NCBI GenBank assembly: GCA_005405945.1 | Contig: BJHW01000001.1 | Coordinates: 3,038,001 to 3,102,000, forward strand | Direction: 5' to 3' | Source of the DNA: Streptomyces violaceusniger | GTDB lineage: Bacteria; Actinomycetota; Actinomycetes; Streptomycetales; Streptomycetaceae | Length of the DNA: 64,000 nucleotides | Shown: one piece after another, positions 1-64,000 of the stretch | Layout: the number at the start of each line of letters is the position of its first letter | How positions within the stretch are numbered: position 1 is the stretch's first letter | The notes under the pieces: model-generated | What the model saw: only the letters and a program-made list of their open reading frames with translations | What the model was told of the DNA's origin: nothing | Databases searched by the model: none | Position numbers and translations under genes: made by a program

Positions 1-146
1 GCGGTGATTTCCTGGAGAGCCGCGCGATCCCGTGCACCGAAAGGTGAAAGTCCGTGCGCGCGACGGCGGATTCGCGGCGGACATGTGTGCGACAGCGGCA
101 TCGAACGGCTTCGGTCACCGTCGCGGGTCGTGTCACCGCCGGTCGT

Positions 147-179
147 GCGACCCCCGCACCCCTTGGGGGCGGGGGTCGC
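147..179 (-). terminator. Hairpin downstream of the permease gene
   Basis: Positions 147-156 and 170-179 are perfectly complementary (10 bp, GCGACCCCCG against CGGGGGTCGC). Further C-G pairing brings the arms close to a short TT loop. It lies about 40 bases past the stop codon of the minus-strand permease gene, where an intrinsic terminator is expected. No U tract follows, which is common in actinobacteria. Terminator function is inferred from position and stem strength. Confidence 0.6.
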
Positions 180-217
180 AGAGGACTTCGACGCGGCTGT
201 CCGGCGGCCGGAGCCGG

Positions 218-1702
218 TCACGCAGGGGCCCGCGTGTCCTGGACGCCGCCTCCCCGGACCTGGTGCTCGGGACCGGTCCCGTCCGTGCCGCGCCTCCGGC
301 GCCCCAGGACTATGCCTCCGGCGAAGACGGCGACCACGGTGAGTTCGAGGACCAGCGCGATGGTGCCGGAGGCGGAGATCAGCGTGGTGAAGTTCTGCAG
401 TGCCAGCGCCGTGGCGCCCAGGAGCAGGACAATGGACGCCGACGGCGCAATCACCGTGTTCCACCGCCTGCGGTCGAGGCCCGTCCTGCGGAAGAACACG
501 ATGACCGACAGCGAGGTCAGCATGTAAAGGAGCATGAGCGCCAGCACTCCGACGCCCCCGCCCCAGGTCAGCAGTGTGAGCACCGGGTCCGCACCGGTCA
601 GCGCAAACGGGACCGTCATCGCGATCGCGATGACGGTCTGGACCGAGCTGGCCGTGTACGGGGCGCCCTGTCGGTTCGTGCGCGACAGCCGCCGGGGCAG
701 TACGCCGGATGTGCCGAGGGAGTGGAAGTAGCGGGTGATGCCGTTGTGGAAGGCCAGCACGCCAGCGAGCAGCGAGGTCGCGAGCAGCGCCTGCATGACG
801 TCGGTGGCCCAGCCGCCGAGGGTGTGCGTGACCGCGCCGAAGACCACCGCGGTGGCATCGCCCTTCTGCAGCGCGTCCAGCGCCACGCCCTGCACCTTGT
901 CCGGCCCGTAGAAGCTCACGAACATCCAGGAAACGAAGGCGAAGAAGACCGAGATCACGACGACGGAGAGGTAGGTGGCGCGGGGGATGGTGCGGGCCGG
1001 GTCCCTGGCCTCCCTGGCGTAGATGGCCGTGGACTCGAAGCCGAGGACGCAGGCGATCGCGAAGGTCACGGCAACCCCCGGCGCCCCGGAAAAGAAGGCC
1101 GAGGGCGAGAAGGACGCGCTGAAGGCCAGCCCCGCAGGGCCGCCGCCCGACAGAAGCTCGTGGACCGCGAACACCAGCAGCAGAGAGGTCTCGGCCACCA
1201 CCAGGACGGCCAGGAGCTTCGCCCCGAACTCGATGTTCAGCGATCCGAGGAGCTGCACGAGGAGGATGGTCGCCAATGCCCAGAACCACCAGGGCAGGTC
1301 GACCGAGGCGTACCGCTGGACCAGGCCCTCGACCACGACGCCGTAGAGGCCGTACATCCCTGCCTGCACGGCGCAGTAACACAGCACCGCCACCTGGGAG
1401 GCGCCGACTCCGAGCGGTCTGCCCAGGCCGTGGGAGATGTAGGCGTAGAAGGCACCCGCGTCGGTCACATGCCTGCTCATGGCGATGAACCCGACCGAGA
1501 ACAGGCCGATCATCACCCCGACCACCAGGTAGACGGCGGGTACGCCGGCCGCGTTGCCGAGGCCGAGCGGTACCGGCAGGGTTCCGGCGACACCCGTGAG
1601 CGGCGCCTGTGCGGAGAGGACGAAGAACAGGATCCCGGCCACCCCCACGGCTCCTTGCCTGAGGTGGGTGCGGTGGTCCGGGTCTGATGGCTGCTGGGTC
1701 AC
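218..1702 (-). CDS. APC-family amino acid/organic acid permease
   Basis: A 494-residue integral membrane protein of the amino acid-polyamine-organocation superfamily. The start is taken as the GTG at 1702 (VTQQPSDPDHRT), preceded by AGGGAG at good spacing; the frame is open further upstream but that part does not look like protein. About 12 hydrophobic segments are visible, beginning with VAGILFFVLSAQAPLTGVAG, a typical first APC helix with the unwound Gly-rich stretch. A conserved internal motif, GFESTAIYAREARDPARTIPRA, matches the APC loop that follows helix 6. The tail is charged and glycine-rich. It is divergent from the AraC regulator and next to aromatic-degradation genes, so it may import the substrate or a related acid. 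Substrate cannot be read from sequence. Confidence 0.85.
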   Translation of the reverse strand: MTQQPSDPDHRTHLRQGAVGVAGILFFVLSAQAPLTGVAGTLPVPLGLGNAAGVPAVYLVVGVMIGLFSVGFIAMSRHVTDAGAFYAYISHGLGRPLGVGASQVAVLCYCAVQAGMYGLYGVVVEGLVQRYASVDLPWWFWALATILLVQLLGSLNIEFGAKLLAVLVVAETSLLLVFAVHELLSGGGPAGLAFSASFSPSAFFSGAPGVAVTFAIACVLGFESTAIYAREARDPARTIPRATYLSVVVISVFFAFVSWMFVSFYGPDKVQGVALDALQKGDATAVVFGAVTHTLGGWATDVMQALLATSLLAGVLAFHNGITRYFHSLGTSGVLPRRLSRTNRQGAPYTASSVQTVIAIAMTVPFALTGADPVLTLLTWGGGVGVLALMLLYMLTSLSVIVFFRRTGLDRRRWNTVIAPSASIVLLLGATALALQNFTTLISASGTIALVLELTVVAVFAGGIVLGRRRRGTDGTGPEHQVRGGGVQDTRAPA

Positions 1703-2141
1703 GGGGACTCCCTGGGAAGTGCGGCAGAAGCCGGGGCGTGGCGCCTTCAGGGCGAGAGGCGGGCTCGGTGGACCGCCACCAGGCCCCATTGCGACGGGAT
1801 CTCTGCCCCGCCGCCTGTTGACGGCTGGGACGAGAAAACGCAGCGGAACCGAGGTCCGTTCGAGGGGCTGGGCCGTCGGCCTCGGTGGTCCGTCGGCCGG
1901 GAATCGTTTCCCAAACCTGGTGTGCAGTACTGTGCGCCCACGCCGGGCCCGGGAGGTGCGGTGGCGTGCACCCCTTCCCGCCATTCCATGCACGGCGTTA
2001 CGGTACAGCCTGAGAATTCACCTTCCCCTGGGTGACGAACACCTTTCCACCAGGTGTTACGCGAGGCAACATGCAGGAAGCCCGCGATGAATCCGCTCGG
2101 GCCGCCGTGACACAACAGACCGCTACCAGGCGGAGCGCACT
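1703..2141. promoter_or_regulatory. Divergent intergenic region, permease / AraC regulator
   Basis: A 439-base gap between two divergently transcribed genes, so it should carry both promoters and probably the AraC-family operator. The open frames in it have no recognisable product. GGCGGAG sits just before the regulator ATG. No palindrome or direct repeat pair could be singled out with confidence. Confidence 0.4.
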
Positions 2142-3104
2142 ATGAGAACGACCGTGACCACCGACTCCGTCGCCCAGACCGAACGCTTCGATCACTGGGC
2201 CCACGAGATGTCCAAGCTCTTCACCGGCCTCGACGCGCGGCCGATCGCACGGACTCCGTTCCACGGGCAGGCCGCCAGCGACGATCTGGGGCTGCTCCAC
2301 CTCAGTTCGATCAGCGCGGGACCACTGCGGGTGCGTCGCACCGCGCGCATGATCGCCCAGCACGAGGAGGACCACTACAAGGTCGCTCTCCAGACCTCGG
2401 GCATCTGCGCGATCGAGCAGGACGGGGTGTGCAGCACGCTGGGGCCCGGCGACATCGCGATCTGTGACACCTCGCGGCCGTACTCCTTCACGTACGACAA
2501 CGACTTCCGTACGGTGCTGATGCTGTTCCCCCGCCCGATGCTGCCCCTGCACCCCGACGCCCTCCGTGACCTCACCGCGCGCAGGATCAGCGCCGACGCG
2601 GGTGTCGCAGCCGTCGTGGGACCGTTCCTGCAGTCGCTCAGCGAGCAGATCCGTGACTGCGCGGACCCGACTGCCGGCAGCCTCGTGGACGGTGCGGTGT
2701 CCCTGGTCACGGCACTGGTCACGGAGAGCCTGGCCCGGTCCGCGCCGCAGCTTCCCCAGGACGCGATGATGCTCCGCATCCGTACCCACATCGAGAACCG
2801 GCTGTCCGACCCCGATCTCACACCGGACTCGATCGCCACGGCACACGGCATCTCACGCCGGTACCTCTTCAAGTTGTTCGCCGCACAGGACCTGACCGTC
2901 GCCGGCTGGATCCGCATGCGCCGACTGGAGCGCTGTGCCCGCGACCTCGCGAACGCCGCAGCCCCGGAACAGCCGATCAGCACGGTCGCCGCGCGGTGGG
3001 GACTGCTCGACTGCCGGCACTTCAGCCGTCTGTTCAAATCGGCGTACGGCGAGACACCCCGGGACTTCCGTCGCCGCGCGCTGGCCGGCCGCGAGGGTTC
3101 CTGA
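2142..3104 (+). CDS. AraC-family transcriptional regulator
   Basis: A 320-residue regulator. The N-terminal 190 residues resemble the AraC-binding-like ligand or cofactor domain found in regulators of aromatic catabolism (FeaR/AntR type), including a cupin-like stretch LGPGDIAICDTSRPYSF. The C-terminal 110 residues form the double helix-turn-helix DNA-binding domain: SIATAHGISRRYLFKLF is the first helix pair and ISTVAARWGLLDCRHFSRLF the second, followed by the usual GETPRDFRRRAL. It is divergent from the permease and next to the dioxygenase genes, so it is the obvious candidate activator for them; this is inferred from context. ATG start at 2142. Confidence 0.88.
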   Translation: MRTTVTTDSVAQTERFDHWAHEMSKLFTGLDARPIARTPFHGQAASDDLGLLHLSSISAGPLRVRRTARMIAQHEEDHYKVALQTSGICAIEQDGVCSTLGPGDIAICDTSRPYSFTYDNDFRTVLMLFPRPMLPLHPDALRDLTARRISADAGVAAVVGPFLQSLSEQIRDCADPTAGSLVDGAVSLVTALVTESLARSAPQLPQDAMMLRIRTHIENRLSDPDLTPDSIATAHGISRRYLFKLFAAQDLTVAGWIRMRRLERCARDLANAAAPEQPISTVAARWGLLDCRHFSRLFKSAYGETPRDFRRRALAGREGS

Positions 3105-3237
3105 CTGTCACGGGACCGCGACAACGCGTAGCGACCGAGCGCTGAGTAAGGCGTACTCTCCGCGCCCATGCCTGGCCAACCTGATGCAGCGGACCGGCAC
3201 GGACTGGGGCGCACGGTTCGTCCGCCGACAACGGCAA

Positions 3238-3265
3238 GGGCTCGGACGGCCAGCCGTCCGAGCCC
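3238..3265. terminator. Bidirectional terminator, perfect 12-bp stem
   Basis: A perfect inverted repeat, GGGCTCGGACGG at 3238-3249 against 3254-3265, with a four-base CCAG loop. It lies between two convergent genes, the AraC regulator (stop at 3104) and the SnoaL-like gene (stop at 3300), and so is positioned to stop transcription from both sides. Confidence 0.8.
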
Positions 3266-3299
3266 GGGGTACACACCGATATCGCGATGCCGCCCTGTG

Positions 3300-3857
3300 T
3301 CAGGTCCGCATCAGCACCGAAGCCGACGGGTGGCTCTCGGCGAAGTTCTCCGGCAGCGGCGTGACGAAGACGTTCTCCGTACGGGTCCGGGTGATCTTCC
3401 AGACGCCGTCGATCTTGCGGAAGGCGTTGTTGAGCCGACTCGAACGCAGCAGGGACGTCCCGTCCGAGAAGAGCCACGGCTGCATATGGATCCACTGACC
3501 GGTGGCCTCGTCACCGTTGACGTGGATCTGCTCCGAGGTGAGGTAGTGCGCGTTCAGCAGCAGCGCGGACTCGTGCTTCCCTCCCCAGAACTCCTGGAAG
3601 TGGCGCCGTATCGCGGCGGCGCCTTCGGCACGGCCGAACTGGTCGTCGTAGTACTCGCCCACACCCTCCCACACCGCATCCTCGGCGTAGAGCTCCATGA
3701 GCAGGTCGATGCGGTGGACGTCGTCCCGCACGCCGTGCTCGGGGCACGGTGTGTCGCACAGGAACATATAGCGCGCCTGAAGCCTGCGGATGTCGGCCTC
3801 GGCTTCCAGTACCTCGACGCGCTGCACCAGCGCGGCGATCGTGGTCTTGTCGGTCAT
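3300..3857 (-). CDS. SnoaL/NTF2-like domain protein
   Basis: A 185-residue protein of the NTF2-like fold. The start at 3857 is supported by AAGGAGT seven bases upstream. After an N-terminal coiled region (IAALVQRVEVLEAEADIRRLQARY) come the features of SnoaL_4-type domains: YAEDAVWEGVGEYYDDQFGRAEG, a helix RRHFQEFWGG, then strands ending in a run typical of ring-hydroxylating-dioxygenase beta-like and dehydratase-like proteins. It is the last gene of a leftward operon with flavin reductase, an unknown gene and maleylacetate reductase. Such proteins act as small hydrolases, isomerases or dehydratases, or only bind ligands. The reaction here is unknown. Confidence 0.75.
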   Translation of the reverse strand: MTDKTTIAALVQRVEVLEAEADIRRLQARYMFLCDTPCPEHGVRDDVHRIDLLMELYAEDAVWEGVGEYYDDQFGRAEGAAAIRRHFQEFWGGKHESALLLNAHYLTSEQIHVNGDEATGQWIHMQPWLFSDGTSLLRSSRLNNAFRKIDGVWKITRTRTENVFVTPLPENFAESHPSASVLMRT

Positions 3858-3910
3858 CGGGTCACTCCTTGGTTCGGCGCGGTTGGTTCGGCGCGGTTGG
3901 TTCGGCGCGG

Positions 3911-4962
3911 TCAGCGGGGTGACTCTCCTGTCCACGCCGCACGCAGCAGGGCGGTGAGACTGTCGCGGGTGAGCGCGGGGGCGCTCGAGGAGACGGCTGC
4001 GAGGATCGGTTCGACCGCCTCGGCGATCCCGTCCTCCGGCATTCCGCAGTCCCGCAGGGCCGTCGGCGCGTCGAGCCGCGCGTACAGCGCGGCCAGCCCC
4101 TCGACCGCGGTGTGAGCGGTGAGCGCTGACGCGATCCTGCGCTCCGCCTCGGGGGTGTGCGGGGCGTTCAGCGCCAGCACATGGGGAAGGACGACGGCGT
4201 GGGTCTGTGCGTGGGGAAGGTCGAACAGACCGCCGAGGACATGGCACATCTTGTGGTGCGGGCCCGAGCCGGCCGAGGCGAAGGCCACAGCCGCGAGGTA
4301 GGCGCCGTACAGCGTCTGCTCGTGGCTAGCCAGTCCGCCCGGGTCGGCTGTGACGGCGGGCAGTCCCTGACAAAGGCCGCGGATCGACTCCTCGGCCAGG
4401 GCGAGGTCGATCGGGTCGGCGTGGGGCCCCACATCGCGTCGACGCCGTGGGCGAGGGCGTTGAGTCCGCTGGTCACCGACAGTTCGACCGGCAGCGTGCG
4501 CAGGAGCGACGCGTCGTACACGATGGCCCGCGGGAGCACCGTGGGCTCGACGCCGGTCGTCTTGGTCGCTCCTCGGGTGACGCCCCAAACGTTCGTGGCC
4601 TCGGAGCCGGCGTAGGTGGTGGGTACGGCGACGATGGGCAGTCCTGTGGTGAGGGCGACTGCCTTCGCCAGCCCGGTCGCGGAGCCACCGCCGATGGACA
4701 CCAGGGCGTCGGCGCGACACCGCACCGCGGCATCGCGCGCCCGGTCGGCCACCTCGACGGGCACATGCCGCACGACCTCGTGGTGAACGTGGGCCACCGG
4801 CAGCGCGCCGGTGAGGGGGCCGGTAAGTGGCGACGACGACGGAGCGATGACCACCATGATGCGTTCGGCGCCGAGCCGGGCGGTCTCGTCGCCGATGGCG
4901 GCTGCCGCGTCGCCGGGGGCGAAGACGACCCGCTGTGGCAGCGTCTCGTGCACGAATCTCAT
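3911..4962 (-). CDS. Maleylacetate reductase (frameshifted as read)
   Basis: An iron-containing-alcohol-dehydrogenase-like reductase that would reduce maleylacetate to 3-oxoadipate, the last special step of hydroxyquinol and chlorocatechol pathways. The start at 4962 (MRFVHETLPQRVVFAPGD) follows GGGAGG. N-terminal NAD-binding signatures are GGGSATGLAKA and VPTTYAGSEATNVWGVT; the first metal-site His region is LNALAHGVDAMWGP. The rest lies in another frame: DPIDLALAEESIRGL, then HHKMCHVLGGLFDLPHAQTHAVVLPHV with the expected metal-binding histidines, ending at 3911. One missing base in the G4/C4 run at 4423-4426 explains the break exactly, and with it the protein has the family length of about 350 residues. 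It could be a pseudogene but is more likely an under-called homopolymer. Confidence 0.82.
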
Positions 4963-5063
4963 GGGGGCGGTCCCTCCCTGCGATCCTCCGGGACACACGA
5001 TGGGGCAGGACGGTGATCCTGGCCGTCCTCACGCCGGCTCCGAGTGGCCGCGGTCTCGCCGGT

Positions 5064-5347
5064 TCACGGCTCGTCCCAGGACGCGTCGGCCTCCCAGTAG
5101 TCCATGCCCCGGCACTGACCCCGTGGCGCCACTCGGAGGTGCGCCGCAGCCGGGGTTCGACACTGGCGGTGATCGCGTCGGCCGCGTCGGGTCCGTCGGC
5201 GGGGACCGACCAGTGGACCCAGTTCAACTCGCGCCCGCCGGCGTCGCGCGTGAACAGGTCCACATGCCGCCAGCCGTAGCCGAACGTGTCGTTGTAGCAG
5301 GTCAGGGTCATCCGGCAGTCGGCATCCGGTGTCCGCTCGCCGGCCAT
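5064..5347 (-). CDS. Unrecognised small protein of the aromatic operon (frameshifted as read)
   Basis: The start ATG at 5347 overlaps the flavin reductase stop by one base (TGATG), so translation is probably coupled. The readable protein is MAGERTPDADCRMTLTCY followed by NDTFGYGWRHVDLFTRDAGG and a short charged region. It then breaks at the C4 run 5107-5110; one more base gives a natural ending GMDYWEADASWDEP at 5064, about 95 residues in all. It is rich in Trp and Asp and has no signal peptide, membrane segment or recognised domain. Position inside a catabolic operon suggests a pathway-specific role, perhaps a small enzyme or accessory subunit. Confidence 0.5.
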
Positions 5348-5868
5348 CACGCGCCCAGCGGGGTATTGATCGGGTGGAACCGGCGCTGGAAGTAGACCAG
5401 GCCGCCACTGTCCTCACCGAGGATCACACGGTCCGCTTCGATGAAGAGGACCGAGTGGGAGCCATGCGCGGCGCTGCCGGTGATGTTCCCCACGATCGAC
5501 GCGGCCGAACCCGTGAGCACCGGCACTCCGGCGACCGAGTGGTCCCAACCGTCGCCGGTGCCGGAGAACCGCTCCTCGGGCGGCAATCCGCCCGCGAAGG
5601 CCAGCGCCACGTCCTGGTGCTCGGGACCCAGCACGTTGACGCAGACCCGCTCGTTGTCCCGCAGGATGTCGTGGCTGCGGCTGGACCGGTTGACACACAC
5701 CAGCATGGTCGGCGGACTGTCGGTGACGGAACACACCGCGCTCACCGTGATGCCGGCACGGCCACGGGGGCCGTCCGTCGTGACGATGTTGACACCTGCG
5801 GAGAGGTTCGCCATCGCGGCGCGGAATTCTCGCTGTGTCGGAGTGAGTTGCGTAATGTTCGGAGCCAC
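5347..5868 (-). CDS. Flavin reductase (HpaC-like)
   Basis: A 173-residue flavin reductase-like protein of the FMN-binding split-barrel fold. These use NAD(P)H to supply reduced flavin to a separate monooxygenase. The GTG start at 5868 follows AGGAGGAA. Family motifs are FRAAMANLSAGVNIVTT at the N-terminus, GITVSAVCSVTDSPPTMLVCVNRSS for the flavin-binding strand-loop, and the region around GSHSVLFIEADRVILG near the end. It is the first gene of the leftward operon and faces the dioxygenase genes across a divergent promoter region. No flavin-dependent monooxygenase partner is seen in the window, so it may serve one encoded elsewhere. Confidence 0.85.
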   Translation of the reverse strand: MAPNITQLTPTQREFRAAMANLSAGVNIVTTDGPRGRAGITVSAVCSVTDSPPTMLVCVNRSSRSHDILRDNERVCVNVLGPEHQDVALAFAGGLPPEERFSGTGDGWDHSVAGVPVLTGSAASIVGNITGSAAHGSHSVLFIEADRVILGEDSGGLVYFQRRFHPINTPLGA

Positions 5869-6169
5869 TGTTCCTCCTGCCGGGCCCTCGGGCTCCCGGG
5901 TGAGCCCCGGGCACTACCGAAAGTAGGACCGCGCCCCTCGACAGCGGTATCGAGACTTCCTCGGTCGCCGCTGAGGATTTCCCCTACGGCATCCGGCGGT
6001 CGAGCGGCGCTGCCGCCGACCGAGCCGGCGCCTGAAGAAATCCCCTACGCCCGCCGAGGCCATTCCCAATTGGCCCGCTGCTGTCGGCTCCTTAGCGTCG
6101 AAAGCGCCGACCGACGACAACCCGGGCTCCGCCGGGACGACCTCCGAACCGATCCAGGAGGCCTCTTCC
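5869..6169. promoter_or_regulatory. Divergent promoter region of the two aromatic operons
   Basis: About 300 bases between the flavin reductase start and the dioxygenase alpha-subunit start, on opposite strands. It should hold both promoters and an AraC-type operator. AGGAGG precedes the alpha-subunit ATG. No open frame here looks real. Confidence 0.5.
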
Positions 6170-7468
6170 ATGAACGCACCGTTCACCTCCGAGAACATCC
6201 ACGAACTCGCACCGCCCGATCTGGTGCAGGCCGATCGCGTGGCCGGCCGTATGTACACCGATCCCGAGATCTTCGAACTCGAGATGACGAAGATCTTCGA
6301 GCGCACCTGGGTGTGGGTCGCGCACGAGAGCGAACTGCCGAAGGCCGGCAGCTTCAAGTCGACGTTCGTCGGCCGCCAGCCCGTCATCGTGGCCAGGGAC
6401 CGCAAGGGCCGCGTCAACGCCCTTGTCAACCGCTGCCGTCACCGGGGCGCAAGCCTCTGCGAGCAGAAGACGGGACAGGTCAACGGCTTCACCTGCCCGT
6501 ACCATGCCTGGTCCTACGGACTCGACGGCGCGCTGCGCGGCATTCCCTACCCGGACGGCTACGAGGGCGTCATGGAGAAGGGGGAGATGGGGCTGAAGAA
6601 GCTCCGCACCGAGTCCTATGGCGGGATGGTCTTCGCGACGTTCGACGACGGCATCGAACCGCTGGAGGACTTCCTCGGCGATGTGAAGCTGTGGATCGAC
6701 CGCTTCATGAAGCAGGGCGGTGGTTACCCGCTCAAGGTGCTCGGCACCCATCAGTTCAGGTTCCGGGGCAACTGGAAGATCCAGTTGGAGAACACGACCG
6801 ACGGCTACCACTTCCCGATCGTGCACCGTTCCTGGATGGCCTCGGTCGACGCCGAGACCGCCGGCATGATGTCGTTCATGACCGACCCCGCGGCGGTCAC
6901 TCACAACCTCGGCAACGGGCACAGCGTCGCCCAGATGGTCCCCGAGCACTCCGACCTCGACATCGACGACGGCAGCGAGCCGCTCCAGCCCCGATTCGCC
7001 TCCCTGGTCACCGAGCTGAAGTCCGCCGGTCTCGGTGACACCGGGATCCGCAAGCTGGTCCGGGCGATGCACGGCACCGGTTTCAACCTCAACCTCTTCC
7101 CGAACGTGTCGATGTCGATCTCGTTCCTGCGGGTGCTGCGGCCGGTCTCGGTCGACGAGACCCTGATCGAACACGTGGCCCTCGGACCGGACGGGCCTGC
7201 CGACATCGTGGCTCCTGTCAACCGGGAACGGCTGCGCATCCACGAGCACTTCCAGGGCCCGTTCGGCTTCGGCACCCCCGACGATGCCGAGGGCTGGGAC
7301 CGGGTCCAGCGCGGTGCCCAGGGCGCGCCGGATATGCCGATCATGGTCAACCGCGGCCTGACCCGCGAGACCCCGAGCCCGGAGGGCTGGGCGACCTCCC
7401 ATGTCACCGACGAGACCGGCATGCGCGCGGCGTACGACAAGTGGAAGCGAATGATGAGCGATGACTGA
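6170..7468 (+). CDS. Rieske ring-hydroxylating dioxygenase, alpha subunit
   Basis: A 432-residue catalytic subunit that would add both atoms of O2 to an aromatic ring, giving a cis-dihydrodiol or catechol. The Rieske [2Fe-2S] site is C89-x-H91 with C109-x2-H112. The mononuclear iron region is NTTDGYHFPIVHRSW, with H214 and H219 as ligands and D211 as the usual electron bridge. Length and motifs match the benzoate/anthranilate/2-halobenzoate group (BenA/AntA/CbdA type) rather than naphthalene-type enzymes; this assignment is from memory of the families. It overlaps the beta-subunit gene by 8 bases. The exact substrate is unknown; an aromatic carboxylate is the best guess. Confidence 0.92.
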   Translation: MNAPFTSENIHELAPPDLVQADRVAGRMYTDPEIFELEMTKIFERTWVWVAHESELPKAGSFKSTFVGRQPVIVARDRKGRVNALVNRCRHRGASLCEQKTGQVNGFTCPYHAWSYGLDGALRGIPYPDGYEGVMEKGEMGLKKLRTESYGGMVFATFDDGIEPLEDFLGDVKLWIDRFMKQGGGYPLKVLGTHQFRFRGNWKIQLENTTDGYHFPIVHRSWMASVDAETAGMMSFMTDPAAVTHNLGNGHSVAQMVPEHSDLDIDDGSEPLQPRFASLVTELKSAGLGDTGIRKLVRAMHGTGFNLNLFPNVSMSISFLRVLRPVSVDETLIEHVALGPDGPADIVAPVNRERLRIHEHFQGPFGFGTPDDAEGWDRVQRGAQGAPDMPIMVNRGLTRETPSPEGWATSHVTDETGMRAAYDKWKRMMSDD

Positions 7469-7994
7469 CTCCCCGCAGACGGTCGGCTCCCGCACGGCCG
7501 GTTCCCCGATCCCGCAGCTGACCGACCCGCGCGTGATCCGGGCGGTCGAGCTGGTCTGGCAGGAGGCCGACCTGCTCGACCGCAAGGAATACCAGACCTG
7601 GCAGGAGCTCTACGCCGAGGACGCGTACTACGTCGTCCCGATCGACGCGGCGACCGAGGACTTCGCCGACACACTCAACATGGTGTACGACGACGCCCGG
7701 ATGCGGCGGATGCGCGTGACCCGGATGACCGAGGGCTACTCCATCGCCGCGGTCGACGCCGCCCGCACCGTCCGCACCGTCTCACGGTTCGTGCCGGTCG
7801 AGGTCCTCGCCGACGAGGTGACCCTGCGCTCGGCCCAGGTCGTGGTCGCCTACAAGCGGGGCAGGCACGACGTGTGGGCTGGCGAGGTCACCCACCGGAT
7901 CAGTCTGTCGGAGTCCGGCGACCGGATCGCCCTGAAGGTCGTGCGGCTCATCGACAGCGAGGACGCCGTACCCGCAGCGGGATTCCTGCTGTGA
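7461..7994 (+). CDS. Ring-hydroxylating dioxygenase, beta subunit
   Basis: A 177-residue small subunit of the dioxygenase, with an NTF2-like fold and a structural role in the alpha3-beta3 hexamer. Family features are EADLLDRKEYQTWQELYAED near the N-terminus, YYVVPIDAATEDF, the arginine-rich DDARMRRMRVTRMTEGYS, and a final strand ALKVVRLIDSEDAVPAAGFL. It starts inside the end of the alpha-subunit gene and its stop overlaps the start of the reductase gene (GTGA), so the three genes are translationally coupled. Confidence 0.9.
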   Translation: MTDSPQTVGSRTAGSPIPQLTDPRVIRAVELVWQEADLLDRKEYQTWQELYAEDAYYVVPIDAATEDFADTLNMVYDDARMRRMRVTRMTEGYSIAAVDAARTVRTVSRFVPVEVLADEVTLRSAQVVVAYKRGRHDVWAGEVTHRISLSESGDRIALKVVRLIDSEDAVPAAGFLL

Positions 7995-8944
7995 GCCTCC
8001 TCGTCCGGGTCGCCGAGGTCACCGACGAGACGCACCAGATCCGTACCCTTCGCCTGATCAGGGAGGACGGCGCCCCGTTCGGCCCGTACGAGGCCGGCGC
8101 GCACATCGATGTGACCGGACCGACCGGTGTGCTCCGGCAGTACTCACTGTGCGGCCCGCCGGACGACCCTGCGTCCCTGCTCATCGCGGTGAAACGGGAA
8201 CCTCGGTCGCGTGGCGGCTCCGCCGCGCTGCACCAGGTGGCCCCGGGAGACAGCCTGGAGATCGGTGAGCCCCGCAATCTGCTGTCGCTGGCCGAGGAAG
8301 CGGAGCGATACGTCCTCGTGGCCGGCGGCATCGGCATCACCCCATTGCTGAGCGTGGCCTACGCGCTCCACTCCCGGGGCGCGGAGTTCGAGCTGCACTA
8401 CTTCGCGCGTTCCCGACAGGAGGCGGCGTTCGTCGAGCTGCTGGAGACACGGTCCGAGTTCAGTGACCGGGTCCGTTTCCATCTCGGAGTACCACGCGGT
8501 GAGCAGCCCGAGCTGTTCGCCGCGATGGCGGCGGCGGCGACCCCGGCGTGCCACGTCTACACCTGCGGCCCGCAGGGCTTCATGGCGCGGGTCACCTCGG
8601 TCTTCACCCCCGTGGTCGGCGAGGATCAGGTGCATGTGGAGCACTTCGTGGCAGCTCAGGTCGACACCAGCTGCGACCATGCCTTCACCGTCGAACTCGA
8701 CACCGGTGAGGTGTTCGAGGTGCCGGCCGGCAAGTCGATCCTGGCGGTACTGGAAGAAGGCGGGATCGACGTCTTCAAGTCCTGCGAGGAGGGCATCTGC
8801 GGCTCCTGCGTCTCCGGAATTCTCGACGGGGTTGCCGACCACCGTGACAACTGTCTCTCCGCCGCCGACAAGGCGTCCGGTACGCAGATCGCCCTGTGTG
8901 TGTCCCGGGCCCGGTCCGACAAGCTGGTCATCGAGCTCTACTGA
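7991..8944 (+). CDS. Dioxygenase reductase, FNR-type with C-terminal [2Fe-2S] domain
   Basis: A 317-residue electron-transfer protein. The GTG start at 7991 overlaps the beta-subunit stop by four bases; an earlier in-frame start is unlikely. Domain order is flavin-binding barrel (LRQYSLCGPPDDP, the RxYS flavin motif), NADH-binding domain (VAGGIGITPLLSV, YTCGPQGFM), then a plant-type ferredoxin domain with CEEGICGSC and a fourth Cys in DNCLS. This order is that of phthalate dioxygenase reductase (FMN type, ferredoxin at the C-terminus), not of BenC, where the ferredoxin is N-terminal. So a BenAB-like oxygenase is paired with a phthalate-type reductase. Confidence 0.92.
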   Translation: MSLLVRVAEVTDETHQIRTLRLIREDGAPFGPYEAGAHIDVTGPTGVLRQYSLCGPPDDPASLLIAVKREPRSRGGSAALHQVAPGDSLEIGEPRNLLSLAEEAERYVLVAGGIGITPLLSVAYALHSRGAEFELHYFARSRQEAAFVELLETRSEFSDRVRFHLGVPRGEQPELFAAMAAAATPACHVYTCGPQGFMARVTSVFTPVVGEDQVHVEHFVAAQVDTSCDHAFTVELDTGEVFEVPAGKSILAVLEEGGIDVFKSCEEGICGSCVSGILDGVADHRDNCLSAADKASGTQIALCVSRARSDKLVIELY

Positions 8945-9238
8945 ATGTTCTGGGCCCTTGCCCGGGTCGCCGGATACGGAAGGGCCGGGACCGAGCGTCC
9001 TTCTTCGGACGGTTCTCCGACGCAGCCCGGTCCGGGTGGTACCGCCACCGGCTCCCGAATACTCAGTCCGAGAAGTCGTCCATCATCACCGCACCCGGCA
9101 ATTCGGGGAGGGCGAACAAAACCTCCGTCCAGATGATCTTGCCCGTCGATGTGTGGCGAGTTCCCCATCGTGTGCCATTCAGAAATACGTCGCTGCAGGT
9201 CGTTGGGGGCCTGGTGGTGCTCGGGGTCGCCTGGGACG
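8945..9238. other. Gap after the dioxygenase operon
   Basis: About 290 bases with no convincing gene. A weak hairpin (CGTCC against GGACG near 8994-9010) might help to end the dioxygenase transcript, but the stem is only five base pairs. Confidence 0.3.
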
Positions 9239-9350
9239 ATGCCGTGGGTGATTGTCTCGCTGGTCTATCGGGTGACGAGGAAGCTGCTCTCGGTCCCAGC
9301 TGTGCTCCTGCGTCGGCGGGTGGCCAAGGATGCCGAAATTCTTGTCGGAC
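9239..9350 (+). pseudogene. N-terminal relic of an integrase-core (rve) transposase
   Basis: The short reading PWVIVSLVYRVTRKLLSVPA followed by VLLRRRVAKDAEIL matches the first 40 residues of the intact transposase at 25708-26871 in this same window. It breaks off directly afterwards, so it is a leftover of a former insertion. Confidence 0.65.
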
Positions 9351-9421
9351 AATCGCAAAGCCCCAGGTGAGGCTCCACCACTACGGACGTGCCGCATGAC
9401 CAGGCCGGATGATTTATCGGC

Positions 9422-9553
9422 ACCCGCAATGTCCAGCACGTCCTGACCGCACTGGCCTGCAACCTCACCCGCGTCGCCGACTGGATCGCCGAGGCGACGA
9501 CCAGCCACCGCCGATCAACACGCTTCCACTCCCTCTGCACCATCGCCGCATAA
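9422..9553 (+). pseudogene. C-terminal relic of a DDE transposase (IS1182/IS5-like)
   Basis: An open stretch reading TRNVQHVLTALACNLTRVAD and ending with RRSTRFHSLCTIAA and a stop. This is the usual end of actinobacterial DDE transposases in which a conserved Asn-Leu-x-Arg region precedes a short basic tail. No catalytic part remains. Family assignment is tentative. Confidence 0.5.
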
Positions 9554-9589
9554 CTCCAGAAGATCATCAACAGAGTCACGGCGTTGCTT

Positions 9590-10999
9590 CTATCCCCGGC
9601 GCAGGCTCGCCAGGAAGCGCCAGAGCGCGGAGCGGGGCCGTTCCGGCTGCGCGGGCTCGGCCTCAGCGGAGGGTGCGGGTTCCGGATCCGAGGTAGGCGC
9701 GGGGGCCGGTGCCGCTGGTGTGGGTACGGCTGCCCCCGTAGCCGGGCGCCGCGGGGCCTGCCACTCCCGTATCTGGAACCGGACCAGCAGGGACTTCAGG
9801 CCGCGTACGTACGCCGATGAGCGCCAGGGCAACTCATCGACGGGCACGTCGAGTTCGAAGTCGCACCGGTCGAACAGCGTGCGCACCGCCGTGGAGACGA
9901 TCATGTCGGCGAGGTCCCGGCCGGGGCACTGATGCGGGCCGACGCCGAAGGCGAGATGGGCACGCGAACTCACCGCCCTCTCGTAGCTTCCGGAGGCCGC
10001 GAACATGGGGTCGTGGTGCGCGGCGGCGATCGAGGGCATGACCGCATCGCCCGCGGCCAGCCGGAAACCTCCCAACTCGGTGTCGGCCACGGGGAAGCGG
10101 GACGAGAGATTGACCCACGGAGGCGAGGCGATGTGTACGCGGTTGACCAGTTCCTCGGCGGGCCCGGCCATCAGACTGGACTTCCCCGCCTCCCCGGCCA
10201 CCACCTCCAGCAGGCTGTTCGCGATGGTGTAGCTGGTCATCTCCGACATGATGACGAGGACCGCGTAGAGCTCCAGGCCCACCTGCTCCACACTCAACCG
10301 GGAGTCGGCGGCGAGCATTCGGCTGGCCAGATCGTCGCCGGGGTGCTGCTTCTTGTACGCGGCCAGCTCGGTCGTCGCGGCCAGCAGCCGCCCCACGGCC
10401 GCGGCGGCGTCCGGGTCGACGTCCAGAATGCGCCACGCGTCCATGAAGACGTCGTCCCCCTGCTCGGCCGGGAAGCCGAACAGCCGGTTGATGACCATCA
10501 GCGTCAGTGGCCGCGCGAAGTGCGCGTTGAGGTCCACCACCCCGCTGTCATTGCCGTCCGTGAAGAACGTGATCAGCTCATCGGCGTGCCGGGCAACGGT
10601 GTTCGCCAGATCCCAGGACTGGGGCGCGAACGTGTCCTGGAACGGGGCGAGGGCCGCGTCCAGGATGGCGCGCGTGGCCTTGCGCTGCTCGTCGTCCTGC
10701 ATCAGCTGGAAACTGATCATGTAGTTGGGCAGTTGCGGCCAGTCGGACGGCACTCGACCCTCGCGCAGCCACCGCCAGTGCTTGGGGTCCTTCTTCCACA
10801 GGGTCTCGTCGCGCAGAACCTCCCGCACCTCACGGTAGCCGAGCACCATCCAGACTGGGACCCCGTAGAGATCGACGGGCGCCACCGGCCCGTACCGGCT
10901 CCGCAGGCGCGAGTAGACCGCCGCGGGCCGGGCCTCGAACTCCCGTGTCATCAGCGGCTCAACCGCCAGAGTCTCCAGGTCCGAAGGGGCGAATGCCAT
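9590..10999 (-). CDS. Cytochrome P450 with atypical K-helix (CYP157-like)
   Basis: A 469-residue P450; the ATG at 10999 follows AAGGAC. The heme-thiolate loop FGVGPHQCPGRDLA is intact. Two normally conserved places differ. The K-helix reads AEELVNRVH, so Arg is not three residues after Glu and the canonical ExxR is absent. The I-helix reads MSEMTSYTIANS instead of the usual AGxxT. Loss of ExxR is known in the CYP157 family, and the following ELGGFRLAAGD region fits that group. After the P450 fold comes an Ala/Pro/Glu-rich tail of about 60 residues ending in SALWRFLASLRRG, not usual for soluble bacterial P450s. No ferredoxin gene is adjacent. It converges with the dioxygenase operon and its substrate is unknown. 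Confidence 0.88.
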   Translation of the reverse strand: MAFAPSDLETLAVEPLMTREFEARPAAVYSRLRSRYGPVAPVDLYGVPVWMVLGYREVREVLRDETLWKKDPKHWRWLREGRVPSDWPQLPNYMISFQLMQDDEQRKATRAILDAALAPFQDTFAPQSWDLANTVARHADELITFFTDGNDSGVVDLNAHFARPLTLMVINRLFGFPAEQGDDVFMDAWRILDVDPDAAAAVGRLLAATTELAAYKKQHPGDDLASRMLAADSRLSVEQVGLELYAVLVIMSEMTSYTIANSLLEVVAGEAGKSSLMAGPAEELVNRVHIASPPWVNLSSRFPVADTELGGFRLAAGDAVMPSIAAAHHDPMFAASGSYERAVSSRAHLAFGVGPHQCPGRDLADMIVSTAVRTLFDRCDFELDVPVDELPWRSSAYVRGLKSLLVRFQIREWQAPRRPATGAAVPTPAAPAPAPTSDPEPAPSAEAEPAQPERPRSALWRFLASLRRG

Positions 11000-11387
11000 G
11001 TTTTGATGTCCTTAGTGCGACAGCAATGTCAAATCCGGCCAAGGCCGTGAGATCCGGGTGGAGATGCCCCACGGCACCCTGATGCGCGGCACGAAGCGCG
11101 AGAGGCCCGCTACGGCGCAGTCAGAGTAGCGCCCCGGAACCGACCCTGAACAGGGCGAACGGGTCCGCGAAGCCCCCGCCTCCTCGTCCCCCGTGCGCCC
11201 TGCGACATGCGAACTGACCCTGGATTACCTGTGGTTCGCACCTCAGGGCACCACGGCGATTTCCGCCACCGCCCATCCCCCGGGGCACGGCGTCGGCCTC
11301 CGCGTGGATTCCGAACCGGCAGGATGAGGCCCGGGGGCGGTGGCTTGCCCAAGACCGGAGGGGATCATAGTCAGGGCGCCACACGAC
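11000..11387. other. Upstream region of the P450 gene
   Basis: Roughly 390 bases; open frames are present on both strands but none shows a recognisable protein. It must contain the P450 promoter on the minus strand. Confidence 0.35.
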
Positions 11388-11492
11388 ATGGGAATCGACC
11401 GGCATGTGTCGCAGTCCGACGAATCAGCGGGCTACCTCGACTTCGCCCGGTACGGTCCTGAAGGACGTCTTTATTACAAGACCGGGGATTGA
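11388..11492 (+). pseudogene. Possible relic of an AMP-binding (adenylation) domain
   Basis: A 34-codon frame beginning MGIDRHVSQSDESAGYLDFA and ending GPEGRLYYKTGD and a stop. The end resembles the A7-A8 part of adenylation domains, GYL...G-R-x-Y-(R/K)-TGD, which would continue but stops here. It lies 37 bases before the IS701 element. It is too short for certainty. Confidence 0.25.
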
Positions 11493-11529
11493 AGGTCTGT
11501 CGATGCTGGTCAAGGTGACAGTGGTGGTT

Positions 11530-13073
11530 TAGTACTCCAGTTGCAGTTCGCTATTCCTGCTGGTCAGGAGTCTGTTTCTGAGTGTAGCGAGCTGGCGTGG
11601 CGTCATGTGGCGGAAGTTCGTGACCAGCGGTGTGTGATCGCTGTTGTTCTGATCGTGCAAGATGATGTACAGCCTGATGAGTGGGCGAGGGAGCTCGAGG
11701 AGGTGCTGCTGCGGGTCGGTCACCGGTTCGGCCGGGCTGATCTGCGGCGGCGGATGCGTGCCTACGTACACGGTCTGCTGGGTCCGGTGGGCAGGAAGAA
11801 TGGCTGGCAGCTGGCCGAGTACGTCGGTCACAGTTCCCCGGCCGGGCTCCAGCACCTTCTGAACCGAGCCCGGTGGGACGCTGACGAGATCCGCGACGAT
11901 GTACAGGCGTATGTCGCCGAGCGGCTTGGCGAGGACGACGGTGTCCTCGTGATCGACGAGACGGGCTTTCTCAAGAAGGGCGATACCTCGGCCGGGGTTC
12001 AGCGGCAGTATTCGGGTACGGCAGGCCGTACCGAGAACTGCCAGGTCGCGGTCTTCGCCGCCTATGCCTCGTCCCGGGGCAGGACGCTGGTGGACCGGGA
12101 GTTGTACCTGCCGAAGTCCTGGACGTCGGACCGGGAACGGTGCCGGGAGGCGAAGGTGCCCGACGGCCGCGGTTTCGCCACCAAGACCGAGCTGGCGCGG
12201 GTCCTGGTGGCCCGGGCACTGTCCTCGCCGCTGCCCATCTCCTGGGTGACCGCGGACGCGCTCTACGGCCAGGACTGGCACTTCCGTCACATGGTCGAGG
12301 AGGCCGGCCTCGGCTATGTCGTCGCGGTCCCGAAATCGCAGCAGGTCAAGTCGCTTGCCGGGTGCTGGCGCATCGACCAACTTGTCGGGGACGCCCCAGA
12401 TGAAGCCTGGGAGCGGCTGTCCTGCGGCGAGGGCGCCAAGGGCCCACGCGTCTACGACTGGGCCGCCGCCCAGCTTCCCGCCATCCCGTTCTTCGACGGC
12501 GGCGAGCCGTCCCACCGCAGGTGGGTCATGGCCCGCCGCAGCATCGCCCGCCCCGACGAGATCGCCTACTACCTCGCCTACGCTCCCACCGGCACGGCAG
12601 TCAGCCAGCTCGTGAAGGTGGCCGGCAGCCGCTGGTCCATCGAGTCCTGCTTCCAGAGCGCGAAGAACGAGTGCGGGCTGGACCAGTACGAAGTCCGTCG
12701 CTACGTCGGCTGGTACCGGCACATCACCCTGGCCATGCTCGCGCATGCCTTCCTCGCCGCCACGACCGCCCACGCACGAACGGCAAGGGGGGCTGGAGAA
12801 ACGGATCGCCCCTCGCCCCGCTCAGCCTGGCAGAAATCCGCAGGCTCATGGCAGCTTGCCGCCCCGAGACCGGCCATCACCAACGGCGCCGCACCGACCA
12901 GGCGCTGAGATGGTCCTCCTGGCGCCGCCGACACCAGGCCACCGCCAGACACTGCCACTACAAACGCCGCACTGCTGGTCACGAACTTCCGCCACATGAC
13001 GCCACGTCAGCTCGCTACAGCTCAGAAACAGACTCCTGACCAGCAGGAATAGCGAACTGCAACTGGAGTACTA
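11530..13073 (+). mobile_element. IS701-family insertion sequence with about 100-bp terminal inverted repeats
   Basis: The left end starting TAGTACTCCAGTTGCAG at 11530 and the reverse complement of the right end at 13073 match for about 100 bases. There is one 1-base gap and one substitution before similarity fades near 11629 and 12973. These are far longer than the usual IS701-family ends (about 20-40 bases). The transposase gene fills the interior. Direct target repeats could not be settled, because the flanking TTAG and CTAA are themselves complementary. Confidence 0.8.
11655..13039 (+). CDS. IS701-family transposase (frameshifted near its end)
   Basis: A DDE transposase of IS701 type. 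The frame is open from a TTG inside the terminal repeat, but the GTG at 11655 (VQDDVQPDEWARELEEVL) gives the family length. Motifs are LVIDETGFLKKGDTSAGVQRQYSG around the first catalytic Asp, WVTADALYGQD for the second, and [19 protein letters not shown] for the Glu region. In the last part the readable frame leaves the family pattern; one more C in the run 12809-12812 restores LAPLSLAEIRRLMAA and WSSWRRRHQATARHCHYKRR, which is how these proteins end. Confidence 0.85.
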
Positions 13074-13083
13074 AAGGAGTCCA

Positions 13084-13196
13084 CCCTTTTCGGCCTCTGC
13101 GTCTCGTGTTGGCCGAGAGTTGACATCGTGACCGGGCGTCGCATACGTTCAGTATACGCCCGGAGCTACACCCAGCACAGGTCCAAACTCTCCACC
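13084..13196. repeat. Dispersed repeat with internal palindrome, copy 1
   Basis: About 115 bases that recur at 31531-31647 with roughly 80% identity by eye. The best conserved core reads CATCGTGACCGGGCGTCGCA, followed by a variable spot and then TATACGCCCGGAGC. It contains the inverted repeat CCGGGCGT / ACGCCCGG. Copy 1 directly follows the right end of the IS701 element. It may be an operator or promoter block, or an end of an integrative element; function unknown. Confidence 0.6.
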
Positions 13197-13262
13197 GCAC
13201 ACGCCGCAGGCACGCAACTACCTCATAGACTTTGGCGAGCATGCCAAGTCGATCAGGTCATC

Positions 13263-13307
13263 ATCCGTGACCGCGGCGGCTACTTCGCCGACAGCTTCGA
13301 TGCCGTC
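13263..13307 (+). pseudogene. Fragment of an rve transposase
   Basis: The stretch IRDRGGYFADSFDAV equals the conserved IRDRDGKYxxxFDAVF block around the second catalytic Asp of the rve transposases found elsewhere in this window. Nothing else of the gene remains. Confidence 0.45.
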
Positions 13308-13392
13308 TCCCAATCAATTTGTGTGTGTACCAACGGCAAATCGGTCCTACCATGGATGATCGGTGCCAGGGGCCCGCTGCACGTGCTGCGCG

Positions 13393-14101
13393 TCATCGCT
13401 GGACAGGGATGACTGACAACCGCTCGCTATTTGCTCCCCGGTCTGCCTCATGGCCGTATCGCGCTGCCCTCAGGCTGTGGAGCCGTCCTCCGGGTGCGCC
13501 GAGGTCCATGGAGCGCCCTCGCCCGGCAACGGCCCCCATACCAGTGCGCCCCCGGTGAAACCCGGGTGTGGCCTCGGCCATCAACGGGCCGGTGCCTTGA
13601 GTGAGGGCTTCAGCAACGGTGTCCAGGAACTCGCTGAGGGATCCGTACCCAGGGGAGGTGAGCGGCGTTGACGGCGGCTCACCGCCGTCCTGGTTGAAGG
13701 TGGCGAGGCGGCCTTCGACGTCGATTGCCAGGCCGCCCCACGGGGGCAGGGAGTAGTCGGTGACGGCGAACGGAATCCATGCGCCCCAGAACGGGTCGGT
13801 GTTCCCTCCCCGGCCCCGGACATGCGCTATCTCCTCAAGCGGCAGCAGATGATGCTGGGCGAGGAACAGGCCCGGATCGTACTCGTCAGGGTCACGGACA
13901 TGGGCTGAAGCATCGACCGTTCCGTCACACACCATCAGCAGCGTGGCCAGGTCGGCGGGCAGACTCAGCCCCAGCTCGCCCTCGGTGGAACGAACCTCGG
14001 CCACGGCAGCGCCCGACCGTAAGGCGGGCGTGCGAGGCGGGCGCGTGCACCGCCAGCCAGTCGGTGATGGCGGTCCAGGCGGGCAGAACGTCGCTCATCA
14101 T
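13393..14101 (-). pseudogene. SUKH (SMI1/KNR4) family immunity-type protein, frameshifted
   Basis: The N-terminal frame reads MMSDVLPAWTAITDWLAVHA from 14101, with GGAGG upstream. The frame then changes near 14026-14032 to one reading GAAVAEVRSTEGELGLSLPA and then DLATLLMVCDGTVD. The second part has the SUKH signatures LPADL..LL...DG and LLPLEEIAHV, then WIPFAVTDYSLPPWGGLAID, FNQDGG and the final YGSLSEFLDTVAEAL. SUKH proteins commonly neutralise nuclease toxins of polymorphic toxin systems, and the neighbour is a NucA/NucB-like nuclease. The break here needs loss of one base or gain of two, so it is not the simple homopolymer type seen elsewhere and may be genuine. Confidence 0.7.
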
Positions 14102-14131
14102 GTCCTCCATTGACGTAGGCGAGGGGAAAGA

Positions 14132-14171
14132 GGGGCACGCCTACCTGATGTCCACCAGGTGGGCGTGCCCC
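14132..14171 (-). terminator. Long hairpin between toxin relic and SUKH gene
   Basis: GGGGCACGCC at 14132-14141 pairs perfectly with 14162-14171, and the stem continues with TACCTG/CAGGTG around a seven-to-eight-base loop. In transcription order (minus strand) it sits after the nuclease ORF and before the SUKH start. It could end the toxin transcript or attenuate read-through into the immunity gene. Confidence 0.6.
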
Positions 14172-14226
14172 GCGTTGCCGCACCGCACAGGTCAGGCCAT
14201 CCGAACCCGCACGGTGCAGCGACCGG

Positions 14227-14796
14227 TCACTTCATCGTGCACTTGATCTCGTCCTTGGACGGGTCGCAGTCCGCGAAGCGGCCATTGGCCGGGTCGACCC
14301 AGTACTCATCTTTGTCCAGCAGCCGGAACTGCTTGGCGGAGCTTATGCCGAATGGCTGCATCGACTGGGTGTTGATGTAGGTCGACATCGACGATCGGCC
14401 GCACAGCGCGGGCCACGTGGGGTCGTCGTAGGTGGTGTCGTTGTACAGGTGCTCACGTGTGCCGTCACCCTTCGCCACCACCGTCTGCACGCACTCCAGG
14501 CCAGCGTACTCGGTGTTCTTGGCGGGGTTCAGACCGCCGCTGGCCGCCGGAAATCCGGGAGACTCATACGTCGCCGCGAACGGGAACTCGTCACACGAGA
14601 TCGCGTCGGGATTACCGTTGGGGGTCATGACCTTGGCGGTGTCGTTGTGCTTACGGAACCCGCGCCCGCATACCGCCTTACGGTTGCCCGGCTTGCGGCT
14701 GACCAGGTCCAGGCTATTGTCCGGATCTTGGCCGGGTGCTCTGCGCGCCTTGGACGGCAGATAGTGCAGCGGTGTCAACGGGGACTTACCCAGCAT
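14227..14796 (-). pseudogene. NucA/NucB-type nuclease domain, N-terminally truncated
   Basis: A 189-codon frame whose middle reads CDEFPFAATYESPGFPAASG, the conserved Cys-Asp-Glu-Phe-Pro core of NucA/NucB extracellular DNases, where Asp and Glu bind metal. Further Cys residues (CGRGF, LECVQ, ALCGRSS, DCDPS, KCTMK) fit a secreted disulfide-bonded enzyme. There is no signal peptide or delivery domain: the frame starts abruptly at 14796 and is followed upstream by an IS5-type transposase relic. It is therefore probably the toxin tip of a larger polymorphic-toxin or Rhs protein cut off by transposition. The SUKH gene downstream is the expected immunity partner. Confidence 0.7.
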
Positions 14797-14880
14797 CTTC
14801 GCGTGCCTGTTCTGGATCAGCCATCCTAAAAAATACCGACGGTCGCGGCCACCCGCCTACGAAAAGGCTCACGCGGCGGA

Positions 14881-15049
14881 CGGCCGCCAGGCTTCGACGA
14901 CGAGCGCTATAAGGAACGAAACACTGTCGATCGACCCATCAAACCGGCTTAAGCACGCCAAAGCCGTCACCACCCGCTACAACAAGCGCGGCCACCTCTT
15001 CCTCGACACCGTCACCGCCGCAGCACTCGGTACCCGGCTCCGAACCTGA
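14881..15049 (+). pseudogene. C-terminal relic of an IS5-family transposase
   Basis: The start of this stretch reads RPPGFDDERYKERNTVDRPI; after a one-base frame change it continues HAKAVTTRYNKRGHLFLDTV and ends TAAALGTRLRT with a stop at 15049. This matches the end of the IS5-type transposases at 50553-51395 and 52032-52918 (YKxRNxVER.INxLKxxRxxxTRYDK). It abuts the truncated end of the nuclease frame. Confidence 0.65.
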
Positions 15050-15147
15050 CCGCCCGGGTCACGTCCCATGCGCCGCCGCCCGGCCTCGATCCGCACGGTG
15101 TGCGGCATATTCAGCGGGTTGAGTCCCAGCGGGGGTGTCCGGCCTGG

Positions 15148-16458
15148 TCAGCCGACGAATTCGACCATGACAGTCGCCGTGCCGAGCACATGCCGGGCGT
15201 CGCCCGCGTAGGTGACCGTGTACTGGGGATAGGTGTTCCAGTCGGGCGGGGTGTCACTGAAGCTGAAGGTGCCGTCCTGTCCGACCTTCGCATCCGGCAG
15301 CTCCACGCCGTCGCGTGTCACCGTGACCGCTCTGTGCTCAGGAAAGGGGACCAGCGAGGTCAGTTTCCCCGTCACGGTGACCGGTGTGCCGACGGGGTTC
15401 GTCGGCGGGGCGGACAGATTGATCGTGCTGGATGCCTTGGCGACATCGGTGACGATGTCGAGAACGACCTCGTGCGAGTAGGGGAAGCGGGTGGTGAACA
15501 GCCTGTTGCCGTCGGGCGCCCAGGCCACGCCTCGGTCGAGCAGATCCGCGTACCCCGGCGACAACGCGACCGTGCGGTATGCCGTGGTCTCTCCCGGGCG
15601 GTAGACGTAGGCGTCCCACTGCCCTCCCGCCACGATCCCCGCGGCGACCGTGCCGTGGGAGTCGACAGCGACGGAGTTGGGGTAGGGGCCGGTGTCGTAC
15701 TGGGCCTCCTGCGTCAGGTCCGACAGGCGCCAGCGCTGGTGGTAGTAGTTGGAGCCGATCGCGGTGATCACACTGCTGCCATCCGGCGTCACCACCATGT
15801 CCTCGACAGCGCCGAGCGCGTCGCTGTAAGCGGTCTCCCGAAGCGTGCCAGAGCCCACGTCGTACACACGCATGCCCTGCGCGCTCTGGCTCTCCGCGGC
15901 CACGAGCCGGTCCGGCGCACCCGGCGACGAGGCGAGTCGCGGCTTGAAATACCAGACGGGGTTGTCGTCCAGGCGGACGGTCGGGGTCGCCTCGGCGATG
16001 GCGATCGATCCGATGCCGGCGTCGAAGATGGTGGCCTGGTAGCCGAAGAACAGCCGGTCGCCGGCGAGGGCGATGCTCTCCGGTTCGGTGTCGGCCCCGG
16101 TTGAGATGCGCCGCGTCTCGGCCAAGGTCGTGGTGTCGATGACGGAGATCGCGTCAGCGTCCGGGAGCGCAACGTACAGGGTGGACTCGTCGACGGACTC
16201 GGCCATGCCCCGCGCCCCGTCCAGACCTTCCACCTTCTTCACGACCTGCCCGTCGTGGTCGGTGGCCAGCACCGCGTCGTCTTCGGGCGCGCTGACGTAC
16301 ACATGGCGGCTGTCGGCGAGGGTCTGCCAGTGGGACCGCACCGGCAGAACGGTGCCGCCCCGGGTCTGTGCCGCTGCCGTGCCGGGGGCACCGAGCAGAT
16401 TGAACGACGCGGCCGCCAGGACCAGAGCGACACCTGCCGCACGTCTTCGTATACGCAT
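15148..16458 (-). CDS. Secreted beta-propeller protein with C-terminal Ig-like domain
   Basis: A 436-residue exported protein. A Sec signal peptide is clear (MRIRRRAAGVALVLAAASF, then LGAPGTAAAQ with a likely AxA cleavage). Residues 35-330 contain repeated short blades (HVYVSAPEDDAVLATDHDGQ, STLYVALPDADAISVIDTTT, MRVYDVGSGTLRETAY, VEDMVVTPDGSSVITA) typical of YVTN/WD40-like propellers. Residues 340-436 resemble a bacterial Ig-like repeat (NPVGTPVTVTGKLTS, FSFSDTPPDW, YTVTYAGDARHVLGTATV). Propeller proteins of this kind usually bind a partner or surface; no catalytic motif is seen. It stands between two toxin relics but has no evident link to them. Confidence 0.8.
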   Translation of the reverse strand: MRIRRRAAGVALVLAAASFNLLGAPGTAAAQTRGGTVLPVRSHWQTLADSRHVYVSAPEDDAVLATDHDGQVVKKVEGLDGARGMAESVDESTLYVALPDADAISVIDTTTLAETRRISTGADTEPESIALAGDRLFFGYQATIFDAGIGSIAIAEATPTVRLDDNPVWYFKPRLASSPGAPDRLVAAESQSAQGMRVYDVGSGTLRETAYSDALGAVEDMVVTPDGSSVITAIGSNYYHQRWRLSDLTQEAQYDTGPYPNSVAVDSHGTVAAGIVAGGQWDAYVYRPGETTAYRTVALSPGYADLLDRGVAWAPDGNRLFTTRFPYSHEVVLDIVTDVAKASSTINLSAPPTNPVGTPVTVTGKLTSLVPFPEHRAVTVTRDGVELPDAKVGQDGTFSFSDTPPDWNTYPQYTVTYAGDARHVLGTATVMVEFVG

Positions 16459-16703
16459 GCAGGAACTCCTTCGAGAACGGATCCGGCCGCATGGTCACGG
16501 TCGGCGGAGCAACTGTAGTGACCTGCAATGACATTGGCCCCGCAGAATGATCGCGTTGCGGAGCGGACGTCAGGGCACGGACTCGCTGCGGCCTTCGTGA
16601 TCTGACTTCGCCTCTGATCGACCGGACAAGTCCTAGTCCGTCGGCGACGGCTGAAAAGGTTCAGTCTCACTTGCCGGTCGCTGATTTGGGGGTTGCTAGG
16701 TGA
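16459..16703. other. Upstream of the propeller gene
   Basis: About 245 bases, holding the propeller gene promoter on the minus strand; no gene recognised. Confidence 0.3.
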
Positions 16704-17039
16704 TCAGGGCGAATGGAGTATGCGTCGCCGCAAGAGGTCGAAGTTGGCCCGGCTGTACATCTGCCTCTTCAACAGATTCATTCTCATAACGTTACTCTCC
16801 ACGGCCCATGAAGTGTGGGTGGTGTCCAGAGCTGAGAGGATGGCGGCCCAGTCAGGGCGCATGCCACGGCCGAGGGCCCGCAGTTCGTGTGGTCCGCCGA
16901 GCCGGACATCGGCAAACCAGACCTCGAAGGCCAGGTGCTCGTTGCGCCGATCGTGCAGGAGCCCGTGAGGTGCTCGGGGCAACCACGGCGTGGCGAGTGA
17001 AAACAAGGTCGTGAGCCACGGGAAGAGGGGGCAGGTCAT
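16704..17039 (-). pseudogene. C-terminal relic of an ISL3-family transposase
   Basis: The frame reads DWAAILSALDTTHTSWAVES and then NVMRMNLLKRQMYSRANFDL and LRRRIL before its stop. This is the standard end of ISL3-type transposases, where (V/A)EGxxxxxKLLKRQMxGRAxFxLLRxRIL is conserved. The catalytic part is missing. Confidence 0.65.
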
Positions 17040-17054
17040 TAATCTGCCCCCTCT
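17026..17054 (-). terminator. Terminator of the Rhs/immunity operon
   Basis: GAGGGGGCAG at 17026-17035 is perfectly complementary to 17045-17054, separated by an AT-rich nine-base loop and extendable by one A-T pair. It lies about 30 bases past the stop of the minus-strand gene at 17083. Confidence 0.7.
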
Positions 17055-17082
17055 CGCGATTTCCCGCGCCCACCTGCGGAGA

Positions 17083-17472
17083 CTATTCGCCTGCCGCGAA
17101 TCGCCAATCCCACAGAGGTTCCCTCCGAAACCGCGCTAGAACCTCTCTGTATTCGATGAGTTCACCGTAATTCGTATCCAGCATTCCTGACAGCCCATCG
17201 ATCACTTCACCCAGAAGATCACGAATGCAAGATACTCCGGAATATTCAAGTGTGATCGCCTGGAACTCGCCGATCTTCTGACGAATCTCACCCACTTCTT
17301 CTTCATCGAACTCATCGAGGACGTCACCGGATGCGTCTACGCCGAATCTACATTCTCCTCGATCCAGCCGATCGAAGGTTTCACCTTCACTGTAGGCGCC
17401 AACCTGCTGTAGGCGGGCCAGGATGCGCTGATGATCCCCTGGAGGACTGAGAAGAACGATAGTAGGCCGCAT
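17083..17472 (-). CDS. Putative immunity protein for the Rhs toxin
   Basis: A 129-residue acidic protein (ATG at 17472 after AGGAAG) with no recognised family. It is rich in Glu/Asp, with helices such as FDEEEVGEIRQKIGEFQAIT and IRDLLGEVIDGLSGML, and has no signal peptide or membrane segment, so it is cytosolic. It begins 41 bases after the Rhs toxin stop on the same strand, the standard place for a cognate immunity gene, and its acidity would suit binding to a nucleic-acid-acting toxin. Base composition is lower in G+C than its surroundings, common for toxin tips and immunity genes. Function is inferred from position only. Confidence 0.65.
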   Translation of the reverse strand: MRPTIVLLSPPGDHQRILARLQQVGAYSEGETFDRLDRGECRFGVDASGDVLDEFDEEEVGEIRQKIGEFQAITLEYSGVSCIRDLLGEVIDGLSGMLDTNYGELIEYREVLARFRREPLWDWRFAAGE

Positions 17473-17513
17473 GGATCTTCCTGTCGTGACGGGCGCTTAT
17501 GCCGAGTCTTGGA

Positions 17514-20500
17514 CTATGGAGCCAAGACATCCAACAGATCATTCTTGTCTCGAGTGACCATAATGCCAGCTTGCTCAAGGCTCTTGATCACGCTTCCTCG
17601 CCCCTGCGGGAGGTAAACAATGACCGGATAGTCCGTCAGGCTCTGAGTCCTCAAAGCCTGCTTCAGCGCACCCTTACCCGAACCCGTCTTGACCTGAACC
17701 ACGGCGTTCCTGGTCACGATGTCGAAATCCGTGAGCGCTTGCCCGTCTGCGCCGACGATATCGACTCCCTGTGCTCGGACATGCCCCGGATAGCGTGCGT
17801 TGATGTCGTCAACCAGTTCGGGAACGAGGGGGTCGTCTCCCTTTCCGATCACATGCGTCGCACAACCGTTGCTGTTGTGAACCAGGACCGGATTCTGGCC
17901 CGCGAGCACATAGTACGTGTGGATGCCGCTGACGGTCAGGTCGTGGGTGCGCTGGCGTTGCGTGAAGTGACGGGCGTGCTTGACGGTGACGGTGCGGCCA
18001 TCCGAGGTACGCAGAGTCATCCCCGGCCTGAGGTCACCGGCTTTGACCCATGCGTGCTGGGACTGGACCCAGAAGGGGTGCGTTGTGGTTGCTATGAGGC
18101 CCGTTGAAGGTTCACCAGCGCTGTTGGTGACGGTGAGGTCAACGAAGTTCTTGTCGTCTTCGGTGACGATGGTGCCGGCGACTTTGCGTGTCGTGGTCTT
18201 GCCGGTATCGGGGTCGGTGACTTTTACCTTGTCCCCGGTCTTGATGTCCTCGATGGGTTTGGTGGAGCCGTCGGCGAGGAGGACTCCAGTGCCTGGGACA
18301 AAGCTGTGGCATGCGGTCTCTGATGTCCGCCCTGCTGGTTCCTCGGCTGGTTCCTTATTGCGGCCCCTCCAGGTCTCGACTCCTTCTTCCACCGCCTTTT
18401 TGGCGCCACGAGCGATGAGTTTGGCCTTGTTGTAGCCAGTCATGTCGATGGCAGCCTGGGTGCAGGGTCCCAGGTCCCACGTGGCGTAGCACGTTCCTAT
18501 GGCGGCAAGCGGGTTGAGTTCCTTGAAGCTGGTTTTTGCTACCTTGAGCCACCAGGGGTCGGGCAGGTTCTGTCGCTTCGTTATGTGGTCTTGAACCAGG
18601 TAATCGACGCGTGAGCCGTACCCGGTGGTGAGCTTGCCGTACTGGCAGTTGTAGCCACAGCGGTACTGGGCCCTCGCGGCCGCACCTGCGCTACTGCTTC
18701 CGCTGCTTCCGCCGCTGGGGTAGTGGTTTTCGGGTGGGGCGCCGTGGCCTGCGTTCCCACCGTTGGTCGGCATGCAGTGACCGTTCCCGGGGTCTTCGCA
18801 CAGTCCTGTCGGGTCGCTGAAGGTGAGGGGGTTGCTGTTGGCGTACGCGTATCCCTGCATCTGCTGGGTGTCGCCGGGTTCCATGACCGGGTCGACCGAG
18901 AGGAATCGCCCGGTGGTGGGGTCGTATTCGCGTGCCCCCAGGTGGGTGAAGCCGGTGGTTTTGGTGTCGTCGGTTCCGCCGACGAAGCCTTTGGTGCCGG
19001 GCCAGGCGCTGGGCTGCTGGCCGCGCACGTCGCCGAACGGCAGGGTGCGGCGCTGGGTGAGCTTCTGTGTGGCGGTGTCGATGGCGAGTTGTGCGGTGCC
19101 GTGGTGGTCGGCGAGGGTGAGGGAGACGGTGCCGTCGTCTTCCTGGACGGCCTGGTTACCGCCGCCCAGGTCGATGTAACGGGTGGCCTTCGGCGTGGTG
19201 GATCCCTTGGGCAGGGTGATCTCGGTGCTGCCGAGGTAGAGGGTGGTCTCGGTGGGGCCGCGGCCTATCAGGCGGTTGCCGTCGGCGTCGTAGAGGTATT
19301 CGGTGACCTTGTCGCTGCCGCCCTCGACCGGCTCGGTCACCTTGGCCAGGTGTCCCTCTACGTCCCATGCCAGCGTCCCGGTGTCGCCGCGGAGAGTGCG
19401 GGTGGTGGTGTTTCCGGCCTTGTCGTACCCGAAGGAGTCCTGTGAGGCGCCGTTGGGTCCGGTCGCCTCGACGGAGGTGAGGGTGTGCGGCTGGGCACCA
19501 CCCGGCTCGGGGTAGCCGTAGGTGCGCTTGGTGTCCTTCTTCGCGTCGCCTGTGGGGTCGTGGAGAGTCTCTGTACGGCGATTGCCGACCTGGTCGTAGG
19601 TGTAGGAGTGCCAGTACGCGGCCGGACCGCCCAGCACGCCGCCGCTCGGGGCGGCGGCGCAGTTGGTGTCGCCTTGGGTCCATGCCTCGGTCAGGCGCCG
19701 CAGGTAGTCGTAGGTGAAGCACTGGTTGTCGGTGCCGGAGCGGGAAACGTCCGACACGGACAGGACGTTGCCTGCTTCGTCGTAGCGCAGGCTGTTGAAT
19801 TGATCGACGCCTGCGACGTCCTGCCGGTCGACGCGGGCGGTGGCAAGGCGCTGGGTGCCCCACTCATAGGTGTTGGTGGTCCAGGTCTTCTTGCTGCCGT
19901 TGTTCGACAACTCGTATTGCAGTGGTTTGCCGGTGAGGCTGTAGTTGACGGTCGACTTCAGGCCCTCGCTGCCGTCGATCGCGACGGGGCGCAGGGTTTC
20001 ATCTTCATAGGTGAAGACGACCGTCGTTGCCGGCAGCGCTCCGGCCTTGGGGTAGCCAGTGCCTTCGACGAGGCCGGAGACCTTGTAGGAGGTCGTGGAC
20101 AGATAGGTCCCCTGCAGTGCTCCTTCGGAGGCGGGGATGGTGACGGAGGAGCGAAGCGGGCGGTACAGGCGGTCGTAGGCGACGACCTTGGAGGTGTATG
20201 CCTGACTTCCCTGGTAGCGGGTGGATTCAGCCAGGTATCCCTTGGCTTCGCGGACGGTGTCGTACACCCACTTCGCCCGCAGCTCACCGCCGGGTGAGTC
20301 CTTGTGGAGTTCGGTCCGGCGGCCGAGGCCGTCGTAGACATAGGCCAGGGTGGTGTCACGCGCGTCCGTTGTGGAGGTCAGCTGACCACGGTCGTCGTAA
20401 ACACTCGTGCTGGTGCCTTTGTCCGGATCAGTGGCTTTGGTAAGGCGGCCAAGCAGGTCGTAGGCGTAGGTCCAGCTGTTCTTGGCGGGGTCGGTGACCT

Positions 20501-22019
20501 TCTTGAGCTCGCCGCGGGGTGTGTAGGTGTAGCTGGTGGTGTCGTAGGCGGCGTCGGCGGTGCGCTGGTGGTGCTGGCGCAGTTCGGTGGTCTGGCCGCG
20601 GGCGTCGGTGAGGGTGGTGGTGGCTGTGCCGCCTACGGGTGGGATGACAGTGGTGCGATCGCCGCCGTAGATGGTCTTGGTCACGCCCAGGACGCTGCCG
20701 CCGTCGCCGTTTCCGGCGATCTGCCGTGTCTCGGTCTGTCGGCCCAGGCCGTCGTAGGTGTAGCGGTTCTGCGTCTCGACGCTCAGCGCGTCCTCGGGCT
20801 TGAAGAGTGTGAAGGCCGGTTTGCCGTCGGCGTAGTACGTGGCGAAGTCCTTGGACTTCAGGCCGCGTTCGTCGTAGAAGACGTCCGTCAGCAGTCGACC
20901 GCCGTCCGGGCCGGGGGCTTGTGCCTGCCGCTCGCGCAGGAGGCCGTCGTAGAGGGTGTAGGAGGTGCGCTGCGCGCCGTTGTTGCCCAGTGTCTTGGTG
21001 CCGACGGCAACGGGCCGGTTCTCGGTGACGGTGTAGGTGAACTCATAGGTGGGGGTCTGGCCGGTGAGCCGGTCCGCCAGCCACACCTTGGTGGAGCGGC
21101 CCAGTGCGTCGTAGGCGTAGCTGGTGGTCTTGTCGTTGGTGTCGGTCTGCTTCAGGGGCAGGCCTCGCAGCACATCGCGCGTGGTGGTGGTTGTCTGTGC
21201 GGTGCTCGTGTCGCCTGCCTTGGCGGGTGGCGACGTCACCTTCGTGGTAGCGGGTATACCCGTGGCGGGGGTGTAGGCGGTCGTGGTGGTGCGGCCATCG
21301 GTCCGGGCCGTCCGCTGGAGCGCGCCCGCCGCGGTGTCGGTGACGTCGGCCGTCAGGTCGGTGCTGGTCAGAGCGCGTCCGTACGAGTCGTAGGAGGACC
21401 CGGACTCCGTGTAGACCGCGGTGGTGCCGTCGTACTTCTTCAGCACCGCCGTCCCGGTGGCATCTCCTCTGGTCGGGGCCGAGCCGTAGGCACCGCTGTC
21501 GTAGGCCGTGCGCGTGTCGGAGATGACGTCGTCCGGTCGGCTGACGGCTGTGTCACATGCCTTGGCGACCGTCTCCACTCGTGCGGGGAGGGTGAGGATG
21601 TTCTTGTCGGTGTTGGTGGCGTAGGTGGTGCGGGTGCATGTGTTGTCGGCGGCGGTGTCGTTGTCGCCGAAGTCGTCGACCTGGGTGACGCGGCCGGCGA
21701 CGGTGTCATAGCTGGTGGCACCCGAGACGGTGCGCCACTTCCCTCCGGCTCCGTCGTCCAGGGAAGTGAAGGTTTTGCTATGGGCGGTTCCGGTGAAATT
21801 GGCAGTGACCGTTCCCCAGTCCCGGACCTTCTTGGCGGTCTCGTGATACCAGGGACGGTTCACCGTCTTGGCCAGGACCTTGCCGCCCGGACCGGAGTAA
21901 CTGACGGTCTTGTAAATGAACCCGGCCGTCGAGGGATGTTCGGTGATCGAGTCACCCTCGCCATCCTCCAGAGTGACGCTGACGCTCTTGACGCCACCGC
22001 TGGTGTCCTTGCGGTCGCC
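17514..22019 (-). CDS. Rhs-repeat polymorphic toxin with HINT pretoxin and REase-like tip, 5'-truncated
   Basis: About 1,500 codons, open from the IS junction at 22019. Most of it is YD/Rhs repeats (for example GRLTKATDPDKGTSTSVYDD, YDALGRSTKVWLADRLTGQ). The core ends with the classical GAREYDPTTGRFLSVDP. Next comes a HINT autoprotease-like pretoxin (SFVPGTGVLLADGSTKPIED, THPFWV, HTYYVLAGQNPVLVHN); cleavage is expected at the final HN. The last 120 residues are the toxin: TDFDIVTRNAVVQVKTGSGK has the D...(E/Q)xK pattern of PD-(D/E)xK nucleases. The N-terminus with signal and export parts is lost: the frame runs into the insertion sequence at 22020. Unless the rest exists elsewhere this copy cannot be delivered. 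Codons 1-1449 counted from the GTG at 21863 are intact, with no homopolymer break. Confidence 0.85.
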   Translation of the reverse strand, partial: GDRKDTSGGVKSVSVTLEDGEGDSITEHPSTAGFIYKTVSYSGPGGKVLAKTVNRPWYHETAKKVRDWGTVTANFTGTAHSKTFTSLDDGAGGKWRTVSGATSYDTVAGRVTQVDDFGDNDTAADNTCTRTTYATNTDKNILTLPARVETVAKACDTAVSRPDDVISDTRTAYDSGAYGSAPTRGDATGTAVLKKYDGTTAVYTESGSSYDSYGRALTSTDLTADVTDTAAGALQRTARTDGRTTTTAYTPATGIPATTKVTSPPAKAGDTSTAQTTTTTRDVLRGLPLKQTDTNDKTTSYAYDALGRSTKVWLADRLTGQTPTYEFTYTVTENRPVAVGTKTLGNNGAQRTSYTLYDGLLRERQAQAPGPDGGRLLTDVFYDERGLKSKDFATYYADGKPAFTLFKPEDALSVETQNRYTYDGLGRQTETRQIAGNGDGGSVLGVTKTIYGGDRTTVIPPVGGTATTTLTDARGQTTELRQHHQRTADAAYDTTSYTYTPRGELKKVTDPAKNSWTYAYDLLGRLTKATDPDKGTSTSVYDDRGQLTSTTDARDTTLAYVYDGLGRRTELHKDSPGGELRAKWVYDTVREAKGYLAESTRYQGSQAYTSKVVAYDRLYRPLRSSVTIPASEGALQGTYLSTTSYKVSGLVEGTGYPKAGALPATTVVFTYEDETLRPVAIDGSEGLKSTVNYSLTGKPLQYELSNNGSKKTWTTNTYEWGTQRLATARVDRQDVAGVDQFNSLRYDEAGNVLSVSDVSRSGTDNQCFTYDYLRRLTEAWTQGDTNCAAAPSGGVLGGPAAYWHSYTYDQVGNRRTETLHDPTGDAKKDTKRTYGYPEPGGAQPHTLTSVEATGPNGASQDSFGYDKAGNTTTRTLRGDTGTLAWDVEGHLAKVTEPVEGGSDKVTEYLYDADGNRLIGRGPTETTLYLGSTEITLPKGSTTPKATRYIDLGGGNQAVQEDDGTVSLTLADHHGTAQLAIDTATQKLTQRRTLPFGDVRGQQPSAWPGTKGFVGGTDDTKTTGFTHLGAREYDPTTGRFLSVDPVMEPGDTQQMQGYAYANSNPLTFSDPTGLCEDPGNGHCMPTNGGNAGHGAPPENHYPSGGSSGSSSAGAAARAQYRCGYNCQYGKLTTGYGSRVDYLVQDHITKRQNLPDPWWLKVAKTSFKELNPLAAIGTCYATWDLGPCTQAAIDMTGYNKAKLIARGAKKAVEEGVETWRGRNKEPAEEPAGRTSETACHSFVPGTGVLLADGSTKPIEDIKTGDKVKVTDPDTGKTTTRKVAGTIVTEDDKNFVDLTVTNSAGEPSTGLIATTTHPFWVQSQHAWVKAGDLRPGMTLRTSDGRTVTVKHARHFTQRQRTHDLTVSGIHTYYVLAGQNPVLVHNSNGCATHVIGKGDDPLVPELVDDINARYPGHVRAQGVDIVGADGQALTDFDIVTRNAVVQVKTGSGKGALKQALRTQSLTDYPVIVYLPQGRGSVIKSLEQAGIMVTRDKNDLLDVLAP

Positions 22020-23222
<1,203 letters not shown>

Positions 23223-23773
23223 GGGGCCTGAGCGACGTGGCGCGGAATCGATGCCAGCCGTGTCGAGGATCTCCCACACCGTCGAGGCGGCGATCCGATG
23301 CCCGAGTCGGGCCAGTTCCCCTTGGATCCGCCGGTGCCCCCACGTCGGATTCTCCCGAGACGAGCTTCTTGATCGCTTCCGGCGTGGGTGGGCAGCCGAT
23401 GCCCCGGCGCGCGGTGTAGTTCCACTTGACGGCGATAACCTGCGGTGTCACGCAAGCAGGGTGCCGGGGTGACAGGAAAAATCTTGAGCCAGTGGCGCCG
23501 GGGCATCAGCCCGGACCGACAGGGCGGCGAACCAGAGCCGGTCGGCGGGCTCATAGCGGACCGGTCCGGCCAACTGGAGGCGCAGGACCGCGTTCTCGTG
23601 CCGCAGCCCCAGCAGTTCCGCGTCCTTCGCCGCCCCGCGACGCAGGAGCACCGATGGAACAGTCAGCAGCCTCCGGGTCACCTTGTACAGCAAGTACACG
23701 ATCACGCATGGCATGATCCCAGCGGACTGACCACACCCCGCTCACCTCCGGCGATGACTTTTCAGCGGCACAG
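23223..23773 (-). pseudogene. Decayed N-terminal copy of the 25763-26930 insertion sequence
   Basis: In minus orientation it reads [20 protein letters not shown] and [20 protein letters not shown], close to the transposase start at 26871, and ends in an outer terminus resembling GCGATGACTTTTC near 23751. Several frame changes are present and the catalytic half has been removed where the other element inserted at 23222. Confidence 0.7.
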
Positions 23774-24150
23774 GGGTGACCCTGCCCACGGACGGCGAAC
23801 CACCGCCACGTGCTAACTGAAGGTGTCGCCGGGGCGGCGGTTGAACAGTGCCGGGACTTCCAGCGCGAAGCACGCGCCGAGCCACACGAGCCAGGCGAAG
23901 GACCAGACATCTCATGAACACCTCGCAAGAAAGTCGAGGGAGTGGCTGCGAAGCGCGGTGGCGGTCGCTATGCTCGGAGCGTTGATTCGACCTGGGCGCA
24001 GAGGCTCAGGAGGACACGACGTGTGGACACCGGCCATCAACGTCGTCTCGCGGGTGTATGTGCACCTACTCTGACGCGAACGCAGTGCAGCAAGCGGAAT
24101 TTTTGGCGTCCAACTCAAGCGCCGACCGGTGCGGCGAATGAGGTCTTGGC
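23774..24150. other. Gap with no recognised gene
   Basis: About 380 bases, lower in G+C than the IS sequence on its left. The open frames here are short and featureless. It includes whatever promoter serves the rightward gene at 24151. Confidence 0.35.
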
Positions 24151-25007
24151 GTGTCAAATTCCATGAAGAAGCGAACTGCGCACGCACGCAAGGCGTATTC
24201 GGGTGAGGTTTACGAAGCTGCGCTTGCGGGAATCCCGAACGATCGCACCCATGGATTGGATTCGTGCACGCCGGGGCAGCGGAAGATGAACGCTTTGCTT
24301 GCCCTCGGTCTATTTAACCGTGGTGAACAAGGTGCACCTCCTGCCAAGTGGATGTTGAGTACTCTTACCTGGTACACGATCACCGTGTCGCCCCGATGGA
24401 ATCATCTGGTATTTATCACTGATGCCCCGGATAACGTCACCAGGTATCTGGTGCCACACGGTGACAGCACCCCAAGGCTTCCGGGGATGCGATTGCGTGC
24501 TATCCATGACTACCGGACGTATGCATTGGAGCATGTTCCTACAGGGGCACGGTTGGTGGTCTCTAGCCGCTCAGACGGAAAGACGCATGGCGAGCGCGAG
24601 AGTTCGCACTTCGATTTTCGTACGCTTGATGACCCTCTGGACCCGGTGGAAGAACGCCAGCTTGCCGACGTGCCGCCCATGGGTGACGCAGCGCAGACCC
24701 TGTTGGCCGGCATGGCGGTTCGTATGTCCATGACTGACCCTAGGGGCGGTGGGCGACGGGGAACTGGTACTGGGACCCGCTGCGACGTGAGGATGGCAGG
24801 GGCCGCGATGATGATTCAGATCCTCGACGCAGGCTTTGGGGCGCAGGCAATGAATGGGAAGCTCAGTGGACAGGGCTTCCCTATACGGAGGACGTCGCGG
24901 CAGCACTAACGGACCCTGTGATCGGCATTTCTGGAGCAAGGCTCACAAAAAGCAAGCAGGCGTACGAAGTGACTCTCGGCGATTCGATTCTCAAGATTCG
25001 CGTTTAG
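24151..25007 (+). CDS. Unrecognised protein, lower G+C (frameshifted as read)
   Basis: GTG start at 24151 (MSNSMKKRTAHARKAYSGEV). The first 200 codons are continuous. At the G4 run 24743-24746 the natural-looking frame changes, and one extra G gives RWATGNWYWDPLRREDGRGR, NEWEAQWTGLPYTEDVAAAL and an end LTKSKQAYEVTLGDSILKIR at 25007, about 286 residues. The protein is soluble, with many Trp/Tyr in its second half and an Arg/Asp-rich stretch; no domain is recognised. Its lower G+C and IS-bounded setting suggest horizontally acquired cargo. Confidence 0.5.
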
Positions 25008-25062
25008 TGGAGATTTTGAGTCCGGGTCCGCAAGTCGCCTTCGTGTAGAGAGTCATCGAATC

Positions 25063-25332
25063 ATGCTTGAAATCCTCCAGAGCGCTCTTTCTGAAATGCC
25101 GTGGTGGGCTGCATTCTTCCTGGTTCTTCCGTTCTTTGTGCTGAGTTTCACGCGGGCTATCCTTCCGAAGGACTCGCGCGACCGGTACATGTGGTGGATT
25201 GCCTTTTGGGAGCACCGCCGCAAGCATGCGGCCTTGAAAAGGAGAAGGCAGGAGCGCCGTCGAGCCATTACTGAGAGAAGGCAGCAGGATCAGGAACAAG
25301 TACCCCCTGAAGGGTGTCAATATCCCGATTAG
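25063..25332 (+). CDS. Small membrane protein, 3' end replaced by IS sequence
   Basis: Begins MLEILQSALSEMPWWAAFFL and continues VLPFFVLSFTRAILPKDSRD: one transmembrane helix followed by a very basic tail (KHAALKRRRQERRRAITERR). The last codons, from about 25304, are the relic IS end, so the natural C-terminus has been lost. It starts 55 bases after the preceding unknown gene on the same strand and probably shared its transcript. Function unknown. Confidence 0.5.
   Translation: MLEILQSALSEMPWWAAFFLVLPFFVLSFTRAILPKDSRDRYMWWIAFWEHRRKHAALKRRRQERRRAITERRQQDQEQVPPEGCQYPD
25304..25329. repeat. Solitary end of the 22020-23222 insertion sequence
   Basis: CCCCTGAAGGGTGTCAATAT and the next bases equal, with about one mismatch, the reverse complement of the right end of the element at 22020-23222, including its flanking C run. 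Nothing else of that element is present here; the relic IS701 end follows at once. Confidence 0.6.
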
Positions 25333-25762
25333 TACTCCAGTCGCAGATCGCTATTTCCGCTGGTCAGGGGCGTGTCTGTGAGTGTACTCGCCTGACGTGC
25401 TGTCAGGCGCTGTGAGTTCGTGACTTCGGGTGCGGCGGTGGTAGTGGCAGCGGCGGGCGATGGCCTGGTGCCGGCGTCGCCACCAGGACCAGCTCATCGC
25501 GTGGTCGGTGTGCTGAAGGTGTGTCGACGGGGAGGTGCCAGCTGCCAGGAGTCGCCCGATTTCTGCCACGGTGAGCGGTGCGAGGGAGCCGGAAGCGTTT
25601 CTGCAGCCCCCTTCCCCGGCCCTGCGGCGGCGGCCATGGCGGCGAGGAAGGCGTGGGCGAGCATGGCCAGGGTGATGTGCCGGTACCAGCCCGGATACCG
25701 GCGGACCTCATACTGGTCCAGCCCGCACTCGTTCTTCGCGGCCTGGAAGGCCCCCTCGATCG
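25330..25762 (-). pseudogene. Relic of an IS701-family element
   Basis: The left edge TAGTACTCCAGTCGCAG is a diverged copy of the terminal repeat of the IS701 element at 11530. Minus-strand frames give [14 protein letters not shown]-like and [19 protein letters not shown], then SWWRRRHQAIARRCHYHRRT, i.e. the transposase C-terminus. The rest was removed or displaced by the insertion at 25763. Confidence 0.7.
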
Positions 25763-26871
25763 TGTGCCGCTCGAAAAGTCATCGCTGCATGTCTGTACTC
25801 ATTGATGAGGCCGCCGAGGATCCGGGTGCGCAGGACTTTGCCGGTGCTGAGGCCAGGCGCCGCGGCGGGTTTTTCGTGGACGCCGGGTGGTAGCTGGTTG
25901 CGGGCCTGATGGGGTCGGTGTTCGTTGTAGTGCCGCTCGTAGGATGCAAGGACGTGGCGGGCGTGAGCCTCGTTCATGATGAGGACGTGGTCGAGGGCTT
26001 CGCGTCGGATGCTGCCGATGATGCGTTCGCAGTGCGCATTCATGCGGGGAGCCCGGGGCGCACTCTTGAGGATCTCCATCTCCTCGGCCTGGAAGACGGC
26101 GTCGAACGCCTCGCCGTACTTGCCATCGCGGTCGCGTAACAAGAAGCGCAAGACCTCGATGCGTATGCCCAGGTCGGCGGTAAGATTCCGCGCCTGCTGC
26201 ACCGCCCAGTCCCGTGTCGGGCAGGCGGTGACCCCGGTGATGTGCAGCCGCCGGGTGCCGTGCTCGAGGAACGCCAGCGCGTACAACCGCCTGCCGAGGG
26301 CGGTGTCGATGTGACAGAAGTCTGCCGCGATGATGCCCTCGGCTTGCGCGGTCAGGAACTCGCGCCAAGTGGGGCCTGAGCGACGTGGAGCAGGGTCGAT
26401 ACCGGCCGCGTGGAGAATCTCCCACACCGTCGAGGCGGCGATCCGATACCCAAGTCGGGCCAGCTCCCCTTGGATCCTCCGGTGCCCCCACGTCGAATTC
26501 TCCCTCGCCAGCCGCAGGACGAGCGTCTTGACAGTTGCCGGGGTGGGTGGGCGGCTGGTGCCCCGGCGCGCGGTGTAGTCCCACTTTGCGGCGATGAATC
26601 TGCGGTGCCAGGCAAGCAGGGTGCCGGGGGTGACAGGGAAGATCTTGAGCCAGTGGCGCCGGGGTATCAGCCCGGACAGGGCGGCGAACCAGAACCGGTC
26701 GGCGACCTCATAACGGACCGGTCCGGCCAACTCGCCACGCAGGACCGCGTTCTCGTGCCGCAGCACCAGCAATTCCGCGTCCTTCGCCGCCCCGCGACGC
26801 AGGAGCACCGATGGAACAGTCAGCAGCCTCCGGGTCACCTTGTACAGCAAGTACACGATCACGGAGGCCAT
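25708..26871 (-). CDS. rve-domain transposase (IS3/IS481-like), reads through its IS end
   Basis: A 387-codon frame with the whole family pattern: [20 protein letters not shown] and [20 protein letters not shown] at the start, [20 protein letters not shown] linker, [20 protein letters not shown] (first Asp), [20 protein letters not shown] (second Asp), [20 protein letters not shown] (Glu) and [12 protein letters not shown]. Related copies stop right after NEYRxAA; here that stop is missing, and 22 extra residues are read from the neighbouring IS701 relic. The catalytic residues are intact, so it may be active. Confidence 0.82.
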
Positions 26872-26930
26872 GATCCCAGCGGACTGACCGCATCCCGCTC
26901 ACCTGCGGCGATGACTTTTCGAGCGGCACA
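25763..26930 (-). mobile_element. Insertion sequence with rve transposase, 23-bp perfect ends
   Basis: TGTGCCGCTCGAAAAGTCAT at 25763 with the next three bases is repeated exactly in inverse orientation ending at 26930, giving an element of 1,168 bases. The related degenerate element at 28194-30484 has ends TGTGCCGTTCGGAAACTC, which supports these borders. It lies inside a former IS701-type element on its left and next to an IS256 relic on its right. No direct target repeat is visible. Confidence 0.8.
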
Positions 26931-27020
26931 CCATCCGGTTGGTTTCCGCTGCGCCCTTCGAGATGCACGACGAATGGATCGCCTTACCCCGCCAGCACCT
27001 GCCCGAAGGTGATATGGGTG
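26931..27020 (+). pseudogene. C-terminal relic of an IS256-family transposase
   Basis: The stretch IRLVSAAPFEMHDEWIALPR followed by QHLPEGDM matches the usual end of IS256-type transposases (R-L-V-x-A-x-L-x-E-x-H-D-E-W). It starts at the border of the insertion sequence on its left; the catalytic part is gone. Confidence 0.5.
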
Positions 27021-27261
27021 ATATCTGTCGCAAACTCTCTTTTGGTTCCTCCGTGCTACCCAACGTACCGAAATGCAACGTCCAGTTGATCCCCAACAGC
27101 ATGACGAGGGACACTACCTGGCGGACCGAGTGGCACTCGCTTCGGCATCCTCCCGCGCAGGTCATCGGAAGCCATCTACCCATGCATTACTGGGCAGTTG
27201 ACCTCAGGGTTTCGTGGTAGCGTCCTTGATCGGAGGGACAGTGCAACCTGGGAGGGAATTC

Positions 27262-27870
27262 GTGAACACGGAGAAGATCACCGCTCGCCGCCTCTCGCTG
27301 GAAGAGGTGACGAAGCTCAGCGTGAAGGACAGGCTGTTTATTTCCGCCGACACGGCACAACTCAAGCTTCCCGACTGCTATGTCCCTGCTTTTCTGACCA
27401 AGTCCGGTGAGGATTTCGAGGGCGGCTCGATCACGGCGAGAACCGTATTCCAGGAAGAGGTCTCCTGCCTTCCCGACGACGAGAATGACGCCGGAGTCTA
27501 CTTGGCTGACGAGAACGGCTCGGTGACCATCGAGGTCCTCCAGTCCGCCGGTGTCGTGCTGGACCTGGCACTTTTCGTCCCTGGTGGGGACAAGGGCGCC
27601 CTCACGGCCCTTTACGCCGCGGCCCGGCAGGCCTTCGGCGCCGACACCGTACAAATCTGGCGCCAGGGCCTCAAGGAGGTTCCCGACGTGAAGGTCGACA
27701 TCTTCGAGGAGCAGATTCCCCGGGGGCGCAAGGGGACCGACAACCCCAAACGTGACCGTCGCGCGTTCGACACCTACCCCACCCGTGCAGACTTCATCGA
27801 GTTCTCCGCGGGGTGGAAGCCGGTCATTGAAATTCACAGGCCGATTGTTGACGACACCCCGACCATCTGA
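27262..27870 (+). CDS. Unrecognised soluble protein
   Basis: A 202-residue protein. The GTG at 27262 (VNTEKITARRLSLEEVTKLS) is chosen over the upstream in-frame start because GGAGGG lies five bases before it. The sequence is regular and acidic, with strands such as YVPAFLTKSGEDFEGGSITA and GVYLADENGSVTIEVLQSAG and a conserved-looking end GWKPVIEIHRPIVDD. No signal peptide, membrane segment or catalytic signature is evident and I do not recognise the family. It stands alone between insertion sequences, so cargo of a mobile element, or an orphan immunity-type protein, is possible. Confidence 0.6.
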   Translation: MNTEKITARRLSLEEVTKLSVKDRLFISADTAQLKLPDCYVPAFLTKSGEDFEGGSITARTVFQEEVSCLPDDENDAGVYLADENGSVTIEVLQSAGVVLDLALFVPGGDKGALTALYAAARQAFGADTVQIWRQGLKEVPDVKVDIFEEQIPRGRKGTDNPKRDRRAFDTYPTRADFIEFSAGWKPVIEIHRPIVDDTPTI

Positions 27871-28193
27871 GGCGGCGTTACTGATTTCGGCTCGTTAGGG
27901 TGATGTGGGGGTGTCCAGGGGCAGGCCAGTCGCACCTGGGTGACATACTTTCCGGCACCGACAGGAAGCCGCCTGGCCCTATACCCTCAGCGGGCGGACG
28001 CCAGCAAGGCGCCCGCCCGTCCGCATTCCTGTCAGGGGAAGCAGCCGGGCGGGCTCCGTGCATCACACGCTACTGGCCTCCGCAGGCCACCGTGCGTACT
28101 TGATCGCCTCCACCCCAGGACACCCGCGAAACGTCACCCGATCGAGGGGGCGGCGCCACTTAATACCGTTCCTCTCCAGCACCGCCCCGCCCC
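27871..28193. other. Gap with no recognised gene
   Basis: About 320 bases between the preceding gene and the next IS end. Open frames on both strands lack any family signature. Confidence 0.35.
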
Positions 28194-28666
28194 TGTGCCG
28201 TTCGGAAACTCATCCCTCCTGCTCGCGGGTGGTCTGGCGCGCCATCACCGTCTGCTGGAACCCTGTCCGGTTGATCGTTCCGCTCGTATACCAGATGACT
28301 CGGAAGCTGCTCAGGGTCCCGGCGGTGCTGCTACGCCGGGACACAGCCAAGAACGCGGAATTGCTCGTGCTCCGGCACGAGAATGCGGTGCTGCGCAGGC
28401 AGCTCACGAGGCCAGTGCGCTACGAGCATGCGGACCGGCTGTGGTTCGCAGCGCTGTCCTCGCTGGTCCCCCGGCGCCGGTGGGCGCAGGTGTTCCCGGT
28501 GACGCCCGCGACGCTGTTGGCGTGGCACCACAGGCTGATCGCCCGGAAGTGGGACTACAGCAAGCATCGGCGCAGGCCCGGGAGACCTTCGACGGCGGGT
28601 TGAGGTTCCCCCGAGATGCGGGGAGAGGTGACAGCAGGTCAGATGGGTCTCACGAGAGGAGACCAG

Positions 28667-28978
28667 ATGATGCCTGCCCCGAGGAAATACCCGCTGGAGT
28701 TGCGTGACCGCGCGGTGCGCATGTATCGCGCCGCCGAACCGAAGCCCGTCATCCGCCGCATGGCCGAGGAACTCGGGGTGCACCACGAGGCCCTGCGCAC
28801 CTGGATCCGGCAGGCCGAGGCCGACGCCGGCGAGCGGGACGACCTGCTCACCAGCGCCGAGCGCGAGGAGCTGGTGGCCTTGCGCAAGGAGAACGCCCAG
28901 CTCAAGCGGGCGAACGAGGTCCTGCGGACGGCCTCGGCTTTTTTCGCAGCCCAGCTCGACCCGACCCGGCCCAGGTGA
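28667..28978 (+). CDS. IS3 transposase OrfA, copy 1
   Basis: The DNA-binding part of the transposase (103 residues from MMPAPRKYPLELRDRAVRMY). A helix-turn-helix (KPVIRRMAEELGVHHEALRT) is followed by a leucine-zipper-like coil (EREELVALRKENAQLKRANE). Near the end is a run of six T (28939-28944) in the context GCT TTT TTC. Slipping back one base there joins it to OrfB and gives the fused OrfAB transposase usual in IS3. Confidence 0.88.
   Translation: MMPAPRKYPLELRDRAVRMYRAAEPKPVIRRMAEELGVHHEALRTWIRQAEADAGERDDLLTSAEREELVALRKENAQLKRANEVLRTASAFFAAQLDPTRPR
28939..28944 (+). promoter_or_regulatory. Programmed -1 frameshift site of IS3 copy 1
   Basis: Six T bases inside orfA. The orfB frame is open from here through to its GTG at 28975 and is exactly the -1 frame. 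This matches known IS3-family translational control of OrfAB, though T-runs are less common than A-runs. Confidence 0.6.
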
Positions 28979-29894
28979 GAGCGCTCATCGACGAGCACCC
29001 GCACCTGGGGGTCGAGCCCGTACTCCGGGAACTGAACATCCCCTCCTCCACCTACTACCGCTGGCGACAGGCCGAGAAGGAACCGTGCGAACGGCGCCGC
29101 CAGGACGTCGAACTGACGAGCAGGATCCGTCAGGTCCACGAGGAATCCGGTGGGATCTACGGCTCACCGCGCGTGCACGCCGTCCTCAGGCGTGAGGGCA
29201 TCCACGTCGGCAGGAAGCGGATCGAACGGCTCATGCGCCAGGCCGGTCTGGCCGGGATCAGCCCCCGTGGAAGCAAGGGCTTCACCCGCCGTGACCTGGA
29301 CGCCGATCTTGCTCCTGACCTGGTGCAACGCGACTTCACGGCGCCCGCGCCGAACCGATTGTGGGTCACCGACCTGACCGTGATCCCCACCAGGGAGGGC
29401 CCCTGTGGCTTTCGGCCATCCGGGACGCGTTCTCCCGCAGGGTCGTGGCCTGGGAGACCTCCGCCCACGCGGACGCAGACCTGGTCCTGTCGTCGCTGGA
29501 GTATGCCCTGGCCAGCCGCGAGGTCGCCCCCGGCGAGCTCGTTCACCATGCCGACCACGGCACGCAATACACGTCCATCAAGCTCACGACACGCCTGGTC
29601 AGAGCGGGGATCCAGGCATCCATGGGCTCGGTCGGCGACTCGTTCGACAACGCCCTGGCGGAGAACCTGTGGATACTGGTCAAAACCGAGTGCATCCGCG
29701 GCCGCACCTTCGCCACCAGGGCCGAGGCGAACCTCGCTCTCTTCGAGTACATCGACGGCTTCTACAACCCCCGCCGCATCCAGAAACGGCTCGGCTACCT
29801 CAGCCCGATCGAGTTCGAGGAGAAGCACTACGCCGACCAGGCAGCGGCCGAACCAGTGAAACTGAAACCACGTCAACCCGCCCTGACCAGCTAA
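28975..29894 (+). CDS. IS3 transposase OrfB, copy 1 (frameshifted as read)
   Basis: Catalytic half with the rve DDE domain: [15 protein letters not shown] (first Asp), [20 protein letters not shown] (second Asp), [20 protein letters not shown] and the Glu in [20 protein letters not shown]. The GTG at 28975 overlaps the orfA stop by three bases. The frame breaks at the C4 run 29400-29403; copy 2 has five C at the same place and an open 306-codon gene. Confidence 0.85.
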
Positions 29895-30484
29895 TCAGCC
29901 ACACCCCCACAGCGGGGGAACCTCAGGTGCGGTGAAGGCTCTGGTGCTGCGGCTCGCCAGGGAGAATCCGCGTTGGGGCTGTCGAAGAATTCAGGGCGAG
30001 CTGGTCCGGCTCGGACACCCGGTTGGCTCGACGACGAGCAGGCAAGAAACCTCGCCGTCGAGTCGGGTATTCGGGTGGACTCGCTACGTTTCCTGCTCCG
30101 CGACCGGGACGCGAAGTACACCGAGTCCTTCGACGCGGTCTTCAAAGCCGACGACATCCAGGTCATGAGGACCGCGCCACGGTCCCCACGGATGAACGCG
30201 CACTGCGAACGTGTCATCGGCACCATGCGCCGCAAGGCCCTCGACCACCTCTTGATCTGGAACGAGACGCACGCTCGGCAGGTCCGCGATGCTTACGCCC
30301 GGCATTACAACGGTCATCGCCCCCACCAGGCTCGTGGGCAGCTCCCTCCCCTCCTCCAGGAGCACCCGACGTCCATGGTCGGCCTGTCCGCTCACCGGGT
30401 TCTGCGCACCCGAATACTCGGCGGCGTGATCAACGAGTACAGATACGCGGCCTGACCCGGGACGACGAGTTTCCGAACGGCACA

Positions 30485-31398
30485 CCTCGGCGACGCCGTC
30501 CGCCGGCGCCGCCTCGTCCACAACCCCGCAAAGCCCTCCGTCCTCCCCCGCCCACCGGCTGCTGAGCGCACCATCTGGGCACCCGAGGAAGCCGCCCGAT
30601 TCCTGCGCCACTGCCACCACACCGGCCCCCTGATGGCCGACTTCGTCGAAGTCCTCATCGGCACCGGCATACGCAAAGGCGAAGCCCTCGGCCTCCACTG
30701 GACCGACGTCCACCTCGACGAACAAGTCCTCTACGTCCGCTACACCCTCTCCGCCATCAACAACAGCCGCCTCGTCATCACCACCCCCAAAACACGCAGC
30801 AGCAAAAACTGGGTCGCCATCTCCCCACGCGTCGCAGCCGCCCTCCACCACCAGACCCCACTCACCCCCACTGCACCGCAGCCCGACGATCCGTTCTCCC
30901 GCCTGGTGTTCACCCGGCCCGACGGCCAACCACTGCGACCACAGACCCTCCTGGACCACTTCAAACGACTCGCAGCCCAGGCCAAAGTCCCCATCAACAC
31001 CCTGCACGACCTGCGCCACGTCGCCGCCACCGTCCCCATCACCGCAGGCATCCCCTCCTCACCGTCTCCAAGACCCTGCGGGGCACTCCACCCTTTCCAC
31101 CACTGCGAACATCTACTCCCACCTGACCCGGCAAGCCGCCCGCGACGCCGTAGAAGCCATCGACACAGCACTCACCAAAGCCGACACCGGCCATACGGGT
31201 GGCATCCGCCACCACTGGCCACCCCGGCCCCGACCACACCGCGACCACCGAAACCGACCCCACGGCCTCTGGAAACGGACCTACTCCCCCACTATCACCA
31301 CTACTTCACCCACCGCATCCCAACCCCAACAAGCGACCGCGACCACACTGCGACCACCAGCATCCACAACACGGAAAAGGCCGCCTTCCCATCTCTGA
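30485..31398 (+). pseudogene. Tyrosine recombinase (integrase) C-terminal part, frameshifted twice
   Basis: Begins at the IS border as DAVRRRRLVHNPAKPSVLPR and covers the catalytic domain: GTGIRKGEALGLHWTDV with the first Arg, TLHDLRHVAAT with the HxxR pair, and in a later frame GHSTLSTTANIYSHLTRQAA with the second His and the Tyr nucleophile. One missing base in each of the runs 31052-31055 and 31080-31083 explains the two breaks. The N-terminal half is absent because the insertion sequence at 28194-30484 replaced it. Directly after it comes a tRNA-3'-end-like sequence, the usual attachment-site neighbour of such integrases in actinomycete integrative elements. Confidence 0.78.
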
Positions 31399-31426
31399 GA
31401 AAACGGCCTCCGACCTGCGAAAACGC

Positions 31427-31461
31427 TGGTCGAAACGACAGGATTTGAACCTGCGACCCCC
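31427..31461 (-). other. tRNA 3'-end-like attachment site relic
   Basis: Read on the minus strand it has a T-arm, GCAGG TTCAAAT CCTGT, then seven acceptor bases CGTTTCG, a discriminator A and CCA. The 5' half of a tRNA is not found upstream, so it is a partial tRNA copy as left at an att site. On the plus strand it translates as RQDLNLRPP, a well-known false protein signature of tRNA-integrated elements. Confidence 0.65.
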
Positions 31462-31530
31462 AGCTGAGCGGCGTGCTCCGGTCCGTTCCCCCAGGTCACG
31501 CTGACGCGCAATCAGCCGAGTAAAAGAGTC

Positions 31531-31647
31531 GCCCCTTTCCGGCTTCCGCGTCCCGAGTTGCCTGGAAGCTGGCATCGTGACCGGGCGTCGCATATGTGCA
31601 GTATACGCCCGGAGCCAGACCCAGCACAGGACCAAACTCGCCGCCCA
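31531..31647. repeat. Dispersed repeat with internal palindrome, copy 2
   Basis: Second copy of the block at 13084-13196. It keeps CATCGTGACCGGGCGTCGCA and TATACGCCCGGAGCCAGAC and the inverted repeat CCGGGCGT / ACGCCCGG. It lies about 70 bases from the tRNA-like relic, so it could belong to the end of an integrative element. Confidence 0.6.
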
Positions 31648-31913
31648 CGGGCGTCCCGCTCATCAGACGGAAGCGCCCTTCGCGCCAGGCGGGGCGTCAT
31701 ATGCGGTGGACGGGCGCTGGCCAGACAAAGGAGCGGGCCTGTCACTCGTACGCACGTGTGCCCGCTGTTCGGCAGGCCGAAGGGGGCGCCGCTCGAGCCG
31801 AACGGGCCAATCCCCACCCTTTCCCAGCCACCTCCACAACTCCACACCCACACAGAGCGGCCGCGCCAGAGACCATGGGTCCACCCGGCAAAGCCCAAGG
31901 AGAGGGGGCAGTG

Positions 31914-32053
31914 ATGGATACCAGGTCACGTGCGGGGCGCAGACCAAAATCGGCACACGCTGCCGGAACAAGGCAATGGTCGGATACTCGCGGTGCAAGA
32001 AGCACCAGGGCGAGTGGTCGAAGCCTCCGGTGAAGAAGACGAAGAAGCGCTGA
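31914..32053 (+). CDS. Small Cys-rich (putative zinc) protein, DUF5763-like, frameshifted as read
   Basis: AAGGAGAGGGGG precedes the ATG at 31914. After MDT the sensible frame, one base off, reads QVTCGAQTKIGTRCRNKAM then GYSRCKKHQGEWSKPP and ends KKTKKR. The pattern C-x9-C-x10-C-x2-H with a T-K-x-G spacer resembles small zinc-binding proteins of the DUF5763 type, found on phages and mobile elements. One extra C near 31921 would join start and body into 46 residues; that run is only two bases long, so this repair is less sure than others. Confidence 0.5.
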
Positions 32054-32470
32054 CGAATGCGTGTCCCTGGGCACAGCAGAGCCTCCGTCCTGGAACACCG
32101 TGATGGGGCCATACCGTGCCCTGGGACAGCCAAGGAAGGGCGCGAACTGGCCTCGTGGCCACATCTCGTCGTCGTCCTCGAGGTCGAGGTTTCATTACTC
32201 AGATTCCGCAGCAGACCGTGGGCTATCAGCGCTGCGGGCATAAAGAACTTTTCCCGATACCACCCGTACGACGCGGTGTCCGCACCGACGCGCAGGCTGA
32301 AATGGTCTTCCGTGCGCACGTTCTCTGCTTCGCACGCCTGGACCATGCCGCTCGCGGCAACGTAACTGAACTGAACTCAGAACATTGCCTACCATGACCT
32401 GCGCGCCTCCCAATAGCGGGCTCGCCTCATCTCGATGGTCCTGCAGGGCTCGAATAATCATTGCTCCTGG
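32054..32470. other. Gap with no recognised gene
   Basis: About 415 bases. A minus-strand frame from 32346 starts with a protein-like stretch (VQACEAENVRTEDHFSLRVG, SYGWYREKFFMPAALIAHGL) but degenerates afterwards and has no family signature. It may be a gene remnant. Confidence 0.3.
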
Positions 32471-33102
32471 TCAAGCGGCATAGCTGTACTCGTTGATCAC
32501 CCCGCCGAGGACGCGAGTGCGCAGGACTCTGCGGCTGGCCGGCTCCAGGACCGGAGGTGGTTGTCCGTGAGCTTGGAGAGGTAGTTGGCATCGGGCCCGG
32601 TGGGGGCGGTGCGTGTTGTAGTGCCTCTGATACACGGCCAGGACCTGGCGCCAGTGACCTTCGCCAAGGATGAGTATGTGGTCGAGGACGTCTCGGCGGA
32701 GAGTGCCGATCACTCGTTCGCAGTGGGCGTTGGCCTTCGGCGCACGGACCGGCGTCTTGATGATCTCGATGTCCTCGGCCTGGAACACAGCGTCGAAGGC
32801 GTCGGTGTACTTACTGTCGCGGTCCCGGATGAGGAAACGCAGCGAGTCCATGCGTATGCCCAGGTCGGTGGCGAGGTTGCGGGCCTGCTGGGTGGCCCAG
32901 GCCGCGGTCGGATGTGCGGTGACGCCGGTGATGTGCAGGCGCCGGGTGCGGTGATCGAGAATGATCAGAGCGTAGAGACGTTGCAGGCTGATGGTGTCAA
33001 TGTGGAGGACGTCGCAGGCGATCAAGCTGGTGGCCTGCGCGGAGAGAAACTCGCGCCAGGTTCGGCCGGTGCGGCGTGGTGCGGGGTCGATTCCTGCGGT
33101 GT
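32471..33102 (-). pseudogene. rve transposase, C-terminal two thirds, cut by IS3 copy 2
   Basis: Reads from the IS3 border as [80 protein letters not shown] and ends GGVINEYSYAA. It is closest to the transposases at 25708-26871 and 28273-30455 but is a distinct copy. Its N-terminal third is not found on the other side of the IS3 element, so a deletion accompanied or followed the insertion. Confidence 0.75.
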
Positions 33103-33133
33103 TGAGGTTCCCCCGCTGTGGGGGTGTGGCTGA

Positions 33134-34054
33134 TTAGCTGGTCAGGGCGGGTTGACGTGGTTTCAGTTTCACTGGTTCGGCCGCTGCCTGGTCGGCGTAG
33201 TGCTTCTCCTCGAACTCGATCGGGCTGAGGTAGCCGAGCCGTTTCTGGATGCGGCGGGGGTTGTAGAAGCCGTCGATGTACTCGAAGAGAGCGAGGTTCG
33301 CCTCGGCCCTGGTGGCGAAGGTGCGGCCGCGGATGCACTCGGTTTTGACCAGTATCCACAGGTTCTCCGCCAGGGCGTTGTCGAACGAGTCGCCGACCGA
33401 GCCCATGGATGCCTGGATCCCCGCTCTGACCAGGCGTGTCGTGAGCTTGATGGACGTGTATTGCGTGCCGTGGTCGGCATGGTGAACGAGCTCGCCGGGG
33501 GCGACCTCGCGGCTGGCCAGGGCATACTCCAGCGACGACAGGACCAGGTCTGCGTCCGCGTGGGCGGAGGTCTCCCAGGCCACGACCCTGCGGGAGAACG
33601 CGTCCCGGATGGCCGAAAGCCACAGGGGGCCCTCCCTGGTGGGGATCACGGTCAGGTCGGTGACCCACAATCGGTTCGGCGCGGGCGCCGTGAAGTCGCG
33701 TTGCACCAGGTCAGGAGCAAGATCGGCGTCCAGGTCACGGCGGGTGAAGCCCTTGCTTCCACGGGGGCTGATCCCGGCCAGACCGGCCTGGCGCATGAGC
33801 CGTTCGATCCGCTTCCTGCCGACGTGGATGCCCTCACGCCTGAGGACGGCGTGCACGCGCGGTGAGCCGTAGATCCCACCGGATTCCTCGTGGACCTGAC
33901 GGATCCTGCTCGTCAGTTCGACGTCCTGGCGGCGCCGTTCGCACGGTTCCTTCTCGGCCTGTCGCCAGCGGTAGTAGGTGGAGGAGGGGATGTTCAGTTC
34001 CCGGAGTACGGGCTCGACCCCCAGGTGCGGGTGCTCGTCGATGAGCGCTCTCAC
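33134..34054 (-). CDS. IS3 transposase OrfB, copy 2 (intact)
   Basis: A 306-residue rve-type DDE transposase half, start GTG at 34054 overlapping the orfA stop. Motifs are as in copy 1: [47 protein letters not shown], then [20 protein letters not shown]. It has an uninterrupted frame where copy 1 lacks one C, so this element could be functional and able to move the other copy in trans. Confidence 0.9.
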   Translation of the reverse strand: MRALIDEHPHLGVEPVLRELNIPSSTYYRWRQAEKEPCERRRQDVELTSRIRQVHEESGGIYGSPRVHAVLRREGIHVGRKRIERLMRQAGLAGISPRGSKGFTRRDLDADLAPDLVQRDFTAPAPNRLWVTDLTVIPTREGPLWLSAIRDAFSRRVVAWETSAHADADLVLSSLEYALASREVAPGELVHHADHGTQYTSIKLTTRLVRAGIQASMGSVGDSFDNALAENLWILVKTECIRGRTFATRAEANLALFEYIDGFYNPRRIQKRLGYLSPIEFEEKHYADQAAAEPVKLKPRQPALTS

Positions 34055-34362
34055 CTGGGCCGGGTCGGGTCGAGCTGGGCTGCGAAAAAAGCCGAGGCCG
34101 TCCGCAGGACCTCGTTCGCCCGCTTGAGCTGGGCGTTCTCCTTGCGCAAGGCCACCAGCTCCTCGCGCTCGGCGCTGGTGAGCAGGTCGTCCCGCTCGCC
34201 GGCGTCGGCCTCGGCCTGCCGGATCCAGGTGCGCAGGGCCTCGTGGTGCACCCCGAGTTCCTCGGCCATGCGGCGGATGACGGGCTTCGGTTCGGCGGCG
34301 CGATACATGCGCACCGCGCGGTCACGCAACTCCAGCGGGTATTTCCTCGGGGCAGGCATCAT
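34051..34362 (-). CDS. IS3 transposase OrfA, copy 2
   Basis: Same 103-residue sequence as copy 1, with the helix-turn-helix and leucine-rich coil. The frameshift run is the T6 on the minus strand (A6 at 34085-34090 on the plus strand). Start at 34362 (MMPAPRKYPLELRDRAV) after a GGAG site. Confidence 0.9.
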   Translation of the reverse strand: MMPAPRKYPLELRDRAVRMYRAAEPKPVIRRMAEELGVHHEALRTWIRQAEADAGERDDLLTSAEREELVALRKENAQLKRANEVLRTASAFFAAQLDPTRPR

Positions 34363-34428
34363 CTGGTCTCCTCTCGTGAGACCCATCTGACCTGCTGTCA
34401 CCTCTCCCCGCATCTCGGGGGAACCTCA

Positions 34429-34812
34429 GAGCTTCTGGGAGGTCCTGGGCTGCTTGACGTGCTCCATCGGCGAACGGTCGATCTCCCCCTCGTCGACCGC
34501 CAGCCACTTGAAGAACTGCTGCATAGCCTTGTGCTTGTTCACTGCGGTCGAGGCTGACCGACTGCTGATCATCCACGCCTGGAATGCCTCGATCTGTGGC
34601 TTCGTGACGTTTACCGGATCCTGCGTTCCCTCTTCGCCTCCTGGGCCACGATCACCGAGGTATCGGGCCAGCTGGGCTACGGCCAACAGATAATTGTAGC
34701 GGGTAGTTTCAGGATAGTTCCCCGCCCGCAGCGTCCGATCCCAATCCCGCAGAAACCCTGCCCAGGCCCCCGGCATGCCCAATGTGATCTTGTCCAGGTT
34801 CAAGAGCTGCAT
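34429..34812 (-). pseudogene. Tyrosine recombinase N-terminal (core-binding) domain, cut by IS3
   Basis: The ATG at 34812 (MQLLNLDKITLGMPGAWAGF) follows GAGGAGT. The 128 residues form a SAM-like core-binding domain: RDWDRTLRAGNYPETTRYNY, LLAVAQLARYLGD and NKHKAMQQFFKWLAVDEGEI, ending PMEHVKQPRTSQKL. The next stop is supplied by the IS3 end. The catalytic domain is not found nearby: the integrase fragment at 30485 belongs to another subfamily, judged by its linker sequence, so two different integrases were present. Confidence 0.75.
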
Positions 34813-34969
34813 CGACACTCCTCGATCGGTCTCCTCCTGCACTCTAAAAGACCGAGATTCAGCGCATTCTTGGACACGTGACTTCCGGACCATCTGTTTC
34901 CACAAGCCGGAATGTGCTCGGGTGGGACGGCGGCTGTGGGGCTGGCTGGCAGCGGTGAGCGATATCTAT

Positions 34970-35740
34970 CTACCGCCGTGTCACGTCTGGAGGGTTTGGA
35001 GGAACCACGAGGGTGCGGCAGGCCGCTGGCATCGCGTGTCGGGAGTAGCCGGGCCACCCGTAATCCGAATGCGCGAGCAGCCCAAGACCGGCCCGTAGGC
35101 AGTAGTCGGCGGCCACGGCAGTGCACCGGTCCGGTCCGTCGAGCAACCGCTGCCTCAAGGCATACCGATCCGCGGTGCCTGGGGGCGGCTGCTGCCGCAG
35201 ATGGTGAGCCACCTGCCTGTCGTCCCAAGCCTCCGGATCATCCAGTCGTCGAAGGAACTCTTGTACGCGGGCCGACCAGTCCGGTAGCAGCCACCACTTC
35301 CTGACGCGACCTACGGCGTGACAGGCCAGAAGGATCAGCACAGGCCGAGGCCCGTATGCGGTCTCCAGGCCAGCCCACCGGCCGCAGTGCGCGCAGACAT
35401 GCCCCTCGAATTCTTCCCACGCGCCAGGGTCGGGCGCCAGGTCACGCAGCACACGGCCATCGGGAAGACTGCGCTGCGGATCAGCCAGCAACCGGGGCAG
35501 TGGAGCGAATATCGAGGCAGCGTCTTCACTTGGCAAGCGGGCATCTTCCAGCGGAAGGTCAACCCCGGCTTCAGCCCTCAAATGATCACGGACGGTACGA
35601 GTGGCAGCGGCATTCAAACGCATCATCTCGGCTTGCGCGATGCCGTCCTGGGCCGCGTGCCAGTCCTCCACCGGACTCTCCCGCCACGCCAGGGCCGCAA
35701 CGCCGACCGAGGCCAATTCGATCAGCTTCTTCGAGTTCAT
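34970..35740 (-). CDS. Unrecognised protein of a probable integrative element
   Basis: Start taken at 35740 (MNSKKLIELASVGVAALAWR) because upstream codons of the open frame run through a tRNA-like relic and are not protein-like. About 256 residues, soluble, with a Cys/His cluster GHVCAHCGRWAG in the middle that could bind zinc, and Trp-rich KWWLLPDWSARVQEFLRR. The end (DYCLRAGLGLLAHSDYGWPG) is followed by a basic tail. The recombinase domain at 34812 lies downstream on the same strand. I do not recognise the family; its place suggests a maintenance or accessory function of an integrative element. Confidence 0.55.
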   Translation of the reverse strand: MNSKKLIELASVGVAALAWRESPVEDWHAAQDGIAQAEMMRLNAAATRTVRDHLRAEAGVDLPLEDARLPSEDAASIFAPLPRLLADPQRSLPDGRVLRDLAPDPGAWEEFEGHVCAHCGRWAGLETAYGPRPVLILLACHAVGRVRKWWLLPDWSARVQEFLRRLDDPEAWDDRQVAHHLRQQPPPGTADRYALRQRLLDGPDRCTAVAADYCLRAGLGLLAHSDYGWPGYSRHAMPAACRTLVVPPNPPDVTRR

Positions 35741-35871
35741 CGGGTCCACACCGCATACACGCGCCTGGCGATCAAGCTGAGCGATGTCGATCCCGCCGCA
35801 GTCGAACAACCCACCATCTGGAGACCCACCGCCCGTCATCCCGGACAACACCGGCTCAGCCCACGAGCCGC

Positions 35872-35901
35872 GCCGCAGGTTCGAGTCCTGCCGGGGGCGC
35901 A
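35872..35901 (+). other. tRNA 3'-end-like relic
   Basis: On the plus strand GCAGG TTCGAGT CCTGC forms a perfect T-arm and is followed by CGGGGGCGCA, an acceptor-like stretch. No matching 5' tRNA half precedes it. Read on the minus strand it gives RQDSNLRRG, again the false-protein signature of tRNA ends. It is a candidate attachment-site remnant for the recombinase at 34429-34812. Confidence 0.55.
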
Positions 35902-36146
35902 TCGCTACACCCTGCATTGCCGCAGGTCAGAGGGTTCATACGACTACCCGTGGAGCTACCTACGGCACCAGGACACAGACGACCGCGCACCTACCCGTCC
36001 CAGCCACACAGCCCGTCTCCGCAGGTCAACAAGGTTGGACGGGGAGCGTCAACTCCGGCCCTCAGCGCCGCAGGTTCGAGCCGTAGGGGGTAACTTCAGC
36101 AAGCAGTCGGCCACCGCAAAGTGCGCAGTCCAGAAGAGGCCAGAGC

Positions 36147-36431
36147 CTACCCCTCGTGCGGCGATGACCTGCGGTCTGACTCCTGGCGTCCCAGCCCGTC
36201 CTCGTCATGTACGGTCGATTCGGAAGCGCGGCTCTGCTCTCGCTGCTGCGCGACCCAGCTCACCACGTCGCGAAAAGCGGCCACCTGCTGCCGAGCCAGA
36301 GCTTCCGCCTCCGGGCCCTGAACCGTGTCGATACGGAACTCGAAACGCACATCCCGACGGCGTCCGGCGCCACTCCTACCGTCACCCGGAGCGCCCCGGC
36401 CCACCGCATCACGATCATCGGCCACAACCAC
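36147..36431 (-). CDS. Small unrecognised protein, paralogue of the one at 50182-50430
   Basis: About 94 residues from a GTG at 36431. The core DVRFEFRIDTVQGPEAEALA followed by RQQVAAFRDVVSWVAQQRE matches LRMEFRVELAAGKLGEEIAK and VQTAVFRDVLLHL of the gene at 50182-50430 in order and spacing, which supports both as real. The frame extends further upstream but looks unstructured. No function known; both copies lie among integrative-element remnants. Confidence 0.45.
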   Translation of the reverse strand: MVVADDRDAVGRGAPGDGRSGAGRRRDVRFEFRIDTVQGPEAEALARQQVAAFRDVVSWVAQQREQSRASESTVHDEDGLGRQESDRRSSPHEG

Positions 36432-36773
36432 CAGCCTGCCCGGACGTCCGCACCCGGACCCGACAGCAACAGGAAAGCCAGCCCAAAGAGTGAACCCGTC
36501 CCGGGTCTGGTGGATCTGCGCGCGGTGCCGCTGACCGCAGGGCCGCACTGTGCACAGCATGTCGGGCCAGAAGGTCATTCCCGACCTTGATCCGCCCAGA
36601 GAGGGGATCCGGCAGCGTTGGCACAGGCAGCGCTCGGAACGCTGGTGGCAGCGCCATCCGGGACTAGTCGGGCTACTTGTGGAGAACGGCGATGCTCGCG
36701 CCGAGGCCCCGCCGCGGCGGGGAGGATGCGGCGGGGCGCTGCCCCGGTGTGCCTCCCATGACGTCCTCACCGG

Positions 36774-38435
36774 GTTGCCAACCCTCCGGGTTGATGAGGA
36801 ACGGCCTCGTCAAGGGCGGGATGGTCGAGAACGTGGTGTTGCTAACCCTCCACGGCTGATGAGGACACGCGCTGGCCGCCCTGGCCATCACCGGCTGCTC
36901 CAGGTTGCGAGCCCTCCAGGGCTGATGAGGACCTGCTGCGTGGGGTTCCCCTGGATGTCCACACCCGCGTTGCGAGCCCTCCAGGGCTGATGAGGACCCG
37001 GGCGCACGCCCCGGATCACCGGCCCGGAGTGGAGTTGCGAGCCCTCCAGAGCTGATGACGACCCGGGCGCGGACAGGAAGGACGGCCGGGACGGGGCGGT
37101 ACGAGCCCTCCAGAGCTGATGAGGACAAGGTGTCGGCAAAGTCCCGGTACTCGTCGGCGGGGTTGTGAGCCCTCCAGGGCTGATGAGGACCCGGGCGCAC
37201 GCCCCGGATCACCGGCCCGGAGTGGAGTTGCGAGCCCTCCAGGGCTGATGAGGACGTGCCCGGAGCCGGTGACGGTGCCGGAACTCGGGTTGCGAGCCCT
37301 CCAGGGCTGATGAGGACGGGCCTCGGCGGGATGATCGGCTTCGAGGCGGCCATGTTGCGAGCCCTCCAGGGCTGATAAGGACACAACCACACCTCCTGCG
37401 TCACGTCGTCAACCTCGTGTTGCGAGCCCTCCAGGGCTGATGAGGACAGTGCACGGAGTACGCCACCGCAGTACGCCGCTCATGTTGCCAGCCCTCCAGG
37501 GCTGATGAGGACAAGGTCAGCTCGCTGGCCGAGCGGGACATGTACCCGTTGCGAGCCCTCCAGGGCTGATGAGGACCACCAGACCAACCACCGCACCGCC
37601 CCGGGAGAACCGGTTGCGAGCCCTCCAGGGCTGATGAGGACCCGGAGCAGGGGGCCGGAACCATCGTCCCTCACACCGGTTGCGAGCCCTCCAGGGCTGA
37701 TGAGGACCTTGGCCTCCATGAACTGCCGCATGTAGGGGTTGCCGCGTTGCGAGCCCTCCAGGGCTGATGAGGACAGCCGCGGGCCCCGCGTGCCGGTGCC
37801 GGTGCGCGCAGCGTTGCGAGCCCTCCAGGGCTGATGAGGACTTGCGGACGGTGTCGTAGGCCCGGCCGTGGCGCTCGGGTTGCGAGCCCTCCAGGGCTGA
37901 TGAGGACCAGCATCAGCGGCTGGGACGGGGCCCCCCTCCTGCGCAAGTTGCGAGCCCTCCAGGGCTGATGAGGACCCTGGACAGCAGATGACGGACCCGC
38001 TGAGACGGCCCTGTTGCGAGCCCTCCAGGGCTGATGAGGACGCGGACCGGCCCGACGGCCGCGGCAGCCGCTCCTCAAGTTGCGAGCCCTCCAGGGCTGA
38101 TGAGGACTCGGTCAGCAACCGGGTTGCTCGGGTTGTGCACGTGGTTGCGAGCCCTCCAGGGCTGATCAGGACCCCATTCGGGATGACGCAGCGCCCACCG
38201 GTACATCAGTTGCGAGCCCTCCAGGGCTGATGAGGACAGGTCAAGTTCTCGGCGCACGGGCCGGATGGCGCGTGTTGCGAGCCCTCCAGGGCTGATGAGG
38301 ACGACCGTCGAAACCTGGTGGCGCGGCATCCATTCCACGTTGCGAGCCCTCCAGGGCTGATGAGGACCGGGGTACCGACTGGGCATGACCCAGCTCTGTC
38401 AGATGAGTTGCGAGCCCTCCAGGGCTGATGAGGAC
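36774..38435 (-). CRISPR. CRISPR array 1: 26 repeats of 29 bases, 25 spacers of about 35-39 bases
   Basis: The repeat in crRNA orientation (minus strand) starts GTCCTCATCAGCCCTGGAGG and ends GCTCGCAAC. It has a stem AGCCCT/AGGGCT closing a two-base loop and the GCAAC end expected for the 8-base 5' tag of type I-B crRNAs. First bases of the repeats on the plus strand run from 36774, 36838, 36904, 36969 ... to 38407. The two leftmost repeats are clearly degenerate, and those at 37034, 37098, 37162, 37354, 37484 and 38144 carry one to three changes. The oldest end is thus at the left and the leader at the right, next to cas2. Spacers 36998-37033 and 37191-37226 are identical. Protospacers cannot be identified without a search. 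Confidence 0.97.
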
Positions 38436-38534
38436 CCGACGGTAAAGTCGCAGGTCAGAATGCAAAACACTTGCATCTGTGGGCCTTGTTTTGCAGCGAT
38501 CCGGCGGTAGTGCATCTGTGCAGGTCAGAGCGGT
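38436..38534 (-). promoter_or_regulatory. Leader of CRISPR array 1
   Basis: The 99 bases between cas2 and the first repeat, lower in G+C than the array. The 23 bases touching the repeat (38436-38458) match those at the leader end of array 2 at 19 of 23 positions, including CTTTACC and a terminal TCGG. Short repeats occur further out: TGCATCTGTG near 38473 and 38511, GCAGGTCAGA near 38449 and 38520. These could be integration-host or promoter elements; function inferred. Confidence 0.7.
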
Positions 38535-38810
38535 TCACAGGATGTCGCCGGGGCCGGCCAGGGCGACTCCGAGGGTACTGGACTCGACCATGTCCGGGGA
38601 CCTGGCCGTGTAGGTCACGATGCTGTCGTACTCCGGATCGATGGTGGTGTTCAAAGTGGCCATGAGCGCGCGATATTGGGCAGTGGAGAGTTCGCCCTGG
38701 AAAACGCTGCGTTGCGTCCAGTGGAGGTACTTGCGGCAGGTCTTGAGCACCTTTGGGTTGCGTTCGACGGCGGTGTCGTAGACGAGGATCACGAAGATGC
38801 TGATCACCAC
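38535..38810 (-). CDS. cas2: CRISPR-associated endonuclease Cas2
   Basis: Adaptation protein that forms the Cas1-Cas2 integration complex. 91 residues with GTG start at 38810 (or the adjoining GTG at 38807), overlapping the cas1 stop. The ferredoxin-like fold starts ISIFVILVYDTAVERNPKVL, with the conserved Asp after the first strand, followed by CRKYLHWTQRSVFQGELS and a C-terminal strand region. It is the last gene of the cas operon, directly before the array 1 leader. Confidence 0.92.
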   Translation of the reverse strand: MVISIFVILVYDTAVERNPKVLKTCRKYLHWTQRSVFQGELSTAQYRALMATLNTTIDPEYDSIVTYTARSPDMVESSTLGVALAGPGDIL

Positions 38811-39784
38811 CAGGGGCGGAAGGGCTTGTACGGCTTGTCTTCGAGGCACAGGCGGACGATCTTGAGGGCTTCGAGGTGGATGAGTTCCTCGTAGCTGACT
38901 TTGCGCTTGAGCGTGCGGTGGTAGACGGTCGTCGCCAGTTCTTCCTTTACGAGGGCGGCGACTTTCTTGCGGCCGTCTTTGCTCAGGGAGGCCCTGGCCA
39001 CGTCGGTCTCGAAGTCGGTCGGCTTCAGCTTCTTCTGGCTGGCGGCGCGCTTGAGGAGTCGTTCGGCGAAGAGAGGCTTGAAGGGTTCGGCCAGGTCGAG
39101 GGCGAGGGTGTTGCGGCGGCGGTCGGTGTCGGAGTGGAGGAAGCCGATGGCCGGGTGCAGGGGTGTGGTGCGCAGGGCGGTGAGGACGCGGGCGTAGATG
39201 AGGGTGTTGAGGTAGCTGATGAAGGCGTTGCCCGCGTTGGTGGGTGGTCGGCGGGTGCGGCCGTTGAGGCGGAGCCAGGCGGGCAGCTGGGTGTCGAGGA
39301 CTGTCCAGCCGGTGCGGCGGAAGTTTCCTTCCTGGCCCATGATCGCGTCGCTGTCCTTGCAGTCGGGCAGGGCGGTGCGCAGGGAGAGCAGTGCGGGGTC
39401 GAGGAGGTCGGTGTCCAGGGCCCAGCGCAGGTTTTCGGCGGTGGCGAGTACCAGGGCGCGGCCCACTGCCAGGCGTTGGTCCGGGTCGGCGGTGATCTCT
39501 ACCTGGCGTCGGACGACGCTGGCGGAGGACATGGATTCCGAGGGGCTGAAGTGTCCTGCGTGGTTGCCGTAGTGGTCCAGGACGTGGAGGGTCACGCCGT
39601 TCCGGTTCAGGAGGGAGAGGGCTGAGGTGTTGATGTCGATGTGGTCGAAGGTGACCAGGTCGCGGATGTCGGTGATGGGAATGCGGACCGGGCTTCCGTC
39701 GGGGCGCTCGATGCGGACGCTGTTGTCCTCGCGGCGGATGCGGCACGGTTCGGTCAGCCAGTAGGTGCGGCCGACAGCGGGCAT
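38804..39784 (-). CDS. cas1: CRISPR-associated integrase Cas1 (type I-B)
   Basis: A 326-residue spacer integrase. The N-terminal beta domain (RRIRREDNSVRI-type strands) precedes the helical catalytic domain. Metal ligands are visible as Glu in IMGQEGNFRRTGW, His in LHPAIGFLHSD and Asp in LALDLAEPFKPLFAERLL. The C-terminal Lys/Tyr-rich end KPYKPFRPWW is typical. It overlaps cas4 by one base (TGATG) and cas2 by a few bases, so the adaptation genes are co-translated. Confidence 0.95.
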   Translation of the reverse strand: MPAVGRTYWLTEPCRIRREDNSVRIERPDGSPVRIPITDIRDLVTFDHIDINTSALSLLNRNGVTLHVLDHYGNHAGHFSPSESMSSASVVRRQVEITADPDQRLAVGRALVLATAENLRWALDTDLLDPALLSLRTALPDCKDSDAIMGQEGNFRRTGWTVLDTQLPAWLRLNGRTRRPPTNAGNAFISYLNTLIYARVLTALRTTPLHPAIGFLHSDTDRRRNTLALDLAEPFKPLFAERLLKRAASQKKLKPTDFETDVARASLSKDGRKKVAALVKEELATTVYHRTLKRKVSYEELIHLEALKIVRLCLEDKPYKPFRPWW

Positions 39785-40305
39785 CAGTCTCCCCAGCAGT
39801 AGTCGAGGTAGGAGCAGCCGCGGCAGTGGGCGCGCTTGAGGCGGGCTGGTGGTTCGGTGGCTGCGATGGTGGCGCGGGCCTGGGCTTCGGAATCCTCGGC
39901 CTGGGCGCGTGCGGTGGCGTCCCAGGGGACGTCGGTGGTGCGGCGGATGAGGGGGTAGTGGACGGTGCCGCCGCGGACGGTGATGCCCCGGCGTTCCAGG
40001 AGGAGGCAGTAGTGCCGTACCTGGGCGGCGTGGGCGGGCGACGGTGCGCGGGAGGACTTGGTCTCGTGGACGATGGCGCCGGTGGTCACCCAGTCGATCT
40101 TCGCTTCGCCGAGGTCGATGTCGCGGCGCCGGGTGAAGGTGGTGTCGTCGATGACCTCACCGAAAGCGACGAGGTCGCTGCGCTGCTCGGGCCGGTAGCC
40201 GCGGCTGTAGAGCCACAGCTGACGGGGACAGTGGTGCAAGTACTTGATGTGGACGCCGCCCAGCGGCATGGGGTCGTCGGCCGGATCGTGGGCGGGGCCG
40301 GTCAC
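39784..40305 (-). CDS. cas4: CRISPR-associated exonuclease Cas4
   Basis: A 173-residue RecB-like nuclease that trims prespacers and selects PAM-containing ones. Features are IKYLHHCPRQLWLYSRGY with the first cluster Cys, GEAKIDWVTTGAIVHETKSS with the D...ExK catalytic core, and the C-terminal CRGCSYLDYC completing the iron-sulfur cluster. It overlaps cas3 by four bases (ATGA). Confidence 0.93.
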   Translation of the reverse strand: MTGPAHDPADDPMPLGGVHIKYLHHCPRQLWLYSRGYRPEQRSDLVAFGEVIDDTTFTRRRDIDLGEAKIDWVTTGAIVHETKSSRAPSPAHAAQVRHYCLLLERRGITVRGGTVHYPLIRRTTDVPWDATARAQAEDSEAQARATIAATEPPARLKRAHCRGCSYLDYCWGD

Positions 40306-42728
40306 AGGATGGTCTCCGGTTCCTGCGGGGGCTTGAGCCCGGTTATCTGGTCGTACTCGCCGTCGATCACATGCACGCCCAGGCGGCGGTCGTACTGCCC
40401 GTGGTAGGTGGGGAGCTGGCTGTATCGGAGAGGGATGAGCAGCCCGGCCGCGAGGAGGAAATGCTCACTTCTGCCTCCGGCGGTCAGCTGCGCGTATTCC
40501 TCGGCATCGTCGCGGTGCAGGGCCTCGACGCTGTTGAACTGTTCGCTGAGCGCCTGGGCGAACTCGCTGCGGTCGTGGAAGGGGTCGGTGAAGGTCAGGA
40601 ACTGGGAGGCGAAGGCGTCGCGGGCGCGGCGGGCCGCCTCGGTCCAGTCCTTGCCCCACTTGGTGTCGTAGGCGAGGGCGAGCAGGCGGTCGATGTCCTG
40701 CTCGCTCAGGGTGTCAGCCCCCTCCTCGATCAGAGCGGTCAGCGCCTGCCACGCGGCCTCCACGGCCCCGGCGTCGTAGGGCCGGGGCCTGGGCGTGTGG
40801 TGCACGCGGAACTCCACCGGGCCGCCTGGATGCCGTCCGCGGCGATTGACGCGGCCGGCGCGCTGGGCGACGGCTTCGACGGGGGCCAGTTCCACCGCTC
40901 CCCGGTCGAAGTCCAGTTGCAGAGACACCTCAACCGTCTGGGTGGCGACCGCAAGCCCGCCGCGTCCCGCCGGGTCGCCGGTGCGGCGTTCGGGGTGCCG
41001 GGTCAGGAGGTTCTTCTCGATCGCGGCGCGGTCACGGTTCTTGAACCGGGAGTGCAGCAGGAGCGCCGCATGAGGGTCTGCGGGGTCGGCGGCGCGGGCC
41101 TCGTCAACGAGTTCGTCGAACAGTCCCTGAGCGGTGGCCACGGTGTTCGCCACGGCCAGGACGCTGTGGCCCTGCCGCAGCCAGGTACGCAGCCGCTCCA
41201 GGCTCTCGGGACCGGCCAGCGGATTCTCGTCCACGATGAGGCGGTGGCGTGCCGGGCTGGTGCCCTGGGGCGCGCGGTGGCAGGCCACGCGCTGGGTCAC
41301 GCTCTCGTCGATCAGCGTGATCATCGGCGGTGCGAGCGTGGCGGACAGTACGGCGATACGGCTGCCGAGCCGTTCCCAGAGCCCCATGGCGGCGCAGAGG
41401 CGGCCGAAGGTCTCGGGCTCATAAGCGTGCAGTTCGTCGAGAACGAAGAGGGAGTTGGTCTGCTCCAGCAGGACGGAGGAGTACGCGGGGCCCGCGATGG
41501 CGCCGCGCAGGAGCTGGTGCGGGGTCGCCACGCGTAGCCGCTGGGCGAACAGCCGCATCGCACCGGCACGGGCCCGCGCGCGGCGGGCCTGGTCGACGGT
41601 CGGCTCACCACGGCCCGCGCCCGGGGCAGCCGCGCAGTCGTCTTCGAGTGCCTGGGCGAGGAGAGTGTGCGCGATCGTGCCGTGCAGCAGACCGATGTCG
41701 GCCTGCTGGTCTCCCGGAGCCGGAACAAGGCTGTGCCGGAAGCGTTCGCGCGCCGCGTTGAGGGATGCGCGATACGGCAGGCTCCAGACCAGGCGGGGCA
41801 AGCCCGGCATCGTGGTCAGCTGCCGGGCCGCCCAGGCCAGCCCGGCTTCCGTCTTGCCGCTCCCCGTCGGCGCGATGAGAACCAGATGCCCGTCGACCGC
41901 GGCGGCCTGCCGCTGGTGCGGATAGGGGGTGTGCGGGAAACGGTCGAGGTAGTCGACGGACAGCGGCATGTGGGTCTGGAGGCGCTCGTGGGCCGAGCCG
42001 ACGTGGTCGGCGAGCGTGAGCGCGCCCTGCGCGAGGACGGCGAGCAGCCCCTGGTGCTCCTTGACGGGAAGCTGCCAGGCAGCCAGCACCTGTTCCAGCA
42101 GCATCCTGGCCCGGTCCGCCAACGTAGCCTCCCCCGAAGTGGCGAACGGGGGATCGACCTTGAGGAACCCGGCGAGCCAGGCGACCAGCTCCTGATGCAG
42201 CCCGCGGGTCACCTGAACCTGCACGCCTCCGGGCAGCCGGGTGTGCGTGAACGCCTCGTCCCACCGGGTACGGGCGTTATACGTCTGCGCCAGGGGCGGC
42301 TTGCCCCCGGCAGCACCCGACGAGGAGGAGTGCAGTGCCCGGTGATGGGTCGCGACCAGTGTGGCGATCATCAGCCGGTCCTCCCCACTCCAGCCTGCCG
42401 CTGTGGCGAGGAGGTCGACGTAGGCCAGGGAGAGCACCTCATGCCGCTGGCCCCACAGTTCCCCACCGGGCTGGAGCTGTTGCTGGAAGCCTTCTGCGAC
42501 CTTGCCGGTGTCGTGCAGCAGGGCCGCTGTGCGGACACGGGACCAGAAGGCTGGCTCGGTGGCCAGGACTCCGGCTGCCGTGACGCGCGCTTCGATCTGG
42601 CCGACCACATCGTGGACCGTGCGGGAGTGGGTGGTCAGCCGCTCGGGATCATCCACAGGCGTGGATTTCGCGCGGACCTCCGTCAGCCGGCGCCGACGGC
42701 TTCCCGGGGTCAGGGGGTCAGGAGCCAC
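40302..42728 (-). CDS. cas3: CRISPR effector nuclease-helicase Cas3
   Basis: An 808-residue fused HD nuclease and superfamily 2 helicase that degrades targets after Cascade binding. The HD domain shows LTTHSRTVHDVV, AALLHDTGKVAEGF and LVATHHRALH. The helicase has Walker A LIAPTGSGKTEAG, DEVH-type box VLDELHAYEPETF, motif III VLSATLAPP and motif VI AQRAGRVNRRGR. Frame and length are complete. Its start overlaps the cas5 end by 19 bases. Confidence 0.95.
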   Translation of the reverse strand: MAPDPLTPGSRRRRLTEVRAKSTPVDDPERLTTHSRTVHDVVGQIEARVTAAGVLATEPAFWSRVRTAALLHDTGKVAEGFQQQLQPGGELWGQRHEVLSLAYVDLLATAAGWSGEDRLMIATLVATHHRALHSSSSGAAGGKPPLAQTYNARTRWDEAFTHTRLPGGVQVQVTRGLHQELVAWLAGFLKVDPPFATSGEATLADRARMLLEQVLAAWQLPVKEHQGLLAVLAQGALTLADHVGSAHERLQTHMPLSVDYLDRFPHTPYPHQRQAAAVDGHLVLIAPTGSGKTEAGLAWAARQLTTMPGLPRLVWSLPYRASLNAARERFRHSLVPAPGDQQADIGLLHGTIAHTLLAQALEDDCAAAPGAGRGEPTVDQARRARARAGAMRLFAQRLRVATPHQLLRGAIAGPAYSSVLLEQTNSLFVLDELHAYEPETFGRLCAAMGLWERLGSRIAVLSATLAPPMITLIDESVTQRVACHRAPQGTSPARHRLIVDENPLAGPESLERLRTWLRQGHSVLAVANTVATAQGLFDELVDEARAADPADPHAALLLHSRFKNRDRAAIEKNLLTRHPERRTGDPAGRGGLAVATQTVEVSLQLDFDRGAVELAPVEAVAQRAGRVNRRGRHPGGPVEFRVHHTPRPRPYDAGAVEAAWQALTALIEEGADTLSEQDIDRLLALAYDTKWGKDWTEAARRARDAFASQFLTFTDPFHDRSEFAQALSEQFNSVEALHRDDAEEYAQLTAGGRSEHFLLAAGLLIPLRYSQLPTYHGQYDRRLGVHVIDGEYDQITGLKPPQEPETIL

Positions 42729-43393
42729 ACGGCCTGCCCTTCATCGTCCTGATAGGCGTCCCGGACCGGGTACGGGCCGGTGGCGGTGTCGCACCACAGG
42801 TAATCCGCCCACGAGGTCCGAAGGCGGTCGAGGGACACGCTGGCCGCCATACGGTGCACCGTGGCCGCAGGCACGCCGTGGCCACCCACCGGCGCCAGGG
42901 CATGATCCACGATCGCCTCGTCGGTCGGATGCAGCGCGGTACGCCGCAAGCCCAGGGGATGTACGACATCCTGGGACCGTCCCAGGCACAGAGGCCACAC
43001 CGGACGGCGCAGCGCCTGGGCGATGCGGTCCCCGTCGCCGCCGGGCAGCCACACCGTCAGGCGGACGTCCGCGAGGAAGGGCCGGTCCCGGATCGTCATG
43101 CCGCCCTTGACCGCGCGCACGCGGCCGGAGACAGCCGGATTGGAACCGTCGGCCGAGATGGGGTGGTAAGTCTCCGCGTCCACGCCACCGCCTTCGGACC
43201 AGGCCGCCATCCCCAGGGCAAGGGATTCCACTGGTGCGCCGGTCGCCGCCGCCAGCAGCCCTCGCACCGTGGAGGGCGGCGGCAGCGGCAGACCGTGGCT
43301 GAGCCCGGGAAAGAGAGGATCACGGAAGGAAGCGACGGGGGCCCAGAATTCTGCCCGCCACGCTGTGAGGGGCTCACGCTGCACGTTCATCAC
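42710..43393 (-). CDS. cas5: Cascade subunit Cas5 (type I-B)
   Basis: A 227-residue RAMP-fold subunit that caps the 5' handle of the crRNA. The signature N-terminus is LTAWRAEFWAPVASFRDPLF and LPLPPPSTVRGLLAAATGAP, the PxPSTxxGLL motif of Cas5t-like proteins. The later part VHPLGLRRTALHPTDEAIVD is less conserved. It overlaps cas7 by four bases (ATGA). The ATG at 43393 is taken as start; a second Met follows at once. Confidence 0.9.
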   Translation of the reverse strand: MMNVQREPLTAWRAEFWAPVASFRDPLFPGLSHGLPLPPPSTVRGLLAAATGAPVESLALGMAAWSEGGGVDAETYHPISADGSNPAVSGRVRAVKGGMTIRDRPFLADVRLTVWLPGGDGDRIAQALRRPVWPLCLGRSQDVVHPLGLRRTALHPTDEAIVDHALAPVGGHGVPAATVHRMAASVSLDRLRTSWADYLWCDTATGPYPVRDAYQDDEGQAVWLLTP

Positions 43394-44447
43394 CGCGCGG
43401 GGTCATCGAACCAGCCATCCAGCTGGCCCTCACGCAGTTCAGTGGCCAAGCCGCGCAGGATCGTACGAGGATGGTCGATGACGATCGTCCCGTCCGTCAG
43501 CTCCTGAGCGCATTCCTTCTCAAAGTCCTCGCGCAGGTCATCCCGGAACCCAGGACGCCAGCCGATGCGGACCGGTGCCTCCCACTCCCCCTCCCACGCC
43601 TTCAGCTCGGCGCGCAACACCTCGCCCCGCACCCGCAAACCGGTGCCCTCCAGGCCATCGACGCAGTGGGCGAGCGGATTGATACCGCCCTTGAACGGCA
43701 CCATCACCACCAGGGCAGGCACCCGGTCTCCATAGTGAAGAGCCTGCTTGGCTCCCCGCTGAGATGCGCCAGCGCCTCCAGCAACAGCGCAGCCCGGTTC
43801 CGGCGCTCCTCCAGCGGCAGCCGCACTGCGGGCTGATTACGGAAGACAGTGGTCGACGCCCCGGCTGCGGCGGCTTCCGCCACCTGCAACGCCTGCTCCT
43901 GAGAGAGGTAGTTGGGCCTGCCCACACCATTGGCATCGGGGATGGTGAACGTACCGATCCTCGGCATGTCCAGCAGGAACGGGGCCGCCAGGTCTGCGGT
44001 ATAGAACTCGTGCCCGTGCAGGACAGGCTCGACCACTCCGCGCGACATCACACCGAAGTCTTCCGTCGCGTACGCGGGCTCAACCGACATCAACGTGCCC
44101 AGCATGAACGGGCTGTCACGCAGCGTGGTGGCCGCATCATCCTTCTTCGCACCGGCCCGCATATAGCCGAACAGATCGTCGTCGGCATACCTGACCGGAT
44201 CCGCCTCGGTGTTCGCCTTCTGCGCCTTGTTCTGCGCCTTGCCGACCCGGGTAACCGGCGAGGGCACCGCACCCAGCTCGACCATGCCATCCCGCGTCCA
44301 GCGCCTCACGGCCTGCGCGGAGACATAGGGGTAGTGGCGGCCGCGGATGCGGGCGAACTTCACCCTGGCCTTGGTCTCCTCGCCCTTGCCGTTGTTCGGT
44401 GCCCCCGCCTCGATCGCGAGCACCATCTTTCCCGCCAGGTAAGCCAT
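43390..44447 (-). CDS. cas7: Cascade backbone subunit Cas7 (Cst2/DevR type), frameshifted as read
   Basis: The ATG at 44447 follows the cas8 stop without gap. MAYLAGKMVLAIEAGAPNNG and RIRGRHYPYVSAQAVRRWTR are standard for the DevR/Cst2 group, and FGVMSRGVVEPVLHGHEFYT follows. The frame stops at 43704; the continuation VPALVVMVPFKGGINPLAH lies in another frame and ends at 43390 with a plausible Cas7 C-terminus. One extra base in the run 43722-43724 joins both into about 352 residues. If the break were real the operon could not make normal Cascade. A GTG start at 43722 for a separate small protein is the alternative, but less likely. Confidence 0.88.
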
Positions 44448-45896
44448 TCAGGCCGCTCCCATCTCGTCGTCTTCGTCGAGGCCGAGCAGGGGCCGCTCCA
44501 GCAGCTGCTCGGTCCGGGCTTCCTCATCCGCCTCGGCCCGTGTGTCACTGACGGCCACACCACGCTCCTGAAGGATCTGGAGCACGGTGGCAGCCAGCAG
44601 CATGCGCTGCTCCCAGGCGCGCGGGCGCTGCTGGATCAGCGGCCTCCAGTCCTCCGGGCCCGCCGCCACAGGACGGCCATCAAGCGACAGGCGGAAATGT
44701 GCCTGCATCAGCAGGGTGCCGAGCTTGTAGTCGCTCAGCGCGACATTCCGGTACTCGGCCAGCCGACCCCGGGGGCTGCCGCTGCCGTGTTCGATCCAGT
44801 CGGCGACCACAGTCGCCACAGGCTTCAGGTCCGGGTTCATCCCGAGAACCTCCTCGGCGTAGATGAAGGCGAGCCGGGTCAGGGCCGCTCGGTTCCGTGT
44901 GCTCCAGCACCGCTCGGGCCCGGCCAAGACCTGGTGCAGCTGCGACAGCAGTGAACGGCTCCGGCCGTCCTCGGCCTCGAACAGCAGCCGGGCCGCCTCG
45001 GCCGGACCACTGGCCACAAGTGCTCCGCTCTTGTCGTGCCGGGTGAGGGCCACCTCCAGCAGCCGCCAGCCCCTTCGCGGCTCGGCATTGCCCTCGACGG
45101 TGGCCAGGAAAGCGGGTACGGCACGGCGCGTCCGCGACACCCGCAGCCACGGCTCCTGGTTGTCGTTCTTGAAACTCCACAAAGTGGAGGCGGCCGGCAG
45201 CCCCGCGCGCAGCGATCGCATGGCCCGGACAGCAACAAGCTCGGCGCGGGCGCCGGCGTGCAGGCCGTTGAGCCCAAGGTGCATGATCCGCTGAGCCCGC
45301 CGGACATTGCCTGCCACGAAGGACCGCTCGGCCCCCTCCTCCTCGCAGGACAGAACGGTCGCCGACCCCGCCGTGACCCAAGCACCGTAGGGAAGGGTCC
45401 ACGCCGCGATACGGCACCCCCGGCACACGGGCCAGCCCACGACGCCGGGCGGCAGCGTGTTCAGCGCCTTGTTCGTATCGAACATCGGCAGCATCGACTT
45501 CGCCCATACCGCCGATGCGGGTGTCCCGCAGAAGGTGCACGGGCGGGTGGGTGCGTGCATGTCGTCAGCGGTGAACATCTCCGCGACGGCCACCTTGAGC
45601 ACGGCACGATCGCGAGGCCGTTTGCTGTGCGTCGCCTTGGAGTTCGGATAGAGAGCGAACAGCACCTTCCACCAGTCATAAGCCGGTGCGTCCTTCGCGG
45701 CCACGGCCGCGGCACTCACATCGTCCACCAGGCGGGAGGCCACCGTGTCCAGATCGGTCTCGGCCACTTCCCCGGGCGTCCCCCGCCCGGCCAGCACAGC
45801 CACCGCCCATGCCCCGGCACGCTGCAAAGGATGACTCGTCGCCGACAGCGGCACCGTGGCCGGTACGACGCTGCCGGACACACTCACCGGATCCAC
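44448..45896 (-). CDS. cas8: Cascade large subunit Cas8 (Cst1-like, zinc-binding)
   Basis: A 482-residue large subunit, expected to recognise the PAM and contact Cas3. A four-Cys zinc site is seen: C120-x2-C123 (CTFCGTP) and C158-x2-C161 (CRGC). The region around residues 75-90, WWKVLFALYPNSKATHSKRP, is the family's conserved core. The C-terminal third is helical and ends in an acidic tail. Large subunits diverge fast; identity rests on size, zinc site and its place between cas6 and cas7. It overlaps cas6 by 13 bases. Confidence 0.85.
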   Translation of the reverse strand: MDPVSVSGSVVPATVPLSATSHPLQRAGAWAVAVLAGRGTPGEVAETDLDTVASRLVDDVSAAAVAAKDAPAYDWWKVLFALYPNSKATHSKRPRDRAVLKVAVAEMFTADDMHAPTRPCTFCGTPASAVWAKSMLPMFDTNKALNTLPPGVVGWPVCRGCRIAAWTLPYGAWVTAGSATVLSCEEEGAERSFVAGNVRRAQRIMHLGLNGLHAGARAELVAVRAMRSLRAGLPAASTLWSFKNDNQEPWLRVSRTRRAVPAFLATVEGNAEPRRGWRLLEVALTRHDKSGALVASGPAEAARLLFEAEDGRSRSLLSQLHQVLAGPERCWSTRNRAALTRLAFIYAEEVLGMNPDLKPVATVVADWIEHGSGSPRGRLAEYRNVALSDYKLGTLLMQAHFRLSLDGRPVAAGPEDWRPLIQQRPRAWEQRMLLAATVLQILQERGVAVSDTRAEADEEARTEQLLERPLLGLDEDDEMGAA

Positions 45897-46576
45897 CCGA
45901 AGCCCTGCACGGTATCCAGCCCCAGACCCCAGGAGCGCAACGCATCCACGTAGCGAGCATCCGCCTCCATCGCCACCCGCACCTGCGCACCGATACGAGG
46001 CGCTCCCCGCACGGTGAACCGCCTCCGCGGCCCAGCCTCGAGCACCCGCAGACCATGCGGCGCCGGCAGCCCCAGGACGTCCGCCTTATGAGCCAGATTG
46101 TGCTGAAGCCGTTCGAGGTAACGATCATCCCCCGGCAGGAGGTAGCGGCTCTCGTGCTTGACCACCACCGGCGTCGCCGTGCTCAACTCCACCGGACCGT
46201 CGGAGAACTCACCGCTGACGTCCACGTTGAAGCCACGTACCTTCAGACGCGCCGCACCCCACACGATCTCAGTCCGGGACGCCAGCGACGCCACCAAAGC
46301 GGCCGCGATCTCCGGAATGGGCGACCCCAGCCACACCGACCCATCATTTGAGGTCGTGTACACACCGTTCTTCCTCGGCGCGCCCTTGAACTGAGGGCTG
46401 GTCATTCCCAATGGCTTCAGCGGCTTGCCCCTCCACCCTTCGTCATGCAGCGACTGAGCCATCGCGGCATCGTGACTGCCGAGCAACTCATACATCACCG
46501 CCCGAGCTGGCCCATGCACCTCCTCCCACCGCAGACTCGGCCGATCCGGCTCGACGTCCACCCTGATCCGCATCAC
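45884..46576 (-). CDS. cas6: CRISPR RNA endoribonuclease Cas6
   Basis: A 230-residue pre-crRNA processing enzyme and first gene of the operon. It has two RAMP-like halves; the Gly-rich loop is the C-terminal GLGLDTVQGFGWIR. A likely catalytic His lies in the N-terminal part (LLGSHDAAMAQSLHDEG). The 3' end of the repeats (GCAAC after a stem) fits cleavage eight bases upstream of the spacer. The ATG at 46576 is adjacent to a second Met. Confidence 0.9.
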   Translation of the reverse strand: MMRIRVDVEPDRPSLRWEEVHGPARAVMYELLGSHDAAMAQSLHDEGWRGKPLKPLGMTSPQFKGAPRKNGVYTTSNDGSVWLGSPIPEIAAALVASLASRTEIVWGAARLKVRGFNVDVSGEFSDGPVELSTATPVVVKHESRYLLPGDDRYLERLQHNLAHKADVLGLPAPHGLRVLEAGPRRRFTVRGAPRIGAQVRVAMEADARYVDALRSWGLGLDTVQGFGWIR

Positions 46577-46927
46577 ACCCCCAACAACTCGGCCAACGAC
46601 CCTGCCGCTCTGCTGACATAGCGGCCAGCCCGGACAGGAAAGGACCCTAGCCGAGCAAAGGGAGGTAAGGCGCGAAAACTTACAAAGTATCTTGAAACGC
46701 CTTCGTCAGTGCTATACATCGCACTCGTCAAAGCTCCACCGACGTGTTGCCGCCAGCGGAACCGAACCCGCAAACTAGCGGGCACCACTGACAACAACCC
46801 CGCACGGCCTGTAGTGCTCCCATGGCTCAACGCTCCGACCTGCTCTGATGTACTACTGCCGGGGCGCTGCAAAATCCGTCTGGGAACGCCGCAGGAAGAC
46901 GTGTCCGACCTGTGGCTTTACCCTCGG
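46577..46927. promoter_or_regulatory. Divergent region: cas operon promoter and leader of array 2
   Basis: About 350 bases with lower G+C near 46670-46740. It has to carry the leftward cas promoter and the rightward leader of array 2. Its last 23 bases (46905-46927) are the conserved leader end also found at array 1, with ACCTG, then CTTTACC and TCGG touching the repeat. No gene is seen here. Confidence 0.7.
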
Positions 46928-47484
46928 GCCGTCATCGCCCCAGGAGGGGTCGCAACCCGAGAATGGCGCCCAGTTGGGCCTCGGGATTGCCTGCCGTCAT
47001 CGCCCCAGGAGGGGTCGCAACCGTTCAGTCTCTGAGAGCGTGCGCAGGCGCTCCGCGAGTCGTCATCACCCCAGGAGGGGTCGCAACGCCGTGCACTCCT
47101 TCGGCTCCGGCACCACCGGTGCCGTCGTCATCACCCCAGGAGGTGGTCGCAACACGAGGGCCCCGTCACCATCAGTGGCAAGAGCCTCGTCGTCATCACC
47201 CCAGGAGGGGTCGCAACCAGGTGCCGGGGAACTGGGTGGGAACTAGCGGCCGGCCGTCATCACCCCTGGTGGGGTCGCAACAGGTCGGCGACGATGGATA
47301 CGCGGCGTTCGCGCTTGGCGCCCGTCATCACCCCTGCTGGGGTCGTAACATCCCCATCGCCTCCGCAATTTCCCTCGGTCCGTGGAGGGCGCCCGTCATC
47401 AACCCTGGTGGGATCGCAACGGACACGTCTGAGCATGGCAGACACAGCGCCTGCCTGCTGTCGCAGCCCTGCTGGGATCGAAAA
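46928..47484 (+). CRISPR. CRISPR array 2: nine repeats, eight spacers, progressively decayed
   Basis: Repeats begin at 46928, 46993, 47059, 47124, 47189, 47253, 47321, 47392 and 47456; spacers are 35-42 bases. The leader-side repeat has CGTCATCGCCCCAGGAGGGG then TCGCAAC; repeats 3-5 have A for G at one site, and repeat 4 has one extra base. From repeat 6 on the stem changes (CCCCTGGTGGGG, CCCCTGCTGGGG), and repeat 9 is barely recognisable. The array runs rightwards, opposite to array 1. The repeat shares TCATCA, GGAGGG and TCGCAAC with array 1, but the stem has a swapped pair (ACCCC/GGGGT for AGCCC/GGGCT). Confidence 0.93.
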
Positions 47485-48144
47485 GTGGACAACACGACGA
47501 CCGCCAACAAGGTCCCGGGGTGACATCAGTCCAGCAATATTCACAACGCCGACGCGGTGCTCTCAGTGTCGCTCGTCTTAACACTCCACTCACCAAGCGA
47601 GCAGGGGAAATAACGGAACGCTTAAGTAGGCGGAAACCCTCTAGGGCTGATTAAATGCACAGCAGCGCGCGCCGAGCCAGAATGCTGTTGCGATCCCTCC
47701 AGGGCATGGACACCTGCGTTATCTCATACCGCAGCCGCGCTCACCGTTGGCGAATCCTGGAATTTACAAGAACCTGGACAGAGACGTCAAACGGGGGCGA
47801 TGAATCGACCTGCGGCCGAACAAGGAGGAAGCGCTCTAACAACATCTACGGCCATTCCTCGAAAATCTGATCGTATGCAGCAGGGCTAGATAGCAGGATG
47901 CGGCCCGCCGATTGAGCGGGGCTCCGATCATGCAGGTATCCCCTTACCTTTCAGCCCCTCCTCGCCTCGCACAGGCAGGAGGCCGTTACCACGACATTGT
48001 TGGCCCCTACGAGTGCCATTGCTCGCCCAATATGCGTAGCGCTCGCCGTTACCAGGATGCTCGACCACCATGTTGTGCGACTCTCGCGAGCAGCATTCGG
48101 ATAGTCGAATTCCGTAGCTCTGCGGGCAACCGAGAGGTAGGACG
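47485..48144. other. Gap after array 2
   Basis: About 660 bases of lower G+C. Apart from the two repeat relics near 47632-47712, no gene or RNA is recognised. Confidence 0.4.
47632..47712 (-). repeat. Two relic CRISPR repeats of array 1 type
   Basis: GGAAACCCTCTAGGGCTGAT at 47632 and GTTGCGATCCCTCCAGGGCA at 47687 both resemble the plus-strand form of the array 1 repeat. They are 55 bases apart, shorter than a normal unit, and lie beyond the decayed end of array 2. They suggest an older array in array 1 orientation. Confidence 0.5.
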
Positions 48145-48306
48145 ATGGCAGCATTTGCATTGCGACCAGGTGGAGAATTTCCTCCCGACTTTACGATCAT
48201 CCTTCTTTTGATTCTTTGCTGTAGCATCGGCTACATGATCGGCGCTGGCGAAGTAGAGCATGCTGTAATGAATCTCTTCGCGGACATGATGGGTGTGATC
48301 GTGTAA
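48145..48306 (+). CDS. Small single-pass membrane protein
   Basis: A 53-codon gene with GAGGTAGG before its ATG. It reads MAAFALRPGGEFPPDFTIIL then LLILCCSIGYMIGAGEVEHA, with one hydrophobic helix and a short acidic end containing several Met (VMNLFADMMGVIV). It has lower G+C than its neighbours. Its place between defence genes and mobile relics gives no clear role; a toxin-like peptide or membrane anchor is possible. Confidence 0.4.
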   Translation: MAAFALRPGGEFPPDFTIILLLILCCSIGYMIGAGEVEHAVMNLFADMMGVIV

Positions 48307-48361
48307 CTGACGCCGGAGCAGAAGAAATGGAACGACCTCATCGACAGGGCAGCAACGAGCC

Positions 48362-48765
48362 ATGGCCGAGGGGGCCGAGTCGGTGCCGTTCGACATCGAC
48401 GACCTGCCCGGTTACGCCGACGCCATCTTCGACCACCTGGTCCAACGACCGGAGCTGATGCGCCTTCGCCTGTGGAAACAGCTGGAGCGCCCCACCACCG
48501 CTTCAATAGAACCGGAGGCATTTCGGCAGAAAAGTGCCGAGGGGGGGCCGCACAGCAGCGCGGCAAGGTAGCCCAGGGCATGGCGCCCGACGACCTGCTC
48601 ACCATGGTGCTCGCGGTCGCCCAGGCGCGGTTCCTGGCCGCCGAAGGCGACGGCGCAGACACCAGCGGCACCCAGACCTGGACGAAGGAACGACTGGCCT
48701 CACACCGTGCGGCAGTGGTCGAGGCCGCGCGTCGCATCAGCGAGCCGAGGGGCGCTGCGGCGTAA
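48362..48765 (+). pseudogene. TetR-family regulator, C-terminal domain only, frameshifted
   Basis: Reads DIDDLPGYADAIFDHLVQRP and ELMRLRLWKQLERPTTA, then after the G7 run at 48541-48547 a shifted frame AAQQRGKVAQGMAPDDLLTM and RAAVVEAARRISEPRG. This is the ligand-binding half of TetR proteins. The N-terminal helix-turn-helix is missing, so it cannot bind DNA. One extra G would heal the frame but not the truncation. Confidence 0.65.
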
Positions 48766-48886
48766 CGCCATCTCCACACCCGAAACGCCCCCGCACCCGA
48801 CAGCCCGCAAGGAGGGCAACCTCGCCGCCGGGACGTCTAGCTAGATGACTTCAGAAGATCGCTTCACGCGGCACCATGCGGAAGGA

Positions 48887-49743
48887 TCAGTCATCTGCCG
48901 GGCCTTCCTCGCCCGCACCGCCCACTCGTCGGCGAGGCCGAGAAGTCGCTTGCCCGGCCTCCGCAGACGATGCCTCGATCGGCAGATGATCGGTCCTTGT
49001 CGAGCGCACCATGGCCACCAGCATCCGGGACCTGGCCGCCCCGACGTGAAGTCGCTTCCGTAGCGTCTCAGCCGAGATCGGCCGTTGATGCGCCTTCCAA
49101 TGCCGCGCGTCTTCCACCAGCGCACGCTCCAGAAGATCGTCCCCGCCAGGCCCAAACTGACCGTGCTGATCACCCAGGTCCGAAGGCAGGACAAGCGTTT
49201 GCTCCACGTCGACGTCCTCCCACCCGGCCACCATCGCAGCGTGATCGACGGGGTCCTCTTGGACGCGTGACCTCTCAGATTCAGGGGACGTCTCACTCCC
49301 TGCACCACTGATGGCCTGTAGAAGCCCCGGCCCCACCTCTGCCCAACCGATCAATAGCAACGGCCCCACTGCGTCGAAAGCGGCTTTGCCGTTCTCACCA
49401 GCCAGCAGCGGGTCCGTGACGTTCAGCGCCAACGTCATCAGACTGGAGAAGACCAGCAACCGACGGGCCGGCCGGAGCTGCTCCCGACTCGCGCCCTGCA
49501 ACGCCAGGTACCGGGTGCCCAGCAGCAAGCCCAGCACAGAAAGATCCACCGCCGGGCCACCAAGGGCGCCACCCACGGCGGCACACCCAACCGCAGCGCG
49601 AGGGTCCATACATTGCCGAAGCCGAACAAGAACGTCAGCCCCACCACCGCGGCCATGATCAGGGTCACCGCGCGAAGAGTGACCACCCGCTCGAAGGAAG
49701 CACTCGGACCGCTGCTGTCACGTGTCAAACTCTCGTCGGCCAT
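48887..49743 (-). CDS. DUF2637/SpdB-like membrane protein (frameshifted as read)
   Basis: ATG at 49743 after AGGAGGA. Residues 20-130 hold about four membrane segments (LRAVTLIMAAVVGLTFLFGF, VDLSVLGLLLGTRYLALQGA, RRLLVFSSLMTLALNVTDPL, AAFDAVGPLLLIGWAEVGPG). The C-terminal cytoplasmic part ends with a DNA-binding-like helix-turn-helix ISAETLRKRLHVGAARSRML. This build is that of DUF2637 proteins, common on Streptomyces plasmids and integrative elements and linked to spreading functions. The frame breaks at the run 49554-49556; one extra base restores WVAPLVAPAVDLSVLG. Confidence 0.72.
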
Positions 49744-50181
49744 CAGCGTGTCTCCTCCTGCGCTGAGGGCTCAAAAGTTCCCTTGATCACCAGCCTGCCG
49801 ACGAAATTCCGCAGGTTAGGATGGCCATCCTTCTGTGTGGCGCCCTGCCGGGGGCACTACACATCCGGCGGCTACCAACGAGGTCGTCAAAGAAGCCGGT
49901 GACACCGCGACCGAACGCGCTTGCTGCCGAGCCGTACCGTTGCGTTTTCGCCGGCCTCGGTCGGTCAGACGTGCTTGGCACACTATTCTTTCGTCATGTG
50001 CTACTCGCTTCCTTGCGTGAGGCACCCGGCGCAAGCGCTCACGACTCCTGTGGCACTTCCTATTCCCGTCTGCGCGCCTCGGCTCGATCGGGAGTGTTTG
50101 CCATATCGAGTTGTTCACTCCATCGACTGGTATTTCCCCGGTTGCCCTGCGTGCTGTTCTGTCGTCCGGTAAGCGGTGTCT
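49744..50181. other. Gap with no recognised gene
   Basis: About 440 bases; the open frames have no family signature. It must hold the promoter for the leftward DUF2637-like gene. Confidence 0.3.
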
Positions 50182-50430
50182 ATGGCAAAAGCGGATCAGC
50201 AGCACAGAGGCGAACACGTGCGCGAGAATGGTTCGCACCCCGATCGAGCCGGGGACAGCGCGCCCCTCGCCACGTGCATGGTGCCGGGCAAGGGGCGTGG
50301 CGGTCCTCTCAGGATGGAGTTCCGGGTCGAACTGGCTGCCGGTAAACTTGGTGAGGAGATCGCCAAGGTTCAGACAGCCGTCTTCCGCGATGTCCTCCTC
50401 CACTTGTCGGCGCCGCGAGTCGAGGAATGA
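50182..50430 (+). CDS. Small unrecognised protein, paralogue of 36147-36431
   Basis: 82 residues from the ATG at 50182 (a GTG at 50176 is also possible). The second half GPLRMEFRVELAAGKLGEEI then AKVQTAVFRDVLLHLSAPRV is shared with the gene at 36147-36431. It is near the DUF2637-like gene, as expected for an integrative-element accessory protein. No known function. Confidence 0.5.
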   Translation: MAKADQQHRGEHVRENGSHPDRAGDSAPLATCMVPGKGRGGPLRMEFRVELAAGKLGEEIAKVQTAVFRDVLLHLSAPRVEE

Positions 50431-50552
50431 GACTCGCCCTCAAACAGGCAGGGAATGGCCAGTTGGCGTTCACGCTTCCCGACGCCCGGGTACTTCTCCG
50501 AGGCCGTGGGCCTAGGCCGTCTCTTTCAGATCATCGGATCGTTGGTCTGGGT

Positions 50553-51395
50553 GTGTCGTTGACTGACGCCCAGTGGGCCCGCATCGAGCCATTGCTGCCG
50601 GACCGGACCCCTCGGCGGGGTGGGCGGTAGCGGGATCACCGGCAAGTGATCGACGCGATCGCGTTCAAGTACCGCACCGGCACGCCATGGACGGCCCTGC
50701 CCGAACGCTTCGGCTCGTGGAAGGGCGCCCACAACCGGCTGCGGAAGTGGGCCGGCGGCACCTGGGAGAAGGTCTTCACCGCCCTGCTCGCTCAGGCCGA
50801 CGCCGAAAGCGACCTGGACTGGGTCGTCGCGGTCGACTCCACGATCGTGCGTGCGCACCAGCACGACGCCGGGGCCCGTCAAAAAGGGGCCCCGCCCGGC
50901 GAGCCGGACGACCATGCCCTCGGACGCTCCCGCGGTGGTTTGACCACGAAGATCCACCTCGGCGCGGACGGCCGTTGCCGACCGCTGGCGTTCGTCATCA
51001 CGCCGGGCCAGGCCGGCGACGCACCCGCATTCGAGCAGATCATGGCCCGGTTACGGGTGCCCAGGCGGATCGGCCGCCCCAGGGTCATACCGGACGTGGT
51101 CCTGGCCGACAAGGCGTATTCGTCCCGGGCGATCCGCCTCCATCTGCGGCAGCGGAAGATCCGGGCGGTGATCCCACAACCGGCGGACCAGGCCGCGAAC
51201 CGCAAGCGGCGCGGCCGGCTCGGAGGCCGTCCACCGGCCTTCGACCGCGACGCCTACAAGCAGCGGAACACCGTCGAGCGGTGCATCAACAAGCTCAAGC
51301 AGTGGCGCGGCCTGGCCACTCGCTACGACAAGACCGCCACCATCTACCTGGCCGGACTCCACCTCGCCGCCATCTTCATCTGGTCCGCAAGGTGA
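50553..51395 (+). pseudogene. IS5-family transposase with an in-frame stop
   Basis: GTG at 50553 (VSLTDAQWARIEPLLPDRTP). A TAG at 50628-50630, where related proteins have Trp (GGRWRDHRQVIDAIAFKYRT), splits the frame. The rest is normal: WVVAVDSTIVRAHQHDAGAR (first Asp), RSRGGLTTKIHLGADGRCRP, VVLADKAYSSRAIRLHL (second Asp) and YKQRNTVERCINKLKQWRGL (Glu). A single TGG-to-TAG change is the only fault. Its terminal repeats were not found. Confidence 0.75.
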
Positions 51396-51417
51396 TCCAA
51401 GTGGAACATCCCTGGGC

Positions 51418-51834
51418 TCATGACGGGGCACCCGGTAAGGACGGCTTGATGACGCGGCTTCCGAACTTCCACTGTCCGTCCACGCGAACGTATTCGTCCT
51501 CGTACTTGACGTGGGAGCGGACGTAGCCGCCGTCGGTCTTCACCACTTCCACCAGGCAGAAGACACTCCCCGCCGCGCGGTTGCCCTCGATATCCGTCAC
51601 CAGATGGTTGAACATGATGTGGATGACTTTGCGGGCATGGGTGAAGAGTGAGTCGCGGAAGAAGCCGCGTATCGCCTCGCGCCCTTGGAACAGGCCGAAG
51701 CCGGTCTCGCGTTCGTCGAGGACGCCGTCCTCGGCCCAGCAGCCGGAGGACTCGTTCAGCTGGAAGCCGTCGAAAGCAACCGCGTAACGAGTGTTGAGAT
51801 CGTGGATGGCGGCACGATCGGCAAGATAATTCAC
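51418..51834 (-). CDS. SnoaL-like NTF2-fold protein
   Basis: A complete 138-residue protein starting MNYLADRAAIHDLNTRYAVA, then CWAEDGVLDERETGFGLFQG, the conserved helix REAIRGFFRDSL, and core strands VIHIMFNHLVTDIEGNRAAG and SVFCLVEVVKTDGGYVRSHV. Proteins of this type are small enzymes (cyclases, isomerases, dehydratases) or ligand binders. It is distinct from the SnoaL-like gene at 3300. Between two IS5-type transposases it looks like a stranded metabolic gene; its real partner genes are not in the window. Confidence 0.75.
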   Translation of the reverse strand: MNYLADRAAIHDLNTRYAVAFDGFQLNESSGCWAEDGVLDERETGFGLFQGREAIRGFFRDSLFTHARKVIHIMFNHLVTDIEGNRAAGSVFCLVEVVKTDGGYVRSHVKYEDEYVRVDGQWKFGSRVIKPSLPGAPS

Positions 51835-52031
51835 GGGACAACCTCACGTGAAGAAGCGGCGCCAAGGGCCTTGGCCCTGGCCGGCTCGGATGAGCCGGAG
51901 GAACGGTGTACACGGCTCCCCGCTCGCGTCAAGGCTCCCCAGCCATGAACTGACCAGTGATCCGAACGAAACCGCCTAAGGCCTGTCCGGCGGATCACTG
52001 ATTGAGCGGTGTGGGTCGCGTGGCCGTTTCC

Positions 52032-52918
52032 ATGGTCATGGGACGAGGTGATCTGACGAACGCGGAGTGGGCTCGTCTGAAGCCCCATCTGCCCGCGACA
52101 GGGCAGCGGGGCGGGCGTTGGGCGAGCCACCGCAAGGTGATCAACGGCATCCTCTTCTGTCAGCGCACGGGTGTTCCGTGGCGGGACCTGCCGACTCGGT
52201 TCGGCAGTTGGAAGACCGTCTATGAGCGGCACAGACGCTGGTCGGCGGACGGCACCTGGGACCGTATCCTCCAAGGCGTGCAGGCCGACGCGGATGCGGG
52301 AGGCCGGATCGACTGGAGCATGGTGAGCGTGGACTCCACCTCCTGCCGCGCTCACCAGCACGCTGCCGGTGCCCGGAAGAAGGCACCGCGTGTCCCGAAA
52401 AAAGAACAAGGCCCCGGCAGCACCGCTCCGACGAGGGTCTCGGACGATCACGGGGCGGGCTGACCTGCAAGATCCACCTCGCCGGTGAAGGCGGACGCCG
52501 CCCCCTGGCCCTGCTGATCACGCCGGGCCAGTGGGGCGACGCCCCGCAGCTCATCCCGGTGCTCGAACGCGTCCGTGTCGCCCGCGCCGGTGGCGGCCAT
52601 CCGCGAACCCGGCCGGACCACCTGGGGGGCGACAAGGCCTATTCTTCCCGCCGTAACCGCCGCTACCTGCGACGACGGCACATCACGCACACCATCCCCG
52701 AGCCGAGGGACCAGCGAGCCAACCGCCGACGCCGCGGCAGCAAGGGCGGCCGACCCACCAGCTTCGACAAGGCGCTCTACAAACGCCGCAACGAAGTCGA
52801 GCGGACCATCAACCGACTCAAGAACTTCCGGGCCCTGGCCACGAGGTACGACAAGCGGGCCTACGTCTTCCACGGCACTGTCACCCTGGCAGCCATCCGG
52901 TTATGGCTCCGGCCATGA
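52032..52918 (+). CDS. IS5-family transposase in two frames joined by -1 frameshifting
   Basis: The first frame (MVMGRGDLTNAEWARLKPHL ... WSMVSVDSTSCRAHQHAAGA) carries the first Asp and would end at 52463. The second, exactly -1, carries DEGLGRSRGGLTCKIHLAGE, LGGDKAYSSRRNRRYLRRRH and YKRRNEVERTINRLKNFRAL with the remaining catalytic residues, ending at 52918. A run A6-G at 52398-52404 lies in the overlap and both frames are open around it, so a programmed -1 shift is likely, as known for some IS5 subgroups. The element has perfect ends and may be active. Confidence 0.8.
52398..52404 (+). promoter_or_regulatory. Putative -1 frameshift signal of the IS5 transposase
   Basis: AAAAAAG within CCG AAA AAA GAA. 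Slipping back one base here leads into the frame that holds the second half of the transposase. A-run heptamers of this kind are the classical bacterial -1 sites. Confidence 0.65.
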
Positions 52919-52936
52919 TCCGCCGGACAGGCCTTA

Positions 52937-53179
52937 GTCGGTGCGCTGGGAGGAGGTGTCGGAGCGGATCATGGTCACCAGCATGCGTGACCGTGCTGCC
53001 CCGACGTGCAGTCGTTTGCGGAGTGTTTCGGCGGAGATCGGCCGTTGGTAGGTCTCCCAGTGGCGGGCGTCTTCCTGCCGGGCGCGCTCCGGCAGCTCAT
53101 CGCCCTCACGCGGTTGTTCCCCGTCCACGCCTGCTGTGGAGGAAGGGGTAATGGTCCAACTGTCGTTCGTGGCAGCCAC
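52937..53179 (-). pseudogene. C-terminal relic of a DUF2637-like protein
   Basis: EDARHWETYQRPISAETLRK and RLHVGAARSRMLVTMIRSD nearly repeat the end of the protein at 48887-49743 (EDARHWKAHQRPISAETLRK, RLHVGAARSRMLVAMVRS). The membrane part is absent, and the final stop comes at the border of the IS5 element. A second, now lost, integrative element is implied. Confidence 0.65.
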
Positions 53180-53355
53180 TGCCTGACCAGTGGGCGGCCG
53201 ACTCCCGGTATCGCCTTGTTCATACTGGGGCTGCGCTTGCCGAGAATGTCATCCGCCCTGGTCGGAGGGCTGCACCTGGACTGGCGGTCGTCGGCCTCGT
53301 CGCTCGAGTAGGCGCTCTCGCGTAGTCGGTGGTCCACGCGTCATGATGATCGACC

Positions 53356-54444
53356 GTGCTGCTACGACTGGCCTACCTGGCCATGACCAACGCGTTCGCG
53401 CTGCTGCGTCTCCTGCCGATGAGCGACCTGGACAAAGACGCGGAGATCCTGGCCCTGCGCCATCAGATCACGGTCCTGAAACGCCAACTCGCCAACAGAA
53501 AGGCCCGGTTCAGCCCGAGCGATCGGGCGTTCATGGCGGCGCTGCTGCACCGGCTGCCGTTGTCGGTTCTGCGGCGTGTGCGGCTGCTCATGCGTCCTGA
53601 CACGGTCCTGCGACCTCGCAAGACGCCGGCATGCCGCCGCATCACAGCCCAAGCGACCCGGTCGGCCTCGTACCGTGCACTCCATCCGGACTCTGGTACT
53701 GCGCCTGGCGAGGGAGAATCCAAACTGGGGCTACCGGCGTCTTCACGGCGATCTGCTCGCGCTGGGAGTAAAGGTGGCCGCCTCGACCGTCTGGAAGATC
53801 CTCAAGGACGCCGGCGTCGATCCAGCGCCCGACCGGAGCTCCAGCACCTGGGCCGACTTCCTGCGCTCCCAAGCCGACGCCCTCCTGGCCTGCGACTTCT
53901 TTGAGACGGTCACCCTGTCCGGCGTGCGGATGTACGTACCTGCGGTGATCGAGCACAGCACCCGCCGCATCCGTGTCCTGGGCGCCACCGCACACCCGAC
54001 CACCTCCTGGGTGACGCAAGCGGCCAAGAACCTGGTCATGGACCTCGAGGACGTAAGCTCCCGGGCACGGTTCATGTGATCAGGGACAGGGATGGAAAGT
54101 TCCCCGGAATGTTCGATGACGTCCTCAAAGACGCGGGGATCGAGGTCATCCTCACCGGCATCCAGATGCCACGAATGAACTCGATCACGGAACGGTGGGT
54201 GCAGACCTGCAGACACGAACTCCTGGACCGGACCTTGATCTGGAACCAACGCCACCTCCTCCATGCACTCCGGCAGTTCGAGCAGTTCTACAACACTCAT
54301 CGGCCCCACCAGGGCATCGCGAACGCCCGGCCAATGCACCCGCTGCCCTCACCGATCACCGATCCGGACAAGTTAACCCACCTCGACATACGACGACGCG
54401 ACCGCCTCGGCAGCCTCCTCCACGAATATCACCATGCTGCCTGA
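53356..54444 (+). pseudogene. rve-domain transposase, frameshifted and partly deleted
   Basis: The start VLLRLAYLAMTNAFALLRLL and [20 protein letters not shown] match the IS3/IS481-like group. A small deletion and frame change near 53610 removes the WHR region. The second frame reads ENPNWGYRRLHGDLLALGVK, LLACDFFETVTLSGVRMYVP. A second break near 54075 leads to IRDRDGKFPGMFDDVLKDAG, MNSITERWVQTCRHELLDRT and the end LLHEYHHAA. It is non-functional as read. Confidence 0.75.
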
Positions 54445-54747
54445 CCTGCATGGATGAAGTTCTCGGCAAGGACACGAAAGGCGACTGCTCGAGCCACTTG
54501 ATGGAGCTAACGAAGAACGGCTCCTTGGCAGTCGTGGCCCGGTCCGCACCAACGATGTCGATGTGGACGCCTCGCACGTGAGTTCCACGCCGGCCCGCAA
54601 GTGAGCTTCACGCCGGAGTATCGGAGCGCCTCGGGCTGAGCAGCGCACGTGGTCAGGGCACGAAGGCAGTATTCGGTCGGTTGCTCAAGACAGTGGCCAA
54701 GGAGCCTTGTACAGCTGGTTCCGTGCAGGGTAAGGCCCGCAACGGAC
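54445..54747. other. Gap between transposase relic and pglZ
   Basis: About 300 bases with no recognisable gene. In BREX-2 loci pglZ is often followed by brxD and brxHI; neither is here. The transposase relic to the left suggests that this side of the locus was rearranged. Confidence 0.45.
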
Positions 54748-57551
54748 CTACTCCCCAAGCCCGAACTGGGCCTTCAGCAACGTCAGGTTGAGCTTCAGCG
54801 TCTTGTTGTCGGGGAGGAGTTCGAGGACCTGGATTCCGTCCATGTTCAGGAGTTGGGTGAGGACGGCGGCGTAGCCGCGAGCCCGGGCCGGTGGCTTGCC
54901 CGCGGCGGCGGCCACGGCTGTCAGAGGGAGGGTGTTGTTCTCACAGAGCGCTGCGAGGGCCTGGCGAAGTCCCTCCGGGTCCTCTTTGCGAGGGAGGAGA
55001 GCGAGCTGGTCACTGAGGGCTGGGGAGGCGAAGAGGTCGTCCAGGAGCTGCTCCACCGGCGACTGAGCTTCCACGGCGAGCAGCGTTCCCTCAGTCTCGG
55101 AGGGTTGGGGGGACACCGCGATCTCGAACAGACCCGTGTCTTGTGGAGCGGACTTCTTCGGGGTACGCCTGGACTTCGTCGCCTGTGTCGTCCCGGTCTC
55201 CGCGGAGGGAGGTGCCGAGGTCGTGCGCAGGCGCGTCGTGTCCAGTTTCCACCAGTGCGGCTCATACGTGTCCGTGAGTTGCCGCCACCCTGGTGGAATG
55301 TGCTCGGTCGCACCGTCCGGCAGGTACGCGAGCACAGGGATCGTGAACTCGGCCGGGTGCACTCCCCCATGGTATCCGGCGGCACGGTTCGTGTAGCGGG
55401 CGTCGGCCGGCCACAGGGCGACGATGGGGCCTCCGACCACTCGTGGGCCGGCGAGTACCGTCTCCGCCTCGCTGACCAGTGGTTCGGCGCCATCGTCCGG
55501 GACGACGCGGTAGCGGGCGTTGACGGCCTCGTGGGTGGGGACCTTCACACCCCGGTGCTCCAGTACGTGCCCGTGGTCGCTGGTGATCAGTACGGCCATG
55601 CCCCGCCGGCGGGCCTCGTCCAGGAGTGGGGTCAGGGCGTCGATGTCGCCGATCGTCCAGTCCCACTCGTCGAGGCGTTCGTCGTTCTTCAGAGCGTCGT
55701 CGACGGTGTTGAGGACGACCGCGAGGTGTGACGCGTCGTCGGTCAGGGCCGCCTCCAGGTCGGGCCCGAAGCGTCCACCGGTGCTGGCGGGGCGGAGGTC
55801 GTCCTTGTGGAAGACGGCCGCCTTGTGCCCCGACCACAGCCGCACGGACGGGAATTCACGCTTCTCGGTCTTCTGGTCGCCGCGTTGCAGCTTGCCGGTG
55901 AGGAGTGTGGTGCGGCTGACGGCGGTGACGGTGGGCAGGGCAGCGGCCATCGCTTGGCGGGTGGGCGGCATCCCCTTCTCGCCGGTGGGGTCGTACTCGG
56001 TCCAGTTCGCCGCGAGTTCCTCGCCGAGTTGTCCCGCGAGCGCGGCGCTCATGCCGTCCACGACGAGCAGCATCAGCCGTCGTTGGGACTTCACCACAGG
56101 TTTCGCGACCCGCTCGAGGAAGGTCTCGACCGTCAGCATCGAGTTGGGAGCGGTACCCGCCGCGGTCCACTCGGCAGCCTGCTCGGCGAAGGCCTGGTCC
56201 ATGCGGCGCCGCACCTTACGTACGTCAGCGGCGAGCGCGTCGTAGGCATCGGACAGGGCGGGCTCGGTGTCGCCGCCCGCCTCCAGGTGCTCCAACGCAC
56301 GGTCGGCCCAGGAGAGTTCTGCGTTGTAGTGGGCCAGGGCGTCCGCGACGGTGTCCGGTGTCCATACGGGTTCGGTGGCCAGCCACTGCACCAGGCGCAC
56401 GGCCATCCGGGCGCGGCCGATCCGGGTGCGGGCCGTCTCGGCAAGGTGGTGTGCCTGCACCGCGCGCAGCGCCGTACGGCAGGCGTTGAGATCGCGGCCG
56501 GCGATCGCCGAACCCACGGCGGCCAGGCGCGCTTCGAGTCCGGCGGGCAGGTAGGGGCTGTGTCGTACGGCCCCGGTCGCACCCAGATGGCCGGCGAGCC
56601 GTTCGGCGTCCGGGGTGACCTCGGCGAGGAGCTGTGCGTTGCGTGCGACGAGGTTCTCGGCGGATTCCCCGTAGCGCCGCATGGCCTCGTCGGTGAACTC
56701 GCGGCCGAGGATGTTCTCCGCTCGGCCGCGCGCCCGGAAGACCTCGGGGCCGGCCGGGGCGTGCTGCCACAGCGCGGCGGCGACGAGCCCGAACGGCAGA
56801 GCGACGGATGGCTCGTCGTGCTCGGTAATCGACAGAAGGGCGTCGGCGGTCGGACCGGCCTGGTCCACCTCAGCGAGGAAGCGCCGCAGCCCGGCCCGCT
56901 CCCCGTCGCGCAGCGCGCGGTAGGCACGCGGTCCTTCGGAGGAGGTGCGGCTCCACAGCAGCAGAGTGTCGATGTCGAGCTGGGCGTCCGCGTCGAGCAG
57001 CAGCCGCCGCCGTGCGAGGGCGGCGAGGGCGTGTGTACGGGACAGGACCTGCCGGTTGAGGCCGGGCCAGCCGCCCGCGGGGGCGGCTTCGAGGAGGGCC
57101 TCGGCCACCCCCAGGTCTCGTCGCTGAGCCGTGGATCGATACCGGAGGCGGTGAAGGTCTCGCGGATGAGGTCCCAGTTGTCGACGTGCTGGATGGCGTA
57201 TCGGTACGCGCGGACCAGGATGCCGGGGTCGAGTTCGGCGTCCTCCCGGTCGGTGAGCAGGACGAGCAGGGACGGGTCTTCCACCGAACCGGGACCGGGG
57301 GCGTTGAGGTGGCTGAGCGCCTCCTGGTAGACGGCGAGCACGGACGGCGCGGTGGCCACCCGTGCGCGCCGGCTGCCGTTCCAGGACAGGATCGGCTGCT
57401 CCTCCCACATGGGTGCCGAACGCAGGAGCACGACCTGGCGAGTGCCGCCGTCCGGCTGCTGGGTGCCCTTGAGCAGCGCGCGCTGACCCGCAAGGTATTT
57501 CGCGACGGCGGTGGGCGTGAGGCGGGCGAGGCCCCGGCCGGCCTGAGGCAT
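54748..57551 (-). CDS. pglZ: BREX-2 phosphatase-like protein PglZ (frameshifted as read)
   Basis: Alkaline-phosphatase-superfamily component of the phage growth limitation system. The ATG at 57551 overlaps the pglY stop (TGATG). The N-terminal 150 residues (GLARLTPTAVAKYLAGQRAL, VLLTDREDAELDPGILVRAY) are followed by a break at the C5 run 57108-57112; one more base gives DETWGVAEALLEAAPAGGWP and the rest of the frame. The catalytic domain shows LMLLVVDGMSAALAGQLGEE (metal Asp), AVSRTTLLTGKL (Ser/Thr nucleophile) and AVLITSDHGHVLEHRG (DHGH). Repaired length is about 935 residues. The end contains a Ser/Thr/Pro linker and a small helical domain. Confidence 0.92.
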
Positions 57552-60500
57552 CAGTCGACCACCTTCCACGTGATCTCGATGGCCTTGCCGGGATGCGCGG
57601 CCGCCACCTGGTGGAGGGCCTGCTCGACCTCGGCAGCGCTGCCCTGCACGGAGCCCGTACGGGCAGTGGTCTCGACCTTCGGGTGCGAGGTGTCGGTGGT
57701 CAGCGGCACCTGGTCGGGGGTGGGCGAGGCCTGGGTGGCAGCCGGTGGTTCGGTCCGCTGCTGCTGTTGCCGCTGGACGGCAAGGGCCTGGGTGATCGCC
57801 CGCTGGGCACGGGGCAGGGAGTCCTGCAGCTTCCTGTTGAACTGGTCCTCGCGCGCGTCCTCCTGGAGGGTGGTGAGGGCGTCCATGCCCGTGCCGAGTT
57901 CAAGCACGTCCCAGGAGGCGTTCTGCAGGGCGGACGCCACCGCGTCCGCCGTCGTGACGGATGAGCCCAGCCGTTCCAGCGTCAGTTCGCCGAAGCCGAA
58001 CGCGGCGAGGGCCTCGACGACCCGCTTGGCCCCGCGGCCCTTCTCGGCGAGCAGCTCCTCGAGCAGGGCAAGACCGCGGCGTGCGGTGTGCAGACGCCCT
58101 GTGACGGCGGTGTCGTCGAGGCCGAAGAAGTCTGCTCGCCGCTCCAGCTCGGCCACCAGCTCGCGACTGGCCGGCAAGAGCTTGTCGACGTGGGTACGCA
58201 CCAGATCGGCGAAGGAGTTGACGATCCGCCCGCGCAGCTGCACGGGGGCCTTCTTGCCGAAGATCTTCTCGTAGCGCGCGCGGGCTATCTCCCAGTCCGG
58301 CTCGGAGGGCAGGGGCTGGCGGCGCAACGCCCAGCTGTCCTTGATCTCGCCCAGCTTGAGGTCGGCGACGGGAGCCCCGCCGATGACCCACACCCGGTCC
58401 TCCATCTCGCCGTACGCGGCCGCGACGAGCTGCTGGATGTGGGTCGCGAGCCCCATCCGCTGCGGTTCGTCCATCCATGCGGTCAGCGAGCCGTAGCCGA
58501 TGTCCGCGTCCGGGTCGCTCTTCGCGAGCCGGTTGAAGTGCTCGCGCCAGTACCCGCCGAGGGTGAAGTAGCTCTCCCCCATCGTGCCGAGCTTGAGCGG
58601 CTGTGCGACCGTCTCCATCAGCCCCTGGTCTCCGCGCGCGATCTCCGCCTTGCCCTCGCGGGCCCCGGCGGCCTCGCTGATGTATCCGAGGACGGTACGC
58701 GCCTGGGCGGGCGTGACGGCCTGTGCGCCGAGGTCGGGGTGGGCCGGGTACTGCCAGGCCAGCATCTTGCCCGCGATGTCGCGGATCGCATCGCGCGGGC
58801 GGCGCTCAGTCCGAGCGCGGGCGTGGTCGCGCCCGGCTTGGTGGCGATGTGGTCCGAGAAGTCGTCGAGGACGTCCCCTCCTGCTTCTTCGCCAGGCCGT
58901 ACGCCTGCTTGAAGGCGGCGAGAACCCGGTCGCGCAGGGTGTCGGCCTGCGTGGTGAGCAGCCCTCGTGCCCGCACCCGGTCGTCGGGGCCGAGGTGAGC
59001 GGCGAAACGGCTGTCGAAGTCACTGCCGCTGTTCAAAATCCGCTTGATGATCACGTACCGGTTGAAGTCCGCATACATCGTCGTCGTCATATGCGTGGGC
59101 ACCCAGGCGAGGGAATGCTGGACCTCGGGGTGCCGCTCCCAGAAGCTGTTCATCCGGTTCAGGTCCTCGCGCGGCCCGAACTCCCCCTCGTCCCATGGAA
59201 GATCGACGACGAGTCGCCAGGTCTCCGCGTCGGTGGGAGTGAGCGTGGAGTCGGGGGTCTCCTCCCGGTCGGCGATATTGGCGAAGACGACCTCGGTACG
59301 GCGCTTGCTGCCCCGCCAGGTGAAGTCGAGGGTGTCGAAGGCGTCGAAGGCGCCCTGCCCCTTGGCCGCGGTCAGCGCGAACTCCGAGCGCAGCAGCTCG
59401 ACAGCGGCGTCGTGGCGGTAGCGGGGCTTGTCGAAGGCTTCGCGGCCGTTGCGGACGACGGAGTCGATGTCCACGCCGGTCAGTTCGAGGCGAACGGTCA
59501 TCGCCACGCCGTCGCCCGCGAGCTTGATCTCGGGGATCCGGCCCGCCCACTCCTTCAACTTGTTGATCAGGGCGGGGATCTCGCCGCCGGGAAGGAGCGC
59601 CTTGATGGTGCCGGCGTTGAGGGCCAGGAACCGCTTGACCGTCATGTTCTGGAAGGCCGGCGCGGCGGGCGCGAGGGCGGACAGGACAAGGGTCGACATC
59701 AGCCGGTCGTCGTCGGTGAACTGCTTGAGCCTGCGGGAGAGGTCACCGTCCTCGATGGCGGCAGGGTCCTGTTGGTACGCCGCGACCTGCTCCTCCGAGA
59801 CCCGGTACTGGTCGAGGAGGTAGGGGCGCATCCGGTTGCGGTACAGCCGGTCGGCCTCCTCGAACACGGCCCGCAACTCGTCGGTGAACGGCTTGTCGCC
59901 GCCGCCCGAGATCAGCGCCCAGACGTCGCCGAGCGGCACCAGCTCGCCGACGCGCAGCAGATTGCGCCGCGCGGCGAGGAGTTCACCCATCAGTTTGAGG
60001 CCGGTGCGCGAGCGCTGAAGGGCCGAGGACAGGTGGACGAGGGTATCCATGAAGGCTGGCGAGAAGGGGTACGTGAAGCGGAACGCGGTCTCCGTGGCGC
60101 CCACATTGTTCCCGTCGCCGCCCAGGAGTTCGTCCCAGAACTTGGCGTTGGTGGACTTCGCCTTCTTGAACGCCTCCCCGATCACCGCGTTCGCGTCGGT
60201 CGACAGCGGCCTGAGGAGGCGCGCGTGGGCGATCTGAGGAAGGTTGCGGTCCTCCAGGCTGATGCGGTCGAACCGGCCCGAGGCGAGCTCCAGGTTGTCG
60301 ACGATGGCCCGCTGATAGCGGCCCCCGTCCTCAGCGGATCCGACCAGGTCGCGAAGGTCGCGCTGGCGAGCGATGAACGACACGACGGGGACGGCCCGGC
60401 GTTCGTCGCCACCCTCCACCAGATTCGTGATCTTCGCCGTCTCGCGGGATACGAACTCCGAGGAGGAGATACGAGAGGCGAACCACAGGATCAGCTCGTC

Positions 60501-61385
60501 GAGGAAGAGCACGATCCCGTCGTAGTTCAGACTCTTCGCGTGCTGGGCTATCACCGACAGGCCCCGGTCGAGGCTGATGAAGCCGCCGTCCTGCTCGACG
60601 GCGCGCTCCTCGTAGCCCGGCAGCACCTTGGCCGTGTCCTGGGCGAGCCGGGCCCGCAGCTCCCCCGGGGTGGACGGGTCAGCGGGGTTGAACTCCTCTC
60701 CGACCTCCAGCTCCTCGGCGGCCATGGCCTCATCGAGCAGCTCGGAGGTCCAGGCGAAAGCGGCCCGAACTCGCCCCACTCGCCCGTGGTTTCGGCAGGC
60801 GCGGCACCCGCCAGGAACTTGATCACATCCTCATCGCCCAGCCGCTTCCGCATGGACTGCAGGTCGCGGAACATGGCATCGCTGCGGTAGACCCGCGGGG
60901 TCGACGCGTCGGGCTCCAGCTCCTTGATCCGCTTGACGTATCCGCTGAGGATCCGCTGCTCCATCGACTTGGCGTCGAGCATGTGCACCGGCACCATCAG
61001 GAACCGCCGGTCGCCGTCCTGCAGCCACCCGTTCTTCGCGAACACCGGGTCGAAATCGGTCTTGTCGCGAGCCGCCGGGGCCTGGTTGAGCAGGGCGTGC
61101 AGTACGGCCATGAAGTGCGACTTACCGGCACCGAACGAGGCGTGCAGATACGCGGCCTTCGAGGAGTGGCTGTCCACCGCCGACTTGATGAGGCCGAGGG
61201 CCTCGTTGAAGTGCTGCACGAGGTCGTCGGTGACGACGTAATCGGCCAGGGCCTTCTCGGCACCGTCGGGGTGGTGGCGTCGGCGAGCTGGAGGACGTAG
61301 TCGGAGCTGGACACCTCCGGCTTGATGTTGATCAGCTCGCGGAGGAGGGGGTGCCGAGGTTGCCGTTTGCGAGGTTCGCTGCCAT
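57551..61385 (-). CDS. pglY: BREX-2 P-loop ATPase PglY (five frameshifts as read)
   Basis: Large ATPase of the Pgl system. ATG at 61385 after AGGGAC (MAANLANGNLGTP). The reading changes frame at five G/C runs: 61347-61351, 61268-61271, 60764-60766, 58875-58878 and 58797-58799. Adding one base at each yields one continuous frame of 1,280 codons, which fits the roughly 1,300 residues known for PglY. Walker A is LHASFGAGKSHFMAVLHALL, Walker B YDGIVLFLDELILWFASR. Downstream are TAFRFTYPFSPAFMDTLVHL and a C-terminal part ending PGKAIEITWKVVD. It starts 15 bases after pglX, so the three genes form an operon. Confidence 0.92.
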
Positions 61386-61400
61386 GTCTTAAGTCCCTGC

Positions 61401-64000
61401 TCACTTCGTCTTCTTAGCGCGACCACCGCGCGCCGCCGCCACGGGCCGCCAGGCCCGGATGTCCTCGTCGGTCAGCCCCAGCTCGCCCTGGAGGGCGAGA
61501 CGGAAGTCGTGGTACGCCTGCGCCGCCGACTGGCCGAAGTCGGGGAGGTACTCGCCGTGCCACTGGTCCAGCCACGGCTGGAGTTCGAGCAGGGCGGCGA
61601 GGTACGGGACGAGCTCGTCCTGCGTCAGCTGGTTCTCGTTGAGGTAGCCGACGACGGCCTGCGCCTGCTGGAGGTGGTCCCAGCCCGCCCAGCCGAGGAG
61701 GGTGGGGGTCTGTACGTTCTGCGCACCATAGGAGATGAAGCGTTCCTTGGGTACGTCGAGCTTGCCGCGCTGAGCCCAGAAGCTGGTGCGCAGGAAGTCG
61801 GCGGAGGTGTACTTGGGCGGCACGGCGGTCGCCTCACGGATCTTCCGCTTCTCTTCCTCGGAGGTGGCGTCGTCCTCCTCACGCTGCCTCTCCCAGGTCC
61901 GCTCCCAGTCGGCGCGCTTCTTGAGGCCGGCGGGCTTGTAGCGCAGGGCGGCGGCGGCCGGGACGTGCTGGTCGCTGAACAACTCGGCGAGGGTCTCCGC
62001 GAAGTCGGCGCGGGGCGCGTAGAGGCTGAGGACGGCAGCGAAGTCGTCGTCCTCCTGGAGGCGGTCGGTCAGCCGGGGCAGGGAAATGAGCGTGGGCTGG
62101 TCGGCACCGTCGAACCACAGCTCACGTTTGGCCTCGATCCGGTCCAGCAGCCAGGCACGGAGCGCCTGCTTCTGCATGGCGTCCCAGCCGTCGGTGGCCC
62201 AGCGCCGCTTGTACTCGGGGCGCTCGACCATGCCGATGGCGGAGTTCGACTCCATCATGGCGATGCGCTGGTTGACGATGTCCTTGTAGGCCTGGGGCCA
62301 GTGGGCAGGGATCTCGGTGATGGGTGTGGAGTTGTGCCGCGTGAACCACTCGGAGGATGCCTCGCCGCGCTCGATGGCACGGGCCAGCACGATCTCGAAA
62401 GCGCGCTCACCGAGGGCGAGAGGCGGGACGTCGGCCGGGTTGGCAGGGCGCAGGTCGATATCGGTGAGGCCGTAGAGGGAGTAGACCTGCCAGTCCAACT
62501 CCTCCTGGACGGCGATCATTTGGGCGCGAGTGGCTTCGTGCGTGGCGCGGGCTTCGCGGAGGGATGCGGCGGTGGGGGTGGCTGCAGTGGCAACGGCGGT
62601 GGGGGTGGTGGCGGCGAGTTGCTGGGCGAGGGCGTCAAGTTCGACAGCTAGAGCAGTGGGGTACACCGGCGGGAGGGGAAAATCGCTAACGTTCACCCCA
62701 TTGAACTGGTAGTTCCATGACCACGGTTGGTCGGCGATGCCGCTGGAGGCAGTGGCGTTCCCTTTGCAGTAACACACCAGTTTCAGCCACACAGCAGCTG
62801 TGGAGCTGTTGAGTACACCGAGCAACTGAAGGTGTTCTTCCTCGGTTGCTTCTTCACGCAGCTTGACGAGTGGCGCAGTTCGACTGAACACTTCACCACC
62901 CCTACCAAGAACGAAGTGGTTGTGTGTCGCCACCTCACCGAAGGCGATTGACCAACTGCTCGCTTCCGAGTCTTTGGGGATCTGGTGCCATTGCCACCAT
63001 GAACGTCCCTGAGTGAAGTATGTTTTGCCACCACCCATAGAGCGATTTCCCAGTTCGGTGCGCTGCGACCACAGTCTCTTTGCGATGGAAGGCATCTTGC
63101 TGATGTCAACCAGCTTGCGTCGATCGCTGTACGGGTGAATGACGAGATCTCCGGTTTTGAATACGTAATCGCGAACCGTCGATCCGGTCACAATGGGCTC
63201 GACGAATTCTCCCTCGGCACACCCTTGCAGAGAGTGAGACGGGTACATAAACGCATCGTCTGCATGCGTATCCCCGTAATATCCGATGCGCAGGACTCGA
63301 GACGCAAGCTTTGCTGGACTTAGTGCGTACACACCTTCAAATAGCTCCCGTCCACCGTCAACTAGAATCCACGGCGCCTCGGAAAAGTATCGATCGCGCG
63401 AGAGGTCTGCTGTCGAAACCCAGTCACTCTTGACTCCAGGGTAATCAATTTGGTCAACAATCGCCCGCCAGACCAATCCCATCTCCGGATTCTCCGGAGT
63501 TGAAGGCTCGCCCTGCACCGACCGCACGGTACGGATCGTGTCGCCACGCCCCTGCGTCCAGTCGCGGTCGCGGCCAATGAGAATCACCGTCGGGGTGCTG
63601 TGCCCCGGGATGTACGCGCCGGACGAGTCGATGACCTCGGTCAGTTCCACCTTGTCACGGAAGAAAGACTCGATTAGATCCGTACCAAACTCTCGCTTCA
63701 TGAAAGAGTTGGCCGTGATCTGGCCGACCATGCCGTACCCTTGCCGTCACCCCCGCCCTTCTTTGCCAGCTCGAAGAAGCGCTGAGCGAAGGGCACCGAC
63801 AGCGCGTACGTTCCCTGGCAGGCGTCGTACAACTCCCGGTAGAGTTTGTTGAGTTGCTTGTCTTTGACCGTGATGTACGGCGGGTTGCCCACAACCACGT
63901 CGTACCGGCCCTCATCCAGAAGGTACGGGCGCTCCTGAATGTCCTCGGTCGCGTACTTGAACTCGGCCAACGGGTCGGCCTCGGCCGTGAACAGCTGGTC
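61401..64000 (-). CDS. pglX: BREX-2 DNA methyltransferase PglX, C-terminal part (cut by window end; one frameshift)
   Basis: Adenine-N6 methyltransferase of the Pgl system that marks DNA. The window begins inside the gene: TAEADPLAEFKYATEDIQER leads to YDVVVGNPPYITVKDKQLNK with the NPPY catalytic motif IV. At the run 63738-63740 the frame changes; one extra base gives GDGKGYGMVGQITANSFMKR. The target-recognition region (THNHFVLGRGGEVFSRTAPL, LGVLNSSTAAVWLKLVCYCK) and a C-terminal domain with LDWQVYSLYGLTDIDLRPAN follow, ending GGRAKKTK at 61401. About 865 of the usual 1,200 residues are inside the window. pglW, the kinase partner, would lie beyond 64000 if present. Confidence 0.93.

What the first reader, a model, noticed from the sequence alone, without database searches (positions are those of the whole stretch)
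218..8944. Aromatic module joining a BenAB-like oxygenase, phthalate-type reductase and maleylacetate reductase
Alpha and beta subunits resemble benzoate-type dioxygenases, but the reductase has its ferredoxin at the C-terminus as in phthalate dioxygenase reductase. Maleylacetate reductase plus a flavin reductase point to a hydroxyquinol or substituted-catechol route. No ring-cleavage dioxygenase and no cis-diol dehydrogenase is in the window. Two NTF2-fold proteins and an unknown 95-residue protein complete it. The combination may serve an uncommon substrate.
Basis: partly seen in the sequence, partly recalled or inferred. Interest (0 to 1): 0.58.

Follow-up and report, generated by a model that had tools for sequence, protein, structure and literature searches.

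The report
Half of a Streptomyces auxin-degradation locus
These genes are one half of a gene set that a Streptomyces probably uses to break down the plant hormone auxin (indole-3-acetic acid) to catechol; the other half lies just outside the window, and a small unknown protein plus an extra ring-breakdown enzyme are the interesting additions.

Summary
The genes are real, but the reading as an oxygenase module for an uncommon substrate is mostly wrong. [quoted passage not shown] The missing genes lie 5-12 kb left of the window: iacA, iacB, iacE, iacH, catB, catA (catechol 1,2-dioxygenase), catC. Classical Streptomyces operons read iacABCDEFGH-catBAC; here the left operon reads A-B-E-H-catBAC, and the absent C, D, F, G are the window genes. 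The 22-gene block also carries an amine oxidase, aldehyde dehydrogenase and permease, and recurs in Streptomyces sp. NBS 14/10 with different flanks. IacC has other closest relatives than IacA/B/E: a mosaic. Three genes (iacA, maleylacetate reductase, the small protein) are frameshifted, probably by assembly error (16 of 149 control genes split; 0 of 150 in reverse). Two extras are new to me: the small protein (94 aa in relatives, no known family) occurs in exactly the 9 of 392 genus genomes that hold IacC; and maleylacetate reductase lies beside hydroxyquinol 1,2-dioxygenase in 9 of 80 related loci, hinting at a branch for ring-hydroxylated auxins. No activity was tested.

The parts
218..1642 (-). 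APC-family amine/amino-acid permease, next to a copper amine oxidase that lies just left of the window (genome 3035975-3037915)
   Evidence: Pfam AA_permease, AA_permease_2; 91% orthologue in NBS 14/10
2142..3104 (+). AraC-family regulator of the block
   Evidence: Pfam AraC_binding_2, HTH_18; 91% orthologue
3300..3857 (-). IacI: SnoaL/NTF2-fold protein
   Evidence: Pfam SnoaL_4; 38% identical to the gene between iacB and iacC in A. baumannii, the place of iacI in Marinomonas
3911..4962 (-). Maleylacetate reductase family (iron-ADH) protein, frame changes near 4425 in this assembly
   Evidence: Two frames; intact 364-aa orthologue closest to PDB maleylacetate reductases 3jzd, 3w5s, 3hl0 and to 3iv7
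5064..5347 (-). Small unknown protein, constant companion of IacC in the genus; frame changes near 5108 in this assembly, 94 aa in relatives
   Evidence: No Pfam/NCBIfam match; 9 of 392 genomes, the same nine as IacC; 75 of 80 loci
5347..5868 (-). IacG: flavin reductase for the monooxygenase IacA (start may be 5814)
   Evidence: Pfam Flavin_Reduct; 48% and 51% to the counterparts in Caballeronia and Cupriavidus, weak and partial in A. baumannii
6170..7468 (+). IacC: Rieske oxygenase alpha subunit
   Evidence: Pfam Rieske, Ring_hydroxyl_A; 55-66% to IacC in three proteobacterial loci
7461..7994 (+). IacD: oxygenase beta subunit
   Evidence: Pfam Ring_hydroxyl_B; 32-54% to IacD in the same loci
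7991..8944 (+). IacF: oxygenase reductase, ferredoxin domain at the C-terminus
   Evidence: Pfam domains; 39-50% to IacF in the same loci

Best explanation
The stretch is the right half of a split, mosaic iac locus of a Streptomyces. Proposed flow: copper amine oxidase and aldehyde dehydrogenase turn tryptamine into indole-3-acetic acid (inferred). IacA, with reduced flavin from IacG, oxidises it, and IacE makes dioxindole-3-acetic acid (shown in other species). The Rieske oxygenase IacCD with its reductase IacF, with help from IacI, IacH and IacB, turns this into catechol (the need for iacC, and a part for iacCDF and possibly iacI, were shown in other species; the chemistry is unresolved). 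CatA, CatB and CatC lead to the beta-ketoadipate pathway. The 94-aa protein is a further, unnamed component in Actinobacteria. The maleylacetate reductase is an accessory kept from a hydroxyquinol module. The frameshifts are most likely assembly errors. Gene presence, order and homology are shown here; every catalytic role in this strain is inferred.
For: Gene-by-gene matches to three proteobacterial iac loci. Complementary halves: left operon A-B-E-H-catB-A-C lacks exactly C, D, F, G, which are the window genes (full operon). Own CatA passes the actinobacterial catechol 1,2-dioxygenase cut-off (471 against 404 bits), CatC its own (134 against 131). The 22-gene block recurs in NBS 14/10 at 82-96% with flanks that do not match at 65% or more. 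Among the 80 nearest loci fetched, iacA in 73, iacB 73, iacE 72, iacH 73, iacI 72 of 80 within about 10 kb. Amine oxidase passes the primary-amine oxidase cut-off (910 against 651).
Against: No activity, growth or expression data. iacA itself is frameshifted in this assembly. No MarR regulator in the block. The window-type module (C, D, F, H, I, 94-aa) also occurs in genomes in which no IacB was found, 2 of 14 searched (G204, G207), so it may serve other substrates there. CatB fails its cut-off (181 against 335); PcaD- and PcaF-like hits are below theirs. The aldehyde dehydrogenase meets no specific model.
Confidence: 0.88

Rival explanations
1. One reading: a BenAB-like dioxygenase with maleylacetate reductase serving a hydroxyquinol or substituted-catechol route for an uncommon substrate such as a resorcylate or halobenzoate.
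For: Maleylacetate reductase family is real; the genome has hydroxyquinol-dioxygenase-like genes; in 9 of 80 related loci the reductase sits beside one.
Against: Alpha fails the BenA and AntA cut-offs; the nearest loci are iac loci; catechol genes lie in the same block; no hydroxyquinol dioxygenase in the block.
Confidence: 0.04
2. The window module is a separate pathway for another indole-type substrate that happens to lie beside iacABEH-cat, and does not complete that operon.
For: Similar modules stand without iacB genome-wide in G204 and G207 and, in L043, L046 and L055, without iacB and iacE nearby; IacC has other closest relatives than IacA, IacB and IacE.
Against: The left operon has lost exactly C, D, F and G; the two parts are kept together in NBS 14/10 and iacB lies near the module in S. 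humidus (G201:C43); L071 combines both types in another order.
Confidence: 0.1
3. The locus is a decaying pseudogene cluster.
For: Frameshifts in iacA, the maleylacetate reductase and the small gene; the reductase gene is truncated in S. ureilyticus and short in L055.
Against: 3 of 22 block genes split, against 16 of 149 genes around dnaA of the same assembly and 0 of 150 in the reverse comparison: background error explains them.
Confidence: 0.1

Closest known systems
iac locus for indole-3-acetate to catechol (Pseudomonas putida 1290, Paraburkholderia phytofirmans, Caballeronia glathei, Acinetobacter baumannii)
   Same: All nine iacA-I functions plus catABC have a counterpart; catechol genes are linked to iac as in P. 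putida 1290 (PMC6624763, whole text)
   Different: Split in two parts of different ancestry; two-component, TetR and AraC regulators and no MarR; 94-aa protein, maleylacetate reductase, amine oxidase, permease and aldehyde dehydrogenase in the block
iac operon of Streptomyces sp. NBC_00564 (L105) and of genome G122
   Same: Same genes; own iacA, B, E, H and cat genes are closest to these and similar operons
   Different: There A-B-C-D-E-F-G-H is contiguous; own C, D, F, G, I are closer to loci of other genera
iad locus (Variovorax; indole-3-acetate to anthranilate)
   Same: Uses an IacCD-type oxygenase (PMC9613470, passages and section 9)
   Different: Lacks iacA and ends in anthranilate, whereas this block has iacA and catechol genes; iad sequences were not compared here
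Corynebacterium glutamicum iolT2-rhcM2D2 operon
   Same: A maleylacetate reductase with an intradiol dioxygenase, whose repressor responds to 1,2,4-trihydroxybenzene and indole (PMC7764795, passages)
   Different: The window block keeps only the reductase; no link to iac genes appears in the passages seen

Membership tests
iac (indole-3-acetate catabolism) locus | IacA monooxygenase and IacE dehydrogenase (initial steps) | tested here: met
   iacA 47-61% and iacE 47-65% to three proteobacterial loci, left of the window; iacA frameshifted in this assembly
iac (indole-3-acetate catabolism) locus | Adjacent IacC and IacD with reductase IacF | tested here: met
   6170-8944
iac (indole-3-acetate catabolism) locus | IacB, IacG, IacH, IacI | tested here: met
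   iacB 53-62%, IacI 36-38%, IacG 48-51% in two loci and weak in A. baumannii; amidase IacH only 30-32% to the proteobacterial ones but 63-76% to those beside iacC in G122, G180 and NBC_00564
iac (indole-3-acetate catabolism) locus | Linked MarR regulator IacR | tested here: not met
   Pfam/NCBIfam scans of the block's 22 genes show two-component, TetR and AraC regulators and no MarR. Not universal: LysR in P. xenovorans (PMC11676955), two-component system in some Pseudomonas (PMC11630574); passages only
iac (indole-3-acetate catabolism) locus | Conversion of indole-3-acetate to catechol | not testable with these tools
   Needs growth, mutants and metabolites
Benzoate (BenABC) or anthranilate (AntABC) dioxygenase | Alpha subunit above the curated family cut-off | tested here: not met
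   209 against 781 bits (BenA), 229 against 672 bits (AntA)
Phthalate-type (PDR/VanB) reductase | Ferredoxin domain at the C-terminus | tested here: met
   Fer2 at residues 237-307 of 317; homologues are annotated PDR/VanB family
Hydroxyquinol pathway | Maleylacetate reductase | tested here: met
   Family membership only, from the intact orthologue; own copy frameshifted
Hydroxyquinol pathway | Hydroxyquinol 1,2-dioxygenase in the same locus | tested here: not met
   None in the window or block; three like genes elsewhere in the genome

The most novel reading that the evidence does not exclude
Actinobacterial iac loci have a second exit. On ring-hydroxylated auxins such as 5-hydroxyindole-3-acetate (from serotonin by amine oxidase and aldehyde dehydrogenase) the same IacCDF oxygenase releases hydroxyquinol instead of catechol, which hydroxyquinol dioxygenase and the co-located maleylacetate reductase funnel to beta-ketoadipate; and the 94-aa protein is an essential, so far unnamed component of the unsolved step from dioxindole-3-acetate to catechol.
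Probability: 0.18. Interest if true: 0.68.

Novelty: new variant of a known kind. Interest (0 to 1): 0.45.

Why it matters
Bacterial auxin degradation shapes plant roots, and the step from dioxindole-3-acetate to catechol is still a gap (PMC7225977, passages). A small protein that tracks IacC genome by genome is a concrete candidate for a missing factor in Actinobacteria, and the recurring hydroxyquinol pair gives a testable reason to think that some of these loci handle more than plain indole-3-acetate. The case also shows how a window edge and an error-rich assembly can make a known pathway look like an orphan.

Tried and rejected
BenAB/AntAB and hydroxyquinol readings of the oxygenase were rejected on family cut-offs and context. 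Real pseudogenes were judged unlikely after the dnaA-region control; that comparison also left 23 partial matches (19 in reverse) that are neither full nor frameshift-split, and these were not counted as frameshifts.

Structure of the 94-aa protein: AlphaFold model of the NBS 14/10 copy, pLDDT 89.2, pTM 0.77, strands and one helix. Foldseek found no PDB match at E <= 0.001 (best 0.23); VIA-align best Z 5.3 over 79 residues at 4.2 A, within the range that the tool calls common. No function or fold family can be read from this, and the absence of a match proves nothing. A profile of 60 copies found no relative in the proteobacterial iac loci L102, L103, L106 (best E 2.6).

Phylum sample: the 94-aa profile hits 1 of 396 genomes (own), the IacC profile 2 of 396 (own and a distant one at 341 bits, G563); too few to test the link beyond the genus.

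A slip mended: in the IacA tree the leaf 'OWN' was the NBS 14/10 copy; one search repeats it with the own frame up to the frameshift, with the same outcome. The queries iacA, FeADH and u94 are likewise NBS 14/10 copies.

Literature: searches of the held library listed no paper whose title or abstract start links iac genes with hydroxyquinol or 5-hydroxyindole-acetate, or describes a Streptomyces iac locus; the lists of 66, 67, 86, 106 and 107 were cut (20 of 1,595, 15 of 191, 15 of 78, 12 of 31, 12 of 69), and most subscription papers are not held. The 94-aa protein has no name to search for. Actinobacteria as carriers of iac/iad-like loci are in print (PMC9613470, passages). In two Rhodococcus plant pathogens no iac homologues were found (PMC7002392, passages).
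Full report
WHAT IS THERE. The window is G000:C1:3038001-3102000 of an 11.74-Mb genome in 3 contigs. The genus is Streptomyces by inference: genome G391, reported as same genus, has its IacC hit at the same contig position and identity as the named Streptomyces ureilyticus locus L023. Genes in 218-8944: APC permease 218-1642 (-), AraC 2142-3104 (+), SnoaL protein 3300-3857 (-), maleylacetate-reductase family protein 3911-4962 (-), small protein 5064-5347 (-), flavin reductase 5347-5868 (-), Rieske alpha 6170-7468 (+), beta 7461-7994 (+), reductase 7991-8944 (+). The maleylacetate-reductase gene and the small gene each change frame, near 4425 and 5108.

WHAT LIES OUTSIDE. A search of the own genome for intradiol dioxygenases gave its best hit at C1:3026923-3027450, 10-11 kb left of the window. 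Gene calls there, in genome coordinates: aldehyde dehydrogenase 3025091-3026536 (+); then on the minus strand catC 3026621-3026899, catA 3026911-3027765, catB 3027795-3028898, amidase 3028895-3030112, SDR 3030146-3030928, iacB and the monooxygenase iacA within 3030925-3032520 (iacA frameshifted), PAS histidine kinase 3032614-3034098, LuxR-type response regulator 3034105-3034767, TetR 3034867-3035454, a putative membrane protein 3035491-3035982, copper amine oxidase 3035975-3037915. CatA scores 471 bits against the actinobacterial catechol 1,2-dioxygenase cut-off of 404; CatC 134 against 131; CatB only 181 against 335. The amine oxidase scores 910 against 651 for primary-amine oxidase and is closest in the PDB to phenylethylamine oxidase entries. 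The aldehyde dehydrogenase scores best, but below cut-off, with phenylacetaldehyde dehydrogenases (424 against 800). For the lower pathway, PcaD- and PcaF-like genes lie at C1:4.247-4.252 Mb beside two further intradiol hits, all three points below or outside specific cut-offs for PcaD (229 against 256) and PcaF (475 against 597).

IDENTITY: THE iac LOCUS. The alpha subunit fails the BenA and AntA models. A translated search of plasmid records found 49 with relatives at E <= 1e-60. In stretches from A. baumannii, Caballeronia and Cupriavidus the own proteins match one by one: alpha 55, 60, 66%; beta 32, 51, 54%; reductase 39, 48, 50%; iacA (N-part) 47, 55, 61%; iacB 57, 53, 62%; iacE 47, 61, 65%; SnoaL 38, 36, 38%; flavin reductase 48 and 51% in the last two and only 27% over half its length in A. 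baumannii; amidase 30-32%. The SnoaL gene sits between iacB and iacC in A. baumannii and (with the amidase) in Cupriavidus; Marinomonas iacI, called a polyketide cyclase, has the same place (PMC11373566, passages), so I take it as IacI. From papers: IacA makes 2-hydroxy- or 2-oxo-indole-acetate and IacE dioxindole-3-acetate; the conversion to catechol requires iacC, with iacCDF and possibly iacI implicated, and its intermediates are not known (PMC9613470, section 9; PMC7225977, passages). P. putida 1290 has catBCA upstream of iac (PMC6624763, whole text).

SPLIT AND MOSAIC. Genome G122 carries two copies of iacA-B-C-D-E-F-G-H; in one the cat genes follow as B-A-C, in the other catA was not found and catB is a remnant. 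Streptomyces sp. NBC_00564 has the complete iacABCDEFGH-catBAC. Here the left operon reads A-B-E-H-catB-A-C: C-D are missing between B and E, F-G between E and H, and these four are window genes. That complementarity is the strongest sign that both halves are one pathway. Twenty-two genes from aldehyde dehydrogenase to IacF recur in the same order in Streptomyces sp. NBS 14/10 at 82-96% amino-acid identity, while no gene of either flank matched at 65% or more within the stretches compared: a block that moves as a unit. NBS 14/10 and S. humidus have one further gene (315 aa) between AraC and IacI that the own block lacks. Integrase- or transposase-type genes lie about 1.9 kb beyond its left end (3022000-3023232) and 2.7 kb beyond its right end (window 11634-12908). 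In FastTree trees, own IacA, IacB and IacE fall in a clade of nine with G122 (both copies), L071, L095, L097, L105, NBS 14/10 and S. humidus (supports 1.0, 1.0, 0.996), while own IacC falls in a clade of 22 (0.94) that holds L071 but not G122, L095, L097 or L105. The pairwise table says the same: against L095, own iacA, B, E, H are 74-92% and own C, D, F, G 55-69%; against L025, own C, D, F are 61-82% and own A, B, E, H 51-62%.

THE 80 LOCI. With thresholds of my choosing, within about 10 kb and out of 80: iacD 80, iacF 75, 94-aa gene 75, iacA 73, iacB 73, iacH 73, iacE 72, iacI 72, kinase 68, response regulator 67, iacG 51, catA 24, amine oxidase 14, maleylacetate reductase 12, hydroxyquinol dioxygenase 10. 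64 of the 80 hold more than 20 kb; 62 of these have the 94-aa gene. The five loci without it are L073, L076, L081, L097, L100, three of them short. Of 15 amine oxidase genes called, 11 have an APC-like permease within two genes.

THE 94-AA PROTEIN. It has no Pfam or NCBIfam match. Of 392 genomes of the genus it occurs in 9 (E <= 1e-6), and IacC (E <= 1e-120) in 9, the same nine; G122 has two copies of each. If genomes were independent, two such sets of nine would coincide with probability 1.8e-18; they are not independent. G142, with an alpha subunit only 38% identical, is not among the genomes with the small protein. Gene calling gave 70 copies (nothing was called in L041 and L074): 65 of 70 have an iac or regulator gene within 120 bases on the same strand, iacH in 50, iacG in 37, the response regulator in 16; 30 of the 50 iacH pairs overlap by 4 bases. 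29 positions are invariant in the 60 copies aligned (of 75), among them C17, W26, H28, D30, H45 and W46. It was not found in three proteobacterial iac loci. I infer a pathway component of Actinobacteria, perhaps acting with the amidase IacH or the oxygenase. Its predicted fold matched nothing clearly.

THE MALEYLACETATE REDUCTASE. In 9 of the 12 loci that have it, an intradiol enzyme lies 9-70 bases away (L037, L039, L042, L044, L046, L080, L081, L086, L101; Gordonia, Leucobacter, Klenkia, Streptomyces, Corynebacterium). The L046 copy scores 462 bits to hydroxyquinol 1,2-dioxygenase 1tmx and 111 to a chlorocatechol dioxygenase; the other copies were assigned by 48-74% identity to it. L055 has the dioxygenase beside a short reductase piece. 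L022, L024 and L030 have the reductase without it, as in the window. L044, L086 and L101 hold both a CatA and the hydroxyquinol enzyme. The own genome holds three hydroxyquinol-dioxygenase-like genes (C1:92360, C2:1709741, C2:2349338), two with an adjacent reductase. NBS 14/10 has a 67% relative of the L046 enzyme on another contig, followed by P450 and what look like ferredoxin and ferredoxin-reductase genes (labels of the last two by eye), and its only reductase at E <= 1e-40 is the one in the block. So the reductase may still serve hydroxyquinol breakdown in trans. By my own chemical reasoning, oxygenation at the two ring-fusion carbons of a 5- or 6-hydroxylated indole acetate would give hydroxyquinol rather than catechol; that is the basis of the novel reading, and nothing here tests it. 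Against it: the reductase is truncated in S. ureilyticus, 68 of 80 loci lack it at the threshold used, and hydroxyquinol genes serve many other pathways.

FRAMESHIFTS. Three of 22 block genes (iacA, reductase, 94-aa) are split relative to intact orthologues in NBS 14/10. Around dnaA, 149 of 200 NBS 14/10 genes had a match of 65% or more in the own assembly: 110 full, 16 frameshift-split, 23 otherwise partial. In reverse, of 150: 131 full, 0 split, 19 partial. The own assembly thus carries many indels even there, and the block's three are in line with that.

Most details were read well from raw sequence. The substrate inference failed because the window cut the locus and because the reductase's family name pulled it towards hydroxyquinol. 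Its suggestion to look for a hydroxyquinol dioxygenase does find such genes, but unlinked.

VERDICT. A new variant of a known kind: a split, mosaic actinobacterial iac locus. That Actinobacteria carry iac- or iad-like loci is already in print (PMC9613470, passage). The parts worth a specialist's time are the 94-aa protein and the recurrent hydroxyquinol pair.

Noticed in passing
L039, L042, L043, L046, L048, L055: Loci with the window-type module (IacC, D, F, H, I, usually the 94-aa gene) but without the usual iacA-B-E beside it; in L039 and L048 a diverged set (IacA-like 23-24%, IacB 42-45%, IacE 45%) stands near, in L046 and L055 an IacA-like 46% protein.
   Followed up: partly
L102 about 18167-20062 and 21538-22965: In A. 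baumannii a copper amine oxidase (31%) and an aldehyde dehydrogenase (34%) also lie within 10 kb of iac genes, as in the own block.
   Followed up: no
L192 (G180:C2:10745001-10765000) and L190 (G199:C13:73000-92999): Hydroxyquinol dioxygenase genes close to those of iac loci sit beside P450-type genes, in L192 with a maleylacetate reductase and a VanB-type reductase: possibly another hydroxyquinol-forming route.
   Followed up: partly
G000:C1:5804001-6124000 (L127-L142): The own assembly has many frameshifted genes even around dnaA (16 of 149 comparable genes), so any apparent pseudogene in this window should be doubted.
   Followed up: yes
window 9590-10999 and 11634-12908: A P450 gene and a DDE-type transposase just right of the block; the P450 is not at the corresponding place in NBS 14/10.
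   Followed up: no
window 17514-21863: A 1449-aa minus-strand frame in a stretch of strong AT skew; not examined.
   Followed up: no
L019-L020 (G180): G180 has IacC, D, F, H, the 94-aa gene and IacI in one run and catBAC about 9 kb away, but no iacA or iacB match in the 40 kb read.
   Followed up: no
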